Assembly (NCBI GenBank): GCA_028289445.1
Contig: JANQPO010000021.1
Coordinates: forward strand, 124,001 to 188,000
Reading direction: 5' to 3'
Length of the DNA stretch: 64,000 nt
From: Tepidamorphaceae bacterium
GTDB lineage: Bacteria; Pseudomonadota; Alphaproteobacteria; Rhizobiales; JAKSCL01
Shown piece by piece: positions 1 through 64,000 of the stretch. The first letter of the stretch is position 1. The number at the start of each line of letters is the position of its first letter. The notes under the pieces were generated by a model, which was given only the letters and a program-made list of their open reading frames with translations, had not been told where the DNA came from and searched no databases. Position numbers and translations under genes: made by a program.

Positions 1-2
1 CC

Positions 3-941
3 AATCCTTATTGGAACGAAATCGTTTCAGGTGGCGAAGCCTTCGTCGAAAGCCTCGGTAAGTCCAAGGACTTCCTGACCCACCTCATCAACGAGGGTTC
101 GTCGGAGAAATCTTTGGCCGACGTGAAGGCGCTTCTATCGAAGACCAATGGCGATCTGGCGCTGGCCATCGACACCAACGACGCGCCCAACGCGCGCCCG
201 GTTGTCGAAGCCTGTGTCGAGGCGGGTGCCTATGTGTCGACGCTCTGGAACAAGACCGACGACCTGCATCCGTGGGATTTCGGCGACAACTATGTCAGCC
301 ACATGTCGTGGTCCGATGAAGGACCGGCCGAGCAGACGGCGCGCGTCCTCCTGGAGGCCATGGGCGGCAAGGGTGGTGTCGTCCATCTCGGCGGCATCGC
401 TTCCAATAACCCGGCGATTGAGCGGCTGAATGGCTTGAAGAATGCGCTGAAGGACTATTCGGACGTCGAACTCCTCGACGCGCAGCCCGCCGATTGGGAC
501 ACTCAGAAAGCCAACCAGATTATGTCGTCCTTCCTCACGCGTTATGGCGACGAGATCACTGGTGTGCACTGTGCCAATGACACCATCGCTTACGGCGTAC
601 TCGAAGCGCTGCGCGCTGAGGGCATCGCGGGCATGCCGGTCGTATCCTATGACGGCAATCCGCAAGCGGTCGAACTGGTAGCCAAGGGCGAGATTCTGGC
701 AACCGTCTTCACCAACCCGCATTGGGGCGGCGGTATCACCGCGGCGCTCGCGTATCACGCGGCCGTCGGGCATTTCAAACCGTCCGAGGAGCCGGAGGCG
801 CACCGCGAATTCTACGGCCCGACGATCTTCGTCACGCCCGACGATGCCTTGGACTTCAAGGCCAAGTATCTCGACAGCGTGCCGACCTATGACTGGACCG
901 ACTTCTGGGGTCCGTCGAACGGCCAGATTCAGTACACGTAG
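3..941 (+). CDS. Sugar ABC transporter substrate-binding protein (5' truncated)
   Basis: Periplasmic binding protein of the RbsB/type 1 sugar-binding family, which would deliver a sugar or polyol to the permeases encoded downstream. The reading frame is open from base 3, so the start codon and signal peptide lie outside the window; the tracked ATG at 114 is internal. Visible family features are the hinge-type segment GIASNNPAIERLNGLKNAL, the ligand-pocket stretch CANDTIAYGVLEAL and VVSYDGNPQAVELVAKG near the C terminus. It is followed by a strong hairpin and then by permease, ATPase and second permease genes on the same strand. The ligand cannot be read from the sequence; the downstream alcohol dehydrogenase, cupin and GMC oxidoreductase suggest a polyol or sugar that is oxidised after uptake. 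Confidence 0.9.
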   Translation, partial: NPYWNEIVSGGEAFVESLGKSKDFLTHLINEGSSEKSLADVKALLSKTNGDLALAIDTNDAPNARPVVEACVEAGAYVSTLWNKTDDLHPWDFGDNYVSHMSWSDEGPAEQTARVLLEAMGGKGGVVHLGGIASNNPAIERLNGLKNALKDYSDVELLDAQPADWDTQKANQIMSSFLTRYGDEITGVHCANDTIAYGVLEALRAEGIAGMPVVSYDGNPQAVELVAKGEILATVFTNPHWGGGITAALAYHAAVGHFKPSEEPEAHREFYGPTIFVTPDDALDFKAKYLDSVPTYDWTDFWGPSNGQIQYT

Positions 942-948
942 CGATCGC

Positions 949-975
949 GCGGCGGCCGAGCCAATCGGCCGCCGC
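949..975 (+). terminator. Hairpin after the binding-protein gene
   Basis: A perfect 11-bp inverted repeat (GCGGCGGCCGA / TCGGCCGCCGC) with a 5-nt GCCAA loop begins 7 nt after the stop codon and is followed by TTGCTCGTTTCG, which is only weakly T-rich. In ABC operons such a structure often protects the binding-protein mRNA or partially terminates, giving excess binding protein. The structure is read directly; its role is inferred. Confidence 0.6.
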
Positions 976-1125
976 TTGCTCGTTTCGCGGCAGACCGCGC
1001 TGAGCGGGCCGACATAAGAACGCTGGCCTGCTTCCTGTTCGCGCAATGGCGCGAACCACGAATGATCGGTGAGACAACGGTCTCATACCCGACCGCAAAA
1101 AGAGCGGCGGTGAGGAAACGGACAC

Positions 1126-2169
1126 ATGGTGGACACAACGGCAGGCATTGCCCCAAGGGCACGGTTCCTGACCCGAGAGCGGATCATTAAATGGGCGCCG
1201 CTCTTGGTGCTCGGCGTCCTTGTTCTCCTGTTCCCGTTCTTCGAATGGCTGGAGGATGTGCGGGCAGGCGACGCCCACACCTATCTCCTCGATTCACGCT
1301 TCTTCTCCATCCGCAACGCGGCGCGAATCGGTATCTCCGCCACGCCCGCCCTTATGGTTGCCATCGGCGTGACGTTCATCATCATCATGGGGTCGATCGA
1401 CCTGTCGATGGAAGGCACGGTGTCCGTCTGCGCCGTAATCTTCGCCTTCGTCTTCATCGCGTGGGGCGGCACGGTGCTGAGCTGGGCTTGGCTGGCGATC
1501 CCGATCGCGATGCTGGTCGGCGCCGCGATGGGCTTCATCAATGGCCTCGTGCACGTCAAGCTGAAGATCCCATCCTTCATGGCGAGCCTTGCAATGGGCT
1601 TTGTCGGCACCGGTCTCGCATTGCTTTTGACCGGTGGCGATCGCGTTCGCGTCGAGGACCCTATCTTCCGTTCGCTCCTGACGGAGCGTTGGTTCAACTT
1701 TCCCGTGATGGTCTATGTGGCGCTGGTCTTCCTGCTGATCGCCTGGTTCATCCAGTCGCGCACGACGCTTGGCCGCAACTTCTATGCCGTGGGCGGCGGG
1801 GAGGAACTGGCCCACGCCAGCGGCCTCAATGTCGAGCGGGTGCGGTTGATGGGCTTCACGCTGGCTGGCGTGTTCTTTGCCGTCGGCGCCTTGCTTGCCG
1901 TCGGCCGCATCGGCATCGCGGAGACCGCGACCGGCAATAATTTCATGTTCGTCTCGATCACCGCCGTTGTCGTCGGCGGCACGGCGCTTTGGGGCGGGAT
2001 CGGCGGGGTGTGGAACACGCTTGTCGGCGTCTTGATCGTGAACGTCATCAACAACGGCATGGTTGTCATCGGCCTACCGGCGTTCTTGCAAGACGCGGTG
2101 CTTGGCATCCTGGTCATCATCGCCGTGGTTCTGTCGACCGACCGTCGATCCGTCAGCTTCGTGAAATAG
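1126..2169 (+). CDS. Sugar ABC transporter permease (RbsC-like), first copy
   Basis: Inner-membrane permease of the RbsC/branched-chain permease superfamily, 347 aa. It has a hydrophilic N-terminal extension (to about residue 80), then many hydrophobic segments, with the family stretch FIIIMGSIDLSMEGTVS and the late motif VGGTALWGGIGGVWNTLVG that are typical of sugar-type permeases. It sits 184 bp after the binding-protein gene and 10 bp before the ATPase gene, so it belongs to the same operon. A second permease of the same family follows the ATPase, which implies a heterodimeric channel. Substrate not determinable. Confidence 0.93.
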   Translation: MVDTTAGIAPRARFLTRERIIKWAPLLVLGVLVLLFPFFEWLEDVRAGDAHTYLLDSRFFSIRNAARIGISATPALMVAIGVTFIIIMGSIDLSMEGTVSVCAVIFAFVFIAWGGTVLSWAWLAIPIAMLVGAAMGFINGLVHVKLKIPSFMASLAMGFVGTGLALLLTGGDRVRVEDPIFRSLLTERWFNFPVMVYVALVFLLIAWFIQSRTTLGRNFYAVGGGEELAHASGLNVERVRLMGFTLAGVFFAVGALLAVGRIGIAETATGNNFMFVSITAVVVGGTALWGGIGGVWNTLVGVLIVNVINNGMVVIGLPAFLQDAVLGILVIIAVVLSTDRRSVSFVK

Positions 2170-2179
2170 GGGCCAGGCA

Positions 2180-3682
2180 ATGTACGAACTGCGGCAGGTC
2201 GACAAGACATTCCCCGGCGTCCACGCGCTCAAAGCGGTCGACTTCAAAGTCAACCGGGGCGAAATCGTCGGTCTTGTCGGTGAGAACGGTGCCGGCAAAT
2301 CGACCCTCATGAAGGTGATCTACGGCGCCTATCAGCCGGACGGCGGCACCGTGACCATCGACGGAACGACCGTGCGCTTCCAGAACCCAAGACAGGCCAT
2401 GGATCACGGCATCGGCATGGTGTTCCAGGAGCAGTCGCTGATCACCAATCTCACGGTGATGGAGAACATCTTCCTTGGCTACGAGGCGCAGTTCGTCAGC
2501 TTGGGCGTGATCAATTGGAAAGCCATGGCCGAAGCGGCGAAGCAACAGCTCGCCAAGGTCAAACTCGATATCGATCCGGCGACGATCACCTCCGAACTGT
2601 CCTTCGCTCAGCGTCAGCTTGTGGAACTGGCGAAGGTGCTGACCCTTGAGGAGCGAGTCGATGGCGATCTGGTGATCCTCTTGGACGAACCCACCAGCGT
2701 GCTGGCCAAGGAGGAGGTCGAGCTTCTCTTCAATCTGGTGCGCGAGCTGACCAAGCGGGCATCCTTCATCTTCGTCAGCCACCGCATGGATGAGGTGTTG
2801 GAGCTCTCCGATCGGATCTACGTGATGAAGGACGGCGAGGTGGTGGACGTCGTCGCGCATGACAATGCGGACATGGATGCCATCCAGCACAAAATGGTCG
2901 GTCGCGACGTCGACAAGGAGTACTACCGCGAGCAGAAGCAGAAGCCCTACGGCAACGAGATCCTTCTGTCGTTCAAAAGTGTCAGCCAGGGGCGGCGTTA
3001 CCAGGATATCTCCTTCGATCTGCACAAGGGCGAGGTGCTCTGCCTCGTCGGCACCGAGGGGTCCGGGCGCGAAGCTATCTTGAGAACAGTTTTCGGCCTC
3101 GACGCACCGACCGCCGGCACGGTCGAGATCAAGGGGCAGACCATCGCGCGCTTCAATGCCCGCACCGGCGTCGATCTCGGCGTGGGCTATGTCCCGCGCG
3201 AGCGCAAGGTCGAGGGCATCGTGGCGGGGATGAACGTCTACGAGAACATGACACTCAGCCAGATGCAGAACTACGCCGCCGGCGGCGTTCTGCGCGTTGG
3301 CGAGGAAAAATCGCTCGCCCGAGACTGGATCAAGCGCCTGGCGATCAAGACGCCGAACGAGAACAAGGACTGCGGCGGCCTATCGGGCGGCAATCAGCAA
3401 AAGGTCGTTCTGGCGAAATGGCGCTCGGGCGGGTCTGACATCATCCTGCTCGACCATCCGACGCGCGGTCTCGATATCGGCGCCAAGGAAGACGTCTACG
3501 AAATGGTCCGCGAGATGTGCGACGCCGGCGCCGGCATCATCCTCGTCGCCGATACGCTGGAAGAGGCGATCGGGCTCTCGCACACCATCCTCGTGATCAA
3601 GGACGGGGAATTTCAGAAGCGTTTCGATGGGACGCCGGGTGACAAGGCGTCGCCCTACGATCTCGTGCATCACATGATCTGA
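2180..3682 (+). CDS. Sugar ABC transporter ATP-binding protein, two fused NBDs
   Basis: RbsA/MglA-type ATPase of 500 aa with two tandem ABC domains energising sugar import. The first domain has Walker A GENGAGKST (around residue 33-41), a divergent signature LSFAQRQLVELAK and Walker B LLDEPTSVL. The second has a degenerate Walker A (GTEGSGRE, about residue 290), a canonical signature LSGGNQQK (about residue 400) and LLDHPTRGLDIGAK, where His replaces the usual catalytic Glu. One good and one degenerate site is normal for this family, but the His is notable. It is flanked by two permease genes with gaps of 10 and 7 bp, so all are probably co-transcribed. Confidence 0.95.
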   Translation: MYELRQVDKTFPGVHALKAVDFKVNRGEIVGLVGENGAGKSTLMKVIYGAYQPDGGTVTIDGTTVRFQNPRQAMDHGIGMVFQEQSLITNLTVMENIFLGYEAQFVSLGVINWKAMAEAAKQQLAKVKLDIDPATITSELSFAQRQLVELAKVLTLEERVDGDLVILLDEPTSVLAKEEVELLFNLVRELTKRASFIFVSHRMDEVLELSDRIYVMKDGEVVDVVAHDNADMDAIQHKMVGRDVDKEYYREQKQKPYGNEILLSFKSVSQGRRYQDISFDLHKGEVLCLVGTEGSGREAILRTVFGLDAPTAGTVEIKGQTIARFNARTGVDLGVGYVPRERKVEGIVAGMNVYENMTLSQMQNYAAGGVLRVGEEKSLARDWIKRLAIKTPNENKDCGGLSGGNQQKVVLAKWRSGGSDIILLDHPTRGLDIGAKEDVYEMVREMCDAGAGIILVADTLEEAIGLSHTILVIKDGEFQKRFDGTPGDKASPYDLVHHMI

Positions 3683-3689
3683 GGGGGCC

Positions 3690-4634
3690 ATGAAACTCGA
3701 CATCATCAAGCCGTACCTGCCTTGGATCACACTTCTGGTGCTGGTCCTTGTGGTCGGTATCGCCAACCCAGCCTTCTTCGATCCGCAGGGTATGATCGCT
3801 CTCGTTGCCGACATCGTGCCGCTCTTCATTATGGCACTGGGCATGACGTTTGCGATCTATATCGGCGGCATCGATCTGTCTGTGCAGCAAATGGCGAACC
3901 TCGTGACTGTTATCGCGACAGTCTATCTGGCGCAGTTCGGGATCGGGGTGGCATTCGTTTGCGTGCTCGCGGGATTTCTCTTCGGCGCGGCCTCTGGTTT
4001 CGTGACCACACGGCTCTACGTGCCGTCCTTCGTGTCGACGCTCGCCATGGGTTTCGTGGCGCTGTCGGGCGCCAAATACCTGTCCGGCGAGCGTGCACTC
4101 TCCATGGACGCGACGCTTCGCAACGAAAGCTTCGGCTGGATGTTCGGCAACACGGTCGGCATCCCTCATGAGTTGATCATCGCCGCCGTGCTTTTGGTCA
4201 TCGCATGGTTCCTGCAAACGCGGACAACGTTCGGTCGCTCGCTTAAGGCCGTTGGGTCGGGCGAGCTTGCGGCCGTTGCCTCCGGTCTCAATGTCGACAG
4301 GATCAAGATCCTAGCCTTCGCGATCTCAGGTACATTCGCGGCGGTCGCCGGCTTGATGTTCTCGGTGAAACTCTCCGGTGGCGACGCCAATCTCGCCAAT
4401 GGTTTCCTGCTGCTAGCGATCGTCGCCGTCCTGGTCGGCGGCACGCCGCTCACAGGCGGCGTCGGTGGTGTGATCAACACCGTGATCGGAACCTTGATCG
4501 TCGTCGTGATCCGCTCCGCCATGGTCTATCTCGAAATCGACGCGACCCAACAGCAGATGGTCTTCGGCGTCGTGCTGATCGCCGCCATCGCGCTTACCAT
4601 CGACCGCTCGAAGCTGCGGGGGGTCGTCAAATGA
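3690..4634 (+). CDS. Sugar ABC transporter permease (RbsC-like), second copy
   Basis: Inner-membrane permease of the RbsC family, 314 aa, shorter than its partner because it lacks the long N-terminal hydrophilic extension. The family motif YIGGIDLSVQQMANLV and the late motif VGGTPLTGGVGGVINTVIG match those in the first permease. Its stop overlaps the start of the alcohol dehydrogenase gene by ATGA, which indicates translational coupling of transport and metabolism. It probably forms a heterodimer with the product of the 1126-2169 gene. Confidence 0.93.
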   Translation: MKLDIIKPYLPWITLLVLVLVVGIANPAFFDPQGMIALVADIVPLFIMALGMTFAIYIGGIDLSVQQMANLVTVIATVYLAQFGIGVAFVCVLAGFLFGAASGFVTTRLYVPSFVSTLAMGFVALSGAKYLSGERALSMDATLRNESFGWMFGNTVGIPHELIIAAVLLVIAWFLQTRTTFGRSLKAVGSGELAAVASGLNVDRIKILAFAISGTFAAVAGLMFSVKLSGGDANLANGFLLLAIVAVLVGGTPLTGGVGGVINTVIGTLIVVVIRSAMVYLEIDATQQQMVFGVVLIAAIALTIDRSKLRGVVK

Positions 4635-5665
4635 CCGACACCATGCGCGCGGCGGTCCTCGTCGAGCCCGGCCGGTTCGAGGTGCGCAGTGTGCGGCGCC
4701 CCGAACCTGGGCCGGATGAAGCGCTGATCCGTATCGCCCGCACCGGCATTTGCGGCACGGACATGCACATCTTTCGCGGGCATTATGCCGCCGATAGCCT
4801 GCCGATGGTTCCAGGTCACGAGTTCACCGGCCATATCGCTGCCCTTGGGCGGGATGTGCCCGGCCTCAAAGAGGGTCAGCCGGTCGTTGTCGATATGAAT
4901 ATCGGGTGCGGCCATTGCTATTGGTGCCGCCGCAACGAAATCCTCAACTGTCCTGAGATGCAGCAGTTGGGCATCACAATGGACGGCGCCTTTGCTGACT
5001 TCATCGCCGTTCCCGCACGGCTCGCGATTGCGGCGCCCGACGCCATGTCGGCCGAGGTGTTGGCGTTGACCGAGCCACTAGCCTGCGTGGTCCGCGCAGC
5101 GCGCAAAGCACGGGTTTCGTTCGCCCAGTCGGTTGTGGTGATCGGTGCCGGTCCCATCGGGAATCTGCATGTGCAGCTCCTTCGAACTATTGGCGCCGCT
5201 CCGATCATCGTTGCCGATCTCAACGACGATCGCGTGCGGATGGCGCTCGATGTGGGGGCGGACATCGGCGTAAGCGATCCAGCACTTTTGGAGGAGAAGG
5301 TTCGCGCCGCCACGGACGGTCGCGGTGTCGATATCGTCATCGAGAGCGTTGGCAGCCCCGCGCTCTATCGACAGGCGCAGCGCCTGATGCGTAAAGGCGG
5401 ACACATGGCAGCCTTCGGGCTGACGGGTGCCGGCGAAACGCTTCCAATCGATATCCTTCAGACGATTCTTGAGGAGAACTCGATCAAGGGATCGGTCGCC
5501 GGCATGGGCGAGGACATGCACGATGCGCTGACCCTTCTGGCTCATGACCGGATCGACACAACGGCGTTCACCGGCGCCGATTATTCGCTCGATGATATCC
5601 AGGTGGCCTTCGACAGCTTTGCCGAGAGGCCCGGCGACCTCAAGACCCAGATCGTGATGCACTGA
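4631..5665 (+). CDS. Zinc-dependent alcohol/polyol dehydrogenase (MDR family)
   Basis: Medium-chain dehydrogenase/reductase of 344 aa, resembling sorbitol and threonine dehydrogenases. Visible are the catalytic-zinc ligands in GICGTDMHIFRGHY and the following GHEFTGHI, the structural-zinc Cys cluster CGHCYWCRRNEILNC, and the Rossmann motif VIGAGPIGNLHVQLL. It would oxidise a secondary alcohol with NAD(P). The start codon overlaps the upstream permease stop (ATGA), so it belongs to the transporter operon and probably acts on the imported polyol or sugar. Exact substrate unknown. Confidence 0.92.
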   Translation: MTDTMRAAVLVEPGRFEVRSVRRPEPGPDEALIRIARTGICGTDMHIFRGHYAADSLPMVPGHEFTGHIAALGRDVPGLKEGQPVVVDMNIGCGHCYWCRRNEILNCPEMQQLGITMDGAFADFIAVPARLAIAAPDAMSAEVLALTEPLACVVRAARKARVSFAQSVVVIGAGPIGNLHVQLLRTIGAAPIIVADLNDDRVRMALDVGADIGVSDPALLEEKVRAATDGRGVDIVIESVGSPALYRQAQRLMRKGGHMAAFGLTGAGETLPIDILQTILEENSIKGSVAGMGEDMHDALTLLAHDRIDTTAFTGADYSLDDIQVAFDSFAERPGDLKTQIVMH

Positions 5666-5684
5666 AGAGGGGGAGACCCAAGAG

Positions 5685-6242
5685 ATGGACACCGAAGCCT
5701 ATACGTCAAAGCCGGAAGGCAGGATTCCGAACAGCCGATTCCCTTTGCTTGTTCATCGCAATGCCATTCCCGGTGGCGGCGTCGACGCGGTGAAGGCGAG
5801 GTTTCTTCAAAATGGCTGGTTGAACAATTGGGACTATCCCGGCATCTACGAATATCCCCACTTCCACTCCACCACTCATGAATGCCTCGGGTGTGCGACA
5901 GGCTGGATGGAGTTTTCACTGTCCGTGGACGGCTGGACGCGCGTGCGGATCGAGGCCGGCGATGTGATCGTCATGCCGGCTGGCGTGTCGCACGAGATGG
6001 TGGGCCGTTCCGACGACATCATGATGATCGGTGGCTATCCCGAGGGGCGGGAGTGGGACAATGTCCAGGAAGCCTATCTGTCCGATGAGGATTTCAGAGC
6101 GGCCGCGAAGCGCATTATGATGCTACCGATCCCAAGCAGCGATCCGGTCACGGGCGAACCGCTGCGGCAGTGGATCGACGCGCCGTCATCCGTGGATGCT
6201 GGGCTGAACGACTTCCGCGACGGGCTCGACAAGACGGGCTAG
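5685..6242 (+). CDS. Cupin-domain protein (YjlB-like)
   Basis: Small cytosolic cupin of 185 aa. The metal-binding beta-barrel motif is visible as HFHSTTHECLG (cupin motif 1) and GDVIVMPAGVSHEMVG (motif 2), followed by MIGGYPEGREWD, a signature I associate with the YjlB-like cupin family. It is likely a metal-dependent isomerase, epimerase or sugar-binding enzyme, but no characterised activity can be assigned. The gene starts 19 bp after the alcohol dehydrogenase gene, behind an AGAGGGGGAG ribosome binding site, and precedes the GMC oxidoreductase in the same run. Confidence 0.85.
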   Translation: MDTEAYTSKPEGRIPNSRFPLLVHRNAIPGGGVDAVKARFLQNGWLNNWDYPGIYEYPHFHSTTHECLGCATGWMEFSLSVDGWTRVRIEAGDVIVMPAGVSHEMVGRSDDIMMIGGYPEGREWDNVQEAYLSDEDFRAAAKRIMMLPIPSSDPVTGEPLRQWIDAPSSVDAGLNDFRDGLDKTG

Positions 6243-6296
6243 CCCGCCGCTCAGGATCGGAGACGAAGAAACCATGCCGGCAAACCGGACTGTGGA

Positions 6297-7898
6297 ATGA
6301 CGACCAAGGGTTACGACTATGTCATCGTCGGCGGTGGATCGGCCGGCTGCGTTCTCGCCAATCGGCTGACGGAGAACAGCGACGTCCGGGTATTGCTTCT
6401 GGAGGCTGGTGGCAAGGACTGGCATCCGCTGATCCACATGCCGGTCGGTTTTGCAAAGATGACAACCGGGCCGCACACCTGGGGCTTCAACACCGTTCCC
6501 CAAAAACACGCCAACGATCGCGAGATTCCCTATGCGCAGGCGCGGGTGATCGGCGGCGGCTCGTCGATCAACGCGGAAGTCTTCACCCGGGGCAATCCGG
6601 TCGACTACGATCGCTGGGCCAATGAGGAGGGTTGCGCGGGTTGGGCGTTCGACGACATCCAGAAATATTTCGTGCGCTCGGAGGGCAACACGTTTCTCGC
6701 GGGCGGTTGGCACGGCACCGACGGGCCGCTCGGCGTTTCGAACCTGCCCGACCCGCAACCGATGACCCGTGCCTTTGTCCGGTCGTGCCAGGAATTGGGC
6801 ATTCCCTATAACCCGGATTTCAATGGACCGATCCAGGAAGGCTGCGGCGTCTATCAAACCACCACGAAGAACGCCAAACGGTGCTCGGCTGCTGTGGCTT
6901 ATCTGAAGCCCGTATTGAAGAGGCCGAACTTGACGGTCGAGACGGGTTGTCTGGTCAAGCGCATCACCTTTGAGGGCACACGCGCCTCGGGCGTTGAGTT
7001 TGCCAATGGCTCCGGCTTGCAGACCGCGCACGCGGACGGCGAGATCCTGGTCACGGCCGGCGCAATCGGGACACCGAAGATCATGATGTTGTCCGGCATC
7101 GGGGCCGCTGCCCATCTAAAAGACCATGGGATCGATGTCGTTGCCGATTTGCCTGGCGTGGGCGAGAACCTCAACGACCATTTCGGCATCGATATCGTGG
7201 CTGAACTGACGGGGCACTACAGCCTCGACAAGTACAACAAATGGCACATGGCCGCCTGGGCGGGCGCGCAGTACTATTTGTTCAAGTCCGGTCCTGTGAC
7301 CTCGAACGTCGTCGAAGGCGGCGCGTTCTGGTTCGCCGACACATCGAAAGACGTCCCCGATCTACAGTTCCATTTCCTGGCCGGTGCGGGCGCTGAAGCC
7401 GGTGTGCCGAGCGTTCCGCAGGGGTCGTCTGGGATCACTTTGAATTCCTATACACTGCGCCCGAAGGCGAGGGGTACGGTACGCTTGCGGTCCTCGGACC
7501 CGTCAGCTCTCCCCTTGGTCGATCCCAACTTCCTGGGGCATCCCGACGACCTGAAGACCTCAATTGAAGGCGTGAAGATCAGCCGTGAGATTTTTTCTCA
7601 GCCCTCCTTGCAGAAATACATCAAGACCATCCGGTTCCCCGACGATACGGTCAAAACTCAGGCCGATTTCGAGGCGTATGCACGGCAATATGGCCGCACC
7701 TCCTATCACCCGACCTGTACCTGCAAGATGGGGACCGATGAGATGGCGGTCGTCGATCCGCAATTGCGCGTTCATGGACTCGACGGCATCCGCATCTGCG
7801 ACAGCTCGATCATGCCGAGTCTGATCGGCTCGAACACCAACGCGCCGACGATCATGATCGCGGAAAAAGCCAGCGACATGATCCGCGGCAATCAATAA
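6297..7898 (+). CDS. GMC-family FAD oxidoreductase
   Basis: Glucose-methanol-choline oxidoreductase of 533 aa that would oxidise an alcohol using FAD. Evidence: N-terminal dinucleotide motif DYVIVGGGSAGCVLANRL, the EAGGKDW segment, the GMC signature GGGSSINAEVFTRG, and the C-terminal active-site region YHPTCTCKMG followed by CDSSIMPSLIGSNTNAPTIMIAEKA. There is no signal peptide, so a cytosolic choline-dehydrogenase-like enzyme is more likely than a secreted oxidase. It is the last gene of the transporter operon and is followed by a candidate terminator. The substrate is presumably an alcohol derived from the transported compound. Confidence 0.93.
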   Translation: MTTKGYDYVIVGGGSAGCVLANRLTENSDVRVLLLEAGGKDWHPLIHMPVGFAKMTTGPHTWGFNTVPQKHANDREIPYAQARVIGGGSSINAEVFTRGNPVDYDRWANEEGCAGWAFDDIQKYFVRSEGNTFLAGGWHGTDGPLGVSNLPDPQPMTRAFVRSCQELGIPYNPDFNGPIQEGCGVYQTTTKNAKRCSAAVAYLKPVLKRPNLTVETGCLVKRITFEGTRASGVEFANGSGLQTAHADGEILVTAGAIGTPKIMMLSGIGAAAHLKDHGIDVVADLPGVGENLNDHFGIDIVAELTGHYSLDKYNKWHMAAWAGAQYYLFKSGPVTSNVVEGGAFWFADTSKDVPDLQFHFLAGAGAEAGVPSVPQGSSGITLNSYTLRPKARGTVRLRSSDPSALPLVDPNFLGHPDDLKTSIEGVKISREIFSQPSLQKYIKTIRFPDDTVKTQADFEAYARQYGRTSYHPTCTCKMGTDEMAVVDPQLRVHGLDGIRICDSSIMPSLIGSNTNAPTIMIAEKASDMIRGNQ

Positions 7899-7922
7899 AG
7901 CCTGTCTCCTGCCTGACTCTCC

Positions 7923-7939
7923 GGTGCCCGCGTGGCGCC
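7923..7939 (+). terminator. Candidate rho-independent terminator
   Basis: Six-bp stem GGTGCC/GGCGCC (one G-T wobble) with loop CGCGT, followed by TTCTTCTTTT, 24 bp after the GMC oxidoreductase stop and between convergent genes. Weak stem, good T tract. Confidence 0.4.
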
Positions 7940-7958
7940 TTCTTCTTTTGCCTTCCCG

Positions 7959-8777
7959 TCAGTCCCAGTCTGGCGCCCAGGGCACGAGATCGCTGCCGAC
8001 GATGCGATAGCCTGTGTGTGTCAGCTTCTCGATGCGTGCCATGTCGACATGGGACAGGGTGAAATCCATGATCTCGAAGTTTGCGCGGATATTCTCCGGC
8101 TTCGTCGACATGGTGTTCACGCTGACACCCTTTTGGACGATCCAGCGCAGCACGACCTGCGCCGCCGATTTGCCGTAGGCCTTGCCGATCTCGCCAAACT
8201 CGGGGTGCTTGAAGACCTCGCCGCGCGCGACCGAGGAATAGGAGGAGAGCGGGATACCGGCTTCGTTGGCGCCGGCAAGGAGCTTGTCCTGGTTCAAGAG
8301 CGGGTGAAACTCGACTTGATTGGTGACCAGCGGCGCGTCGACGATCTTGGCGGCCTCGTGCATCATCGCGATCGTGTAGTTCGATACGCCGATATTGCGT
8401 GTCAATCCGCGTTTCAAACAGTCTTCCAGCAGCCAGAGCGACGGCGCGATGTCGCCATCGACTGGCGGCCAGTGCACCAAAAGAACATCGGCATAATCGA
8501 TCCGCAGATCTTTCAGACTCTGTTCAACGGAGGCCGTGAATTTGTCAGTGCCGAAATTGTCGGGATGGACTTTGGTGGTGATGCAGAGTTCGTCGCGGGC
8601 AAGTCCCGTCGCCGCCAGCGCCTCTCCGGTTTCGGCCTCGTTTTCATACATTTGCGCGGTGTCGAACGCACGATATCCAACCTTAGCTGCCGTCATGATC
8701 GCGTCACGCGCGACATCCCCGGTGAGCGGATATGTCCCGAAGGCGCGCTGATGAGTTTCTTGAAAATAGATGTTCAT
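7959..8777 (-). CDS. Aldo/keto reductase (2,5-diketogluconate reductase-like)
   Basis: NADPH-dependent oxidoreductase of 272 aa in the AKR superfamily. The AKR signatures are visible: FDTAQMYENEAETG with the catalytic Asp and Tyr, the lysine segment CITTKVHPDNF, the histidine in LLVHWPP, and NIGVSNYTI. Size and motif order resemble the AKR5-type 2,5-diketo-D-gluconate reductases. It is transcribed toward the GMC oxidoreductase and lies 95 bp beyond the MaoC gene on the same strand, so it could be the last gene of that minus-strand run. Confidence 0.9.
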   Translation of the reverse strand: MNIYFQETHQRAFGTYPLTGDVARDAIMTAAKVGYRAFDTAQMYENEAETGEALAATGLARDELCITTKVHPDNFGTDKFTASVEQSLKDLRIDYADVLLVHWPPVDGDIAPSLWLLEDCLKRGLTRNIGVSNYTIAMMHEAAKIVDAPLVTNQVEFHPLLNQDKLLAGANEAGIPLSSYSSVARGEVFKHPEFGEIGKAYGKSAAQVVLRWIVQKGVSVNTMSTKPENIRANFEIMDFTLSHVDMARIEKLTHTGYRIVGSDLVPWAPDWD

Positions 8778-8872
8778 GTCCTGCTCCCGTTGTCGCCGGC
8801 AGTGTGTGCCGATCCATTCATGTGTTTGAAAATGCGGGGTTTGGCTCCCTGGTCATCCAATGGTCTCGACCG

Positions 8873-9328
8873 TTAGCGATGGACCATGAGCTGATTGGCT
8901 CCAGCTTGCACGGCCTCGCCGGCCGCATTTTGAACGTCAAAACCAAGCTCCAGGATGCCGCGATCGGGTGTCTTGGTGCTCCGCTTGTCCAATACAGTGA
9001 CTGTCGCGCTCAGGCGGTCACCGATAAGAACCGGTTGTTTGAACGACCAGGTCCAGCCGAGCGATGCGATGGCATCGAACTGCGCGGAGGCGCGGTTCTT
9101 CAACCCGTCGATCAACGACAGAACCAAAAGCCCGTGCGCCACGCGGCCGGGAAAGCCTTTGGCTTGTGCTGCAAGGTCATCCATGTGGATGGCGAACCGG
9201 TCTCCCGTGAGATCGGCAAACGCTTCGATCAGTTGAGCAGTGACCTCGACAGTGTCGGTCTTAAGCCAGTCGCCGACGCGCAGCGCATCGTACCGATGGT
9301 AGCCGGGCGCCAGTTCGCGCTCGCTCAT
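8873..9328 (-). CDS. MaoC-family hydratase/dehydratase
   Basis: Single hot-dog-fold protein of 151 aa. The family's active-site stretch is visible as LIEAFADLTGDRFAIHMDDLAAQ (read as D-to-H spacing) followed by GRVAHGLLVLSLIDGL. Such proteins hydrate enoyl-CoA thioesters. The start overlaps the stop of the upstream aldo/keto reductase by ATGA, so the two are translationally coupled. The divergent neighbour is an acyl-CoA dehydrogenase, which would supply the enoyl-CoA, and matching operators in front of both transcripts support a joint acyl-CoA pathway. Confidence 0.9.
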   Translation of the reverse strand: MSERELAPGYHRYDALRVGDWLKTDTVEVTAQLIEAFADLTGDRFAIHMDDLAAQAKGFPGRVAHGLLVLSLIDGLKNRASAQFDAIASLGWTWSFKQPVLIGDRLSATVTVLDKRSTKTPDRGILELGFDVQNAAGEAVQAGANQLMVHR

Positions 9329-10341
9329 GCCGGCGTCGGCGCATCGTCACGCAGGAGGCCCTGGGTTTTCAGATCAGACCAAAACTGCGCGGGGATCGAA
9401 TGGCTGAACCACGCAAGGTTCTGGGCGAGCTGATCGACGGTTCTGGTTCCCGCGATGAAGCTCGGGATCGCAGGGTGCGCCACAACGAACTGCAATGCGG
9501 CTGCCGGCAGTGGCACGTCATGCTCGGCGCAAACGGCTTCGATCTTGCGGACTTTGTCCATAATGTCTGCCGGGGCCGGGGCGTAGTTGTACTTCGCGCC
9601 CTCCTTGGCACCGGTGGCGAGGATCCCGGAGTTGAAGCCGCCACCCACGACGACCGCCGCGCCGCGCTCGACACAAAGCGGGAGAAACTCATTCAATGCT
9701 TCCTGCTCTAGAAGCGTGTAGCGCCCGGCCAGAAGGAAGCAGTCGAAGTCGCGCTGTTTCAGCGCCTCATGACAGACTTCCCACTCATTGACCCCGACGC
9801 CGATGGCCTTGACCACGCCCTCGTCGCGCAGCTTCTCTAAGGCCCGCCACGAGCCGTCCATCGCTTGTTTGAACACCTCCGGTTGCTCGGTGCCGCGAGT
9901 GAAGACATCGATGTCGTGGATGAAGCAGATGTCCATGCGCTCAAGCGCCAGGCGCTGAAGGCTGTCCTCAAACGCCCGCATGGTGCCGTCATAGGTGTAG
10001 TCGAACTCCATGACGAACGGAGCGGCGTTGGTCCAGGGCGCAAAGTCGATGGTCTCTCGCTTGGCCGGCACGAGCTTGCGTCCGACTTTCGAGGACAGGA
10101 CAAGATCATCGCGCTTCTTCCAGCGCAGGGCGTGGCCGGTGCGCAGCTCAGAGAGACCGTGTCCGTACATCGGCGCGGTGTCGTAGTATCGCACGCCGGA
10201 GTCCCAGGCATGCTGGATCATCGCATCCGACGTTTCTTCGTCGATCTCGCGGAAGATGTTGCCGATGGGTGCGGTGCCGAAGCCGAATGCCGTGACCTCA
10301 AGGTCCACGCGGCCGAATTTTCTTTTCTCGCCGGGGTGCAT
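9325..10341 (-). CDS. Aldo/keto reductase (D-threo-aldose 1-dehydrogenase-like)
   Basis: AKR-superfamily oxidoreductase of 338 aa, distinct from the shorter AKR nearby. Visible motifs are VRYYDTAPMYGHGLSELRTG (catalytic Asp/Tyr), LVLSSKVGRKL (Lys), CFIHDIDVF (His) and KAIGVGVNEWE. The pattern resembles the D-threo-aldose 1-dehydrogenase/L-fucose dehydrogenase/pyridoxal 4-dehydrogenase group. A GGGAGGA ribosome binding site precedes the ATG. A dyad operator ends 15 bp upstream of the start, so repression by a regulator encoded elsewhere is likely. First gene of a coupled pair with MaoC. Confidence 0.9.
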   Translation of the reverse strand: MHPGEKRKFGRVDLEVTAFGFGTAPIGNIFREIDEETSDAMIQHAWDSGVRYYDTAPMYGHGLSELRTGHALRWKKRDDLVLSSKVGRKLVPAKRETIDFAPWTNAAPFVMEFDYTYDGTMRAFEDSLQRLALERMDICFIHDIDVFTRGTEQPEVFKQAMDGSWRALEKLRDEGVVKAIGVGVNEWEVCHEALKQRDFDCFLLAGRYTLLEQEALNEFLPLCVERGAAVVVGGGFNSGILATGAKEGAKYNYAPAPADIMDKVRKIEAVCAEHDVPLPAAALQFVVAHPAIPSFIAGTRTVDQLAQNLAWFSHSIPAQFWSDLKTQGLLRDDAPTPA

Positions 10342-10355
10342 GCCCGTCCTCCCTA

Positions 10356-10373
10356 AGTAACCATTTAGTTAAT
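10356..10373. promoter_or_regulatory. Dyad operator, left copy
   Basis: AGTAACC-ATTT-AGTTAAT, an imperfect dyad with the same 7-4-7 geometry as the perfect copy at 10449-10466. It lies 15 bp upstream of the minus-strand AKR start. Shape and size suggest a TetR- or MarR-type regulator; no such gene is adjacent. Confidence 0.5.
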
Positions 10374-10448
10374 TACAAGATTGCCGCTGACGGTGCAAGC
10401 CGGAATTGCGCTTGCCCGCTCTTGACGATCAGCCGGGTTCATGAATAA

Positions 10449-10466
10449 AGTAACTAATCAGTTACT
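10449..10466. promoter_or_regulatory. Dyad operator, right copy
   Basis: Perfect inverted repeat AGTAACT-AATC-AGTTACT, 12 bp upstream of the acyl-CoA dehydrogenase start. With the copy at 10356-10373 it brackets the divergent promoter region at a centre spacing of 93 bp. Confidence 0.65.
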
Positions 10467-10478
10467 AATGGAATCGCG

Positions 10479-11624
10479 ATGTTTCTCACCGAGACCCATC
10501 TTCAAGTCCGCGACATGGCGCGCGACTTCGCCAACGGCGTTATTCGTCCAGCGGCCGAGGAACTCGATCGCGACGAACGGTTTCCAGCCGAAATTTATGA
10601 ACAGATGGGCGAACTGGGGCTCTTCGGCATCGGTGTGCCCGAGGACATGGGCGGACCGGGATTCGACACGATGACTTATGCTCTTGTCATGGAGGAACTG
10701 TCGCGCGGCTATGCGTCGGTTGCTGATCAATGCGGGCTCATCGAGTTGATCTCGACGCTTCTGGTGCGTCATGGCACGCCGGCGCAGCGCGAGGCCTATC
10801 TGCAAGACATCATGACCGCCAAAGCCAAGGTCGCTTATTGCATTACCGAGCCGGAGGCCGGAACCGATGTCTCGGGTATTCGCTCCGAGGCCTTGCGCGA
10901 CGGCGATGGCTGGTTGCTGAACGGCGGGAAGATCTGGATCCACAACGCCCCGGTCGCGGATCTGGGTTTCGTCTTGGCGCGCACGGATCGCGAGGCCGGC
11001 AATCGCGGCATGTCGATCTTCATCGTCGACTTGAACAGCGCCGGCGTCGAGCGCGGTCCGAAGGAACATAAGATGGGCCAACGGGCGAGCCAGGTCGGGG
11101 CTTTGACCTTCACCGATGTGAAGCTGCCGGCCGATGCGATGCTGGGCGAGGAGAACCGCGGATTCCACATCATGATGAGCGTGCTCGACAAAGGACGCGT
11201 GGGCATCGCGTCGCTGGCCGTCGGCATCGCCCAGGCGGGCCTTGAGGCCGCCGTCGACTACGCGCAGCAGCGCAAGCAATTCAAGAAGCCGATCTCGGAG
11301 TTCCAAGGCGTTCAGTGGCTTCTGGCCGATATGGCCAAGGATATCGAGGCCGCGCGCCTTCTAGTTCAATCAGCCGCCAGCAAGATCGACGCCGGCGTTC
11401 CGGCGACCAAGGCTTGCTCGATGGCAAAGTGCTTTGCCGGCGACATGGCCGTGGCGCGTACAGCCGACGCCGTTCAAGTCTTCGGCGGTTCCGGCTACAT
11501 CCGAGGCTTCGAAGTCGAGCGGCTTTATCGCGATGCCAAGATCACTCAGATTTACGAAGGCACCAACCAGATCCAACGTATGATCATCGCGCGCGAACTG
11601 ATCAAGCATGGCGCCGTCGCCTGA
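10479..11624 (+). CDS. Acyl-CoA dehydrogenase
   Basis: FAD-dependent acyl-CoA dehydrogenase of 381 aa, the usual length for the short/medium-chain family. Visible are the substrate/FAD segment CITEPEAGTDVSGIRSEA, the mid-domain signature, FGGSGYIRGFEVERLYRDAKITQ and the C-terminal QIYEGTNQIQR containing the typical catalytic Glu. It would form a 2-enoyl-CoA. It is divergently transcribed from the AKR-MaoC pair with shared operators, which suggests a co-regulated branched or short acyl-CoA catabolic unit. The substrate is not determinable. Confidence 0.95.
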   Translation: MFLTETHLQVRDMARDFANGVIRPAAEELDRDERFPAEIYEQMGELGLFGIGVPEDMGGPGFDTMTYALVMEELSRGYASVADQCGLIELISTLLVRHGTPAQREAYLQDIMTAKAKVAYCITEPEAGTDVSGIRSEALRDGDGWLLNGGKIWIHNAPVADLGFVLARTDREAGNRGMSIFIVDLNSAGVERGPKEHKMGQRASQVGALTFTDVKLPADAMLGEENRGFHIMMSVLDKGRVGIASLAVGIAQAGLEAAVDYAQQRKQFKKPISEFQGVQWLLADMAKDIEAARLLVQSAASKIDAGVPATKACSMAKCFAGDMAVARTADAVQVFGGSGYIRGFEVERLYRDAKITQIYEGTNQIQRMIIARELIKHGAVA

Positions 11625-11659
11625 GGCATCAGCGCCTGCCGAAGCCACCGAGATGCTGT

Positions 11660-14874
<3,215 letters not shown>

Positions 14875-14901
14875 CGCGAGCCGTTGGTCGATGCCTTGAC
14901 G

Positions 14902-15876
14902 TTAGATCACCTGGTCACGCGGCGGCCGGCCGTCGAAGAAATCGGACAGATTGTCCAGAACCCGGAACCCCATCGCCTCGCGCGCTTCCCGTGTGGCGCT
15001 GCCCAGATGCGGCATCATGACGAGGTTGCTGCACTTTAGGAGATCGGGGTTGACCCGTGGTTCTCCGTCAAACACGTCGAGCGCCGCGCCACCGATTGTT
15101 TCAAACCACAGCGCTTGCGCCAAAGCTTGCTCGTCGATGACCTCGCCGCGCGCGGTGTTGATGAGGAACGCATCGGGCTTCATCAGATTGAGGCGATGCG
15201 CGTTGATGAGGTGGCGGTTGGCCGCGCCGCCGGGGCAATGCAGCGAAACAAAATCACATCGCGGCAAGAGATCGTCGACGGTCGCGACCTGGGTTGCGTT
15301 GTTCTGCGCCAAGACCTCAGGCGCGATCGGACTGCGATTGTAAACCGCAATATCCATGCCGAAGCCGTGGTGCGCACGCTTGGCCATCTCCTGACCGATG
15401 CGGCCATATCCGATGATGCCAAGGGTTTTGCCCGAGACCTTGGTGCCGACGAGGTGTGTCGGTCGCCAGCCATCCCAATGCTGTTCCCGGACTTCGCGAT
15501 CTCCATCGATGGCGCGACGCGCCACCATGAGCAGCATCATCATGGCGAGATCCGCGGTGCATTCGGACAAAACATCGGGCGTGTTGGTGACCGTCAAACC
15601 AAGCTGCTTGGCCGAGGGCTCGTGGATGTGGCTGTAGCCCACCCCGTAGTTCGCAAGGATTTTGGTCCGTGGGCTTTTGGTCTCGAACACCGCGGGGCTG
15701 AGCTTGTCGGTGACCGTCGGGAGAACGGCGTCGAAACGGCCCAGAGCATCCCTGAAATCCGCCTCGGACAACGGTCTGTCCTTCTCGTTGAGAACGGCGT
15801 CGTATTGGGCCATCAGCTGTGCTTCCACCGCCTCTGGCCAGCGGCGCGTCACCAGGACACGGGGTTTGATCATCAC
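14902..15876 (-). CDS. D-2-hydroxyacid dehydrogenase (glyoxylate/hydroxypyruvate reductase-like)
   Basis: NAD(P)-dependent 2-hydroxyacid dehydrogenase of 324 aa. Visible are the Rossmann motif LGIIGYGRIGQEMAKRA, the substrate segment LHCPGGAANRHLI, NTARGEVIDEQAL, and the catalytic His in MPHLGSATREAREAMG. Its start overlaps the stop of the malate-CoA ligase alpha gene (ATGA). In serine-cycle operons a hydroxypyruvate reductase accompanies the aminotransferase and mtkAB, so hydroxypyruvate to glycerate, or glyoxylate to glycolate, is the likely reaction. Last gene of the minus-strand island. Confidence 0.9.
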   Translation of the reverse strand: MMIKPRVLVTRRWPEAVEAQLMAQYDAVLNEKDRPLSEADFRDALGRFDAVLPTVTDKLSPAVFETKSPRTKILANYGVGYSHIHEPSAKQLGLTVTNTPDVLSECTADLAMMMLLMVARRAIDGDREVREQHWDGWRPTHLVGTKVSGKTLGIIGYGRIGQEMAKRAHHGFGMDIAVYNRSPIAPEVLAQNNATQVATVDDLLPRCDFVSLHCPGGAANRHLINAHRLNLMKPDAFLINTARGEVIDEQALAQALWFETIGGAALDVFDGEPRVNPDLLKCSNLVMMPHLGSATREAREAMGFRVLDNLSDFFDGRPPRDQVI

Positions 15877-16763
15877 GCGGCCCTCTTCAAAACGGAGGCG
15901 ATTGTTTCGCCGATCTCCGATGGATGTTGTGCGACGGTCACGCCGGCCGAGGAGAGGATTTCAACCTTCTCGGAGGCGCTTTCGCCAAAGGCCGAGATGA
16001 TCGCCCCGGCATGGCCCATCTTGCGCCCTTTCGGCGCCGTCAGTCCGGCCACATAGGCGACCACCGGCTTTGATACGTTGCTGCGGATGTAATCCGCCGC
16101 CTCGGCTTCCTGTGGCCCGCCGATCTCGCCGATCATACAGATGGCGTGGGTGTCCTCGTCGGCTTCGAAGCGTCCCAGAATGTCCTTGAACGAAGAGCCG
16201 TTGATCGGGTCTCCGCCGATCCCCACGCTGGTCGACACCCCCAGCTCCAACTCCTTGAGCTGTGATGCGGCTTCATAGCCTAGCGTGCCAGACCGGCCGA
16301 CAATGCCGACATGGCCTTGAAGGTAGATATGGCCCGGCATGATCCCCAGCATCGCCTTGCCCGGGCTGATCGTTCCAGCGCAGTTGGGGCCGGTCAAAAC
16401 CATGCGCCGTTCGCGTGGATAGCGCATCATGTAGCGCTTCACGCGAATCATATCCTGTGCGGGGATGCCGTCCGTTATGCAAACGCAATAGCGGATGCCG
16501 GCGTCGGCCGCTTCCATGATCGAGTCGGCGGCGCTCGGTGGCGGCACGAAGACAAGGCTTGCCTCCGCGCCGGTCGCAGCCACGGCCTGTTTCACGGTAT
16601 CGAAAACCGGCAGGTCTTCGACAGTCTCGCCGCCCTTGCCCGGCACCACGCCGCCGACGACATTGGTGCCATACTGGATCATCTCCCGGGTATGAAATTG
16701 AGCCATACGTCCGGTGATGCCTTGAACGATGACCTTGGTGCCGCGATCGATCAAAATGCTCAT
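15873..16763 (-). CDS. mtkB: Malate-CoA ligase alpha subunit (SucD-like)
   Basis: Alpha subunit of an ADP-forming acid-CoA ligase, 296 aa. It has the CoA-binding N-terminal domain ([21 protein letters not shown]) and the phosphohistidine motif [13 protein letters not shown] near the C terminus. Family membership with succinyl-CoA synthetase alpha is certain. The malate-CoA assignment rests on its beta partner, which closely resembles MtkA, and on the nearby malyl-CoA lyase. It is coupled by ATGA overlaps to the genes on both sides. Confidence 0.88.
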
Positions 16764-17959
16764 CGTGCCGCCCTCAGTTTTGCCGGTTCGTTTGTGTCGT
16801 GCTGCCAGGCGCTAACCACGCGTTCGGCGGCCTCAATCAGCGTATTGGCGCGAATGACCGGCAAGCCGGATTGGGCTAGAATGCGACGGCCGTCCTCCAC
16901 ATTGGTGCCAGCCAGGCGCACAACGACGGGCACGTCGACAGGATTGTCCCTGAGCGCTTGAACGACGCCCTCGGCGACCCAATCGCAACGGTTGATGCCG
17001 GCGAAGATATTGACCAATACGGCCTGGACGTTGTGATCGGACATCACCAGGCGGAAGGCCTTGGCAACGCGCTCGGGCGTCGCGCCGCCGCCGATATCCA
17101 TGAAGTTGGCCGGCTCGCCACCGGCGATCTTGATCGTGTCCATGGTTGCCATAGCCAGGCCGGCGCCATTGACGATGCAGCCGATCTTGCCATCCAAGCT
17201 GACATAGGAAAGGCCGCGATCCGCTGCCCGGGATTCCCGCGGGTCCTCCTGGCTCTTGTCGCGCAATTCCGCGATATGCGGGTGACGGAAAAGCGCATTT
17301 TCGTCAAACGTCATCTTGGCATCCAGCGCCACGATGCGGTTGTCAGCGGTCACCGCCAACGGGTTGACTTCGACCATCGTGGCATCGAAGTCGCGGAACG
17401 CGCGGTAGCAACCCTTCAGCGTCTTCACCATCTTGGTCGTAAGCGCCGGATCGAGGCCAAGGGCGAAAGAGATCTCCCGCGCTTGAAAGTCCTGAAGCCC
17501 GACCGCTGGCTCAACCACCGAGCGGACGATGCTCTCAGGCTTCTCTGCGGAAATCTCTTCGATTTCCATGCCGCCCTGGGCACTGGCAACGATCATCACG
17601 CGCTGGCTGGAGCGGTCCAGCACAAGCCCGAGATAGATTTCCTGAGCAATATCGACCGCACCTTCGACATAAAGCCGGTAGATCCCTTTGCCCTCGGGAC
17701 CGGTTTGGTGTGTCACAAGCTTCTTGCCGAACATCTGGTCGGCAGCATCGTGGACGTCGACGTCGCTCTCGCAGAACTTGATGCCGCCAGCCTTGCCGCG
17801 TCCGCCGGCGTGAACCTGCGCCTTCACGAGCCACCGATCGCCGCCCAGTTCGCGCGCCCGGTACGCAGCCTGTTCGGGACTGTAGGCAAGCGCTCCAGAA
17901 GGCACATCGACACCGAAATTCGCCAGAATTTCTTTGGCTTGGTACTCGTGAATATCCAC
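16760..17959 (-). CDS. mtkA: Malate-CoA ligase beta subunit (SucC-like)
   Basis: Beta subunit of malate-CoA ligase (malate thiokinase), 399 aa, with an N-terminal ATP-grasp domain ([29 protein letters not shown]) and a C-terminal CoA-ligase domain ([30 protein letters not shown]). From memory these stretches resemble Methylorubrum MtkA more closely than housekeeping SucC, for example in QTGPEGK and [16 protein letters not shown]. It starts at GTG behind a GAGGAGG ribosome binding site. With MtkB it activates malate to malyl-CoA, which the lyase encoded at 20196-21170 would split into glyoxylate and acetyl-CoA. Confidence 0.9.
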
Positions 17960-17993
17960 GATGCGCCTCCTCGTCTTGTTATCGCTCGGCGAT

Positions 17994-19238
17994 TTACTCG
18001 GCAGCGATCACGCTTGGGTAATGCAGTCCGAGAACCTGATCGACACGCGCCTGGTCGACTTCGCCGCCCAGTTCACGGATCGCATCGGCGAAGCGGTTTG
18101 CAATGTCCGTGATGGCTGCGGGGTTGAGGAGGTTCAAGATGCCGATGCGGATCTGGACAGGTTCGGACAGTGTCGGCCAGAGGCAGAAATTCTTCGCCCT
18201 GCACAACCGCACCAGTTCCATTTCGCGCCCCGCAAGCGCCTCGGGAAGATTGAGCACCAACAGGCTGGTCATGTTCGACGTCACGCGGCAGCCCATAGCC
18301 TCCACGGCTTCGCGCAACACGCTCTCGTGGAAGGCATAGGCCTCGGCGCGGTTGGCGATCGTATCGTGCAAAACGATGCGTAGCGCCTCGTGGAAGGCCG
18401 CGACGGCGTAGGCCGAATGCGTGCGGTGATAGGCGCCTTTCTCGACGTCTTTACCATCGACGATGCCCCAATGGCGTGCTTCGAAGATCGGATGATGGCA
18501 ATAGGTGTAAGCGCCGTTTTCCTTCAGGACATCGATGTATCGATCGGTGAAGCTCACCGGCGCATAGGTCAGCGGCAGGCACAGGATTCCCTTTTGCGGG
18601 CAAGACGCCCAGCCCACGACGCCGGGATAATCGTCGATCGAGAAATCGGCGACACCGAGCGAAGAGACCGCATCGACGAGACCCATTGCGCCATGGCGCT
18701 CGCAGGCTTTCGAAAAGCCGTCGAGATCATTGATGCGGCCCGAGCCTGTCTCCCAATGGGCCATGAAGGCCCATTTCGGCTTGTGCTCAGCCAGCGCCGC
18801 GTCGACGATGTCGCCGGTGACCGACTGACCGTGCGGGATCTCGATGATCGTCACGCTGGCAGGCCGGGGATCGAGCGTGTTTGCCTTGAGCTCTTCGCGC
18901 GTGGCAGCGCGCATCCGCAACGTTAGGCCGTCAATGCCCGAGAACGTGCCATTGGTGAAGGCGACAACCGTGTCGCCCGGCATCACGGCGCTGAACATCA
19001 TGTCCAGCGCACTCCAGCCCGTACCGGCAACGGCAAAGGTATATGTGTTCTTTGTGCCCCAGATCTGTCGAAGCATGTGCTTGCATTCGATCATGCCGCG
19101 CAGGACATCGTCCTGCATGTGATCGGCCATGCCGGCCTGAGCGAAGCTTTGCAGCACGCGGGCATCGGTGCTGCCTGGACCAGGTCCGGCCGCAAGCGTG
19201 TCGGGAATTTCCAGTTTGGGGAAGATGGCGCCGGTCAT
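17994..19238 (-). CDS. Class V aminotransferase, probably glyoxylate-linked
   Basis: PLP-dependent class V aminotransferase of 414 aa, the fold of serine-glyoxylate and alanine-glyoxylate aminotransferases. The start ([15 protein letters not shown]), the cofactor pocket ([29 protein letters not shown]) and the lysine segment [11 protein letters not shown] are visible. In the serine cycle the equivalent enzyme converts serine and glyoxylate to hydroxypyruvate and glycine. The position as first gene of the mtkAB/hydroxyacid dehydrogenase operon supports that, but an aspartate- or other glyoxylate aminotransferase cannot be excluded, and its sequence is not a textbook SgaA. A near-palindrome lies upstream. 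Confidence 0.82.
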
Positions 19239-19352
19239 TGCGTAGACGTCCTCGACATCAAGGCTTGTAAGGGAGTGTGTCAGCTCGATTGCGATAGAAA
19301 CCGTATCGGGAAGTCCTCCACAACCTCACTACCTCCTGCTTTCGGCCTTCTA

Positions 19353-19378
19353 ATTGGGCAGTAAATTTGCTACCCAAT
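19353..19378. promoter_or_regulatory. 26-bp near-palindromic operator in the C1 island promoter
   Basis: ATTGGGCAGTAAATTT then GCTACCCAAT forms a 26-bp dyad in which all but two base pairs are symmetrical (one C-A mismatch and one T-G pair). It lies between the divergent aminotransferase and LuxR-type regulator genes, 115 bp from the former start and 72 bp from the latter. The half-site GGGTAGCA recurs at 20162-20169 upstream of the malyl-CoA lyase gene. Confidence 0.6.
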
Positions 19379-19450
19379 CCGGTAAATCACCTAAGTCAGC
19401 TTAGCCAAAGATCCGTAAAATGGGTGGTTTTCAGCGTGTGAGCATGTCCA

Positions 19451-20098
19451 ATGGCCAATGACACCGAAAAACCTGTCAACGTGATTCTGGGCGACGGAAA
19501 TCCGCTCGTGCTGTCAGCCATGGCGGAGATCATCGAACGCGACCCGCGCTTCGCACTGATAGCCACTTCGTCCACCGCGGAAGGATTTCTGGGCACAGTG
19601 ATGCGATTGCCCGTTGAGATCGGCGTCATCGACTGGAACTTACCGGTGCTTGGCGGAGCGCGACTGATCGATGTTCTGCGGGAGCAGGACCTTCCCACAC
19701 GCATCATTGTCTACGGCGATGATTCTGGCGATCTGCCACGCCTGGCCATGTCAGCGGGCGCGGCCGGGTTCGCTCCTAGGAGCGGTGAGATCGGTGGGCT
19801 CTTATCGATCTGCATCGACGTGGCCAAGGGCAAGATGGTGTTCCCGTTTGTCGACGTGCGGGGTCTTCAGCAGCACCCGATCCAAAGTCTGTCCCGCAAA
19901 GAGCGCCAGATCCTCGAAGCGCTTGCCACGGGCCTGAGCAACAAAGAGCTGTCGCGCGAGCTCGATATCTCGCCCAACACCGTAAAGTTCCATCTTTCCA
20001 ACGTTTACGAAAAACTCGCAGTCAGAAACCGGGCACAGGCGATTGCCTATTTCTATTCGTCGCGCGCCGCCGGACTGCCAGCGGCAGATCGCCATTGA
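19451..20098 (+). CDS. LuxR-family response regulator
   Basis: Transcription regulator of 215 aa with an N-terminal receiver-like domain (about residues 9-125) and a C-terminal LuxR helix-turn-helix (about 150-210; SLSRKERQILEALATGLSNKEL, SPNTVKFHLSNVYEKL). The candidate phosphorylation residue is Asp61 in VIDWNLP. The usual acidic pair is reduced to one Asp (LGDGN), and the conserved receiver Lys is absent (GAAGFAPRS), so phosphorylation may be altered or absent. It is divergent from the aminotransferase/mtkAB operon and upstream of the lyase gene, so it is the likely local regulator. No histidine kinase is in the window. Confidence 0.88.
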   Translation: MANDTEKPVNVILGDGNPLVLSAMAEIIERDPRFALIATSSTAEGFLGTVMRLPVEIGVIDWNLPVLGGARLIDVLREQDLPTRIIVYGDDSGDLPRLAMSAGAAGFAPRSGEIGGLLSICIDVAKGKMVFPFVDVRGLQQHPIQSLSRKERQILEALATGLSNKELSRELDISPNTVKFHLSNVYEKLAVRNRAQAIAYFYSSRAAGLPAADRH

Positions 20099-20195
20099 GC
20101 CTCGCCCGCACGAAGCCTAAATCGCAGCTTGACAGTTCGCCCGCTTCACCGTCTCTCAGCAGGGTAGCAGTCGTAACGCCAAGTGAGGAAATCTG

Positions 20196-21170
20196 ATGAG
20201 CTTTCACGCAATCGAACAAGCAACAGCACGGCTCAATCGAAGCGAACTGGCCGTGCCGGGCAGTCAGCCACAGATGTTCGAGAAGGCCGCAGCCTCAGAT
20301 GTCGATGTGATTTTTCTCGATCTTGAAGACGCGGTGGCTCCGGACGAAAAGGAGCAAGCGCGAAAGAACATTATTCAGGCACTGAACGAGATCGATTGGG
20401 GCCGCAAGGCCATGTCGGTGCGGATCAACGGCCTGGATACGCATTACATGTACCGCGACGTCGTCGATGTCGTCGAACAGGCGGGCGAGCGGCTCGATCT
20501 GATCATGATTCCGAAGGTCGGTACCGCATCGGACGTCTACGCCGTCGACATGCTTGTCACTCAGATCGAAGACGCCAAAGGCTATGAAAAGCGGATCGGT
20601 TTTGAGCACATCATTGAAACCGCCCTTGGCATGCAGAACGTGCATGAGATTGCCGCGGCGTCCAAGCGCAATGAAAGCCTTCATTTCGGCGTTGCCGACT
20701 ATGCCGCGTCGACCCGCGCTCGCACCACAAACATTGGCGGTGTGAACCGCGATTATTCGGTGCTGACCGATCCCAGCGACGATGGGGACCGGGAGGTCCA
20801 CTGGGGGGATATGTGGCATTATGCGGTGGCCCGCATGGTGGTGGCCGCGCGCGCCAACGGATTAAGGCCGATCGATGGGCCATTCGGCGACTTCAAGGAC
20901 GCCGACGGTTACCGGGCGGCGGCAATGCGCGCTGCCGTGCTGGGCTGTGAGGGCAAATGGGCCATTCATCCCAGCCAGATCGCGCTGGCCAATGACGTCA
21001 TGAGCCCCTCAGAGGCCGAGGTCGCCAAGGCCAAGCGTATTCTGGAAGCGATGGCCGACGCTGAGGCACAGGGCAAGGGAGCCGTTTCGCTGGATGGCCG
21101 GTTGATCGATTATGCCTCGATCAGACAGGCGCAGGTGTTGGTCGAAAAGTCCAAACAGATTTCCGGGTAA
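20196..21170 (+). CDS. mclA: L-malyl-CoA lyase (CitE superfamily)
   Basis: Magnesium-dependent CoA-ester lyase of 324 aa that cleaves malyl-CoA to glyoxylate and acetyl-CoA. Family signatures include SELAVPGSQPQMFEKAAAS, DVIFLDLEDAVAPDEKEQAR, the Arg in VRINGLDTHYMYRDVVD, FGVADYAASTRART and GKWAIHPSQI. From memory these match Methylorubrum MclA over long stretches. It lies 97 bp after the LuxR-type gene on the same strand, and completes with mtkAB the malate-to-glyoxylate branch of the serine cycle. Mtd, Fch and Ppc genes are not in this window. Confidence 0.93.
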   Translation: MSFHAIEQATARLNRSELAVPGSQPQMFEKAAASDVDVIFLDLEDAVAPDEKEQARKNIIQALNEIDWGRKAMSVRINGLDTHYMYRDVVDVVEQAGERLDLIMIPKVGTASDVYAVDMLVTQIEDAKGYEKRIGFEHIIETALGMQNVHEIAAASKRNESLHFGVADYAASTRARTTNIGGVNRDYSVLTDPSDDGDREVHWGDMWHYAVARMVVAARANGLRPIDGPFGDFKDADGYRAAAMRAAVLGCEGKWAIHPSQIALANDVMSPSEAEVAKAKRILEAMADAEAQGKGAVSLDGRLIDYASIRQAQVLVEKSKQISG

Positions 21171-21184
21171 TCGGCAAAAGAACG

Positions 21185-22729
21185 TCAGACGATGGACGAG
21201 ACCGTCGCACGGATCGGGCGGCTCGGCCTGAGCGTGCCGCGCCAGACGGGGTCGATGTTGTGGCTGTCGACCAGTTCGAAATCAAAGCGCGACAGGACGG
21301 TGGCCAAGACGACAACGGCCTCGATCATTGCAAACCGACCGCCAATGCATGCGCGGGGACCGACACCGAACGGCTGAAAATCGCAGCCACCATCGGCCCG
21401 CCGCAAAAAGCGTTCGGGCATGAAGACTTCCGGATCGGGCCATCGATTCGAGTTGCGGTTCTGCGCCCACACGTTGGCAACCACATAATCGCCGGGGCGA
21501 ATCTCGAAACCGCCAACCGAATCCGGACACTTGGCGTACCGTAAAAGACACGGGACATTCGGATAGAGCCGCATGGTTTCACGGATCGAAGCGGTCAGCC
21601 AGGGAAGGGCATGCTGCCACTCCGTGGGCGGGCGCTTTAAGTGATCGCATGTGCCGAGTTCAGCGCGAACATTGGCCATCGATCGGGGGCAGTTCAACAG
21701 GCAGTAAAGCGTCCACGTCATCGTCACCGCCGTCATCTCGAAGCCCGCGCCAAGCATTCCAGCAAGATTATCCTGGATCTTGCGGACCGCCTTTTTCGAT
21801 TGGCGCCGTTGTGGGTCCCAGTGTCTGACGAAACCCTCCAAAAGGTCGTCTGTCGGCTCGCTTTGAGCGCTCCGTCGAATTCGGTTTAGGACAAATGTCT
21901 GGCCGAACTCGGCGCAAATGTGTGCCAGTTGGATGGCTTTCAGCTTCGACAGGCGCGGTACGCCCCGGGGCAAATTCATCAAATCCACGGGGTCGACGGA
22001 GAGCTGCAACTCGACCGCGTCACTGAAATCTTCCGTGCGCACACGAGACAAGATCTCGGAGCCTGCGGAGCAGAAGGCCTCCGCGACGTTCTCAAAGGAA
22101 ATGCCCTTGATGAAGGCGCCAAGCTCGATCTTAGATGAGGTGTCCAAATCAGCACAGGCGCGCTCCGACACAGCGCGAAATATCTGCGCATACTTCGCCA
22201 GCCATTCCGCGGTGAAGTATCGCCCCGTCACTCGCCGCGCTTCTTTCCACTCGGCTCCTGCATTCGTGATCAAGCTGTCGCCGATCATCGGCCGTGCCAA
22301 GGCGCGCCGGAGCGGGTCCATTCCGTAATTGTCGGCCCCGCGCGCGAACACATATCGAATGAGTTCGGGATCAGAGATGAAAACGGCCCGCAGACCCAGA
22401 AGCCGCACTTCGCAAGCGGGCTTCTCCATCATCTCGCGTGTCTGCAGGCTTAGCGGATCCTTCCGCATCTTGCTCAACACCGTCAGAAACGAGGGCAGGG
22501 TTTCAATGGGGTTGGGAGCACTGGGCCTAAACCGACCCGCGCTTTCGACGTCGGTCACCGACGGTTGTCCGATGTGACCCTGTGGAACAGGGCATGGGAT
22601 GGGTGCCGCTCGTTCGCCCGGCTGGTCGGAATACCGCAGATTCACTTCGGCGGCCTCTGCTGAATGGTCAGGCCCATGATGTTGAAACTCGCTCCGGGCG
22701 CAAGGCCGGTCATGATGTCGACCCTGCAT
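21185..22729 (-). CDS. Cytochrome P450
   Basis: Haem monooxygenase, 514 aa as tracked; the first 60-70 residues are low in P450 character, and the true start may be internal, for example GTG at EVNLRYSD. The ExxR motif (ETMRLYPNVP), PERF (FMPERFL) and haem-Cys loop FQPFGVGPRACIGGRFA are intact. The I-helix reads AGFEMTAVTM, so the usual catalytic Thr after the acidic residue is Met. The 3' end lies just past the malyl-CoA lyase gene. The tracked start overlaps the stop of the upstream RND gene by 20 bp, so the two are probably one transcript. It belongs with the fatty-acid genes that follow, suggesting a fatty-acyl or lipid substrate. Confidence 0.93.
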   Translation of the reverse strand: MQGRHHDRPCARSEFQHHGPDHSAEAAEVNLRYSDQPGERAAPIPCPVPQGHIGQPSVTDVESAGRFRPSAPNPIETLPSFLTVLSKMRKDPLSLQTREMMEKPACEVRLLGLRAVFISDPELIRYVFARGADNYGMDPLRRALARPMIGDSLITNAGAEWKEARRVTGRYFTAEWLAKYAQIFRAVSERACADLDTSSKIELGAFIKGISFENVAEAFCSAGSEILSRVRTEDFSDAVELQLSVDPVDLMNLPRGVPRLSKLKAIQLAHICAEFGQTFVLNRIRRSAQSEPTDDLLEGFVRHWDPQRRQSKKAVRKIQDNLAGMLGAGFEMTAVTMTWTLYCLLNCPRSMANVRAELGTCDHLKRPPTEWQHALPWLTASIRETMRLYPNVPCLLRYAKCPDSVGGFEIRPGDYVVANVWAQNRNSNRWPDPEVFMPERFLRRADGGCDFQPFGVGPRACIGGRFAMIEAVVVLATVLSRFDFELVDSHNIDPVWRGTLRPSRPIRATVSSIV

Positions 22730-24962
22730 GCTGGTGTGCGACGATCAAGGCCGCGGGCAAGACGAACAGGTCCGCCAGCAATGCCAGCACGAAAATAGCG
22801 ATGGAGGCCAGCGCAAACGATCCCACCGTTGGGATTGAACTGCCAAGCGCTGGGATCAGGCCAACGGCCAGTACCACAGTCGTTAAGATCAATGCGGGCG
22901 CGGCCTCGGCGGTCGAACGCCTGATTATGGCCGGGTTCGCATTCAAGATGCCACCGTTCAACCGAACTCGGTTTAGAACGTGTACCGTGTCGTCAACGGC
23001 GATTCCGAAGGCGATGGTCAGTGCGGTCCCACTCCAGAATTGAAGACCGTTCCCGGACAGATGAAGCCAGGCTCCCAGTAGCATGATCGGCAATAGGTTA
23101 GGCAAAAGTGCCGATAGACCAAAGCGCCACCGGCGGAACCAGACCAGGATCAAGGCGCCCGAAAACAGCACTGCGAGCAGCAGAGACACATTGATGTCGC
23201 CGATCAGCTTGGGCGTCATGAAGGCGGCCGTCACGAGCAAACCCGTGGGCGCTCCGATCCAATCTAGGCCCCGATCTTCGATCGCGGCGCCGATGTCGCC
23301 GACGAGCGTTCGGGTTTCCTTGGCGCCAAGGTCCGGCAGGCGCGCGCGTACCAGCGCGAAGTCTCCCTGGGTACTTATGAACTGGCCGCGCTGACCTTCT
23401 GGAAGCTGTGCCAAAGCCTGCGCGATCTGTTCAGGTGTTCCGCCGACAGCGAGATCCGCCGCCGAGATCACGGCAGCCCCGGGCACGCGTTCGGAAAAAA
23501 GCTGGTGCGCCTGCACTATGCGATCGATGTCGCCGGTGCTTTGACCGCTGGATGACAGGGCCACTGGCAAATCGATCGACAGCAACGGCAGCAGAGCCGC
23601 CTCGATCCGGTTCATCGCCCGAAGGGTATCGCTTTTGGGGTTGACGCTTTCTGTGAACTGAAAGCGCGTTTCGATTTGAGTGTAGACGGTGGCGGTCACC
23701 GCGAGGATGGCCAAACTCGCGACGGTCACGCTGCGCGGGTAGCGCACCGCGATTCGCGGCAGCCACGCCGCATTTAGTCCAAATGGCGCTCCTGGCTTTG
23801 TGCGTGGCGATAATCTGGAAAGACCAATGGTTCGCTCGATGGTCATGAACAGCAGAGGGTGAACGAACAATACCGCCGCCAGCGCAAGCATTGTGCCGAC
23901 CAGGCCGGCAACCGCCAAGGTGCGAACCATTTGGGCGTCGGAGAGTAGCAATCCGGCAAAGGCAGCCGCTGTGGTGATCGACGCGAGCGCGCAAGCGGGC
24001 CCGACCCTGCGCAACGATAAAAGGGCGACACTTCCGGTCGTAGACTGCTGCCGCGTGAGCCGCAGATTTTCGAAGGTGAGGTGCAGGCAGTCGGCGAAAC
24101 TAAGGGCCAGGATCAGAAACGGAACGACGATGCTGAGAATGTTGATGTTGATGCCAAGCACGGAAAAGCCGCCTAGGACCCACAGCAACGCCGTCGCCGA
24201 AGGCACGGTCACCAACAGACCCAATCGGACGCTACGCATCGCAACAATCGACAAAAGCGCGGCCAGCGTGCCGCCTGCGGCGTTCAACAAAAGCGTTTCG
24301 CTCGCCAAGATGTCCAGAACCTCAAGGTTCAAGATCGGACCGCCGGTGATCGTCATCCGCAGACCCGTCGCGTCCGTTACGACGGTGCCAAGTCGGTCAA
24401 GCTCGCCGATAATCTGACGAAGCAACGCGGGCTCGGGCACGCTTGCCCCAAAGTCGACGACGACCACGGTGGTTCCCGCCGCGTCGTTCATAAACATCGC
24501 GAAGATCGGAATATCGCTATGCGCTTGGCGAAGAAGGGCCTGGAGCCCCTCGGTTGAATGAATGTCGGCAGGGATGATCGGCCCTCCGGCTTCGGGCCAT
24601 CCTTCAGGGCGCCTTATCGCGAAAGCCGACTGGACCTCGGCTATTCCGTTGACGAACTGCGCTTCAAGTACGAAGTCGCGAACCGCCGCCAAGTTCGAGG
24701 GGTTTGAAAGGGCATCGCCTTCAAACAAGACGGCAACCTGCCGCTCCGCCGTGTGGAAGTGTTCGGAATGCTCCGAATAATCGACATACCACTTCGAAGG
24801 GCCGACGAAGGCCGATTCGAAATCGTAGTCGAACTTCAATGAGGGCAGGGCCCAAATCGACAGAAGGCAAACAACGAGGTAGGCAGCCCAAGCCAGCGGC
24901 AAGGATCGGCGGCTAACCGAACGCAGACTGTCTTGAATCGCACCTCTCCCCCGGTTGAGCAA
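22710..24962 (-). CDS. RND-superfamily (MMPL/HpnN-like) exporter, first copy
   Basis: Inner-membrane RND protein of 750 aa with two halves, each with one membrane helix, a large periplasmic domain and a block of helices. The second half carries FGIAVDDTVHVLNRVRL, a proton-relay type motif. No partner adaptor or outer-membrane channel gene is adjacent, which fits the MMPL/hopanoid-transporter type rather than AcrB-type drug pumps. The tracked start is TTG; no convincing ribosome binding site precedes it, so the N terminus is uncertain. It is divergent from the acyl-AMP ligase/reductase gene. Export of a lipid product is inferred. Confidence 0.88.
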   Translation of the reverse strand: MLNRGRGAIQDSLRSVSRRSLPLAWAAYLVVCLLSIWALPSLKFDYDFESAFVGPSKWYVDYSEHSEHFHTAERQVAVLFEGDALSNPSNLAAVRDFVLEAQFVNGIAEVQSAFAIRRPEGWPEAGGPIIPADIHSTEGLQALLRQAHSDIPIFAMFMNDAAGTTVVVVDFGASVPEPALLRQIIGELDRLGTVVTDATGLRMTITGGPILNLEVLDILASETLLLNAAGGTLAALLSIVAMRSVRLGLLVTVPSATALLWVLGGFSVLGININILSIVVPFLILALSFADCLHLTFENLRLTRQQSTTGSVALLSLRRVGPACALASITTAAAFAGLLLSDAQMVRTLAVAGLVGTMLALAAVLFVHPLLFMTIERTIGLSRLSPRTKPGAPFGLNAAWLPRIAVRYPRSVTVASLAILAVTATVYTQIETRFQFTESVNPKSDTLRAMNRIEAALLPLLSIDLPVALSSSGQSTGDIDRIVQAHQLFSERVPGAAVISAADLAVGGTPEQIAQALAQLPEGQRGQFISTQGDFALVRARLPDLGAKETRTLVGDIGAAIEDRGLDWIGAPTGLLVTAAFMTPKLIGDINVSLLLAVLFSGALILVWFRRWRFGLSALLPNLLPIMLLGAWLHLSGNGLQFWSGTALTIAFGIAVDDTVHVLNRVRLNGGILNANPAIIRRSTAEAAPALILTTVVLAVGLIPALGSSIPTVGSFALASIAIFVLALLADLFVLPAALIVAHQHAGSTS

Positions 24963-25252
24963 AACGCAATTGGGAAATGGCCTGCCCCGTGCCTCGCTGC
25001 GCGTGCGATTGCCGAAGTGACAATAGGCTTGAGCTCAAAATCTGTCTAGGTGGCTTGATATAGCTAGAATGGCATCCTGCGGTCGGAAACGAAGCATTGT
25101 ACCCAGCGTCGGGTTGAGGTCGGGTTCGCCCCGAGTGAGGGGCATCGCTTTGCAATCACAGACAAATATGACAAGTTGCGCGCCGGGGAACCTCACCAAG
25201 AACCGGCGTAAACTTGCCAGCGATTTCAACAACAAACGCGTGGTCTTGACCG
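24963..25252. other. Divergent promoter region of the lipid cluster
   Basis: 290 bp between the minus-strand RND gene and the plus-strand ligase-reductase gene. It contains the perfect 10-bp palindrome TTGAGCTCAA at 25029-25038 and no supported ORF. Overlapping short ORFs in the track look spurious. Confidence 0.4.
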
Positions 25253-28200
25253 GTGCAAACGCTGACAGCGCACCTGGACCGATGGTCGCGACAACAGCCT
25301 GACGCGACGCTTTTCACATTCGGCGATCCGCGTGGCAGGGAAACTGAGCGCTACACCTATCGCCAGTTTGCCGCACGGTCGGTTGCGTTGGCAGCGTACC
25401 TGCGGCTTCGTGGATTGAAGCGTGGTCAACGGGCGCTTTTGCTTCATCCGCCAGGGCTTGAACTCATGGTCGCGTTGATCGCGTGTTGCCGATTGGGTGC
25501 GCTGCCGACCGTCGCGCCGATCTCGGCAACGACGGGCTGGCGCACGGCCGCAACGCGCGCCCGCATCGCAGCGATTGCGGGCGACTGTTCGCCGTCGCTT
25601 GCACTCGCGTGCGCGAGCCAAATCGCCGGGGTCGAACCAGGCGATAAAGCGCTGGGTGGGCTATCGGTCATTGCAACGGATGGCGAAATGCCAGAAGTGT
25701 GGCATTGGCAGGATGAGCCGCACGATATTGCCTTGCTGCAATACACCTCCGGCTCGACCCGCGATCCGCGCGGCGTATGCGTCACGCATCGCAATATCAT
25801 CGCCAATGCCCAAGCCCTCCTGGATCATTCTCCCATCGGCGTAACCTGGCTCCCGCAGTTCCACGATATGGGGCTGATCGGCTACGGCATGTTTCCGATC
25901 GTCATGGGCGGCCGGTCTCACGGCATCGCGCCCGATCATTTTCTCCGGCGCCCGGCGGTCTGGTTCCAGATGATGTCGCACTACCGGGCGACGTTTTGCT
26001 CGGCGCCCAATTTTGGCTTCGATCACTGTCTGCGTCCGGATCGGATCACCGACGCGGATCTTGAGGGCGTCGACCTTTCAAGCCTTCGCGTGCTGGTGAA
26101 TGGCGCTGAGCCGGTATCGCCGGCGTTGTGCCGCCGTTTCGCAAAGCGGTTCGCGTCCTTCGGTTTGCGCCGCGATGTATTGATCACAGCCTACGGTTTG
26201 GCAGAAGCCACGCTGGCAGTGTCCAGTGGCGGTCACGGTGGGCGAGTCTTCAATGCCAATCGCCTTGCTCATGGCGTGGCCACGACCGAGGTGCCCGCGG
26301 GAGGGCGAACGATCGAGCTGGCAAGCTGCGGTCGGGTATTGCCCAGTGTTGATTTGACGATCCGATCACCCACCTCCGGGAAACCCTGCCGCGCCGGAGA
26401 AGTCGGCGAAATCGTGCTCACGGGAGAAAGCATAACACCGGGCCATTGGATCGGCGGCTCGATGCCAAGCCGTGAGGGTCCTTTGGAGACCGGCGATCTC
26501 GGCTTTGAGTTCGACGGCGAACTGTTCGTTTGCGGACGCTCCAGCGATGTCATCATCCGCAACGGCGAGAATTTTCATCCGCAAGATATCGAGGCTGCGG
26601 TGTTGACGGCTAATGCCGACATTCGCAGATGCGTTGCATTTCAGCGCGATGACGGAGAAACGGTCCTCGTTGTCGAACCCGTTGGCCATAGCGCGTTGCC
26701 GGATGCGGCCACGCTCGCGGATCGCGTCGCCAAGGCAACTGGGTTGGTTCTGGATCGCGTGGTTGTGGCGGCAAAGCGAAGCATTCGATACACAACCTCA
26801 GGCAAAATAGCGCGTGGCTTGACGCGCCAGCGCCTGGCCGACGGCAAAATTCGTTGCCTGACAGATACCCCCGTCGCAATCACACCTGTTTCTGACGATG
26901 AGAGCGCCTTCGATTGGCTGGACGCGGCGCTTCGCCGCGATCCGGCACTTGCCGCTTCGCCGTTGGGCGAATCGGGAATCGATTCCTTGCGCCTCGTTGA
27001 ACTCCAGCTTGAACTTGAGGCGCATTTGACGCCTTTGATCGGAGGCGATGTTGTTGACCGTATCAACGGCATGGCCTTGCAGCGGTGGACCTGTGGCGAG
27101 GTGGCTGCCTTGAGGCGGCAGGTGAGCGATGGCGATAGCACTCAGATCCGCCAGCTGACCGAGCGGCTCTTGGGTCAGGACGAGAGCGCCAGGACGGGCG
27201 AGCAGAACCTTATGGTTCGCGATTCATTGCTGCCGCTTCCGAACATGGTAACGGGTCCCGAACATCTTTCAGATACGCGCCCGCGCCCGGCTTTGTTGAC
27301 CGGCGCGACTGGCTTTTTGGGTCCTTTCCTGCTGAGCAGCCTGCTTGAGCAAACCAATGAGGACATCATTGCGATCAGTCGCGCTGACGACGATCGTCAC
27401 GCCCTATGCCGGATCGAAGACGCGTTGCAGCGCGCTGGCTTGTGGGCGAAGGCAGAAGAAAACGGCTTTGCGGCGCGTGTGACGGCATGGCGCGGCGACC
27501 TTGCACACCCGGAACTAGGGCTTTCGCCAAACCGGCGAGAGGTCATCGCCAACACAGGTTTCGACGTTTATCACAATGCGGCACAGGTCGACTACGTGCG
27601 CACCTACGACGCCTTACGCCGGCCCAATGTGGAAGGCGTGCGAAACCTTCTGACGTTGGCCATGACAGGTGCGCCGAAGCGTTTTCACCATGTTTCGAGC
27701 ACATTCATCTTTGGCTGGACAACCGCGCTGCGATTGAACGAAGACGACGGCAACTCCGCGATGAGCGGGCTTGATTTCGGGTACTCGCAAAGCAAATGGG
27801 TGGCCGAGCAGCTCGTGCGCCGAGCTGCGAACGCGGGTCTTGCAACAACCACCTTCCGGCCTTCGCTGATTTCTGTGTCCTCGACCATGCATGGAGACGC
27901 CCATGACGTGGCCGCAAGGATTATCGCCTTCATGATCCGATATGGTGTCGCGGTCGACACGCCGAACCAGATCAGTTTGGTTCCTGTCGACACGCTGGCA
28001 CACAATCTGGTGAGAATGGCGCGGCGCGACCCTCCGCCCGGTTCTGTTTTCCATCTAACGGCCGACCGCTATTACAGCTTGCCCGATCTGACCCGCCAGA
28101 TCGGCGAGAACTTTGGCTATTCTTTCGAATATGTCGACATACCGACGTTCGTCGATCGACTGAACCGCTTCGCCCGTCCCAGCGATCCGGTCTTTCCCTT

Positions 28201-28411
28201 GCGGGATTTTCTGAACCGAGCGGCACCGTTTATCGAGAAGATGACCATGAAACGGTATGATAACCGCCACTATCAAGAGGCGCGGACGAGCGACCCTTTG
28301 GCGTGGCCCGAACCGAGCTTTGCTGAGATTGCAAGACGGATGGTCGGGTTTCTCGATTGCCAAGGCTGGCTGCCATCCACCCGCGCGAGCGTGCCGTCGG
28401 AGAAGGTCTGA
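25253..28411 (+). CDS. Fatty acyl-AMP ligase / acyl carrier / thioester reductase fusion
   Basis: A 1052-aa three-domain protein. Residues about 1-550 are an adenylating domain with YTSGSTRDPRG and the fatty-acyl-AMP-ligase hallmarks WLPQFHDMGLIG and NFGFDHCLRPD. Around residues 560-620 is an acyl carrier domain whose attachment motif ESGIDSL puts the phosphopantetheine Ser near residue 578. From about residue 680 is an NAD(P)H thioester reductase of the Lys2/SDR type, with LLTGATGFLG, HHVSST and YSQSKWVAEQL. The protein should activate a fatty acid, load it on its own carrier and release it as an aldehyde or alcohol. GTG start. Carboxylic acid reductases share this layout, but their A domain is not of the FAAL type. 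Confidence 0.9.
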   Translation: MQTLTAHLDRWSRQQPDATLFTFGDPRGRETERYTYRQFAARSVALAAYLRLRGLKRGQRALLLHPPGLELMVALIACCRLGALPTVAPISATTGWRTAATRARIAAIAGDCSPSLALACASQIAGVEPGDKALGGLSVIATDGEMPEVWHWQDEPHDIALLQYTSGSTRDPRGVCVTHRNIIANAQALLDHSPIGVTWLPQFHDMGLIGYGMFPIVMGGRSHGIAPDHFLRRPAVWFQMMSHYRATFCSAPNFGFDHCLRPDRITDADLEGVDLSSLRVLVNGAEPVSPALCRRFAKRFASFGLRRDVLITAYGLAEATLAVSSGGHGGRVFNANRLAHGVATTEVPAGGRTIELASCGRVLPSVDLTIRSPTSGKPCRAGEVGEIVLTGESITPGHWIGGSMPSREGPLETGDLGFEFDGELFVCGRSSDVIIRNGENFHPQDIEAAVLTANADIRRCVAFQRDDGETVLVVEPVGHSALPDAATLADRVAKATGLVLDRVVVAAKRSIRYTTSGKIARGLTRQRLADGKIRCLTDTPVAITPVSDDESAFDWLDAALRRDPALAASPLGESGIDSLRLVELQLELEAHLTPLIGGDVVDRINGMALQRWTCGEVAALRRQVSDGDSTQIRQLTERLLGQDESARTGEQNLMVRDSLLPLPNMVTGPEHLSDTRPRPALLTGATGFLGPFLLSSLLEQTNEDIIAISRADDDRHALCRIEDALQRAGLWAKAEENGFAARVTAWRGDLAHPELGLSPNRREVIANTGFDVYHNAAQVDYVRTYDALRRPNVEGVRNLLTLAMTGAPKRFHHVSSTFIFGWTTALRLNEDDGNSAMSGLDFGYSQSKWVAEQLVRRAANAGLATTTFRPSLISVSSTMHGDAHDVAARIIAFMIRYGVAVDTPNQISLVPVDTLAHNLVRMARRDPPPGSVFHLTADRYYSLPDLTRQIGENFGYSFEYVDIPTFVDRLNRFARPSDPVFPLRDFLNRAAPFIEKMTMKRYDNRHYQEARTSDPLAWPEPSFAEIARRMVGFLDCQGWLPSTRASVPSEKV

Positions 28412-28466
28412 CCGGCATCGCGGCGCGCGTTGGCAAAGAGGATGGCAATGCACGGGAGCAGACCGA

Positions 28467-29315
28467 ATGCCGGATGTCTTTAAGGGACGCGTCGCGGTGG
28501 TCACGGGTGCCGGCAGCGGGATCGGCCGTGCCCTGGCGCTGGACCTGGCGTCTCGCGGCGCACTGCTTGCGGTCTGCGACATCGATGCGGACGAGGTCGA
28601 GGCGACCGCTGACATGGTGCGGGACCGCGGTGCACAAGCGATTGCGGACCGGCTTGACGTCTCCGATAGGGCTGCCTTCGCTAAGTTCGCGGACCGGGTC
28701 GTAGGTCATTTCGGTGCGGTCAATCAGCTCTACAACAATGCCGGCATCGCCTCGCAGAGCGCCCCCTTCGTCGAGGCAGAGATAGCGCTGTTCGATCAGG
28801 TGTTGTCGGTGAACCTGGACGGCGTGGTCAACGGCACGCGGGCCTTTCTGCCGCACCTGATCGCCAGCGGCGAGGGGCACCTCATCAATATCTCAAGTCT
28901 TAACGGCCTGATGGCGCAGCCGCACATGGCCTCCTACGTGACGAGCAAGTTCGCCGTTCGTGGATTCACGGAGGCGGTCCGTCAGGAGATGATCTACCAT
29001 GATCGCCCTGTCGAGGTGACCCTGGTCCATCCCGGCGGTGTCGCGACGCGGATCGCTTCGCGTACTTTGGAGGGGATAGGCGCGCTTCCGCCTGAGAAAC
29101 AGGCCGAGGCGCGCGAGCAGATTAGGATTTACGAACAGAAGTTTCTGGCGTTGCCGGCGGAGACCGCTGCACGACAGATTCTCGATCAAATGGCGCGGGG
29201 CAGGCGCCGGATCGTTCTGACGGGACGAGCGAAGTTTCTCGACGTGATGGTTCGGCTTTTGCCTGAGTCCTATGTGGGCCTCGTGGCAAAGAAGGCTCGA
29301 AAAATGGTCGAATGA
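28467..29315 (+). CDS. Short-chain dehydrogenase/reductase
   Basis: Classical SDR of 282 aa from the ATG at 28467; the tracked 352-aa ORF includes a spurious N-terminal extension that overlaps the upstream gene. Motifs are VTGAGSGIGRALALDLASRG (cofactor), NNAGIAS, the catalytic Ser in NISSLNG, and YVTSK. Length and the C-terminal region (LDVMVRLLPESYVGLVAKKARKMVE) resemble membrane-associated SDRs acting on lipophilic substrates. It lies 55 bp after the ligase-reductase gene, so reduction of a fatty aldehyde or oxidation of a hydroxy-lipid is plausible. Confidence 0.92.
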   Translation: MPDVFKGRVAVVTGAGSGIGRALALDLASRGALLAVCDIDADEVEATADMVRDRGAQAIADRLDVSDRAAFAKFADRVVGHFGAVNQLYNNAGIASQSAPFVEAEIALFDQVLSVNLDGVVNGTRAFLPHLIASGEGHLINISSLNGLMAQPHMASYVTSKFAVRGFTEAVRQEMIYHDRPVEVTLVHPGGVATRIASRTLEGIGALPPEKQAEAREQIRIYEQKFLALPAETAARQILDQMARGRRRIVLTGRAKFLDVMVRLLPESYVGLVAKKARKMVE

Positions 29316-29354
29316 TTGGTTTTGATGCAGCCCTGCGGTCTTGGCTGCCCAGTC

Positions 29355-30920
29355 TCAAACACCCTGCCGCGCGAGGTGTGCCAGGACTCTGGTGAGGACG
29401 CGGGGGTCCCAGTCTGGCCGGGCGACCGGAGGCGGGCTCGGTTGCCCGCTGTTCAGCGCCGCAATCGCCTCCCATGCAGTGCGGACGGAATATTCGACGG
29501 TGAAGACGGTGTCCGCCGGCAACTCGACGAACTGGCCGATACAGGCGTAGTTGAGCGCACCCGCTGGCCGGATCTCGGGCCGGTCGCCTGGGCGGCGGGG
29601 CATGAACTGGCTGGTGATCAGCGGCATGCGGCAGCCGATCAGTTGCGCCCCCTCGAAGATATGCGCACGCGTGGCGGTGTCCATCTCCAGGTGGCCGGCT
29701 ATCTCCTCGATGATCTGCGCACCGTCGGCCTGTTCCATCGTCACGCCGCAATGGGTGCCGGGCTGGTCGGGACATAGGCCGAAGCCCCACATCACCTCGC
29801 TGCCTGGCGGCTGATCTCGGAAGTGCGGCTGCTTGAAGGTAACGAGTGACGCCCGCCACGGCGAGTATTCAAGCGCATAGATTACCGTCGCCGGCGCGGC
29901 AGGAGGGCGAAGCGTGGCGAGGTGATCCCCGAGCCGTTCTGTCGGTAGCGTGATCGTGAACGATTGCCAGCCCGTCAGTTTGGGGTCAGGTGCAAACGCT
30001 TCGGGGCGCCCGAAACCTGGAACCGCGGCGAGCCGCCGCCATAGATCGAATGCAGGCGTCGACTTCGGTTCAGCCGGAACCGGTTCTCCGGGTGCACCGC
30101 AACTGGCGCCGTCGGTCATGGAACCGAGCGTGAAATAGACCCGATCATCGGGTTGAATTGGGACGGACGTGTCGTTGACCGTCAAAGCGGTGACGTGCCG
30201 GCCGTTTGACGTTTCCTGGAAGGCGGCATCGACAACGCAGCTTCTTGGGCGGAAGTCCACATTGTTGGCGCGCAACCAGTGCATTAGCGGTTCGATCAGC
30301 GATTCCGCCTGATTGTATCGCGTCGAGAAGATGCCCTCGTGATGGTTCACATGCTGCGCAAGGTGGAGGAACCGATGTAGGTAGCGTCGAAACTCTGTCG
30401 CGGAATGCCAGGGTTGAAATGCGAAAGCGGTCGACATGGTCAGCCACATGCGCGAGTCGAAGAAATCGCGCGTGAGGATGTCGCAGATGCGCAGGCCGGC
30501 CAGCCGTTTCTCGCCCCGAACCATCAGTCCGGCGAGTGCCTGGATTTGCGCACGCGGCACTTTCATCGCGGGCTTTTCGGCGGATCCGCCGGGTCTTAGA
30601 TGAATGCAGGCATAGGGCACCGGGTTCTCGCGGTTGAACGCCTCGAACTCCTTGCCGAGTGTTTCGCCCGGTCGGTCCGGGGACGGGATATCGCGCATGA
30701 GATCCAACATGCAGCGGTAGTTCTGCTCGAACATACGAGCGCCGCGCATGATGTATGCGCCGCCGGGAACCTGCGCGCCATCAAGGCTGCCGCCCGCGCC
30801 TCCGGATTTTTCGAAGATGACGATGCGGCGGCCGTCAACACCGTGATCACGGATCAGCAGCACCGCGCCCGCAATCGCCGCGATGCCGCCTCCGACAAAA
30901 AAATGTCGTGCCGCACTCAC
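29355..30920 (-). CDS. Oleate hydratase-family protein
   Basis: FAD-dependent fatty acid hydratase (myosin-cross-reactive antigen family), 521 aa. The N-terminal flavin motif VGGGIAAIAGAVLLIRD, EKSGGAGGSLDG, FQPWHSATEFRRYLHRF and the C-terminal LITSQFMPRRPGDRPE are typical of the family, which adds water to the cis-9 double bond of unsaturated fatty acids. The motif RGGREM of characterised enzymes reads RGARMF here, losing the Glu implicated in catalysis. It is convergent with the SDR and followed on its strand by the cluster's intergenic hairpin and, upstream, the second RND gene. It may provide 10-hydroxy acids to the pathway. Confidence 0.9.
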   Translation of the reverse strand: MSAARHFFVGGGIAAIAGAVLLIRDHGVDGRRIVIFEKSGGAGGSLDGAQVPGGAYIMRGARMFEQNYRCMLDLMRDIPSPDRPGETLGKEFEAFNRENPVPYACIHLRPGGSAEKPAMKVPRAQIQALAGLMVRGEKRLAGLRICDILTRDFFDSRMWLTMSTAFAFQPWHSATEFRRYLHRFLHLAQHVNHHEGIFSTRYNQAESLIEPLMHWLRANNVDFRPRSCVVDAAFQETSNGRHVTALTVNDTSVPIQPDDRVYFTLGSMTDGASCGAPGEPVPAEPKSTPAFDLWRRLAAVPGFGRPEAFAPDPKLTGWQSFTITLPTERLGDHLATLRPPAAPATVIYALEYSPWRASLVTFKQPHFRDQPPGSEVMWGFGLCPDQPGTHCGVTMEQADGAQIIEEIAGHLEMDTATRAHIFEGAQLIGCRMPLITSQFMPRRPGDRPEIRPAGALNYACIGQFVELPADTVFTVEYSVRTAWEAIAALNSGQPSPPPVARPDWDPRVLTRVLAHLARQGV

Positions 30921-30963
30921 CTATGCCCCGCCCCCCGGCGATTGTGTGAGCGGAGATGTGATG

Positions 30964-30991
30964 TCGGGCCGGCCGTTGAGTCAAGGCCCGA
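30964..30991. other. Inverted repeat between oleate hydratase and RND genes
   Basis: Seven-bp perfect arms TCGGGCC/GGCCCGA separated by 14 nt in the 88-bp gap between two minus-strand genes. No T tract follows on either strand, so it is not a clear terminator; a regulatory or mRNA-processing hairpin is possible. Confidence 0.35.
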
Positions 30992-31008
30992 TCAATCGGA
31001 ATTGGCTG

Positions 31009-33168
31009 CTAAGCTATTGATCCAGCTTGCTTTGAGCGGATCTTTACAAACCAAACCAAGAGTGCCGGCAGCAATACAAGATTTGCGAGTAGCGCCAACA
31101 GGAAGACAGAGATCGTCAACAGGCCGAAATTGGCCACGGAAGGGAGACTGGCAAACAATGTACCAGAGAGGCCGCCGATCAGGATGGCCGAAGTCATGAT
31201 CAGTGTCGGCCCGATGCCTTGGAGTGCGCTCAGTATCGAGGCCTCGGTCCAACCACCCTGAGATCGCGATTCCGTGCGGATGCGATTGAGCAGATGAGCC
31301 GCATCGTCGACCGCAATGCCGAATGCGATCGTCAGCGCGATGCCGCTGATGAAATTGAACGGAATGTCCAGCAGCCACATCAAACTGCCCATCGCTGTGA
31401 TCGGGAGAACATTTGGCAGGACCGATAGAAGACCGAGCATGGGATGTCGCAGCCAGATGGCGATGCAAAAACCTGCCATCGCCGCAGCCAGCGAGAAGCA
31501 GAGCGAAAATGCCCTGAGAATCTCGGCGCTGACAAACGACGAGACGTGCACGACGCCTGTCGTGGCCCCCAGCGCTTCTAGTGCGGGGACCGACTGGATC
31601 TCCTTTTCAAGCGCGGTGATGTCGCTTCGCGCCTTCGCCGCGCCGCCGTAGAGATAAGGTATATTAACGAGGGTACGTTTCCCATCGGCCGACACAACTC
31701 GATCGCGCAACCCGTCGGGCAGCCCTTCCCCGCCATTTTCCGAAAGCGCAAAGGCCGGCCCCCAAGGCGACAATCCTGAAAGGGCGGTGATCGCATGTCG
31801 CAAGTCTTCGTGTGGGGCGATCGGATGTTCGAACGTCAGGCTCGTGACAGGACCGAACTTGGCCTCGATGCGACGGACGGTTTGCATCTCGGGGTCGTTT
31901 TCGCGCAGCCCCTCGTAAAGGCTCGTGTTGGGTTGCAGTGCCGTATAGCCGAGGGTCGTGAAGCTGACGAGGACCACGCCGCAAAGCGACAGCTTGCCAG
32001 CGTGCCCGGAGATGATCGCTTTGAGCGAGCGCAGCCGTTGCGGCTGCTCCTTGCTCGTGCCGAGCGGCCGGAGGATACGCGCAAGACCAAAGAACCGATC
32101 CATCGTGGCGAAGATGAGAAGCAAAAGCCCGAACGTCAGTGGCGTCGAAATCATGATGGCCAACACCCCGAAGAGGGCCAGGCCGGTGACAAGGTCGGAT
32201 TTGCTGAGAAACAGTGCGCCGAACGCCCCGCACGTGGTCAGGGCAGCCAGAGCGGCAGCGGGCCAGACCGCGGCGACCGCACGTTTGAGCGGCGCCGGCT
32301 GACCGTCATGACAGGTGCGCCGGGCCGCCATCGAAAGATGGATCGCCTCTGAAAAGGCCAGCACGACGATCAGCGTGGGCAGCGTGATCGTTACGGCATT
32401 GATCTCAAAGCCAAGAGGCATGAGGGCCGTGATGGACCAAAGTCGTGCGGTATGCGCTGTGATCGCGATCGCCAGGCTGAGCACAAGGCTGCGTAGGGCG
32501 ATCCATGCGACCACCAGACCCGCCACCACGCCGAGCGTGTTCAACAGGGCGGTGTCAGCATCCAGTTTCCTGGTGACCGTATTGCGCAGGACGGGGTAGC
32601 CAGCCAGTGAGATTTTGACAGTTGAGTCCTGCGACAGCGTTTCGGCCAGCGTCTCGAACTCGGAGATGGTCTGCGAGCGTGCACGGGTTTGAACGGGAAG
32701 ATCCGAGGTCAGGAGCAGAGCCTGCATGGCACCCAGATCGGCGTGCAGCAGACGCGAAAGTCGCGGCTGTTCGTCAAGCGCATTTTGGAGCCTGGCGCGC
32801 AGGTCTTCTGGCGCCATTTCGTCTAAGAACAGCGGCTCTTCGGTGCCATCTGGAAGCGTCTGCGAGAAAGAGAAGGGCGAGATGACGGCTTCGACGTGAG
32901 GGAGGAACTGTACCTCGATCAGGAACTCGGCGACCACGCGATGACTTGCGGGTTGGGAGAAGTCGTCGGCTTCGAACAAGACCACGATGTCGCCATCGAC
33001 CCGGCCGTAATCCTCCAAAAGTTCGGAATAGCGCTCATAGGCCTGGCTTTCGCCGCGCAGACTGCCCTGCATATCGTCTGCGAACGGGATGCGGTTTGCG
33101 GCTATCAGGGCCATCGCCTCGAGCGCAAGGACTGCGACCCATAAAAGCAACATTGGTAATCCGCGCAC
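31009..33168 (-). CDS. RND-superfamily (MMPL-like) exporter, second copy
   Basis: Inner-membrane RND protein of 719 aa, same architecture as the copy at 22710-24962, with the matching relay motif AFGIAVDDAAHLLNRIR and the helix-rich block LPTLIVVLAFSEAIHLSMA. The two copies are clearly diverged paralogues, not a recent duplication. It is upstream of and co-directional with the oleate hydratase gene, 88 bp apart. A perfect FixK/FNR-type box lies 94 bp upstream of the start. Two lipid-type RND pumps bracketing one biosynthetic set suggests that the product is exported or moved to the outer membrane. Confidence 0.88.
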   Translation of the reverse strand: MRGLPMLLLWVAVLALEAMALIAANRIPFADDMQGSLRGESQAYERYSELLEDYGRVDGDIVVLFEADDFSQPASHRVVAEFLIEVQFLPHVEAVISPFSFSQTLPDGTEEPLFLDEMAPEDLRARLQNALDEQPRLSRLLHADLGAMQALLLTSDLPVQTRARSQTISEFETLAETLSQDSTVKISLAGYPVLRNTVTRKLDADTALLNTLGVVAGLVVAWIALRSLVLSLAIAITAHTARLWSITALMPLGFEINAVTITLPTLIVVLAFSEAIHLSMAARRTCHDGQPAPLKRAVAAVWPAAALAALTTCGAFGALFLSKSDLVTGLALFGVLAIMISTPLTFGLLLLIFATMDRFFGLARILRPLGTSKEQPQRLRSLKAIISGHAGKLSLCGVVLVSFTTLGYTALQPNTSLYEGLRENDPEMQTVRRIEAKFGPVTSLTFEHPIAPHEDLRHAITALSGLSPWGPAFALSENGGEGLPDGLRDRVVSADGKRTLVNIPYLYGGAAKARSDITALEKEIQSVPALEALGATTGVVHVSSFVSAEILRAFSLCFSLAAAMAGFCIAIWLRHPMLGLLSVLPNVLPITAMGSLMWLLDIPFNFISGIALTIAFGIAVDDAAHLLNRIRTESRSQGGWTEASILSALQGIGPTLIMTSAILIGGLSGTLFASLPSVANFGLLTISVFLLALLANLVLLPALLVWFVKIRSKQAGSIA

Positions 33169-33261
33169 CTGGCACCTTCCGATCCGACTGGGGCAGATGT
33201 GCTAATTGCCGCAGGGTCGGTTGTCTACCCGATGTCTCGATCGTCCCAGGAAATCCAGTGC

Positions 33262-33275
33262 TTGACTTACGTCAA
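33262..33275. promoter_or_regulatory. FNR/FixK-type box
   Basis: TTGAC-TTAC-GTCAA is a perfect match to the FixK/FNR dyad consensus. It lies 94 bp upstream of the minus-strand RND gene and 315 bp from the next plus-strand ORF, so control of the RND/oleate hydratase transcript by oxygen or a CRP/FNR-type regulator is the simplest reading. Confidence 0.6.
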
Positions 33276-33539
33276 TGTGTGTTCCCATGCGCATTGTCCC
33301 AGCGGCCTCGATCCGTCTGTTGTCTCATTGAGATTGGCGCGAAGCGGTTTGGTATGTGTTGTTAGTGTGGACAACGGATGTTTGCCGCGAGCGCGAACCT
33401 GAGATGCTTTCCGGGCTGACGCTTTGCTGCGAGCTTCAACAAGACTCCTGTCTCAGTTTTTCATTAGAACAATTAAAAAAGATAAATCTTGCAGAGGGTT
33501 AGCGGGCGAGCTAGCAATTATCGCTCATCACCGAGCATG

Positions 33540-33556
33540 ATTAGAACGCTTCTCAA
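33540..33556. promoter_or_regulatory. Irr-type iron control element (ICE)
   Basis: ATTAGAACGCTTCTCAA matches the alphaproteobacterial Irr box (TTTAGAAnnnTTCTAAA) in 14 of 17 positions, with both half-sites recognisable. It lies about 34 bp before the leader ORF and upstream of an operon encoding imelysin, Bfd and bacterioferritin, which are typical Irr targets. Confidence 0.65.
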
Positions 33557-33589
33557 CTGGGCCTTGAACCCAGTCTGTTGGAGGGTCGC

Positions 33590-33661
33590 ATGCCATCACC
33601 TCAAACCCATCACATTCCCCATGTGGCGCGGCTGAGCCTCCCGAATGGAGGCACGTCGTGA
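33590..33661 (+). CDS. Possible 23-aa leader peptide
   Basis: ATG behind a GGAGGG ribosome binding site opens a 23-codon ORF (begins MPSPQTHHIPH) whose TGA overlaps the GTG start of the next gene (GTGA). Good ribosome binding site, tight coupling and a His-rich start argue for translation; the family is unknown and it is too short for the ORF track. Confidence 0.4.
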   Translation: MPSPQTHHIPHVARLSLPNGGTS

Positions 33662-34155
33662 GCCGCCTGCCTTGCGGACGCAGCCGCTGCCTTTTGGAAA
33701 ATTTGCCTGAACGTCTCGTTCTCGAAGGCTATCGCCACTGGATAGCCGGCTACGAGACCGGCTCCATCGAACCGTGGGAACTGGGCTGGAACCTGTTCGC
33801 CAAGGAGCTCGGTCCGCGCAACGGTCGCGACGTGTTTTCCGCGGTCAGTTCCTGGGCGCGGGAGTGCTATTCATACGCCCGCCGGCCGCCGCAGATATAT
33901 CCCTTTAATTGCCGCCGTGTCTGTCGCCATGAATGCCTGGCGATCGCCAGCATCGCGGCCTTCCAGCACGACGACGAAAGGGTGGCGGAGTTCTGTCTCG
34001 ACGCGCTGGTCACCCAGGGCGGTGTTCCGAACACGCGGCGGGCCGCGTCCGATCTTGCCGATACGCTGACGGCCCATGGCCACGGGATGATGATGGTCCC
34101 GTTTCCCGTCATCGCCGACATCGCGATCGAAGCGCCGAGCGAGCAGCTTCATTGA
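33658..34155 (+). CDS. Conserved-looking Cys-rich protein of unknown function
   Basis: 165 aa, not recognised. It starts at GTG with GGAGG seven bases upstream. The sequence is mostly helical-looking, with an N-terminal basic Cys-containing stretch (MSRLPCGRSRCLLENLPERL), an LPERLVLEGYRHWIAGYETGS segment and a Cys cluster ECYSYARRPPQIYPFNCRRV then CRHEC that could bind metal. No signal peptide. Placed at the head of the iron operon, 39 bp before imelysin, so a role in iron or haem handling or in regulation of the operon is inferred only. Confidence 0.75.
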   Translation: MSRLPCGRSRCLLENLPERLVLEGYRHWIAGYETGSIEPWELGWNLFAKELGPRNGRDVFSAVSSWARECYSYARRPPQIYPFNCRRVCRHECLAIASIAAFQHDDERVAEFCLDALVTQGGVPNTRRAASDLADTLTAHGHGMMMVPFPVIADIAIEAPSEQLH

Positions 34156-34194
34156 TCTAAACCAATGACGATCTGAAACCTGGAGAAAAGAGTA

Positions 34195-35457
34195 ATGACA
34201 TTGAGATTAATCGGATTGGCGACAGGCACGATGCTTGCATCGATCGGTGGCGTAATGGCTGCGGAGCCGATTGCTGTGCTGAAAACGTACGCCGATATCG
34301 CGCATGCCAAGTATGAGGACTCGCTGACAATGGCACAGGCCCTCGACACGGCCATCGATGCGCTCATCGCGAACCCGTCCGAGGCCACCTTGAACACCGC
34401 ACGGGCCACATGGATCGCGGCGCGCGTTCCCTATCAGCAGACCGAGGTCTACCGCTTTGGCAATGCCATCGTCGACGACTGGGAAGGCAAGGTAAATGCC
34501 TGGCCGCTGGATGAGGGGCTGATCGACTATGTCGACGCCTCCTACGGCAGCGAGAGCGACGAAAACGCGCTTTATACGGTCAATGTCATCGCTAATGCCA
34601 AATTGACGGTCAACGGCGCCGAAGTCGACGCCTCATCGATCACGCCAGCGCTCCTGGCCGACACACTGCATGAAGCCGAAGAAGTCGAGGCGAATGTCTC
34701 GACCGGCTATCACGCCATCGAGTTCCTTTTGTGGGGTCAGGACCTACACGGGACCGGTGCAGGTGCCGGCAGTCGTCCGGCGACCGATTTCGATACGGCA
34801 AATTGCACCGGCGGAAACTGCGAGCGGCGCGCTGAGTACCTTAAGTCGGCCTCGACGTTGCTCTTGTCGGACCTTGAGGAAATGGTCGGCAACTGGGCCG
34901 AGGGCGGTGCAGCGCGCACGGCACTGACGGGAGATGACAAAGCCGGGCTGACGACGATCCTGACCGGCATGGGGTCATTGTCCTATGGCGAACTCGCCGG
35001 CGAACGCATGAAGCTCGGCCTGCTGCTCCACGACCCGGAGGAAGAGCACGATTGCTTCGCGGATAACACCCACAATAGCCACTACTTCAATCAGGTCGGC
35101 ATCCGGAACATCTTTACCGGTGCCTATAAGCGCATCGACGGTTCGGTTGTCGCTGGCCCCTCGATCGGCGACCTCGTTGCCGAAGCCGATGCTGAGGTTC
35201 ACGCGGACCTGTCGGCCAAGATCGGTGAGACGATGGCGGCGATGGCCGCAATGAAAGCACGCGCCGAAGGCGTTGAGGCCTACGATCAGATGATCGGCGA
35301 GGGCAACGCTGAAGGTAACGCCGTCGTTCAGGCCGCGATCGACGGGCTGGTCGCACAGACCCGGCCGATCGAGCGGGCCGTTGCAGCACTGGGGCTCGGG
35401 TCCATCGAGATCGAAGGGTCCGATAGCCTCGATAACCCGAACGCCGTGTTTCAGTGA
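34195..35457 (+). CDS. Imelysin-family iron-regulated lipoprotein-like protein
   Basis: Periplasmic imelysin (peptidase M75 family, IrpA-like), 420 aa, with an N-terminal signal peptide (about residues 1-22, TGTMLASIGGVMAAE). The GxHxxE signature is visible as GYHAIEFLLWGQD around residue 176. Imelysins bind iron or haem-related ligands at the cell envelope and are not proven proteases. The second imelysin of the operon, at 37911, lacks this signature. Expected to be iron- and Irr-regulated given the ICE upstream. Confidence 0.93.
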   Translation: MTLRLIGLATGTMLASIGGVMAAEPIAVLKTYADIAHAKYEDSLTMAQALDTAIDALIANPSEATLNTARATWIAARVPYQQTEVYRFGNAIVDDWEGKVNAWPLDEGLIDYVDASYGSESDENALYTVNVIANAKLTVNGAEVDASSITPALLADTLHEAEEVEANVSTGYHAIEFLLWGQDLHGTGAGAGSRPATDFDTANCTGGNCERRAEYLKSASTLLLSDLEEMVGNWAEGGAARTALTGDDKAGLTTILTGMGSLSYGELAGERMKLGLLLHDPEEEHDCFADNTHNSHYFNQVGIRNIFTGAYKRIDGSVVAGPSIGDLVAEADAEVHADLSAKIGETMAAMAAMKARAEGVEAYDQMIGEGNAEGNAVVQAAIDGLVAQTRPIERAVAALGLGSIEIEGSDSLDNPNAVFQ

Positions 35458-35489
35458 TCGGCAAACGCGAGCAACGGAGCTAAACAACG

Positions 35490-35831
35490 ATGATCATTTG
35501 CCACTGCAATGTCATCACCGATGACGACATCAAGGAGGCCGTGCGCGGCCTCCTTGAGAAAGATCCCTGGATCTACGTGACGCCAAGCGCGGTCTATCGG
35601 GAACTTGGAAAACGGGGAAAATGCTTCGGTTGCTTCTCAACGGCCATCGACCACGTCATCGAACTCATTGAAGCCGAGCGGCACGCCCAGGAAGTTACGC
35701 CCAATTGGGTTGACCAGACCTTGACACATCTGCGACTTCTGAAGGACCGGCGCACGTCGGTCCAAGCACTCAAACACGCAAGAGGTCTGCAGAATGAAAG
35801 GCGATCCCAAAGCCATCGAACGGCTCAATGA
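35490..35831 (+). CDS. bfd: Bacterioferritin-associated ferredoxin-like [2Fe-2S] protein
   Basis: 113-aa protein with the Bfd-type ligand pattern: C4-x-C6 (CHC) and C45-x2-C48 (CFGC). The spacing between the pairs is about seven residues longer than in Escherichia coli Bfd because of an insertion around KDPWIYVTP, and there is a C-terminal tail beyond residue 65. Bfd reduces the ferric core of bacterioferritin to release iron. Its 3' end overlaps the bfr start by 38 bp, so the tail exists partly because of this overlap. Confidence 0.88.
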
Positions 35832-36279
35832 AGCTCTTTTCCTAGAGCTAGGAGCCATCAATCAGTACTGGCTCCATTATCGGCTGTTGGAAGACTGGGG
35901 TTACACGAAGCTCGCCAAAAAGGAGCGGGAAGAGTCTCTGGAAGAGATGGTTCACGCCGACAAGATCACATCGCGCATCATCTTTCTTGAAGGGCATCCC
36001 AACATGCAGACCTTGGCGCCGTTGCGCATTGGTCAGACGGTCAGAGAAGTCCTTGAGGCCGATCTCGCTGGCGAATATGAGGCCCGCGAGTCCTATTCGA
36101 AGTCGCGGGAAGTCTGCCGCGAGGTTGGCGATTTCGTGTCGATGCACCTCTTCGAGGAGCTTTTGGCCGACGAGGAGGGCCATATCGACTTTCTCGAAAC
36201 CCAGCTTGAACTACACGATAAGATCGGACCTGAGCGCTACGGCCTGCTCCAGGCAGATTCAGCAAACGACGCCGATTAA
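35794..36279 (+). CDS. bfr: Bacterioferritin
   Basis: Iron-storage bacterioferritin of 161 aa, the normal length. The di-iron ligands E18, E51 and H54 are present ([22 protein letters not shown]), as is M52, the haem ligand at the subunit interface, and the C-terminal ligand helix [16 protein letters not shown]. It forms a 24-mer storing ferric iron in the cytosol. It overlaps bfd and precedes the di-haem oxidoreductase by 9 bp. Confidence 0.97.
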
Positions 36280-36288
36280 CGGGACGCC

Positions 36289-37914
36289 ATGGAGCGGTTG
36301 CGTCAGTTTCGAGTCCGCGTCACATGGGCCATTGAGTATATCAGGGACCCAGGAAGCGGACCAAAATGGCGCATGCCGCGGCTCTCGCTTGGTCTGTCGC
36401 TAGGCGGCGTTCTCGCGGCGGTGTGTGCGAGCATCGCATTCGCGATGTCCGCCGTTGGCGGATCGCCATTGCCTCATCGCGACGACCTTACGCCTGAAGA
36501 CCGAGCCCGAGTCGCGGCGGTGACCGCACCGCCTGAGGACTTCAGAAAGCCGCAGCCCTTCGAGGCGATGGCCGGTGGCGCGGCAACGTCGACAGCCTCG
36601 GTGACGGAAAACTCCTTTTCGCATCCCTCCGCCAATTTGAAAGGCGAGGAACGCGCCGACTTCTTTGTCGGAAATGGACTGTTCAAGAAGGTCTGGGTGT
36701 CTTCGCCTGCGTCGACGCAGGCGTCCGACGGGTTGGGTCCACTCTTCAACGCCCGGTCGTGTCAGCGCTGCCATCTAAAGGACGGGCGCGGACATCCGCC
36801 GGCCGGCCCTGACGATCTTGCAACGTCTATGTTTCTGCGCGTCTCGGTTCCGCCGCGCACGGAAGCGGATCGGCAAGCGCTGGAGACGAAGGCGATGCTC
36901 CGCATTCCGGAGCCGACCTATGGCGGCCAATTGCAGGACTTTGCCGTGCCCGGCCTGCCGGCTGAGGGCCGCATGGTCGTCACCTATGAAGAGGTACCGG
37001 TTGAGCTATATGGCGGCGAGACTGTCACCTTGCGTAAACCAACCTATTCCTTCGTGGATTTGGGCTACGGTCCGATGGCCGACGACGCCATGTTCTCACC
37101 GCGCGTCGCGCCACCGATGATCGGGATGGGCCTTTTGGAAGCTATCCATCCTGGCGACATTCTCGCGAACGCCGATCCGGACGACATCGACGGCGACGGG
37201 ATCACCGGCAAGCCGAGCATGGTGCGCGATGCAAACAACGGCGATCTTGTTGTCGGTCGCTTCGGTTGGAAGGCATCCAATCCAACGGTTCGCGCGCAGT
37301 CGGCCGGCGCGTTTGCTGGCGACATCGGGATTTCGAATCCCGGCAGCCCCGATCCGTTCGGCGACTGCACGGACCGGCAGCCGGCCTGTCGCGCCATGCC
37401 CACCGGCGTGCAAGAGCGATTGGGCGACACCGAGGCGCCGGATCCGGTCTTGGACTTGGTGGTTTTCTATTCGAAGAACCTTGCCGTGCCAGTTCGCCGC
37501 GATGTCGACGATCCACAAGTCCTGCGCGGCAAGGAGATTTTTCACGCTACCGGATGCGCGGCGTGCCATAGACCGAGCTACGTCACGAGCAGAGATGCTG
37601 CCAATCCAGAGCACCGGTTTCAGTTGATCTGGCCCTATACCGACGTGCTTCTCCACGACATGGGCGAGGGCTTGGCCGATCACCGCCCGGTCGGAGACGC
37701 GACGGGGACGGAATGGCGGACTGCGCCGCTATGGGGCATCGGTCTGACGGAGACAGTGAACGGCCATACGTTCTTTCTCCATGATGGCCGGGCACGTAGT
37801 CTCTTGGAGGCCATTCTTTGGCATGGCGGTGAAGCACAGGCGGCGCGCGACGCCGTGGTCGCGATGGAGGCCGACCGACGCGCCGATCTCATCAGGTTCT
37901 TGGAATCACTTTGA
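36289..37914 (+). CDS. Di-haem oxidoreductase (DUF1111 thiol oxidoreductase family)
   Basis: c-type cytochrome of 541 aa with a signal-anchor helix (about residues 31-52) and two CxxCH haem sites: CQRCH near residue 160 and CAACH near residue 423. The family (di-haem oxidoreductase, DUF1111) is commonly encoded with imelysins, as here. A periplasmic electron-transfer role linked to iron uptake or oxidation is inferred. Its stop overlaps the start of the second imelysin gene (ATGA). Confidence 0.9.
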   Translation: MERLRQFRVRVTWAIEYIRDPGSGPKWRMPRLSLGLSLGGVLAAVCASIAFAMSAVGGSPLPHRDDLTPEDRARVAAVTAPPEDFRKPQPFEAMAGGAATSTASVTENSFSHPSANLKGEERADFFVGNGLFKKVWVSSPASTQASDGLGPLFNARSCQRCHLKDGRGHPPAGPDDLATSMFLRVSVPPRTEADRQALETKAMLRIPEPTYGGQLQDFAVPGLPAEGRMVVTYEEVPVELYGGETVTLRKPTYSFVDLGYGPMADDAMFSPRVAPPMIGMGLLEAIHPGDILANADPDDIDGDGITGKPSMVRDANNGDLVVGRFGWKASNPTVRAQSAGAFAGDIGISNPGSPDPFGDCTDRQPACRAMPTGVQERLGDTEAPDPVLDLVVFYSKNLAVPVRRDVDDPQVLRGKEIFHATGCAACHRPSYVTSRDAANPEHRFQLIWPYTDVLLHDMGEGLADHRPVGDATGTEWRTAPLWGIGLTETVNGHTFFLHDGRARSLLEAILWHGGEAQAARDAVVAMEADRRADLIRFLESL

Positions 37915-38984
37915 TGCGCGCAACGCTGACGGCTTTTGTTCTTAGCTTCGCCATAGCGCCGGCCTTGGCAACACCAGACTTCGAGACCGCCGTTACCACC
38001 GTCATTGAGCGCGTGGTCGTGCCCGCGCATGAGAGCTTCTCAGATGCCGCAACGGCTCAGGCTATAACAATGGAGCGGCTTTGCGCGCAGCCCGGTACCG
38101 GATCGCTCGTTGACGCTCGCGCCGCGTTTGAAACGCTCGCCCTGGCATGGTCGCGGATCGAAATGTTTCGTTTCGGACCCGCCCGCACCGAGAACCGTTT
38201 CGAGAAACTGTTTTATTGGCCTGATCGCAAGGGTCGCGGCTTGAAACAGGTTCAGGCCATCCTCGCGACAGAGGACGAGACAGCATCGGCGGCAAAGAGG
38301 CTCAGCCAGAAAAGCGTTGCCGTTCAAGGGTTGCCGGCGTTGGAGTTCGTGCTCTTCGGCACGGGTGCCGATGCTCTTGAGAGCGGCTCGACGTTTCGGT
38401 GTACTTATGGTCAGGCGATTGCATCTGTGGTCGCCGACAATGCGACGGCCCTTCTGACGGGCTGGACCGAGGCAGATGGCTTCGCAGACGCCATGCGCAA
38501 TGCAGGCAGCATGGAGTCGCCCTACCAATCGCATCAAGAAGCCGTTCAAGATCTCCTGCGGGCGGCCAGTGAGCAGGTGCAAATCGTCCGTGACCTGAAA
38601 ATCAGCGCGAGCATCGGCGCCGGCCCTGAAAAGGCCAAGCCGAAGCGCGCTCCGTTTTGGCGTTCCGATCTGACGATGGCGACCATGATTGCCAATCTCG
38701 ATGGGGTTGCAGCGCTCTTATCGGGCGGGCTTGTCGCGCTTCTTCCCGAGGACGAAATTCGGCATGCGAGCGCACTCGACTTCGAGATGAGTCAAGCGCG
38801 AAAAACGCTCGATGGACTGAAAAGCACTGGCAGTGATTGGACTGCGTTGGCCGGACAAACGGAAGGACACCAGAAGCTCTCTTACACATTGATTCCCCTT
38901 GCCGGTGCGATCCGTGTGATCGCGGAGAGCTTTCCGGCCGCGCTCGGTCTGACCTTGGGGTTCAACTCACTCGATGGCGATTGA
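37911..38984 (+). CDS. Imelysin-family protein, second copy
   Basis: 357-aa periplasmic protein with a signal peptide (MRATLTAFVLSFAIAPALA). It belongs to the imelysin fold (FRFGPARTENRFEKLFYWPD, VQGLPALEFVLFG), but the GxHxxE motif of the first imelysin is replaced by GLPALE, typical of the second group found in these operons. Coupled by overlap to the genes on each side. Probably acts with the di-haem cytochrome and the DUF1513 protein in the periplasm. Confidence 0.9.
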   Translation: MMRATLTAFVLSFAIAPALATPDFETAVTTVIERVVVPAHESFSDAATAQAITMERLCAQPGTGSLVDARAAFETLALAWSRIEMFRFGPARTENRFEKLFYWPDRKGRGLKQVQAILATEDETASAAKRLSQKSVAVQGLPALEFVLFGTGADALESGSTFRCTYGQAIASVVADNATALLTGWTEADGFADAMRNAGSMESPYQSHQEAVQDLLRAASEQVQIVRDLKISASIGAGPEKAKPKRAPFWRSDLTMATMIANLDGVAALLSGGLVALLPEDEIRHASALDFEMSQARKTLDGLKSTGSDWTALAGQTEGHQKLSYTLIPLAGAIRVIAESFPAALGLTLGFNSLDGD

Positions 38985-40062
38985 CCGGCGATCGCTCTTG
39001 CTCGGGCTCGGTGCCTCTGGCGTGCTGTCCGTCACGGGTTTTGCAACGGCAAAAAGCGAGCCGGCCTTCGTTGCCTGCTATGGAGCGCCCGACGGGACGT
39101 TCGGCGCGGCGGTGCTCGACGAAGACGCTAACATTCTCTTTACCGAGAGACTTGATGCGCGGGGTCATGACGCGGCGATCAGCGGGGACGGACGGACGGC
39201 TGTTGTATTCGCAAGGCGGCCCGGTCGCTTCGCTATGGTTCTCGATTTGATCGGCAGACGCCGGCTCCGCGCCTTCGCACCACCCGAGAACCGGCATTTC
39301 TACGGCCACGGGTTCTTCTCGACCGACGGACGGCTGCTCTTTGCCACCGAAAACGACTTTGAGAACGAGCGCGGTGTGCTCGGCGTCTATGATGTCTCTG
39401 CCGGATACGCGCGCATCGGCGAGATTGAGACCGGCGGCATCGGTCCGCACGAGGCCATTTTGATGAGCGATGGCCGAACGGCTATCGTCGCCAACGGAGG
39501 TATCGTGACGCATCCCGACTATCCGCGTCAAAAGCTCAATCTCGCGACCATGGCGCCATCGATCTGCGTGATCGATATCAACGCGGGAGAAGTTCTCGAA
39601 ACGGCGTCGCTTTCAGCGCAGTTCCGTCAGCTTTCGCTGCGCCATATGGCGGAAGCGGGCGATGGCGGCATTTGGTTCGGCGGACAATATGAAGGAGCCG
39701 AAAGCGACCACGTACCGCTTGTCGGCTGTTTCAACCGCGACGCTGGCCCGGTTCTCGTTCGCGCGTCTGAAACGCTCTATCGCGGTATGAGCCAGTATAT
39801 CGGTTCGGTCGCGGTCAGCCTGGACGGAACACGGATCGCAACGACGAGCCCGCGCGGCGGGCAAGTCATCATCTGGGACGCAATAACCCGAGAACCGATC
39901 GAGACCCACGCCATCCCTGATGTCTGTGGGGTCGCGCCGAAGGGCGAGGGTTTCGCCCTATCGGATGGGCAAGGCGGGGTGCATTCACAGACCACGATGA
40001 TCGACCATGTCGTTGCGTGGGACAATCACCTTGAGGCGCTGGTCACCTCCGCACCGACTTGA
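38974..40062 (+). CDS. DUF1513 beta-propeller-like protein, Tat-type signal
   Basis: 362 aa, with a twin-arginine-like leader (DRRSLLLGLGASGVLSVTGFA). The rest is repeated beta-strand sequence, as in DUF1513 proteins (ISGDGRTAVVFARRPGRFAMV, EILMSDGRTAIVANGG-type segments near HEAILMSDGR), consistent with a periplasmic propeller. The family is a regular neighbour of imelysin and di-haem oxidoreductase genes. It starts 11 bp inside the end of the second imelysin gene and ends the iron operon. Confidence 0.88.
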   Translation: MAIDRRSLLLGLGASGVLSVTGFATAKSEPAFVACYGAPDGTFGAAVLDEDANILFTERLDARGHDAAISGDGRTAVVFARRPGRFAMVLDLIGRRRLRAFAPPENRHFYGHGFFSTDGRLLFATENDFENERGVLGVYDVSAGYARIGEIETGGIGPHEAILMSDGRTAIVANGGIVTHPDYPRQKLNLATMAPSICVIDINAGEVLETASLSAQFRQLSLRHMAEAGDGGIWFGGQYEGAESDHVPLVGCFNRDAGPVLVRASETLYRGMSQYIGSVAVSLDGTRIATTSPRGGQVIIWDAITREPIETHAIPDVCGVAPKGEGFALSDGQGGVHSQTTMIDHVVAWDNHLEALVTSAPT

Positions 40063-40270
40063 GTTAAATCTGCCTGCAAGGACTGTGGTCTATCCCACCG
40101 CTATAGCTGGACGATCTGGCGACGGCCGCTTCGGGCCGACTGAGTGCGGCGCTGAAGTCAGCTATGTTGCGGCCTGGATTGTTACAAGATAACGTTTCCG
40201 GCTACCGGTATCCCGTTGGTGTCGTCCTTCGGTCGATTTCCGGATAACAGAAGCGTAGGGGAGACTTGCT

Positions 40271-41092
40271 ATGTGTCATCCGATCATCATGGAATATGTG
40301 AAGGGCAGGGCACTCAGCCGTCGCGATCTGTTTCGCGGATCAGCAGCCGCAGGTGCTGCCATCGTGGCGTCCACGGCTTTGACGCCGCGACCCGTTCTGG
40401 CGCAGGCAGCGAGTCGTGTTATCGACTTGACCTATACCCTGACCCATGACTTTCCGACCTATTTTGGCGAGCAGCAGTTCTTCGATGAGGACGTGTTCAC
40501 GTATGCCGAGAACAGCTTTAACCTGAAAACGCTACGCGTGAACGAGCATACGGGCACCCATATCGATGCCCCGTTGCACTTTACTGATGGCGGCACCTCG
40601 ATCGACGAGGTTCCTGTTGAATCCTTGGTGTGCCCGCTCGCTATCGTCGACATTCGCGAGAAGGCAGACGCCGATCCCGATGCACAGGTCACCCCCGATG
40701 ATCTCAAAGCCTGGATTGCCCAGAACGGGCCGATCCCGCCGGGCGCCTGCGTCGCCCAGAATGCGGGCTGGCAGAAACGCCTGGGCACGCCCGGCTTCCG
40801 AAATGCCGATGACGCGGGAAAAATGCACTTTCCGGCATTTCATGTGGAAGCCGCGAAGATGCTGCTGGAAGAAGCAGAGGTCGCGGGTGTCGGCGTTGAT
40901 ACGCTGTCTATCGACTACGGTCTGTCAGCCGACTTTATTACGCACTACACATGGTTGCCCACCAACCGCTGGGCCGTCGAAAACATGGCCAATCTCGACC
41001 AGCTGCCCGCAACCGGTGCGACCCTGGTCGTTGGCGCGCCCAAACACCAGGGCGGGACTGGCGGCCCCTGCCGGCTGATCGCGTTGATCTGA
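40271..41092 (+). CDS. Cyclase-family (kynurenine formamidase-like) hydrolase, Tat-exported
   Basis: 273-aa metal-dependent hydrolase of the cyclase/formamidase fold. The zinc-site signature is visible as EHTGTHIDAPLHF; the N terminus carries a twin-arginine signal (LSRRDLFRGSAAAGAAIVAS). The AGGGGAG stretch before the ATG gives a good ribosome binding site. Being exported, it is unlikely to be the cytosolic tryptophan-pathway formamidase. Stands alone between the iron and zinc modules and is convergent with cobW; the substrate is unknown. Confidence 0.88.
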   Translation: MCHPIIMEYVKGRALSRRDLFRGSAAAGAAIVASTALTPRPVLAQAASRVIDLTYTLTHDFPTYFGEQQFFDEDVFTYAENSFNLKTLRVNEHTGTHIDAPLHFTDGGTSIDEVPVESLVCPLAIVDIREKADADPDAQVTPDDLKAWIAQNGPIPPGACVAQNAGWQKRLGTPGFRNADDAGKMHFPAFHVEAAKMLLEEAEVAGVGVDTLSIDYGLSADFITHYTWLPTNRWAVENMANLDQLPATGATLVVGAPKHQGGTGGPCRLIALI

Positions 41093-41194
41093 CGCTGGGC
41101 GCTGAAGCCGTCGTATCCGGCACTGGTGTCAGAAATCAATCTGACGGGCGCTGCGGCGTTGTCATCGAGATGGCAGTAAGAGGGTATTCAAGCC

Positions 41195-42415
41195 TCAAGC
41201 GGCCGCCTCGGTGCGCCGCCAAAGCGGGAAAGGATCGGGAAGATAGCTGAGCTCTGAAAGAGCCTCGAGCCCTGGCGCGATGTCTTCTGGCACGAGGCAA
41301 GCATCAAGCCTTGCTTTCAGCGCGGCCCAGTCAATGTCCGATCCGATGAATACGATCTCTTGCCGCCGGTCGCCCCAGGGCTCCACCCAGTGATGGGCGA
41401 GGTAGGCACGGGCGGCCTCTTGATCCGGCCAGCGTTCCTTCGGTACGGCTGCCCACCACGTGCCAAGCGGCGAGACCGACGACAGCGCGCCCGCCAGCGA
41501 GAACTCCGCAACCCAGTCTGGGCGCGTCGCGAGCCAGAAATGGCCTTTGGCGCGAATGACGCCGGGAAGTGGTCCGTTCAAAACCGCTGAGATCTTCTCA
41601 GGCTCGAACGGCCGCCGCGCACGATAGACATAGCTTGTGATCCCGTATTCCTCGGTTTCGGGCACATGGTCGGCAAAGCCGTAAAGCTCCTTTGCCCACA
41701 TCGGGTGCTCGTGCGCCTTCTCGAAATCGAAAAGCCCCGTATCGAGAAGCGAGTCTGTTGGCACCGCGCAATAGTCGGTTTCGATGATCCGCGCATCGGC
41801 GTTCAGGCTGCGGATGATCTTGCGTGCCGCGTCCAACTGATGAGGCTCGGCATTGGCGATCTTGTTGAGGATCACGACGTCCGCGAACTCGATTTGGTCG
41901 GTCAGGAGATGCACGAGCGTACGTTCATCTTCATCTCCAACGGTTTCGCCCCGATCGTGCAGAAAATCGTGACTGGAATAGTCCTTGAGCAGATTTACGG
42001 CATCGACAACCGTGACCATCGTATCTATCCGGGCGACATCCGCGAGGCTTATTCCACTCTCGTCCCGAAAATCGAAGGTTGCCGCGACGGGCAAAGGCTC
42101 GGAAATGCCTGTCGACTCGATCAAGAGGTAGTCGAACCTTTCTTCTTCTGCGAGACGTCTCACTTCGGCCAAAAGATCATCGCGCAGCGTGCAGCAGATG
42201 CAGCCGTTCGACATCTCCACCAACGTTTCATCGGTGCGTGAGAGTTCCGTATCAGCGCGCACAAGGTCCGCGTCGATGTTGACCTCCGACATATCGTTCA
42301 CGATGACCGCGACGCGCCGACCTTCGCGGTTGTTGAGAACGCGGTTCAAAAGTGTCGTCTTGCCGGCGCCAAGAAAGCCGGAAAGCACGGTGACGGGGAG
42401 TCTGGCGTCAGTCAT
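41195..42415 (-). CDS. CobW-type zinc GTPase, first copy
   Basis: G3E-family GTPase of 406 aa, ZigA/YciC-like zinc chaperone type. It has Walker [13 protein letters not shown] at the extreme N terminus, the metal-binding CxCC motif ([11 protein letters not shown]), [12 protein letters not shown] and the long C-terminal CobW domain. The G4 motif reads NKIA instead of NKxD, so guanine recognition may be altered. A Zur-box-like dyad directly abuts the ATG with no ribosome binding site, suggesting a Zur-repressed, leaderless transcript. Convergent with the cyclase-family gene; terminator of znuA lies upstream. Confidence 0.92.
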
Positions 42416-42417
42416 AA

Positions 42418-42432
42418 TGTTATACCATCACA
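42418..42432. promoter_or_regulatory. Zur-box-like site at the cobW start
   Basis: TGTTATACCATCACA contains GTGATGGTATAAC on the minus strand, sharing the pattern GTRAYGRTRTMAC with the two sites in the znuA/znuC region. It ends three bases before the cobW ATG and overlaps a TATAAC candidate -10 box. Confidence 0.6.
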
Positions 42433-42448
42433 TATAAATTGGCAAAGA

Positions 42449-42479
42449 AGCGGTGGGCGAATCCGCTCCGCCCACCGCT
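42449..42479 (-). terminator. Terminator of znuA
   Basis: Perfect 11-bp stem AGCGGTGGGCG/CGCCCACCGCT with a 9-nt loop, 15 bp after the znuA stop on the minus strand, followed on that strand by TTCTTTG. Convincing intrinsic terminator that separates znuA from cobW. Confidence 0.75.
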
Positions 42480-42493
42480 ATTGATTGTTGCCC

Positions 42494-43636
42494 TTAGCTT
42501 TGACCGCCCAGGCAGGTCTTGAACGAACTGGCCATGTTGCGGATCAGGTCGAAATAGAGGTCTGGACCGTCTGCAATCTCGGCACCCAGAGGATCAAGTA
42601 CGCCGGCCTTGGCGTTGGTGCCTTCCGCAATCGTCGTGACGAGCTTCGGCTCGAACTGAGGCTCGGAGAAAATGCAAGTCGCACCCAGATCCTGAACTTT
42701 TTCTCGCAGTTCGGCGACGCGTTCGGCGCCCGGCATCACTTCCGGTGAAACCGTTATCGATCCGGCAGCTTCGAGACCGAAGCGCTCCTCAAAGTAATGG
42801 TATGCATCGTGGAACACGATGAAGCCTTTGTCCGACAGGCCGGCAACTTCCGATTCGATCTCGCCAATCAGCGTATCGAGCTTGGCCGTGACAGCCTCCG
42901 CGTTGGCTTCGTAGGTCGCCGCATTGTCAGGATCGGCCTCGACCAGTGCTTCCTCAATCTCATGTACGAGTGCTTTGGCATTGACGGGATCGAGCCAGAT
43001 ATGCGGGTCGAAGGCGCCGTGGTCATGCCCCTCATGTCCAGCCTCTGCGGTCTCCTCGTGGTCATGATCGTGGTCGTGGTCATGACCCGCCTCGGCCTTC
43101 GCCTCATGGCTGTGATCGTGGTCATGGTCGTGCTCAGCCTCGGCCTTCGTCTCATGGCTGTGATCATGGTCATGGTCATGGTCGGCTTCAGCCTTAGCGT
43201 CATGGTCGTGCTCATCGTGACCATGGTCGTCATGAGCGTGTTCGTCGCCGTGATCGCCGTGATCGTGTTCATCGAACGCGCCACCTTCGCGGAACTCCAA
43301 CTTCACCAGATCATGCGCGTCCAACAGCTCCACGGTCTTTGCGTTTGCCGTGATGGATTCAAGCGGCTTTTCAAGAAATGGCTCCAGGTCGTGACCAACC
43401 CAGAAAACCACGTCCGCTTCTTGCAGCATGGTCGCCTCGGACGGCCTCATCGAGTAGGTGTGCGGAGAACCGGCACCCTTGACGATCAGGCCTGGCTCGC
43501 CGACACCCTGCATCACGGCAGCGACCAGCGAGTGGACCGGCTTGATTGACGCGACCACATTGACATCAGCCTTGGCCACAATTGAGGAGGAAGCAAGAAT
43601 CGTCGAGGCAAGCAGCAAGGACTTGGCGAAGCGCAT
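42494..43636 (-). CDS. znuA: Zinc ABC transporter substrate-binding protein ZnuA
   Basis: Periplasmic zinc-binding protein. I start it at the ATG at 43636 (380 aa), which has GGAG seven bases upstream, rather than at the tracked TTG six codons earlier. It has a signal peptide (MRFAKSLLLASTILASSSIVAKA), the zinc ligand region IKPVHSL, a long His/Asp-rich loop containing repeated DHDHDHSH units, and the downstream HDAYHYFEERFGL segment. The loop, typical of ZnuA, is expanded here by a 48-bp tandem repeat. Zur-box-like sites lie just upstream. Divergent from znuC. Confidence 0.96.
   Translation of the reverse strand: MRFAKSLLLASTILASSSIVAKADVNVVASIKPVHSLVAAVMQGVGEPGLIVKGAGSPHTYSMRPSEATMLQEADVVFWVGHDLEPFLEKPLESITANAKTVELLDAHDLVKLEFREGGAFDEHDHGDHGDEHAHDDHGHDEHDHDAKAEADHDHDHDHSHETKAEAEHDHDHDHSHEAKAEAGHDHDHDHDHEETAEAGHEGHDHGAFDPHIWLDPVNAKALVHEIEEALVEADPDNAATYEANAEAVTAKLDTLIGEIESEVAGLSDKGFIVFHDAYHYFEERFGLEAAGSITVSPEVMPGAERVAELREKVQDLGATCIFSEPQFEPKLVTTIAEGTNAKAGVLDPLGAEIADGPDLYFDLIRNMASSFKTCLGGQS
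43041..43214. repeat. 48-bp tandem repeat within znuA His-rich loop
   Basis: Three complete 48-bp units starting at 43041, 43089 and 43137 and a partial fourth from 43185, encoding KAEA followed by a His/Asp run. Units are imperfect copies, and each adds 16 residues to the zinc-binding loop. Confidence 0.8.
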
Positions 43637-43673
43637 GGTGATCTCCGGAAGCAAGGTAAGTCAGATGCGTAAT

Positions 43674-43686
43674 GTGATGATGTCAC
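43674..43686. promoter_or_regulatory. Zur-box-like site, znuA-proximal
   Basis: GTGATGATGTCAC, a dyad with GTGA/TCAC ends, 37 bp upstream of the znuA start. Shares the GTRAYGRTRTMAC pattern with the other zinc-module sites. Confidence 0.5.
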
Positions 43687-43695
43687 GTTTATTGC

Positions 43696-43708
43696 GTAAC
43701 GGTATAAC
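43696..43708. promoter_or_regulatory. Zur-box-like site, central
   Basis: GTAACGGTATAAC, centred 22 bp from the neighbouring site (about two helical turns) in the divergent znuA/znuC promoter. Best explained as paired Zur operators. Confidence 0.55.
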
Positions 43709-43761
43709 GTGTGCAATACGGATTGCAAGATGTCAGATTCCCTTCCGAATCGGCGTAGGCC

Positions 43762-44589
43762 ATGCTGACGCGCAGCGATTCGCTCGTCACACTCGATAAC
43801 GCCGGGGTTTCCCGCAGCGACCGATGGCTTGTGCGCGGCGTCTCGCTAACGGTTGATCCGGGTGAGATCGTTACGCTGATCGGCCCGAACGGGTCGGGCA
43901 AATCAACGACGGCGAAGATGGCACTCGGCGTTCTTGCGGCCGACGAGGGCACGGCCGTGAGGCGTTCAGATCTTTCAATTGCCTATGTCCCCCAAAAGCT
44001 CGCCATTGACTGGACTTTGCCCCTGGTCGTCGATCGATTCCTGCGGCTCACCGGGCAGGTAAGTAAGAGCGCGGCCGAAAAGGCCATGGAGGCGACGGAC
44101 GTCTCCCACCTCGCCAAAGAGGAGGTCAGGACGCTGTCCGGCGGTGAATTTCAGCGGGTTCTGCTTGCCCGGGCCATCGCGCGCCAACCGGACCTTCTTG
44201 TGCTCGACGAACCTGTCCAAGGGGTCGATTTCACGGGCGAGATCGCGCTCTATGATCTGATCAAGCAGATCCGCGATGACCTGAATTGTGGCATCCTCCT
44301 GATTTCCCACGATCTTCACGTGGTGATGGCGGCGACGGATCGCGTTATCTGTTTGAATGGTCATGTCTGCTGTTCAGGGACGCCGACGGCTGTGGCATCG
44401 AGTGCTGAGTACAAGGCGCTCTTTGGCGCGCGCGCGGCCTCTGCGCTTGCTGTCTATGAACACAGCCACGATCACATCCATCTGCCCGACGGGCGTGTCC
44501 AACACGCCGACGGGTCGATCACCGATCACTGCCACCCGGATGATGGCCACCATCACCCGTCGGAAGAAAGCCGTGATCATGCTGGATGA
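43762..44589 (+). CDS. znuC: Zinc ABC transporter ATP-binding protein ZnuC
   Basis: ABC ATPase of 275 aa with Walker A GPNGSGKST, signature LSGGEFQRV and Walker B LLVLDEPVQGVD, followed by a His-rich tail (HSHDHIHLPDG, HPDDGHHHPSEE) characteristic of ZnuC-type zinc importers. It powers the ZnuAB zinc importer. Its stop overlaps the znuB start by 11 bp. Expected to be Zur-repressed with znuA. Confidence 0.95.
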   Translation: MLTRSDSLVTLDNAGVSRSDRWLVRGVSLTVDPGEIVTLIGPNGSGKSTTAKMALGVLAADEGTAVRRSDLSIAYVPQKLAIDWTLPLVVDRFLRLTGQVSKSAAEKAMEATDVSHLAKEEVRTLSGGEFQRVLLARAIARQPDLLVLDEPVQGVDFTGEIALYDLIKQIRDDLNCGILLISHDLHVVMAATDRVICLNGHVCCSGTPTAVASSAEYKALFGARAASALAVYEHSHDHIHLPDGRVQHADGSITDHCHPDDGHHHPSEESRDHAG

Positions 44590-45430
44590 TTTCTTCACAC
44601 GCGCAATTCTAGCCGGGGTCGGAGTCGCGCTGGTTGCAGGCCCGCTCGGTTGTTTCATCGTTTGGCGCCGGCTCGCGTACTTCGGCGACACCCTATCTCA
44701 TGCGGCTCTGCTCGGGGTGGCGCTGGCGTTCCTCTTTGAGATCAACATCACGGTCGCGGTTTTTGCAGTATCAGCATTCGTATCAATCGCTTTGATGCTG
44801 CTGCAGCGCGGGGCAACGCTCTCGGCGGACGCGCTTCTTGGTCTTCTCGCCCATTCTGCACTGGCCCTCGGCCTTGTCGTACTCGCGTTCATGACCTGGG
44901 TGCGCATAGATTTGATGGGCTTTCTCTTTGGCGACATTCTAGCAGTCTCGAAGACCGATCTTGTCGTCATTTGGCTAGGTGGCGCGGCGGTGCTTGGCGT
45001 GCTTGCGCTCATTTGGCGCCCACTCTTTGCGGCGACGGTCAATCGCGAACTGGCTGAAGCCGAGGGCATGCGGCCCGATCGCGCGAACGTCGTCTTTATG
45101 CTTTTGATGGCGGCGGTGATCGCCATCTCCATGAAGATTGTGGGCGTCCTGCTGATCACGGCGATGCTCATCATTCCGGCGGCGGCGGCCCGCCGGGTCG
45201 CAACCGGGCCTGAGCAGATGGCAATCCTTGCGGCTGCTATCGGCGCAGCAGCCGTAATCGGTGGTCTCTTTGGCTCGCTTGAGTGGGATACACCCTCCGG
45301 GCCGAGCATCGTGGTTGCGGCGCTTGCTTTGTTTCTCCTATCGCTCGTGCGGTTTCCGCGCTTGGCGAGCAGCCGCGTTGTTGCGAAGACGATCGCCACG
45401 GACGCACACAAAGAAGGTTTGAAGCCATGA
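44579..45430 (+). CDS. znuB: Zinc ABC transporter permease ZnuB
   Basis: Membrane permease, 283 aa from the ATG at 44579; the tracked 357-aa ORF is extended upstream into znuC. Starts MLDDFFTRAILAGVGVALVAGPLG and shows the family stretch GDTLSHAALLGVALAF, with seven to nine hydrophobic segments ending near FLLSLVRFPRLA. Channel subunit of the zinc importer. It overlaps znuC by 11 bp and zur by ATGA, so the three genes are translationally linked. Confidence 0.93.
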   Translation: MLDDFFTRAILAGVGVALVAGPLGCFIVWRRLAYFGDTLSHAALLGVALAFLFEINITVAVFAVSAFVSIALMLLQRGATLSADALLGLLAHSALALGLVVLAFMTWVRIDLMGFLFGDILAVSKTDLVVIWLGGAAVLGVLALIWRPLFAATVNRELAEAEGMRPDRANVVFMLLMAAVIAISMKIVGVLLITAMLIIPAAAARRVATGPEQMAILAAAIGAAAVIGGLFGSLEWDTPSGPSIVVAALALFLLSLVRFPRLASSRVVAKTIATDAHKEGLKP

Positions 45431-45837
45431 CAAGTCATGCCCAGACTGGCGTCGATCTCACAAAAAACCAAACGCTCGTCATGGGCGCACTTTCGAGTGC
45501 TGATGGTCCGCTCAGCGCCTACACGATCCTCGACCAACTGAGAGATGACGGGTTTCGTGCGCCACTTCAGGTCTATCGGGCGCTCGATAAGCTCGTCGAG
45601 TTTGGTCTCGTCCACCGGCTTGAAAGCCTCAATGCCTTTGTCGCGTGCCGCCACACCGAATGCGGGGACCGAGGGCAGACCATTTTCTTGATCTGCGAAA
45701 CGTGCGGCAAGGCCATTGAGGTAACCGATAAAGCAATCGCCAGGCGGCTCAAGACGGTTGCGACGGGTGCCCTGTTTGCCTTGCAAACGGCGACCGTCGA
45801 GTTACGCGGCACCTGTGACGCGTGTCGGGCCGCCTGA
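45427..45837 (+). CDS. zur: Zinc uptake regulator Zur (Fur family)
   Basis: Fur-family repressor of 136 aa from the ATG at 45427, coupled to znuB by ATGA; the tracked 184-aa ORF is too long. It has a winged-helix N terminus (MGALSSADGPLSAYTILDQL, YRALDKLVEFGLVHRL) and two CxxC structural-zinc motifs (CETCGK and CDACRAA). Zinc-bound Zur should repress znuA, znuCB-zur and cobW through the boxes at 42418, 43674 and 43696, which gives an autoregulatory loop. Confidence 0.93.
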   Translation: MTSHAQTGVDLTKNQTLVMGALSSADGPLSAYTILDQLRDDGFRAPLQVYRALDKLVEFGLVHRLESLNAFVACRHTECGDRGQTIFLICETCGKAIEVTDKAIARRLKTVATGALFALQTATVELRGTCDACRAA

Positions 45838-47048
45838 TGGGGACGACTTTACCAGATCAAATTCCAGTCTTCTTGCTTAGCGGATTTCTCGGGTCCGGGA
45901 AATCGACGCTGCTCAACGCATTGCTTCGCGATCCGGAATTCGGGGATACTGCGGTCATCATCAATGAATTCGGCGATGTGCCGGTTGACCATCTCCTGGT
46001 TCGGGAAGGGGAAACCACGATCAGTCGGCTTGCCACCGGGTGCCTGTGCTGCTCTGGGACGACGGATTTGCGCGCGACGCTGTTCGATCTCCATTGCGCT
46101 GGTGCTGGCGGCCTCTGCGCTCCCTTCTCGCGGGTTATCGTGGAGATGAGTGGGCTGGGTGATCCAGCGCCTTTGGTCAACGCATTGGCCGGCGTAGAAC
46201 CTCCTCAGACTCCGTACACACTCCATGTACCCTACACGCTGCGCGATCAAACGGTTGACGCCACGTTTTATTTAGCAGGATTTGTTACGTTATATGATAT
46301 CATGACAGGACCACTGGCGCTTGAAAGCCACTTTGAGGCAGTGAAGCAGGTCGCCTTCGCCGACAGGATCGTGCTCACCAAGACAGACCTGGCAAAGGAC
46401 CCTGCATCGCGGCGCGATCTTGCCGCGCTGCCGGCCGAATTGGCCGCATTGAATGCGAGTGCGGCCATTCTGGATAAAGGCGATATTGCGCTTCCCGATC
46501 TGTTCGTGCCGCGGCGCTACACGACAGTCGATCGAGGAGAGGATGTCGCCGGCTGGCTGGCTCTCGAGGCGGTCCTTGCCAAGGAAGCGGCGCATCACGA
46601 TCCCGAGGCAACGCGAAATCTCTCGTCCTTGCGCCATGGCACCGGGATCAACACCTTCAGCATAATCCGAGAGGCACCCATTTCGGAAAAGCGCTTCCGC
46701 CGCTTTCTTGCCCTCCTTCAAAATGCGGCAGGTTCGCGTCTCCTACGGGTCAAAGGACTTGTGGGGCTGGAAGACGATCCCGATCGGCCGCGCATCGTGC
46801 ATGCGGTTCAACACATCGCGAGTGAGCCGCAGATATTGGACACGTGGCCGGATGAGGATCGACGCACACGGCTGGTCTTCATCACGAAAGACATCGATCC
46901 GGAACGGGTCCGGGCGATTTTTGCCGCGCTAATCGATGGTCGCACCTTCTCGTTTAGCGATGCGGCTACCCAGCACTTCGATCAATGGACTGCGCTGTTC
47001 AAAGGTCTCGTCGAACGTTTCACACACTCACCGAGGAGGTCGACCTGA
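45837..47048 (+). CDS. CobW-type GTPase, second copy
   Basis: G3E-family GTPase, 403 aa from ATG at 45837, which overlaps the zur stop as TGATG (the track starts at 45822). It has Walker [13 protein letters not shown], a metal-site CxCC variant ([11 protein letters not shown]), [11 protein letters not shown] and a G4 motif TKTD. A 42-base AT-rich patch with two TTA codons near 46266 contrasts with the rest of the gene. Directly follows zur, so a zinc-starvation metallochaperone is likely. Ends overlapping the third CobW start (TGATG). Confidence 0.9.
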
Positions 47049-48055
47049 TGCCGAACCACCCCACCGATAAGATCCCCGTCACCGTCCTGGCCGGATATCT
47101 AGGTGCCGGGAAGACCACGCTTCTCAATCGGATCCTGACCGAAGATCATGGCAAGCGATACGCCGTCATCATCAATGAGTTCGGCGAGGTCGGTATCGAC
47201 AATGAACTCGTTGTCGATGCGGACGAAGAGATCTTCGAAATGAATAATGGCTGCATCTGCTGCACGGTTCGCGGCGATCTCATCCGCATTATCGATGGGC
47301 TAATGACGCGCCGAGATCAGTTCGACGCGATCATCATTGAAACGACTGGGCTCGCCGATCCCGCACCGGTCGCTCAGACGTTCTTCGTCGACGAGGACAT
47401 TCGAGCACGAACTCAACTCGATGCAATTGTCACAGTCGTTGATGCCAAGCACGTGCTGGTCGAAGTCGACCGTGCACACGAAGCACAGGAGCAACTGGCC
47501 TTCGCCGACATCGTCCTTCTCAACAAGACCGACCTCGTTAGCGAGAATGAACTGGCGGATGTCGAGGCTCGGATTCGCCGGATCACGCCAACGGCCGTTA
47601 CTCGCCGTACGGAACGATGCGATGTGGTGCTTTCTGAAGTCCTGGGTCGCGGCGCATTTGATCTCGACCGGATTCTGGAGATAGAGCCGAAGTTTCTCGA
47701 CCATATCCATCATCACCATCATGACGACCATGTGGGGAGTTTCGTTCTTGTCAGCGAAACGCCTTTGGCGCCGGACTATTTTTTCCCGTGGATCCAAGAG
47801 ATATCGCAGCACTTCGGCATGGATTTGCTGCGCGTGAAAGGCATCATCGCATTTCCGGCAGATGATGATCGATATGTCATCCAGGGCGTGCACATGATGC
47901 TTGAGGGCGATCATCAAAGACCATGGAAGTCCGATGAGCCAAGAACCACACGAATGGTCTTTATCGGTCGCGATCTGCCACGGGATGTGATCGAAGCCGG
48001 GTTCGAACGCTGCAAGGCCGAGAACGTCGCGGAGCAACAATGCCTCGCGTCCTAA
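47048..48055 (+). CDS. CobW-type zinc GTPase, third copy
   Basis: G3E-family GTPase of 335 aa from the ATG at 47048, preceded by GAGGAGG and overlapping the previous stop (TGATG). It carries Walker [13 protein letters not shown], the CxCC motif [21 protein letters not shown], an intact G4 motif NKTD, a His-rich loop [10 protein letters not shown] and the C-terminal CobW domain ([17 protein letters not shown]). It is the most canonical zinc-chaperone CobW of the three. Part of the zur operon. Confidence 0.93.
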
Positions 48056-48348
48056 ACCCTCTCGCGCCACGACGTGAGGGGATTCATGGACGTATGGCGG
48101 AGATCAAATCATGGGTGCGGTGGACCATGGGGTTGCCTGAGGAAGCAACGGTCTCGGTCACCGAGCTCGCATGTCAGGACGAAGGCTGTCCAGATGTGGA
48201 GACTGTGATTGGCGTGCTGGAAAGCGGTCGGCCCATTCGGACGTTTCGCGTCCATAAGCCGATATCGGAAACCGTACGTGAAGATGTTGAGACAGCGCTT
48301 TCGTTCGGCATTTCGGGATCCAAGAATGATGAGAAAGCGGAGATCTGA
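48040..48348 (+). CDS. Small conserved protein associated with CobW genes
   Basis: 102 aa starting 16 bp inside the end of the third CobW gene, with GGAG upstream; an internal ATG at 48094 ([14 protein letters not shown]) is an alternative start. The core [21 protein letters not shown], with two close cysteines, and the C-terminal [15 protein letters not shown] are a pattern I associate with small proteins next to CobW-type GTPases. Function unknown. Last gene of the zinc operon. Confidence 0.75.
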
Positions 48349-48493
48349 GCGGTGACGACGACCAGTGGATGGGTGTGCGGCCTCGTCTATGCCGGTCAAG
48401 TCCGTCCGGGAAGTCGGATTTTGCCCTCGCATAGAGTGGCTGTTCAGGTCACTCCGATATTGAAGAGGGCCGCGAACCAGACTATCGTGAATG
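48349..48493. other. Gap between zinc operon and riboswitch
   Basis: 145 bp with no supported gene; must contain the promoter of the riboswitch transcript. Together with the riboswitch and the remnant ORF it makes up the 617-bp stretch between annotated full genes. Confidence 0.4.
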
Positions 48494-48691
48494 CGATGGT
48501 TCTCGCGGGCTGAGCGTGTCCGCGGGATGAAAAGGGAACACGGTGAGGAAGAGCCGCAAGGGCGCCGAATCCGTGACTGCCCCCGCAACTGTGAGCGGTA
48601 AGCAAACCCGATTGATGCCACTGGCCGGCTTGTTGTCGACCGGGAAGGCTTGGGGGGAGCGACGAACCGCAAGTCAGGAGACCTACCATCG
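48494..48691 (+). promoter_or_regulatory. Cobalamin riboswitch
   Basis: Contains the conserved core of the cobalamin riboswitch: GATGAAAAGGGAA, CCGTGACTGCCCCCGCAACTGTGA (quoted in parts), GCCACTGG and the B12-box end CAAGTCAGGAGACC. The closing P1 stem is perfect: CGATGGT at 48494-48500 pairs with ACCATCG at 48685-48691. It precedes a BtuDFC-like importer, which it would repress when adenosylcobalamin is abundant. Confidence 0.95.
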
Positions 48692-48807
48692 TGGTTTCAC
48701 TCAAACCGGACGGGGATGTCCGGCGGAGAGGCCCATGATGAACACATCTAACACTTTGTGCCCCACATCAGGCTCTTTGCTCATTCCCGGTCGACACGGA
48801 GAGAGCA

Positions 48808-48969
48808 ATGGAGAGGCAGTCAAATCATCGCATCACGCTCTGCGCCTCGCGCCGCCACAAGTCCGATACGTCTGACGGTGCTTGCTGGCCAAGCTTGCGG
48901 CTGATCGAGCGCCTGCGCGGCGTGCCAGCCGCCAGCCTGGCGAGCCAACCGCGAGGGCTGCTGCAATGA
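48808..48969 (+). pseudogene. Possible truncated DUF1636-like ORF
   Basis: A 53-codon ORF with a good GGAGAG ribosome binding site whose TGA overlaps the ATG of the ABC ATPase gene (ATGA). Its start, HRITLCASRRHKSDTSDG then WPSLRLIERLRGVP, resembles the N terminus of DUF1636 metal-binding proteins that accompany cobalamin transport genes, but the second Cys of the expected CxxC is Arg and the C-terminal half is missing. Either a decayed gene or a short coupling leader; the resemblance is from memory. Confidence 0.35.
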
Positions 48970-49793
48970 ACGACCAGCCGGCGGCGCTTAGCCTTCTCGA
49001 CGTCAGCTTCTGGCCCCGGGGTCGAAGCCAAAACGACGCGCTCGTGTCCGATGTCAGCTTCGCGGTCCGCCCAGGCGAGCGCATTGCTATTGTCGGTCCC
49101 AACGGCGCCGGCAAGACGACGCTGATCCGTATGATCGCCGGGCTGGCATCGCCGAGCGCAGGCGAAATCCTGATCGACGGCGTCTCGCTTGCAACGATGA
49201 GTTTCGCTGAGCGAGCCCGAAGGATTGCCTATGTCGGCCAGTCCGATGAGCCGGACGGGCGTCTGACCGTCATCAACTATGTCGCGCTCGGATGCATTCC
49301 CCATGCCCGTCTCTTCGCCGGCGACGGTGGCCTCGACAAGGCGGGGGAGGCGCTGCAGGCCGCCAGCCTGTCCGACCTTGCCGACCGGCGTCTCGACCAA
49401 CTGTCGGGAGGCGAGCGGCAAAGGGCCAAGATCGCGCGCGCGATGTGTCAGCGCCCGTCGCTGCTCGTTTTGGATGAACCGACCAATCATCTCGACCCGC
49501 AAGCGCGCGGCGAGCAGCTTTCGCTCGTCTCGTCCATGGGGATTCCGATCGTCGCAGCGCTGCACGACCTGACACTCATCGACGCCTTTTCGGACAAGGT
49601 TGCCGTCCTTGCCGACGGTCGGTTACGCGCCTATGGCCCTCCGGGCGAAACCCTCTCCATGTCGAGAGTTCGGGACGTTTTCGGCGTCGACCTCCACCGC
49701 CTGAAGCACCCGGCACGCGACTATCACCTGCCGACGCTGGACATCCCTATGCCGCGACCGGTTTCGACACTCACGACTTCAATCCGACAGTAA
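48966..49793 (+). CDS. btuD: Cobalamin-type ABC transporter ATP-binding protein
   Basis: ABC ATPase of 275 aa from the ATG at 48966 (the track extends upstream to 48882). Walker A GPNGAGKTT, signature LSGGERQRAK, Walker B LLVLDEPTNHLD and the switch His in AALHDLTL are intact; FepC/BtuD/HmuV-type family. It is the first full gene after the cobalamin riboswitch and is followed by binding protein and permease genes, so vitamin B12 or a corrinoid is the expected substrate; a siderophore is less likely. Confidence 0.88.
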   Translation: MNDQPAALSLLDVSFWPRGRSQNDALVSDVSFAVRPGERIAIVGPNGAGKTTLIRMIAGLASPSAGEILIDGVSLATMSFAERARRIAYVGQSDEPDGRLTVINYVALGCIPHARLFAGDGGLDKAGEALQAASLSDLADRRLDQLSGGERQRAKIARAMCQRPSLLVLDEPTNHLDPQARGEQLSLVSSMGIPIVAALHDLTLIDAFSDKVAVLADGRLRAYGPPGETLSMSRVRDVFGVDLHRLKHPARDYHLPTLDIPMPRPVSTLTTSIRQ

Positions 49794-49804
49794 AGGAAAC
49801 CTCG

Positions 49805-50752
49805 ATGAAAAGACTGCTCACAGCTCTTGCACTTTCGCTGACTGCCGCGCCGGCGATGGCTTTCCCGGTGTCCGTCGACAGTTGCGGAACGCCGGTGACC
49901 TTCGAAGCGCCGCCGGAACGGATGATCGTCCACGATATCAACATGGCCGACATGGCCTTCGCGCTGGGTCTTCAGGATCGCATGGTCGGCGTAACCGGCA
50001 TTTCGGGCTGGTACAAGACAAGCGCGGAGTTCGATGCCCGGCGCGGCGACATACCCGAACTGGCACCGAAATACCCGACGATGGAAAACCTGATCGGTGC
50101 CTCGCCCGACCTGTTCTTTGCGGGATGGTACTACGGGATGAAACCGGGCGGCGATGTCACCCCCGATACGCTTGCCGCTCAAGGCATCCCGACAATCGTT
50201 TTGTCGGAGAGCTGCATCCATCTGGACAAGAACCGCCCGGCGGCGTCCATGGATCTGCTGTTTGCCGATACTTTGCGTCTTGGCGAAATTTTCGCAAAGG
50301 AGGCGGAAGCGCAAGCTCTTGTCGATGGCTGGAAGTCCAAGCTGGAGGCGATCAGGCAGTCGGTGCCCGAGGGCGAGCCCACGCGCGTGTTTCTTTATGA
50401 TTCCGGTGACGACCAACCCTTCACTGCAGGCAAGTACGCCATTACGACTGCGATGATCGAAGCAGCCGGCGGCGTCAATGTGACCGGTGATATGGAGACC
50501 AGTTGGGGTCGCACGTCATGGGAGGCCGTTGCCGCAGCCAACCCGCAATTCCTGATCCTGCTCGACTATCAGGGTGGCGACGGTGCGCAAGGATTGTTGT
50601 CGTTCCTCAAGGAGCATCCAGTGATGTCCTTAACGGACGCCGTGAAGAACGAACGGTTCGTACCGTTGCGCTACGAAGAGCTGACTCCGGGACCGGCCAA
50701 TATCGATGCAATCGAGAAAATAGCCACGGCGATGCATGCAGGCTCGTCCTAG
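49805..50752 (+). CDS. btuF: Cobalamin-type ABC transporter substrate-binding protein
   Basis: Periplasmic type III binding protein of 315 aa with a signal peptide (MKRLLTALALSLTAAPAMA). It has the FecB/BtuF-type body: VTFEAPPERMIVHDINMADMAFALGL near the N terminus and GGVNVTGDMETSWGRTSWEAV in the second lobe. Two Cys residues (DSCGTPV, SESCIH) could be structural. It lies 12 bp after the ATPase gene and directly abuts the permease gene. Cobalamin assigned from the riboswitch. Confidence 0.85.
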   Translation: MKRLLTALALSLTAAPAMAFPVSVDSCGTPVTFEAPPERMIVHDINMADMAFALGLQDRMVGVTGISGWYKTSAEFDARRGDIPELAPKYPTMENLIGASPDLFFAGWYYGMKPGGDVTPDTLAAQGIPTIVLSESCIHLDKNRPAASMDLLFADTLRLGEIFAKEAEAQALVDGWKSKLEAIRQSVPEGEPTRVFLYDSGDDQPFTAGKYAITTAMIEAAGGVNVTGDMETSWGRTSWEAVAAANPQFLILLDYQGGDGAQGLLSFLKEHPVMSLTDAVKNERFVPLRYEELTPGPANIDAIEKIATAMHAGSS

Positions 50753-51760
50753 GTGACGCTAAGGCCCACAGTTTGGCTTCTGCCCGGACTGTGCCTGCTG
50801 GCTGGTCTGACGGTCGTTGCCATCGCCGTCGGGTCCACACATCTCCCCTTCGGCGTCGTCGTGGACGCAATCATGGCGGCGCTGACGGGGATGCAACCGG
50901 AAGGCGGGCCGTCGCCGCTTGACCGCATCGTCGTCGATCTGAGACTGCCGCGCGCGCTCCTAGCCCTCATGGTGGGGGCGGGGCTCGGCGTGGTCGGCTG
51001 TCTCCTCCAGACCGTGACGCGTAACGATCTGGCCGATCCGTTTCTGTTCGGCTTGTCCTCCGGCGCGGCGGCAGGGGCTGTCCTCGTCATCACCGTCACC
51101 GGCGATGTGCTCGGTGTATGGACGCTGCCGCTGGCGGCCTTCGTCGGTGGAATGCTCGCATCTGCAATTGTGTTGGTCCTGGTCTCGCGCCTGCGCGATC
51201 AAGGACCGGCACGACTGGTTCTTGCCGGTCTGGCCGTGTCGTTCCTGTTCATGGCGCTGACCAATTATCTCGTCTTCGCCGGTGATCAGCGCGCGGCGCA
51301 CTCCGTCCTGTTCTGGACGCTTGGGGGACTGGGGTTGGCGCGATGGGACCTTCTTCCAGTGGCGCTTGCCGGCGTTGTCGCAATCGTCATCTATGCGCAG
51401 ACCCGCCATCGCCAATTCGATGCCATGCTTGCGGGCGATGAAACCGCTGTCACCCTTGGCGTCAACGTTGCTGCACTGCGTCGCATCACCTTTCTGGTTT
51501 GTGCCTTTGCAACCGCAGCCTTTGTTTCAATCGCCGGTGTCATCGGGTTTGTCGGCCTGATGGTCCCGCATCTGGCGCGCGGAATTGCCGGACCGATGCA
51601 CCGTAATCTGATCCTGCTTTCGGCCATGATCGGCGCCGGTCTTCTGCTTGCCAGCGATATCGTTGCCCGCACCGCCTTAATGCCGCAGGAACTGCCGATC
51701 GGCATCGTCACGACGGCCGTGGGCTCCGTCTTCGTTCTGGGGCTGTTGAGGCGGCTTTAG
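50753..51760 (+). CDS. btuC: Cobalamin-type ABC transporter permease (FecCD family)
   Basis: FecCD/BtuC permease of 335 aa with about ten membrane helices. Motifs: LRLPRALLALMVGAGLGVVGCLLQ, ADPFLFGLSSGAAAGA, and GFVGLMVPHLARGIAGPMHR with DIVARTALMPQELPIGIVT near the end. GTG start immediately after the binding-protein stop codon (TAG then GTG), which shows tight coupling. Completes the B12-regulated importer. Confidence 0.92.
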   Translation: MTLRPTVWLLPGLCLLAGLTVVAIAVGSTHLPFGVVVDAIMAALTGMQPEGGPSPLDRIVVDLRLPRALLALMVGAGLGVVGCLLQTVTRNDLADPFLFGLSSGAAAGAVLVITVTGDVLGVWTLPLAAFVGGMLASAIVLVLVSRLRDQGPARLVLAGLAVSFLFMALTNYLVFAGDQRAAHSVLFWTLGGLGLARWDLLPVALAGVVAIVIYAQTRHRQFDAMLAGDETAVTLGVNVAALRRITFLVCAFATAAFVSIAGVIGFVGLMVPHLARGIAGPMHRNLILLSAMIGAGLLLASDIVARTALMPQELPIGIVTTAVGSVFVLGLLRRL

Positions 51761-51915
51761 CCCAAGGTGGCCCCGGTACGCATTTGGCAGCTTAAATCGG
51801 GGTACTAGGTGGCTTCTGCCCCGAGGCCATATTCGGAGGGGATACGGGGTCAATTCTCACGGTCGCAAGCGCAAAGGCATGCTAGGCGGTTGGTCGCTCT
51901 CTTCCTAAAGCGACT

Positions 51916-52587
51916 TCAGCCGCCGAGCTTCGCGGCGACCATTGCGCTCGCGCCGGACAGTTCACCGAGTTTTTCTCCTGCACGCAGACGCTGATGCCCG
52001 TCCGGCTCCGCTGCCTGCTTGCCGAGCGCCCAGTCTATGTCCGCCTCGGCTTCGCCGGCCGGCATGACCAGGACACCGCTGCCATCGGCAACTACCACGT
52101 CGCCGGGATGCACAACGGCGCCTCCGCACGCGACGTCGACATTGAACGCGCCGCCGATGTCGTAAAGGCGGGTTGTGATCGGCGCGACGCTGCGACACCA
52201 CACGGGAAGACCGTATTCGTGGATTTCGACCAGGTCTGTGCAAGGACCGTCCAGGACCACGGCAGAGCACCCTGAAGCCTTGATGGCACAGGCGACACCG
52301 CCACCGAGACAGGCGTGGCGGTCGTCACCAAGCCGATCGATGACCAAGATATCGCCGGCCCGAAGGAACTGGACGATGTGATGAAGGAGCGTCGAGTCCT
52401 GACCCGGCAAGGCCAACGTCACCGCCGTTCCCGCAATGCGGAGGTCGCCCCGTGAGACGCACTGAATACGCCGGTCGACGAAGCCAAGTTGGCGGCGATG
52501 GCCGATCGTCGCGGTCTCCACCCTGCCGGCTTTTTCAAGGAGGTCATCCGGGATTTGTTCGGGCATGTCACGCAGGATGTAGCTCAC
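51916..52587 (-). CDS. RraA-family protein lacking the catalytic Arg
   Basis: 223-aa protein of the RraA/HMG-aldolase family; GTG start with AAGGAG six bases upstream. The family end motif GDVVVADGSGVLVMPAG is present, but at the aldolase active site the usual Arg-Asp reads Thr-Asp (DGPCTDLVE), so HMG-aldolase activity is doubtful. It is divergent from a gamma-glutamyltransferase with only 69 bp between them. A lyase of another substrate or a binding role is possible. Confidence 0.85.
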   Translation of the reverse strand: MSYILRDMPEQIPDDLLEKAGRVETATIGHRRQLGFVDRRIQCVSRGDLRIAGTAVTLALPGQDSTLLHHIVQFLRAGDILVIDRLGDDRHACLGGGVACAIKASGCSAVVLDGPCTDLVEIHEYGLPVWCRSVAPITTRLYDIGGAFNVDVACGGAVVHPGDVVVADGSGVLVMPAGEAEADIDWALGKQAAEPDGHQRLRAGEKLGELSGASAMVAAKLGG

Positions 52588-52656
52588 GGTTTTCTCCTTG
52601 TCGGGAAGGGCTTAGATTGACTCGAATGGTCGAAAAGCCAGCCTAGCGGAGCGTCG

Positions 52657-54255
52657 ATGAATAGCAATGTCGAACACTGGTCCGTCTCGAAGACGGCTGT
52701 CTCCAGCCCCGAGGGTGCGGTGGCAGCGCAGCACTGGCAGGCCGCTGCCGTTGGTGCCGCGATGCTCCACCGCGGCGGCAACGCGGTCGACGCCGCGGTC
52801 GCCTGTGCCATGGCCCTCAATGCTGTCGAGCCGTGGATGTGCGGTCTTGGTGGCTCCGGGTACATCGTCGTGTGGCGCGGGGATACGAAGACCGGTCACG
52901 TGATCGACTTTCAAGGCATGTTGCCGGCCGGTATCCGTTTCGACGACTATCCGCTCGACCCCGATGTGCCGCAGTCAATCATGGGATTTCCGGGAGTCGT
53001 CGACCGCGCCAACGTCCTCGGCTACCGGTCGATCACGGTGCCGGGTGCCGTGCGTGGACTATCCACCGCGCTTGAAAAACATGGAAAGCTCGGCCTCGAC
53101 ACCGTGCTTGAACCAACGATTGCGCTGGCTAGACGCGGATTGCCCGTCGATTGGTTCGCGACGTTGCAGATCGCATTGTCGGCCGCCGATCTGGCTCGCG
53201 ACACGACAGCCCGAGACGTTTACCTTCCAAACGGATCGCCGGCCATGCCGGAGCAGAACATTCGTCTGGGAAATCTGGAGGCAACGCTGCGGGTGCTTGC
53301 GGCCGAGGGGCCGGATTGCTTCTACATCGGCACACTGGCGGAGCGGATCGTCGGCGATCTGCAGGCCGGCGGCAGCCGGATCACGCTGGAGGACATGGCG
53401 GCCTATGCTTGTCTCGAACACGCGCCGTTGACCGGCTGCCATCGCGGTGTCGACATCCACACGGCTGGCGACACCAGCGGCGGGCCGCGCTTGATCGAAG
53501 CGCTGGCCCACATCGCCGATCATCTCGATCCCGACAAGGGGATCGGACCGGAAAGCTGGGGTGTCTACGCCGATGCCCTGAACAAGGCGTGGCGCAGCCA
53601 CAACGTCCGGATCGGGCGGACGACGGAGGTCGGCGGCTGCACAAGCCACATGGCCGCGGTCGACCGTGACGGCAATATGGCGGCGCTCACCTATACGCTG
53701 CTTAACCGTTTCGGCGCCTGCGTCATGCTGCCGTCGACCGGCATGACGATGAACAACGCCGTGTCCTACTTCGATCCGCGTCCAGGCTATCCGACGTCGA
53801 TGGCGCCGCACATGCGGATCAATGCAAGCAATATGTGTCCGACGATCGCGGTTCGGGACGGGGAGGCGCTCTTCGCGGTCGGCGCCTCCGGTGCCAATCA
53901 TATCATGCCGTGCACGTTGCAAGTGGCGGCGCTCATGTTGGACTTCGGCCTATCGCTGGAAGAAGCGATGAACCATCCGCGTATCGATGCATCCGATCGC
54001 GGGTCGGTGCGGGTTGATCCGCGGCTAGGCGAACCGGTGCTGACCGCCTTGGGACAAAAGTTCGACCTGGAGGTGGCGCAACGACTTGTTTTCCCGAAAC
54101 TGTACTCCTGTCCCTCGGGCGTGTCCCGCGATCTCGAAACAGGCGTCTGTCATGGGATCAACGACCCGTCTCAGCCGATCGGAGGGGCGGCCACGCCGGC
54201 ACCGTTCGTTCTACCGGACGAAGGGTCCGCGTCCGAGTCGGCAGTCAGGGCGTAG
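52657..54255 (+). CDS. Gamma-glutamyltransferase-family protein
   Basis: N-terminal nucleophile hydrolase of 532 aa, synthesised as a precursor that self-cleaves. The autocatalytic Thr is Thr329 in GGCTSHMAAVDRDGN; the N-terminal PEGAVAAQHWQAAAVGAAML and GGNAVDAAVACAMALNAVEPW are typical of the family. There is no signal peptide, so it is probably cytosolic, unlike Escherichia coli Ggt. The family also includes gamma-glutamyl and cephalosporin acylases, so hydrolysis of an amide-linked compound is the safest call. Divergent from an RraA-like gene. Confidence 0.92.
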   Translation: MNSNVEHWSVSKTAVSSPEGAVAAQHWQAAAVGAAMLHRGGNAVDAAVACAMALNAVEPWMCGLGGSGYIVVWRGDTKTGHVIDFQGMLPAGIRFDDYPLDPDVPQSIMGFPGVVDRANVLGYRSITVPGAVRGLSTALEKHGKLGLDTVLEPTIALARRGLPVDWFATLQIALSAADLARDTTARDVYLPNGSPAMPEQNIRLGNLEATLRVLAAEGPDCFYIGTLAERIVGDLQAGGSRITLEDMAAYACLEHAPLTGCHRGVDIHTAGDTSGGPRLIEALAHIADHLDPDKGIGPESWGVYADALNKAWRSHNVRIGRTTEVGGCTSHMAAVDRDGNMAALTYTLLNRFGACVMLPSTGMTMNNAVSYFDPRPGYPTSMAPHMRINASNMCPTIAVRDGEALFAVGASGANHIMPCTLQVAALMLDFGLSLEEAMNHPRIDASDRGSVRVDPRLGEPVLTALGQKFDLEVAQRLVFPKLYSCPSGVSRDLETGVCHGINDPSQPIGGAATPAPFVLPDEGSASESAVRA

Positions 54256-54270
54256 CAAAACCGTATCGCC

Positions 54271-55200
54271 TCAGTAACCTTGTTCGAGGTCGACGAGATC
54301 GGGGACCGGTTTGCCCTGGTGAAACAGGCGGAGATTGGCCGCGATGGCTTTGCCACCGGCTTCCGGATCGATCAGCGAGGCCACATGCGGCGTGATCAGT
54401 ATTTTTGGATGATCCCAAAACGGGTGATCGTCCGGCAGGGGTTCTTGATGGAAAACATCGAGCGTGGCGGCGGCGATACGGCCGCTGTCGAGCGCGTCGA
54501 GCAAGTCGCTTTCCACGAGATGCTGCCCGCGCGCGGCATTGATGATCATCGCCCCTTCAGGGAGGCGGTCAAACAGCGGTTTGGAGAGGATACCGTCGGT
54601 GGCCGGGGTCAGGGGGAGCAAGTTGACGAGGATTTCTGTGCGCCCAAGGAACGCGTCGAAGTCCGGCTCGCCGGAAAAACACGTCACACCGTCTAGCGAT
54701 TTCGCGGTCCGTGACCAGCCCGCCGTGTCGAAGCCGATCGTCGCGAGGGTTTGGGCGCAATCGGCGCCGAGATTGCCGAGCCCCATGACGCCGACCCTGC
54801 GCTCATAGGCTGGCGGATTGATGAGCTGAAGCCACTCGCGTCGCGGCTGGGCCGCTTCGATGTCCGGCAGGCGGCGATGCAGGCGCAAAACGTGCAAGGT
54901 AACATATTCCCGCATGCGCTGTGTGAGGTCGAAGCCGGTCGTGCGGATGATCGGTATGCCCTTCGGCAACTCGGGATCCGCGAGCACGTGGTCTATCCCG
55001 GCGCCGATCGACACGATCGCCTTCAGGTTTGGGAACGTCTTCAATCCTCTCGCCGGCGGCTTCCAAACAACCGCATAGTCCACATCCATTCGGTCGCCCG
55101 GCTCATCCCAAGCGCGAACATCGAACTCCGGAAGGAGTGCGCGCATATGGTCCAGCCACCAGGGCGCGCGCGGTCCAGGGACGTACAAAACGACGGCCAT
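54271..55200 (-). CDS. Glyoxylate/hydroxypyruvate reductase A-like dehydrogenase
   Basis: 309-aa D-2-hydroxyacid dehydrogenase of the GhrA type. Visible are the cofactor motif VGVMGLGNLGADCAQTL, the substrate Arg region MIINAARGQHLVESDLL, and the His in LITPHVASLIDPEAGG. It reduces glyoxylate or hydroxypyruvate with NADPH. It directly follows the TRAP transporter genes on the same strand (30 bp from the large permease gene), so it may act on the imported 2-oxo or 2-hydroxy acid. Convergent with the gamma-glutamyltransferase gene. Confidence 0.92.
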   Translation of the reverse strand: MAVVLYVPGPRAPWWLDHMRALLPEFDVRAWDEPGDRMDVDYAVVWKPPARGLKTFPNLKAIVSIGAGIDHVLADPELPKGIPIIRTTGFDLTQRMREYVTLHVLRLHRRLPDIEAAQPRREWLQLINPPAYERRVGVMGLGNLGADCAQTLATIGFDTAGWSRTAKSLDGVTCFSGEPDFDAFLGRTEILVNLLPLTPATDGILSKPLFDRLPEGAMIINAARGQHLVESDLLDALDSGRIAAATLDVFHQEPLPDDHPFWDHPKILITPHVASLIDPEAGGKAIAANLRLFHQGKPVPDLVDLEQGY

Positions 55201-55230
55201 ACTCTCTCCGTTCTAAGCGCGATGCGTTTG

Positions 55231-56517
55231 CTATTCCGGGCCGAGGATAAGATTGGGCAGCCACAGGCTGAGCGCCGGGACGAAGGTAAGCGCGATCAGG
55301 ACGACCACAAGAGGAATCAGGAACGGTACGCAGGCCATCGTTACGCGCTCGAACGGTACCTTGCCGACCTCGACCATGATGTAGAGACCGATGCCCATCG
55401 GCGGCGTTACCGTGCCGATCAGAAGGCCGAGTTGCAAGATGATGCCGAAGTGGACGCGGTCGATCCCATAGGCGTCGATCACGGGCAGAAGCATGGGCAC
55501 CAGCATCAGCTTGGCCGGCACGCCCTCAACCACGCAGCCGATCAGTAGGATAAAGACAAGCATCAGGGCCAAGAAGACATTCTTGTTCTCCGTCAGCGCG
55601 AACAGCGCGTCGCCGAGAAGCTGTGGGACCTGCTCGATGGCCAGCAGCCAGCCCATGGCGATGGAAAAGCCGATGATGATCATGATCACCGTCGTCATCA
55701 GCATGGTGTCCGTGAGCGCCGACCAGAATTTCTCGAACGTTAGCGAGCGATAAAATAGGCCCAGCGCGATCGTATAGAGACATGCAAGAACACCGGCTTC
55801 CGTCGCCGTGACGAAACCGAACAGGATGGAGCCCAAGATGATACCGGGTGCGATCAACGCCAGAAAGCCGTCCACGGCATGGCTGCGAACCTCGCTCGGG
55901 GTCGCCTTGGGCTGAGTCGGAAAATTCTCGCGCGTGGCGAGATAGCGGTTGAAGGTCATCAAGGCCAAACCGACGACGACCCCCGGGAGGAGGCCCGCCA
56001 GGAACATGCGCTCGACTGACTGCTGAGCGAGAAACGCGTAGATCACTAGGCCGATGGACGGTGGGATCAGCGGCCCAACCACCGCCGAGCACACGGTAAC
56101 GGCCGCGGCGAACTCGGGCTTGTAGCCACGCTCCTTCATCGCCTTGATCTCGATGGTGCCGAGTCCCGCGGCGTCCGCAACAGCGGCGCCGGACACACCG
56201 GCAAAGATCATCGACGACAAGACATTGACCTGCGCTAGCCCGGCCTTGAAGTGACCGACAAGCGAGCTGGCGAAGGCGAAGATCCGATCGGTCATCCCAA
56301 CGACGTTCATCAGGTTCCCAGCCATGATGAAGAACGGCACGGCGGCGAGCGACGGCTTGTTCACGCCGTCGAGAATCTGCTGCGGAATGATGTAGAGCGA
56401 GTCCGAAAAGTCCGACGCCATAAACGCAAGCACCACCGCGGCGCCGATCGCGATCGAAATCGGCACGCGCAGAAGGATCATGACGATGAAACCGGCGAAA
56501 AGCGTGAGCGCCATCAT
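55231..56517 (-). CDS. dctM: TRAP transporter large permease (DctM)
   Basis: Integral membrane subunit, 428 aa, of a tripartite ATP-independent periplasmic transporter, with about 12 helices. The start (MMALTLFAGFIVMILLRVPISIAIG), the central GVSGAAVADAAGLGTIEIKAM segment, and GLVIYAFLAQQSVERMFLAG are characteristic. Uses the sodium or proton gradient to import the bound carboxylate. It follows dctQ by 39 bp and precedes the GhrA-like gene by 30 bp. Confidence 0.95.
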   Translation of the reverse strand: MMALTLFAGFIVMILLRVPISIAIGAAVVLAFMASDFSDSLYIIPQQILDGVNKPSLAAVPFFIMAGNLMNVVGMTDRIFAFASSLVGHFKAGLAQVNVLSSMIFAGVSGAAVADAAGLGTIEIKAMKERGYKPEFAAAVTVCSAVVGPLIPPSIGLVIYAFLAQQSVERMFLAGLLPGVVVGLALMTFNRYLATRENFPTQPKATPSEVRSHAVDGFLALIAPGIILGSILFGFVTATEAGVLACLYTIALGLFYRSLTFEKFWSALTDTMLMTTVIMIIIGFSIAMGWLLAIEQVPQLLGDALFALTENKNVFLALMLVFILLIGCVVEGVPAKLMLVPMLLPVIDAYGIDRVHFGIILQLGLLIGTVTPPMGIGLYIMVEVGKVPFERVTMACVPFLIPLVVVLIALTFVPALSLWLPNLILGPE

Positions 56518-56556
56518 GGTTGCGAGATCACCTTGCCAGCAGGCTTTCCGTCGCCC

Positions 56557-57126
56557 CTACTCATCGGCAATCACCATGCCATGCGGCTCCGGCCATCCGA
56601 GAAGCGCCTTGGCCAGATCAAGGAGCGCATTAATGAAAATGAGGAAGCAGGATACCGCGAGTGGAATCGAAAGCGTGTAACGCTCAAGCTCGGTGCCCCA
56701 GGGCGTGAGCACGCCGTCGATGACGCCGACCTGGCTCTCGAGAATGGTGGGCATCTGCCACAAAATGATGCCGATCACCGCCAGCACCACGACGGCCACG
56801 AAGATTCGGCTGACGAACATCGCCCCCGGCCCCAGCTTTCGCATGACGAAGTCGACTGAGATGTCCTTGCCCTTTCTGTAGACGGCGAAAAAGCCGATGA
56901 AGGACATCCAGACGAAAACCTGCATCGACCATGGCCAGATCCAGTAATAGGAGAGGTTGAGCGGCCGCAGAATAATGGTCACTGCCGTGCCGAGCAGCAT
57001 GAGCAGAAGGCAGACGTTAGCCGCGATCAGGAACACCCGTCCCAGCCGCTCCATGCCCTGGTCGAGAACGACGACAACAGAATGAACCGGGCCGCTTTCG
57101 CGGCCCGATCTTGTTTGGTTCGACAC
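56557..57126 (-). CDS. dctQ: TRAP transporter small permease (DctQ)
   Basis: Four-helix small membrane subunit of the TRAP transporter, 189 aa. Contains the family motif WSMQVFVWMSFIGFFAVYRKGKDISVDF and an N-terminal segment up to about residue 30 that is soluble, followed by four hydrophobic helices. It lies 11 bp after dctP and 39 bp before dctM. Confidence 0.92.
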   Translation of the reverse strand: MSNQTRSGRESGPVHSVVVVLDQGMERLGRVFLIAANVCLLLMLLGTAVTIILRPLNLSYYWIWPWSMQVFVWMSFIGFFAVYRKGKDISVDFVMRKLGPGAMFVSRIFVAVVVLAVIGIILWQMPTILESQVGVIDGVLTPWGTELERYTLSIPLAVSCFLIFINALLDLAKALLGWPEPHGMVIADE

Positions 57127-57137
57127 GGACCGCTCGT

Positions 57138-58133
57138 TCAGTTGCTGACCCGGGTCGCTTCGACGGCTTCCATGAAGCCTTCAGGCAGTTCCTGTTCCTG
57201 ATACCAGGCCTGCATCCGATCGATAAACGGCCGACGATCGACCTCGACGAAGGACACGCCGTTCTCCGTCATACGCTTGATCGATTCCTCCGCCGATTTG
57301 CCCATCAGTTCCTCACTGTACGTGCCGGCATCGACCAGTGCTTGGTCGACAGCCTTCCGCAGTTCGGGATTGAGGCCGTCATAGGCTTCCTGGTTCATCA
57401 TGAAGGAGATGGATTGATAGTACTCGTCGTGGCGAACGATGTACGGTGCCACTTCGTGGAAGCGCATCGACTCGACCAGAGCGATCGGGCTGTTGACAGC
57501 CGAGACGATGCCCTTGTCGATGGCCTGATAGACATCGGTCCATGGCAGCGTCTTGACGTCGGCACCGAGCCAGTTCCAGGTCTCGACCGCGATTTTCGAC
57601 GGCGCCATGCGCAAAGGCAGGCCCTGCATGTCATCGAAAGTACGGACATCCTGGTTGGTCACCATGACCCGGTAGGGACCGCGCATGACGGCGGTGGGAT
57701 CGCCAAGCACGCCGATACCCGCATCGCCGGCGGCTTTCTCGTACCAACCCTTCACGAGATCGGTGTTCATGAAACGAACCCAGTGGTCGCGATCGTCGAA
57801 AAGGAAGGCGCTGGAGATGAACTTAATCGCCGGCACCCACTTGTTCATATAGGTCGAACCCTCGGGGTAGAGATGAACGGTGCCGAGCTTGAGCTGTTCA
57901 AGCACGGCATCGGTCTTGCCGAGCTGCTCGTTGGGATAAACCTTCACGGTGAGCTTGCCACCCGAGTACTCGGCCACCTTGTCCGCAAAAAGCTGGAAGA
58001 CCAATCCCTCGGGACTGTCCGGCGGCATCTTGTGTGCCATCCGCCAACTCTCTTCGGCTGCAAGCGGCGCCGAGATAGCCATGGCACCGGTAGCGATGAT
58101 CGCAAAGGTGAGCGCTTTGAGACGAGCGAGCAT
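57138..58133 (-). CDS. dctP: TRAP transporter substrate-binding protein (DctP)
   Basis: Periplasmic binding protein of a TRAP transporter. I start it at 58133 (331 aa; MLARLKALTF), which has AAGGAG nine bases upstream, rather than at the tracked ATG six codons earlier. A signal peptide (to about APLAAEE) is followed by WRMAHKMPPDSPEGLVFQLFADKV and the carboxylate-binding Arg in LPLRMAPSK. Ligand probably a C4-type or other organic acid. First gene of dctPQM-ghrA-like. Confidence 0.93.
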   Translation of the reverse strand: MLARLKALTFAIIATGAMAISAPLAAEESWRMAHKMPPDSPEGLVFQLFADKVAEYSGGKLTVKVYPNEQLGKTDAVLEQLKLGTVHLYPEGSTYMNKWVPAIKFISSAFLFDDRDHWVRFMNTDLVKGWYEKAAGDAGIGVLGDPTAVMRGPYRVMVTNQDVRTFDDMQGLPLRMAPSKIAVETWNWLGADVKTLPWTDVYQAIDKGIVSAVNSPIALVESMRFHEVAPYIVRHDEYYQSISFMMNQEAYDGLNPELRKAVDQALVDAGTYSEELMGKSAEESIKRMTENGVSFVEVDRRPFIDRMQAWYQEQELPEGFMEAVEATRVSN

Positions 58134-58375
58134 GGTTCGCTTCTCCTTCATTTCGAATTCTTTGAACGCTTCAGGCTCGCATCGGGAGGTGCCGCAGTCA
58201 ACGGTCTATGCGGGCAGTTTTGCGGCTTCGCTGTTGGATGGTTCGCCATGTCCATCTGCTTGGTGCATCCTGGCCTTGGACAGAAAATGAACTGACGCCG
58301 GATAGCCGATGTGTCCGCCGGGCCGTCGGATCCGGCACTGGCACCGCGGCAAGCAGTTCTCGCGAAGATGTCAGA

Positions 58376-59605
58376 TCAGGCGGCTGCTGGCGTGTTGCGA
58401 CGGGATCGATCGTCCATGGAGAACTGGATGATTGCGGCGAGCGCGCCGACGACAACGAGCGACGCCCAGGCGACCGCATAATCGCCGGTGATGTCGAACG
58501 ACAGTCCACCCAGATAGGCGCCCAGAAACGCGCCCACCTGATGGCTAAGGAACATCACGCCGAACAGCGCGCCGAAGTTGGTTGCATCGAACATGGCATT
58601 GATGAGTGCGCTGACCGGAGGGATCACGCTCAGCCACAACAGCCCCATCGCCGCGCCGAACATCAGCGTGCTTTCGACGGAAACCGGCAGGAAGGCATAG
58701 GAAGCGATTGCAATCGTTCGCAGCACATAGATTGCTGCGAGCACCAGCTTGTGCCCATATCTTTCGCCCAACTGACCCGCCGCTAGCGTTCCAATCGCAT
58801 TGAAGACACCGATCAAGGCAATCGCATTCGCGCCCAGGGATGCGGGCAAGCCGCAGATGGCGATGAAGTTCGGCAGATGCGTTGCGACGAAGATGAGCTG
58901 AAACCCGCATGCGAAGAACGCTACGGTCATTACGACATATCCCGGATGGCGTAGCGCCTGCCGGATCGCCTTGATGGCATCCGGCTTCTCGGCCGGCGTT
59001 TCGGAAACAGGTGCACGATTGGTTCGGAAAGCCATCGCCAACAAGGCCATCGCGGCTGCAACGCCGGCCAAGATGAGCAGAGTCGTTTGCCAGGAAAATG
59101 TATCAAGCGACCATTGGGTGCCGGGCGCGATGATGAAGGTTCCAAGGGAGCCGACGGCGGCCAGAATGGATACGGCGAGGGCGCGCACTTTTTGCGGGGC
59201 AGTTCTGGAGATAATGCCGACCAGCACGCCGTGGGAGGTCGCCGCGACGGCCAGCCCAATCAACACGCCACCACCGATGAAGATTCCGAGCGCCGTGCCT
59301 AGGCTCATAAGCCACAGACCCAAGGCGAAGCAGACCGCTCCCGCGATGACCACAAGCTGACCGCCAAAGCGGTCGGCCAAAGCCCCCATGAGCGGTTGGC
59401 CGATCCCCCAGGCGAGGTTCTGGACGGCCATAGCCAGTCCGAAGGTCGCGATCGAGATGCCCGTGCCGTAGGCGATTGGTCCCAGGAACAGCCCGAGGCT
59501 TTGTCTGATCCCCATTGAGGTCGACAAGACAGCTCCTGCCGCCACCAGCACCACAACGAGGATCGGCGACCAGGATCGAGTTCGCGTTTCATGGTCCAGG
59601 CGCAT
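58376..59605 (-). CDS. MFS transporter
   Basis: Major facilitator of 409 aa (ATG at 59605 with GGAGG upstream; track adds one codon). Twelve hydrophobic segments. The N-terminal half carries GIRQSLGLFLGPIAYGTGISIATFGLAMA and the GALADRFGG loop between helices 2 and 3 typical of MFS proteins. Substrate unknown. It follows a TetR regulator gene on the same strand, with a candidate operator between them, so it is probably the TetR-repressed efflux pump or uptake carrier. Confidence 0.9.
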   Translation of the reverse strand: MRLDHETRTRSWSPILVVVLVAAGAVLSTSMGIRQSLGLFLGPIAYGTGISIATFGLAMAVQNLAWGIGQPLMGALADRFGGQLVVIAGAVCFALGLWLMSLGTALGIFIGGGVLIGLAVAATSHGVLVGIISRTAPQKVRALAVSILAAVGSLGTFIIAPGTQWSLDTFSWQTTLLILAGVAAAMALLAMAFRTNRAPVSETPAEKPDAIKAIRQALRHPGYVVMTVAFFACGFQLIFVATHLPNFIAICGLPASLGANAIALIGVFNAIGTLAAGQLGERYGHKLVLAAIYVLRTIAIASYAFLPVSVESTLMFGAAMGLLWLSVIPPVSALINAMFDATNFGALFGVMFLSHQVGAFLGAYLGGLSFDITGDYAVAWASLVVVGALAAIIQFSMDDRSRRNTPAAA

Positions 59606-59656
59606 CAATGCCTCCGTTCTAAGGAGGCACGATCAAAGATACCGGCGCGCAGGTAA

Positions 59657-59670
59657 ACTCACTAGTCGGT
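59657..59670. promoter_or_regulatory. Candidate TetR operator
   Basis: ACTCACTAGTCGGT, an imperfect 14-bp dyad (5 of 7 pairs) spanning the last codons of the TetR gene, about 50 bp upstream of the MFS start. Similar spaced ACT/AGT dyads are common TetR-family operators. Modest match. Confidence 0.35.
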
Positions 59671-60240
59671 ATACATCGGCTCAATGGCTGATTGGCTCTC
59701 CAGTAGCAGCCGGGCGGCCTTTGCTGCGTCCCGCGCATAATCGGGGTCCCGTTGGACCAGCATGCGCGCGATCGCGCCGTCGAGCAGGACCATAATCATC
59801 CGCGCCAAAGAAGCGGCGTCGGCAAGTCCGGCACGGTCGATGTCATCGGCAAGCCATCGTTCGAAGGCCGCCTTGTGTCTACGAGCCACATCAAGGGCGG
59901 GGTGGCCCGGACTGTCAGCAAGCTCGACGGCCGCGCGCAAAAAGCCGCATCCTTTCCAGTTTCGTTTTTCGGCGCTTCGGGCGAGCGTCAGAAACATCCG
60001 TTCGATCCGGTCCACCAGCGCTCCGTCGAACCCAGCCCAGTCTCGATAGCGCTCGATGGTGGGCTTGTGGCGAGCCTCCAGGTATGCCGCCACGAGATCA
60101 TCCTTGGATTTGAAATGGTAGTAGAGCGTCTTCTTGGTCACGCCGGCCCGCTCGGCAATCCTGTCGACGCTCACGTCACGAATGCTGCCCGCATAAAAGA
60201 GAGCGTCCACGGCGGCAATGATCTGATCCCTGGTCGACAT
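59662..60240 (-). CDS. TetR-family transcriptional regulator
   Basis: 192-aa repressor from the internal ATG at 60240; the tracked 226-aa ORF starts upstream without a ribosome binding site. The N-terminal helix-turn-helix is clear (IRDVSVDRIAERAGVTKKTLYYHFKSKDDLV). The C-terminal ligand domain has no diagnostic motif. It precedes the MFS gene on the same strand by 56 bp. Ligand unknown; likely an effector or substrate of the transporter. Confidence 0.9.
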   Translation of the reverse strand: MSTRDQIIAAVDALFYAGSIRDVSVDRIAERAGVTKKTLYYHFKSKDDLVAAYLEARHKPTIERYRDWAGFDGALVDRIERMFLTLARSAEKRNWKGCGFLRAAVELADSPGHPALDVARRHKAAFERWLADDIDRAGLADAASLARMIMVLLDGAIARMLVQRDPDYARDAAKAARLLLESQSAIEPMYTD

Positions 60241-60621
60241 GGAGTGAGGATGTCCAGTCGTGCCGTGCCTGGCAAGGCTGCATATCAAATGCCCCGCTCG
60301 GACGTAGAACGGGCTTACGCTGCGTCGAGCGATGCTGCGCACAGCTCAGCTTTGCCACCGAGCTTCAAGTCGGAACATTCCATTGGGTTATGCGATCCAC
60401 CACCTTGCTCATTGGACATGAGAGTTCCCGCACCATAGGATAGATTCATGTCATCTGTGGCTTAATCAAAATACTCTATAATATATATTCATGAATTATG
60501 TGAATTTAAACAATAAACATGTGCATTTCATAAATTTATATACCCTCAAAACTTGCAATCCGCAAGTTATGGAATCGTACATCTTCACGACGCATCTAGA
60601 ACAAGAACGAGGTCAGGCATA
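60241..60621. other. Intergenic region upstream of the decarboxylase-like gene
   Basis: 381 bp. The first half has normal base composition and no supported gene. The 60440-60548 part is strongly AT-rich, unlike the rest of the window, and contains a TATAAT at 60477-60482 and many short palindromes. This is probably a promoter/regulatory island for the plus-strand gene that follows. Confidence 0.5.
60550..60568. promoter_or_regulatory. Inverted repeat upstream of 60622 gene
   Basis: Perfect 7-bp arms AACTTGC/GCAAGTT with a 5-nt AATCC spacer, 53 bp before the gene start, next to an AT-rich island. Suits an operator for a dimeric repressor. Confidence 0.5.
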
Positions 60622-61662
60622 ATGGCAAATCCCCAACTGGCGCTGAGAGTGAGGCCTTATGATTATGTTTGCCCGCTGTTGCTTGGTGAGGTTGATGTGC
60701 CTGGCGTTGACCTCAGGGTTGACTGGCGCGGCCCACTTGCGATCACGTTTCCCGAGGATTTCGATGCTGTCGAAGTGTCCTTCAATCGCTATGTCCTGGC
60801 CAAGGCTCGTGGCGAAACGGACCTGGTTGGTATTCCTGCATACATACTGCGCGGCTTTCGGCACCGAAACTTCTTTGTTCGCAAAGATAGCGACATGACC
60901 AGCCTTGCGATGCTGCGGGGGCGCCGGCTTGCGACCAACTCTTGGAGCGATAGCGGCACCCTATGGGCACGGGCAGCCATGCGCGATGCCGGCGTTGAGG
61001 TTGACGACGTTGCGTGGGTGACAGGGACTCTGGATGCAGCTACGCCGACGCGACCAGCGCGCGCAAAGGACCTCAAACCACCTGAAAGCGCGCAAGCCTT
61101 ACCCGCTGACGACACATTGATGTCCGCTTTGCTGGATGGTCGCATCGATGCGATCACTACGGCGTTCGCGCCCTCTGAAATCTTCACAAAGTCGTCCCGA
61201 ATACGACGCCTGGTGCCCGACTATGTCGATGTCGAGCAGGACTATTACAAACGTACCGGGATCTACCCGGCATTCCATATCGTCGCTTTCCGCCGCAGTT
61301 ATGCAGAAGCACAGCCGCGTGCGGTCGTCGATCTCTATCGTTCTTTGAAACGCGCGTGGGATAGTTGGTGGCTAAAGGCGATGCGGTTCGCCGAAGCAAG
61401 CCCCTGGGCTATGGCAGAGATCGAGCGAATGGCGCATGCGTTTCCCGACGACACGCCGCCATTTGGGATTTCCAGCACAAGCCACGAGCGCATGCTTTCG
61501 GCTATCTGTGCAGAGCAACGCGCGCAGCATCTGGTCGAAAGTGCGGCCGTCCCCGAAGACCTGTTTTCGGACTTTCTTCACATCGTCGATCTGCTCGGTC
61601 TCAAGGAACCAGAGCTGCTCGCGGAGGTCGAACCACCGGCCGCTGCCAATCGCGCCCTATAG
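60622..61662 (+). CDS. 4,5-dihydroxyphthalate decarboxylase-like protein
   Basis: 346 aa from the ATG at 60622; the tracked ORF starts 23 codons upstream inside the operator region. It has no signal peptide yet shows the periplasmic-binding-protein-like fold used by Pht5-type decarboxylases: RPYDYVCPLLLGEVDVPGVDLRV, a middle LRGRRLATNSWSDSGTLWARA and DALLDGRIDAITTAFAPSE-like segment (SALLDGRIDAITTAF). Family members include 4,5-dihydroxyphthalate decarboxylase and transporter-like proteins. An aromatic or heterocyclic catabolic role is inferred from neighbours (LysR, RraA, amidohydrolase); not certain. Confidence 0.7.
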   Translation: MANPQLALRVRPYDYVCPLLLGEVDVPGVDLRVDWRGPLAITFPEDFDAVEVSFNRYVLAKARGETDLVGIPAYILRGFRHRNFFVRKDSDMTSLAMLRGRRLATNSWSDSGTLWARAAMRDAGVEVDDVAWVTGTLDAATPTRPARAKDLKPPESAQALPADDTLMSALLDGRIDAITTAFAPSEIFTKSSRIRRLVPDYVDVEQDYYKRTGIYPAFHIVAFRRSYAEAQPRAVVDLYRSLKRAWDSWWLKAMRFAEASPWAMAEIERMAHAFPDDTPPFGISSTSHERMLSAICAEQRAQHLVESAAVPEDLFSDFLHIVDLLGLKEPELLAEVEPPAAANRAL

Positions 61663-61728
61663 GGTGGTTGGGCGTGAGGCGACGTCCGGGAAGCGCCGCA
61701 TGCTGATTGTACGCGCGTTTCGATGTGT

Positions 61729-62646
61729 TCATGGTGACGGTGACCCGGCGAGCACCTTGCTGGGATCTTCGCTCAAGACTTTTGAGGCCAGCTCAACGAA
61801 ATGCTTGGCGATGCGCGACAACGGCTTGGCACGCGGAACGAGGATGTCGGCTTGAACCGGCACCTCGGGCAGAAAAGGGATCGCAACCACATTGGTGTAA
61901 AGCCTTTCGAGTTGAGAGAGACTGTCGACCAATGCGATGCCGATGCCGTTGTCGACCAGCGACCAAGCGGTCGATATCCATCCCGTCTCGATTTGTCCCG
62001 AAAAAGGTATCCGACTGTTGACCAGCGCGGATTCAACGAGCGGCCGCAGCCCTTGTTCCTTTGAGAAAGTTATGAAGACCTCACCGGCGAGATCAGCCGC
62101 CGTCACGCTTGTTCGACCAGCAAGCCGGTGGTCGCGCGGAACGATGCAAACGAGCCGCCCGCGACAAAGGGATGTCGTTTCGACTCCGGAATGCGTCGGC
62201 GTCAGAAACGCGAAACCGACCTCGGCCCGCTGTGTGGCCACGCTTTGCATCACATAGCGTTTCGCCCGAATCTCGAAGCTGACCGGCATTTCGGGCCGCT
62301 CACGTGCAAATTGCGCGATGGCCCTTGGCAGGGCCACCTGACCGAGCGTCGGAATAGCAACGACGCTTAGCGACCCGCGTCGCGCGTTGCGAACATCGTC
62401 CAGGCCTTGGTGAACCGCCCGCATCTCCTGAAATGCCCGCTCGACATCGGGCAGAATGGCCAGCGCGTCGTCTGTTGGAACCAGCCGCCCCTTGACCCTG
62501 TGGAACAGGCGAAACTTCAGTTGATCCTCGCAGTGGCGAAGGATCTTCGTCGCGGCTGGTTGGGTGATGTTCAGTGATCTGGCAGCACTTGTGACGGAGC
62601 CCGTCATCATGATCGCGTGAAACACCTCCATCTGTCGAAAATTCAC
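61729..62646 (-). CDS. LysR-family transcriptional regulator
   Basis: 305-aa LysR regulator with an N-terminal helix-turn-helix (MNFRQMEVFHAIMMTGSVTSAARSLNITQPAATKILRHCE in two parts) and a C-terminal effector domain. Divergent from the second RraA-like gene, with about 193 bp between starts, so it probably activates that gene. The effector is unknown; a pathway intermediate of an aromatic or amide substrate is a guess. Confidence 0.93.
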   Translation of the reverse strand: MNFRQMEVFHAIMMTGSVTSAARSLNITQPAATKILRHCEDQLKFRLFHRVKGRLVPTDDALAILPDVERAFQEMRAVHQGLDDVRNARRGSLSVVAIPTLGQVALPRAIAQFARERPEMPVSFEIRAKRYVMQSVATQRAEVGFAFLTPTHSGVETTSLCRGRLVCIVPRDHRLAGRTSVTAADLAGEVFITFSKEQGLRPLVESALVNSRIPFSGQIETGWISTAWSLVDNGIGIALVDSLSQLERLYTNVVAIPFLPEVPVQADILVPRAKPLSRIAKHFVELASKVLSEDPSKVLAGSPSP

Positions 62647-62825
62647 ACCGCATTCCTTTCCGTCTCAGTGTAGGACGTACATTCCTTGAGGTTATGTCTA
62701 CTTTCAATCTGATCATTGGACAATCTCCAAGATCATCGCCTAGGGTCGAATGCGATAAGGCAGTGGCTATGATTTTTGCCAGCTGTGTAATGATCGATAA
62801 GTCTCTGGCTAGTGACAAAACAAGG

Positions 62826-62831
62826 TATAAT
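62826..62831 (+). promoter_or_regulatory. Candidate -10 box of the second RraA-like gene
   Basis: TATAAT lies 8 bp before the ATG at 62840, so a start site would fall at or within two bases of the ATG. No ribosome binding site is needed if the transcript is leaderless; no good -35 is seen, as expected for a LysR-activated promoter. Confidence 0.4.
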
Positions 62832-62839
62832 CTCAAGGC

Positions 62840-63517
62840 ATGGAAAAGCACTCTTTGCACGGGCAAGTGGTTCACAATCCACCTCGCCCCACGGCTGAAC
62901 TTCTGAAGCGTTTCGAACACCATGACACGGCGAAGATCTGCGATTCGATGGGCGGGTATGGCGCGGTCGAGTATGAGATCAAGCCGCTTGAAAACAGCAT
63001 GCGGTTCGTTGGCTCTGCGCTCACCGTGCTGACGCGCCCGGGCGATGCGTTGTATGTTCAAAAGGCCATAGACCTCACCCAGCCTGGCGATGTGATCGTG
63101 ATCGGGGCCGGTGGATACAAAGATGTATCGGTCATCGGTGAGCGACTCGGATACTTCTTTAAGCGCAAGGGCGCAGCCGCCATCGTCGTGGATGGCGCCG
63201 TCCGCGATGCTCAGGGCATGGTCGATGATGCGCCGCCGACTTTTGCGAGAGGCAGTTGCATTCGTATCTTCGGCTCTCAAGGGCCCGGCGCGATCAACGT
63301 GCCTTTGTCTTGCGGAGGTGTCACGGTCAATCCCGGCGACATTGTCGTTGGCGACAGGGATGGCGTTGTCATTGTACCTTTGAGCGACGCCGAGCGCGTT
63401 GCTGATCTTTCGGACCAACATCTTCAAGGTGAGCTTGAACGTCTGGCGGAAGTCGAGGCTGGCAAATCGATAGCCGAAACGTTCGGGCTTGCCGAACGCC
63501 TCGACAAATGGGTTTGA
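62840..63517 (+). CDS. RraA-family aldolase-like protein
   Basis: 225-aa RraA/HMG-CHA aldolase family protein. The active-site Arg-Asp is intact (VDGAVRDAQGM), unlike in the copy at 51916, and the family end motif NPGDIVVGDRDGVVIVP is present. Members cleave 4-hydroxy-4-methyl-2-oxoglutarate or 4-carboxy-4-hydroxy-2-oxoadipate in aromatic ring-cleavage routes. With the neighbouring decarboxylase-like protein this supports aromatic catabolism, though the ring-cleavage genes are absent. Confidence 0.9.
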   Translation: MEKHSLHGQVVHNPPRPTAELLKRFEHHDTAKICDSMGGYGAVEYEIKPLENSMRFVGSALTVLTRPGDALYVQKAIDLTQPGDVIVIGAGGYKDVSVIGERLGYFFKRKGAAAIVVDGAVRDAQGMVDDAPPTFARGSCIRIFGSQGPGAINVPLSCGGVTVNPGDIVVGDRDGVVIVPLSDAERVADLSDQHLQGELERLAEVEAGKSIAETFGLAERLDKWV

Positions 63518-63571
63518 ACGGAGGCACTGCCGCGGTTCAAAGCGCGATGCCAGTTGCCACGGGAGTTGCGA

Positions 63572-64000
63572 TTACACGGACGCCTGCTCTCGTTCAAGCA
63601 CCAGTCTGGCAAGCTTGACCCAGTAAGCTGCGCCTATTGGGAGAAGTTCGTCGTTGAAATCATAGTTCGAGCTGTGCAGACCGGCGCGGTCTTTGCCGGC
63701 GCCGAGCCAGATATACGCCCCCGGCTGCTGCTCCAACATGAAAGCAAAATCCTCCGAGCCCATTGAAGGCGGCGTCTGGTCGCCGACATGAAGGTCACCC
63801 AACACCTCACTCGCGGCCGACGCGGCGAGCGTCGCGTATCGCGGATCATTGACGGTGGCTGGATAACCCGGCGTGTAGGTGAGCGCGACCTCGACGCCGA
63901 ACTGTTGGCCGATGGCGCGGGTATGGTGCTCCAATCGCCGTCGAATCTCGGCCAGCGATGTCGCTGAAAAAGCGCGGATCGTGCCGGCAAGCTCGACGTT
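63572..64000 (-). CDS. M20-family amidohydrolase, C-terminal part (window-truncated)
   Basis: The frame is open to the window end, so the gene continues beyond it; the tracked ORF beginning at a TTG at 63934 is only part. Typical C-terminal features are GSEDFAFMLEQQPGAYIWLGAG and LHSSNYDFNDELLPIGAAYWVKLA, and a TVRTF-like segment (ELAGTIRAFSATS) at the truncated side. HipO/aminoacylase-type zinc peptidases cleave amide bonds of N-acyl amino acids. Convergent with the RraA-like gene. Confidence 0.85.
   Translation of the reverse strand, partial: NVELAGTIRAFSATSLAEIRRRLEHHTRAIGQQFGVEVALTYTPGYPATVNDPRYATLAASAASEVLGDLHVGDQTPPSMGSEDFAFMLEQQPGAYIWLGAGKDRAGLHSSNYDFNDELLPIGAAYWVKLARLVLEREQASV

Follow-up and report, generated by a model that had tools for sequence, protein, structure and literature searches.

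FAAL-carrier-thioester reductase proteins form a cross-phylum family of predicted single-chain fatty acid reductases

Carboxylic acid reductases (CARs) combine adenylation, carrier and reductase domains on one chain. The protein described here has the same arrangement, and dependence on ATP and NADPH and a need for phosphopantetheinylation would be expected of it as of CARs, but its adenylation domain is of the FAAL type, with the FAAL insertion and helix, and groups with FAALs rather than with CARs and CoA ligases. We use the name FCR for this FAAL-carrier-thioester reductase architecture and for the family that shares it. In the tambjamine YP1 system, the FAAL-like adenylation-ACP enzyme TamA and the transaminase-thioester reductase TamH convert a C12 acid to the amine, presumably via the aldehyde (PMC5939613, PMC9594044). 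FCR resembles this pair in its FAAL-like adenylation domain and ACP and in the proposed reduction of the acyl thioester to a fatty aldehyde; however, TamA and TamH are separate polypeptides, a transaminase forms part of TamH, and the TamH reductase is similar to cyanobacterial acyl-ACP reductases with a catalytic Cys, whereas that of FCR is of the Lys2/MxaA type. The solved FAAL closest to FCR by both sequence and fold is that of a cyanobacterial olefin synthase (PDB 7r7e-g), which binds a long-chain acyl-adenylate; there, a PKS extends the acyl chain to a terminal olefin, whereas in FCR the reductase comes directly after. A 2021 eLife paper (PMC8460268) mentions in one sentence that bacterial FAALs occur in fusion with "alpha aminoadipate reductases"; this is very probably the FCR architecture, for which the text of that paper offers neither sequences nor a function or phylogeny. 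The word "reductase" occurs nowhere in the main text of a 2025 review of bacterial FAALs (PMC11837247). Literature searches combining FAAL with thioester reductase, CAR with FAAL, and FAAL with P450, with subscription journals mostly outside their coverage, retrieved no characterised FCR member.

The window, by which we mean the whole 64,000-nucleotide stretch of DNA analysed (Tepidamorphaceae bacterium, contig JANQPO010000021.1), contains an FCR reading frame of 1052 codons that begins with GTG and is uninterrupted by stops. The protein and its three domains are placed as follows.

25253..28411, + strand: FCR (FAAL-carrier-thioester reductase protein), 1052 aa; ORF, domain matches, 36-member alignment and model
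25253..26857, + strand: FAAL-type adenylation domain, residues about 1-535; Pfam AMP-binding, FAAL NCBIfam models, PDB 7r7f/3kxw/3pbk, tree
26894..27136, + strand: carrier domain, about residues 548-628; helices in the model, PP-binding in 9/36 relatives
27290..28360, + strand: thioester reductase domain, about residues 680-1036; NAD_binding_4, TIGR01746, PDB MxaA 4u7w

Pfam matches AMP-binding at residues 9-399 (8.6e-60) and NAD_binding_4 at residues 682-917 (2.8e-52), the top-ranked NCBIfam models are those for fatty-acyl-AMP-ligase, and the thioester reductase model TIGR01746 scores 218.1 bits against a cut-off of 213.35. The DIP2-like AMP C-terminal domain matches residues 432-533 just under its cut-off. 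Among PDB entries, the adenylation half matched FAALs, with those of the Synechococcus olefin synthase (7r7e-g) ahead of 3kxw and 3pbk; the best sequence match of FCR was 7r7f, the olefin synthase FAAL domain (2.6e-72), and the reductase half matched MxaA (4u7w). An AlphaFold model built with 36 relatives as input had a mean pLDDT of 84.8 and a pTM of 0.52, indicating that the domains are modelled well and that their relative placement is uncertain. The best fold matches of the model were the same FAALs, with TM values on the target of 0.82-0.84 for 7r7e-g and 0.84 for 7r7f. The initial annotation had recognized FAAL hallmarks, an ACP and a Lys2-like reductase on one chain, and the intact ORF together with the Pfam, NCBIfam, PDB and fold matches bears this out, the carrier being the weaker element by HMM.

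Within the adenylation half, the following elements could be assigned.

25739..25777, + strand: ATP-binding loop QYTSGSTRDPRGV, residues 163-175; Q163-T169, P172, G174 and V175 invariant in 36 members
25847..25882, + strand: FAAL motif WLPQFHDMGLIG, residues 199-210, equivalent to EcFAAL W224/P226/M231; alignments, EcFAAL roles from PMC8460268
25931..25954, + strand: FAAL-specific helix region PDHFLRRP, residues 227-234; gap-free alignment to known FAALs, F230 and P234 invariant in 36
26231..26320, + strand: FAAL-specific insertion region, about residues 327-356; alignment, absent from CARs and largely from FACLs
26804..26806, + strand: Lys518 of TTSGKIAR, adenylation lysine of the C-terminal subdomain; invariant in 36

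In EcFAAL, residues W224, M231 and F279 block the canonical CoA pocket, and P226 lines the pocket (PMC8460268). By motif correspondence with known FAALs, their FCR counterparts are W199, M206, F254 and P201; F254 is nearly invariant among 36 FCR members, and the other three are invariant. The WLPxxHDMGL motif, the FLxRP helix region, the APNF motif and the insertion at about residues 327-356 are common to FCR and FAALs and missing in CARs; as judged from these alignments, FCR has both the FAAL-specific helix and the FAAL-specific insertion. The nearest solved FAAL structures (7r7e-g) are complexes with stearoyl- and palmitoyl-adenylate, and Gly220, invariant in all 36 members, aligns with the pocket position that was mutated from Ala to Ile in 7r7g. 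The ligands of the closest FAAL, together with an invariant glycine that leaves room in the pocket, suggest a long-chain substrate.

In the carrier, one site could be assigned.

26984..26986, + strand: Ser578, predicted phosphopantetheine attachment site (GIDSLRL); invariant in 36

The Pfam PP-binding model has no match in the window FCR protein and matches 9 of the 36 FCR relatives, at best with 8.4e-5. Ser578, embedded in G(I/L)DS, is present in every one of the 36 relatives, and in the model it opens the long helix of a helical segment spanning residues 552-626. From this conservation and the modelled helices, we take the FCR carrier domain as real though divergent. One phosphopantetheinyl transferase, of AcpS size (137 aa), was detected in the genome, and a genome search for the Sfp-type N-terminal domain found none. 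Given the weak carrier HMM signal and this lone AcpS-size transferase, activation of the FCR carrier is assumed.

The reductase half contains two characteristic motifs.

27299..27322, + strand: nucleotide-binding motif TGATGFLG, residues 683-690; G684, G687 and G690 invariant in 36
27782..27796, + strand: catalytic YxxxK, Tyr844 and Lys848, with Thr817 upstream; all invariant in 36

From its domain matches and motifs, the reductase half of FCR is classed as a Lys2/MxaA-like thioester reductase; Lys2-like reductases are of the alpha-aminoadipate reductase type. MxaA is a four-electron, alcohol-forming reductase domain, and as the nearest reductase relative it gives a hint, but only a hint, that the FCR product may be an alcohol. 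A literature search on CAR residue D998, a possible predictor of two- versus four-electron reduction, found no paper.

Since the A-T-R order and the length of FCR are similar to those of CARs, and since its reductase half weakly matches the CAR model NF041592 (98 bits versus a cut-off of 1300), FCR might be viewed as an ordinary CAR with a divergent adenylation domain. This view is hardly tenable in the light of the adenylation-domain phylogeny, a maximum-likelihood tree of 44 rows and 556 columns comprising FCRs, FAALs, CARs and acyl-CoA ligases. Its FAALs were stand-alone or PKS-type proteins from the order of the window organism, with seven rows lacking a strict search-motif match dropped, and its CARs were exclusively mycobacterial, taken from genomes that also encode FCR. 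A 100/100 branch joined 21 FCR and 9 FAAL rows, with FCR itself being a 100/100 clade, whereas the CARs formed a separate 100/100 clade on the acyl-CoA ligase side of the tree. The WLPxxHDM, FLxRP and insertion elements likewise argue against a CAR, and CAR structures scored far below FAALs in the PDB search. The initial annotation had proposed that CARs share the domain order of FCR but differ in adenylation type; the tree, the FAAL-specific motifs and the fold search all separate the two in this way, and no placement of FCR inside the CARs was seen. The suggestion that the reductase is distinct holds for a monophyletic tri-domain family (100/100), which is nevertheless present beyond this genome. 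On phylogenetic grounds, the FCR family is one that evolved separately from known carboxylic acid reductases, and we consider it probable that the A-T-R design of carboxylate reductases is realised in it a second time, on the basis of a FAAL. It is also highly unlikely that the reductase domain is redox-inactive and the product released in another way, as in Dieckmann-type R* domains, or that FCR as a whole is a pseudo-enzyme. Its ATP loop is indeed substituted, reading DPRGV with Arg where most FAALs carry Lys (PRG for PKG; the same is seen in relatives L009 and L031), but the ORF is intact, the family is conserved, and 36 diverse members from eight phyla all retain Lys518, Ser578, Thr817, Tyr844, Lys848 and the nucleotide-binding glycines.

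The full FCR architecture was found in 5 of 150 relatives of the same order, at 38-40% identity. A wider scan, using one genome per species, yielded at least 80 FCR loci, nearly all of them full-length matches, at 33-43% identity, and many of the FCR-bearing genomes are metagenome-assembled. The phyla among the matches listed were Actinomycetota (mainly mycobacteria), Acidobacteriota, Pseudomonadota, Bacteroidota, Planctomycetota, Gemmatimonadota, Hydrogenedentota and Calditrichota. With at least 80 relatives and monophyly, FCR is a family and not a one-off fusion, apparently a widespread and uncharacterised one. Plasmid records gave zero FCR matches at E 1e-80. At locus L013, near 1258-1600, the FCR copy (G073) is apparently frameshifted near its C-terminus relative to that of L012, reflecting either sequencing error or decay.

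In the window, FCR is surrounded by genes for lipid-modifying and transport proteins.

21185..22729, - strand: cytochrome P450, heme motif FGVGPRACIG; domain matches, genome search
22710..24962, - strand: MMPL/HAE3-type RND transporter, its ORF overlapping the P450 ORF by 20 bp; domain matches
28467..29315, + strand: SDR oxidoreductase with start MPDVFKGRV..., longest ORF from 28257; domain matches
29355..30920, - strand: oleate hydratase homologue (MCRA), Met63 at the EmOhy Glu122 position; domain matches, PMC8403116
31009..33168, - strand: second MMPL-type RND transporter; domain matches

The first transporter and the P450 lie to the left of FCR and are divergently transcribed, with the SDR, the oleate hydratase homologue and the second MMPL transporter downstream. 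The P450 has kept its heme, ExxR and I-helix motifs, and its closest relatives reach 33% identity at best. It is the sole P450 of the 3.95-Mb genome and lies 2.5 kb from FCR; we estimate the chance of a lone P450 falling within this distance at roughly 0.1% (5 kb of 3.95 Mb). The catalytic Glu of oleate hydratases (E122 in EmOhy, E82 in SaOhy) is absent from the homologue, which has Met63 at this position (assigned by offset). Since R. erythropolis ReOhy (HFam 3) carries Met at the same position and is active (PMC8403116), the window homologue may still catalyse hydration. MCRA is rare in the order: of 150 genomes, 8 others carry it, all of them without FCR. A search of these 150 relatives for the window's own P450-MMPL-oleate hydratase set thus showed MCRA genomes and FCR genomes to be disjoint. 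Overall, the neighbourhood suggests a chain-modified, reduced and exported lipid. Directly left of this lipid cluster lies a serine-cycle gene set (window 14902-21170), with hydroxypyruvate reductase-like, serine-glyoxylate aminotransferase-like and malyl-CoA lyase-like proteins, malate-CoA ligase subunits and a LuxR-type regulator. On the right side (window 34195-40062), ORF translations alone indicate an apparent iron-handling set of imelysin-like proteins, a bacterioferritin-like protein, a di-heme c-type protein and a DUF1513-like protein.

Taken at its domains, FCR is probably a self-contained, FAAL-type, ATP- and NAD(P)H-dependent fatty acid reductase serving a modified, exported lipid. 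A self-contained fatty acid reductase was also what the initial annotation had envisaged, and the FAAL affiliation, the domain content and the conserved catalytic residues favour this assignment. The mechanism follows from established FAAL and thioester reductase chemistry; for FCR, we infer the substrate, the product, the order of steps and export. The FAAL domain would form acyl-AMP from ATP and a free fatty acid, which is probably a long-chain one and may bear a hydroxyl group or another modification. The acyl group would then be passed to the phosphopantetheine on Ser578 of the protein's own carrier, with CoA rejected, and the thioester reductase domain would use NAD(P)H to release it, either as an aldehyde or, if reduced a second time, as a primary alcohol. 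Possible targets of the neighbouring SDR are this free aldehyde or a hydroxyl or keto group. Modification of the chain would fall to the P450 and the oleate hydratase homologue, and export of the product to the MMPL transporters.

In other lineages as well, the FCR family tends to adjoin oxygen-dependent or lipid redox enzymes. An FCR-linked P450 clade (99/99) comprises sequences from Acidobacteriota, Gemmatimonadota, one gammaproteobacterium and Bacteroidota (Flavobacteriales), and the other P450s sampled from such genomes fall outside it. It is represented at nine loci (L071, L074, L078, L079, L081, L083, L096, L106 and L108), often with an adjoining desaturase, and in two flavobacterial-type genomes the FCR-linked P450 is the only one. 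Fatty-acid desaturases lie near FCR at acidobacterial, flavobacterial and some alphaproteobacterial loci. In mycobacteria (L032-L073), a PF10118 "metal-dependent hydrolase" with His/Glu motifs lies directly downstream of FCR, within about 140 bp; at several loci an SDR comes next, and a ferredoxin-type reductase follows. The roughly 35 loci with PF10118 and this reductase are closely related and were treated as a single lineage. Instead of a hydrolase, PF10118 might be a diiron oxygenase. Beside FCR in Caulobacter (L077, 13246-15852) and in an acidobacterium (L079, 7550-9971), we observed a pair of genes for an FMO-like monooxygenase and an SDR. Because the neighbour genes vary among lineages, they do not fix the FCR product.

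These neighbours allow a tentative refinement, not opposed to the fatty acid reductase reading, which we hold to be conceivable but somewhat doubtful: FCR might act as a loading and off-loading platform on which partners such as the P450 modify the carrier-bound acyl chain in trans before its reductive release, yielding a functionalised aldehyde or alcohol. The proximity of the genome's sole P450, the FCR-specific P450 clade shared by four phyla and the recurrent desaturases are consistent with such a role, and TamA/TamT/TamH provide a precedent for on-carrier modification (PMC5939613). However, the window P450 sits on a long branch apart from the FCR-linked clade (23-26% identity), so that its linkage to FCR may be an independent recruitment, and the mycobacterial loci have the PF10118 protein and the ferredoxin-type reductase in place of a P450. 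By analogy with AAR/ADO of cyanobacteria and with the insect reductase-P450 pair, fatty aldehydes made by FCR could conceivably pass to adjoining, dedicated oxygenases (P450, membrane desaturase-type or PF10118) and lose their aldehyde carbon there, which would constitute an unrecognised bacterial hydrocarbon pathway; we regard this as a long shot.

As a self-contained fatty acid reductase, FCR would represent a large cross-phylum family with a testable prediction, namely, that one protein reduces free fatty acids directly with ATP and NAD(P)H. Relying on FAAL rather than CAR chemistry, FCR would not draw on the CoA pool. If a member is characterised, it would establish that there are two types of single-chain carboxylate reductase of independent evolutionary origin, and FCR-type enzymes may be of use in making fatty aldehydes and alcohols. 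A characterised member would also provide an entry point to uncharacterised lipid clusters of Acidobacteriota, Bacteroidota, mycobacteria and Rhizobiales-type bacteria.
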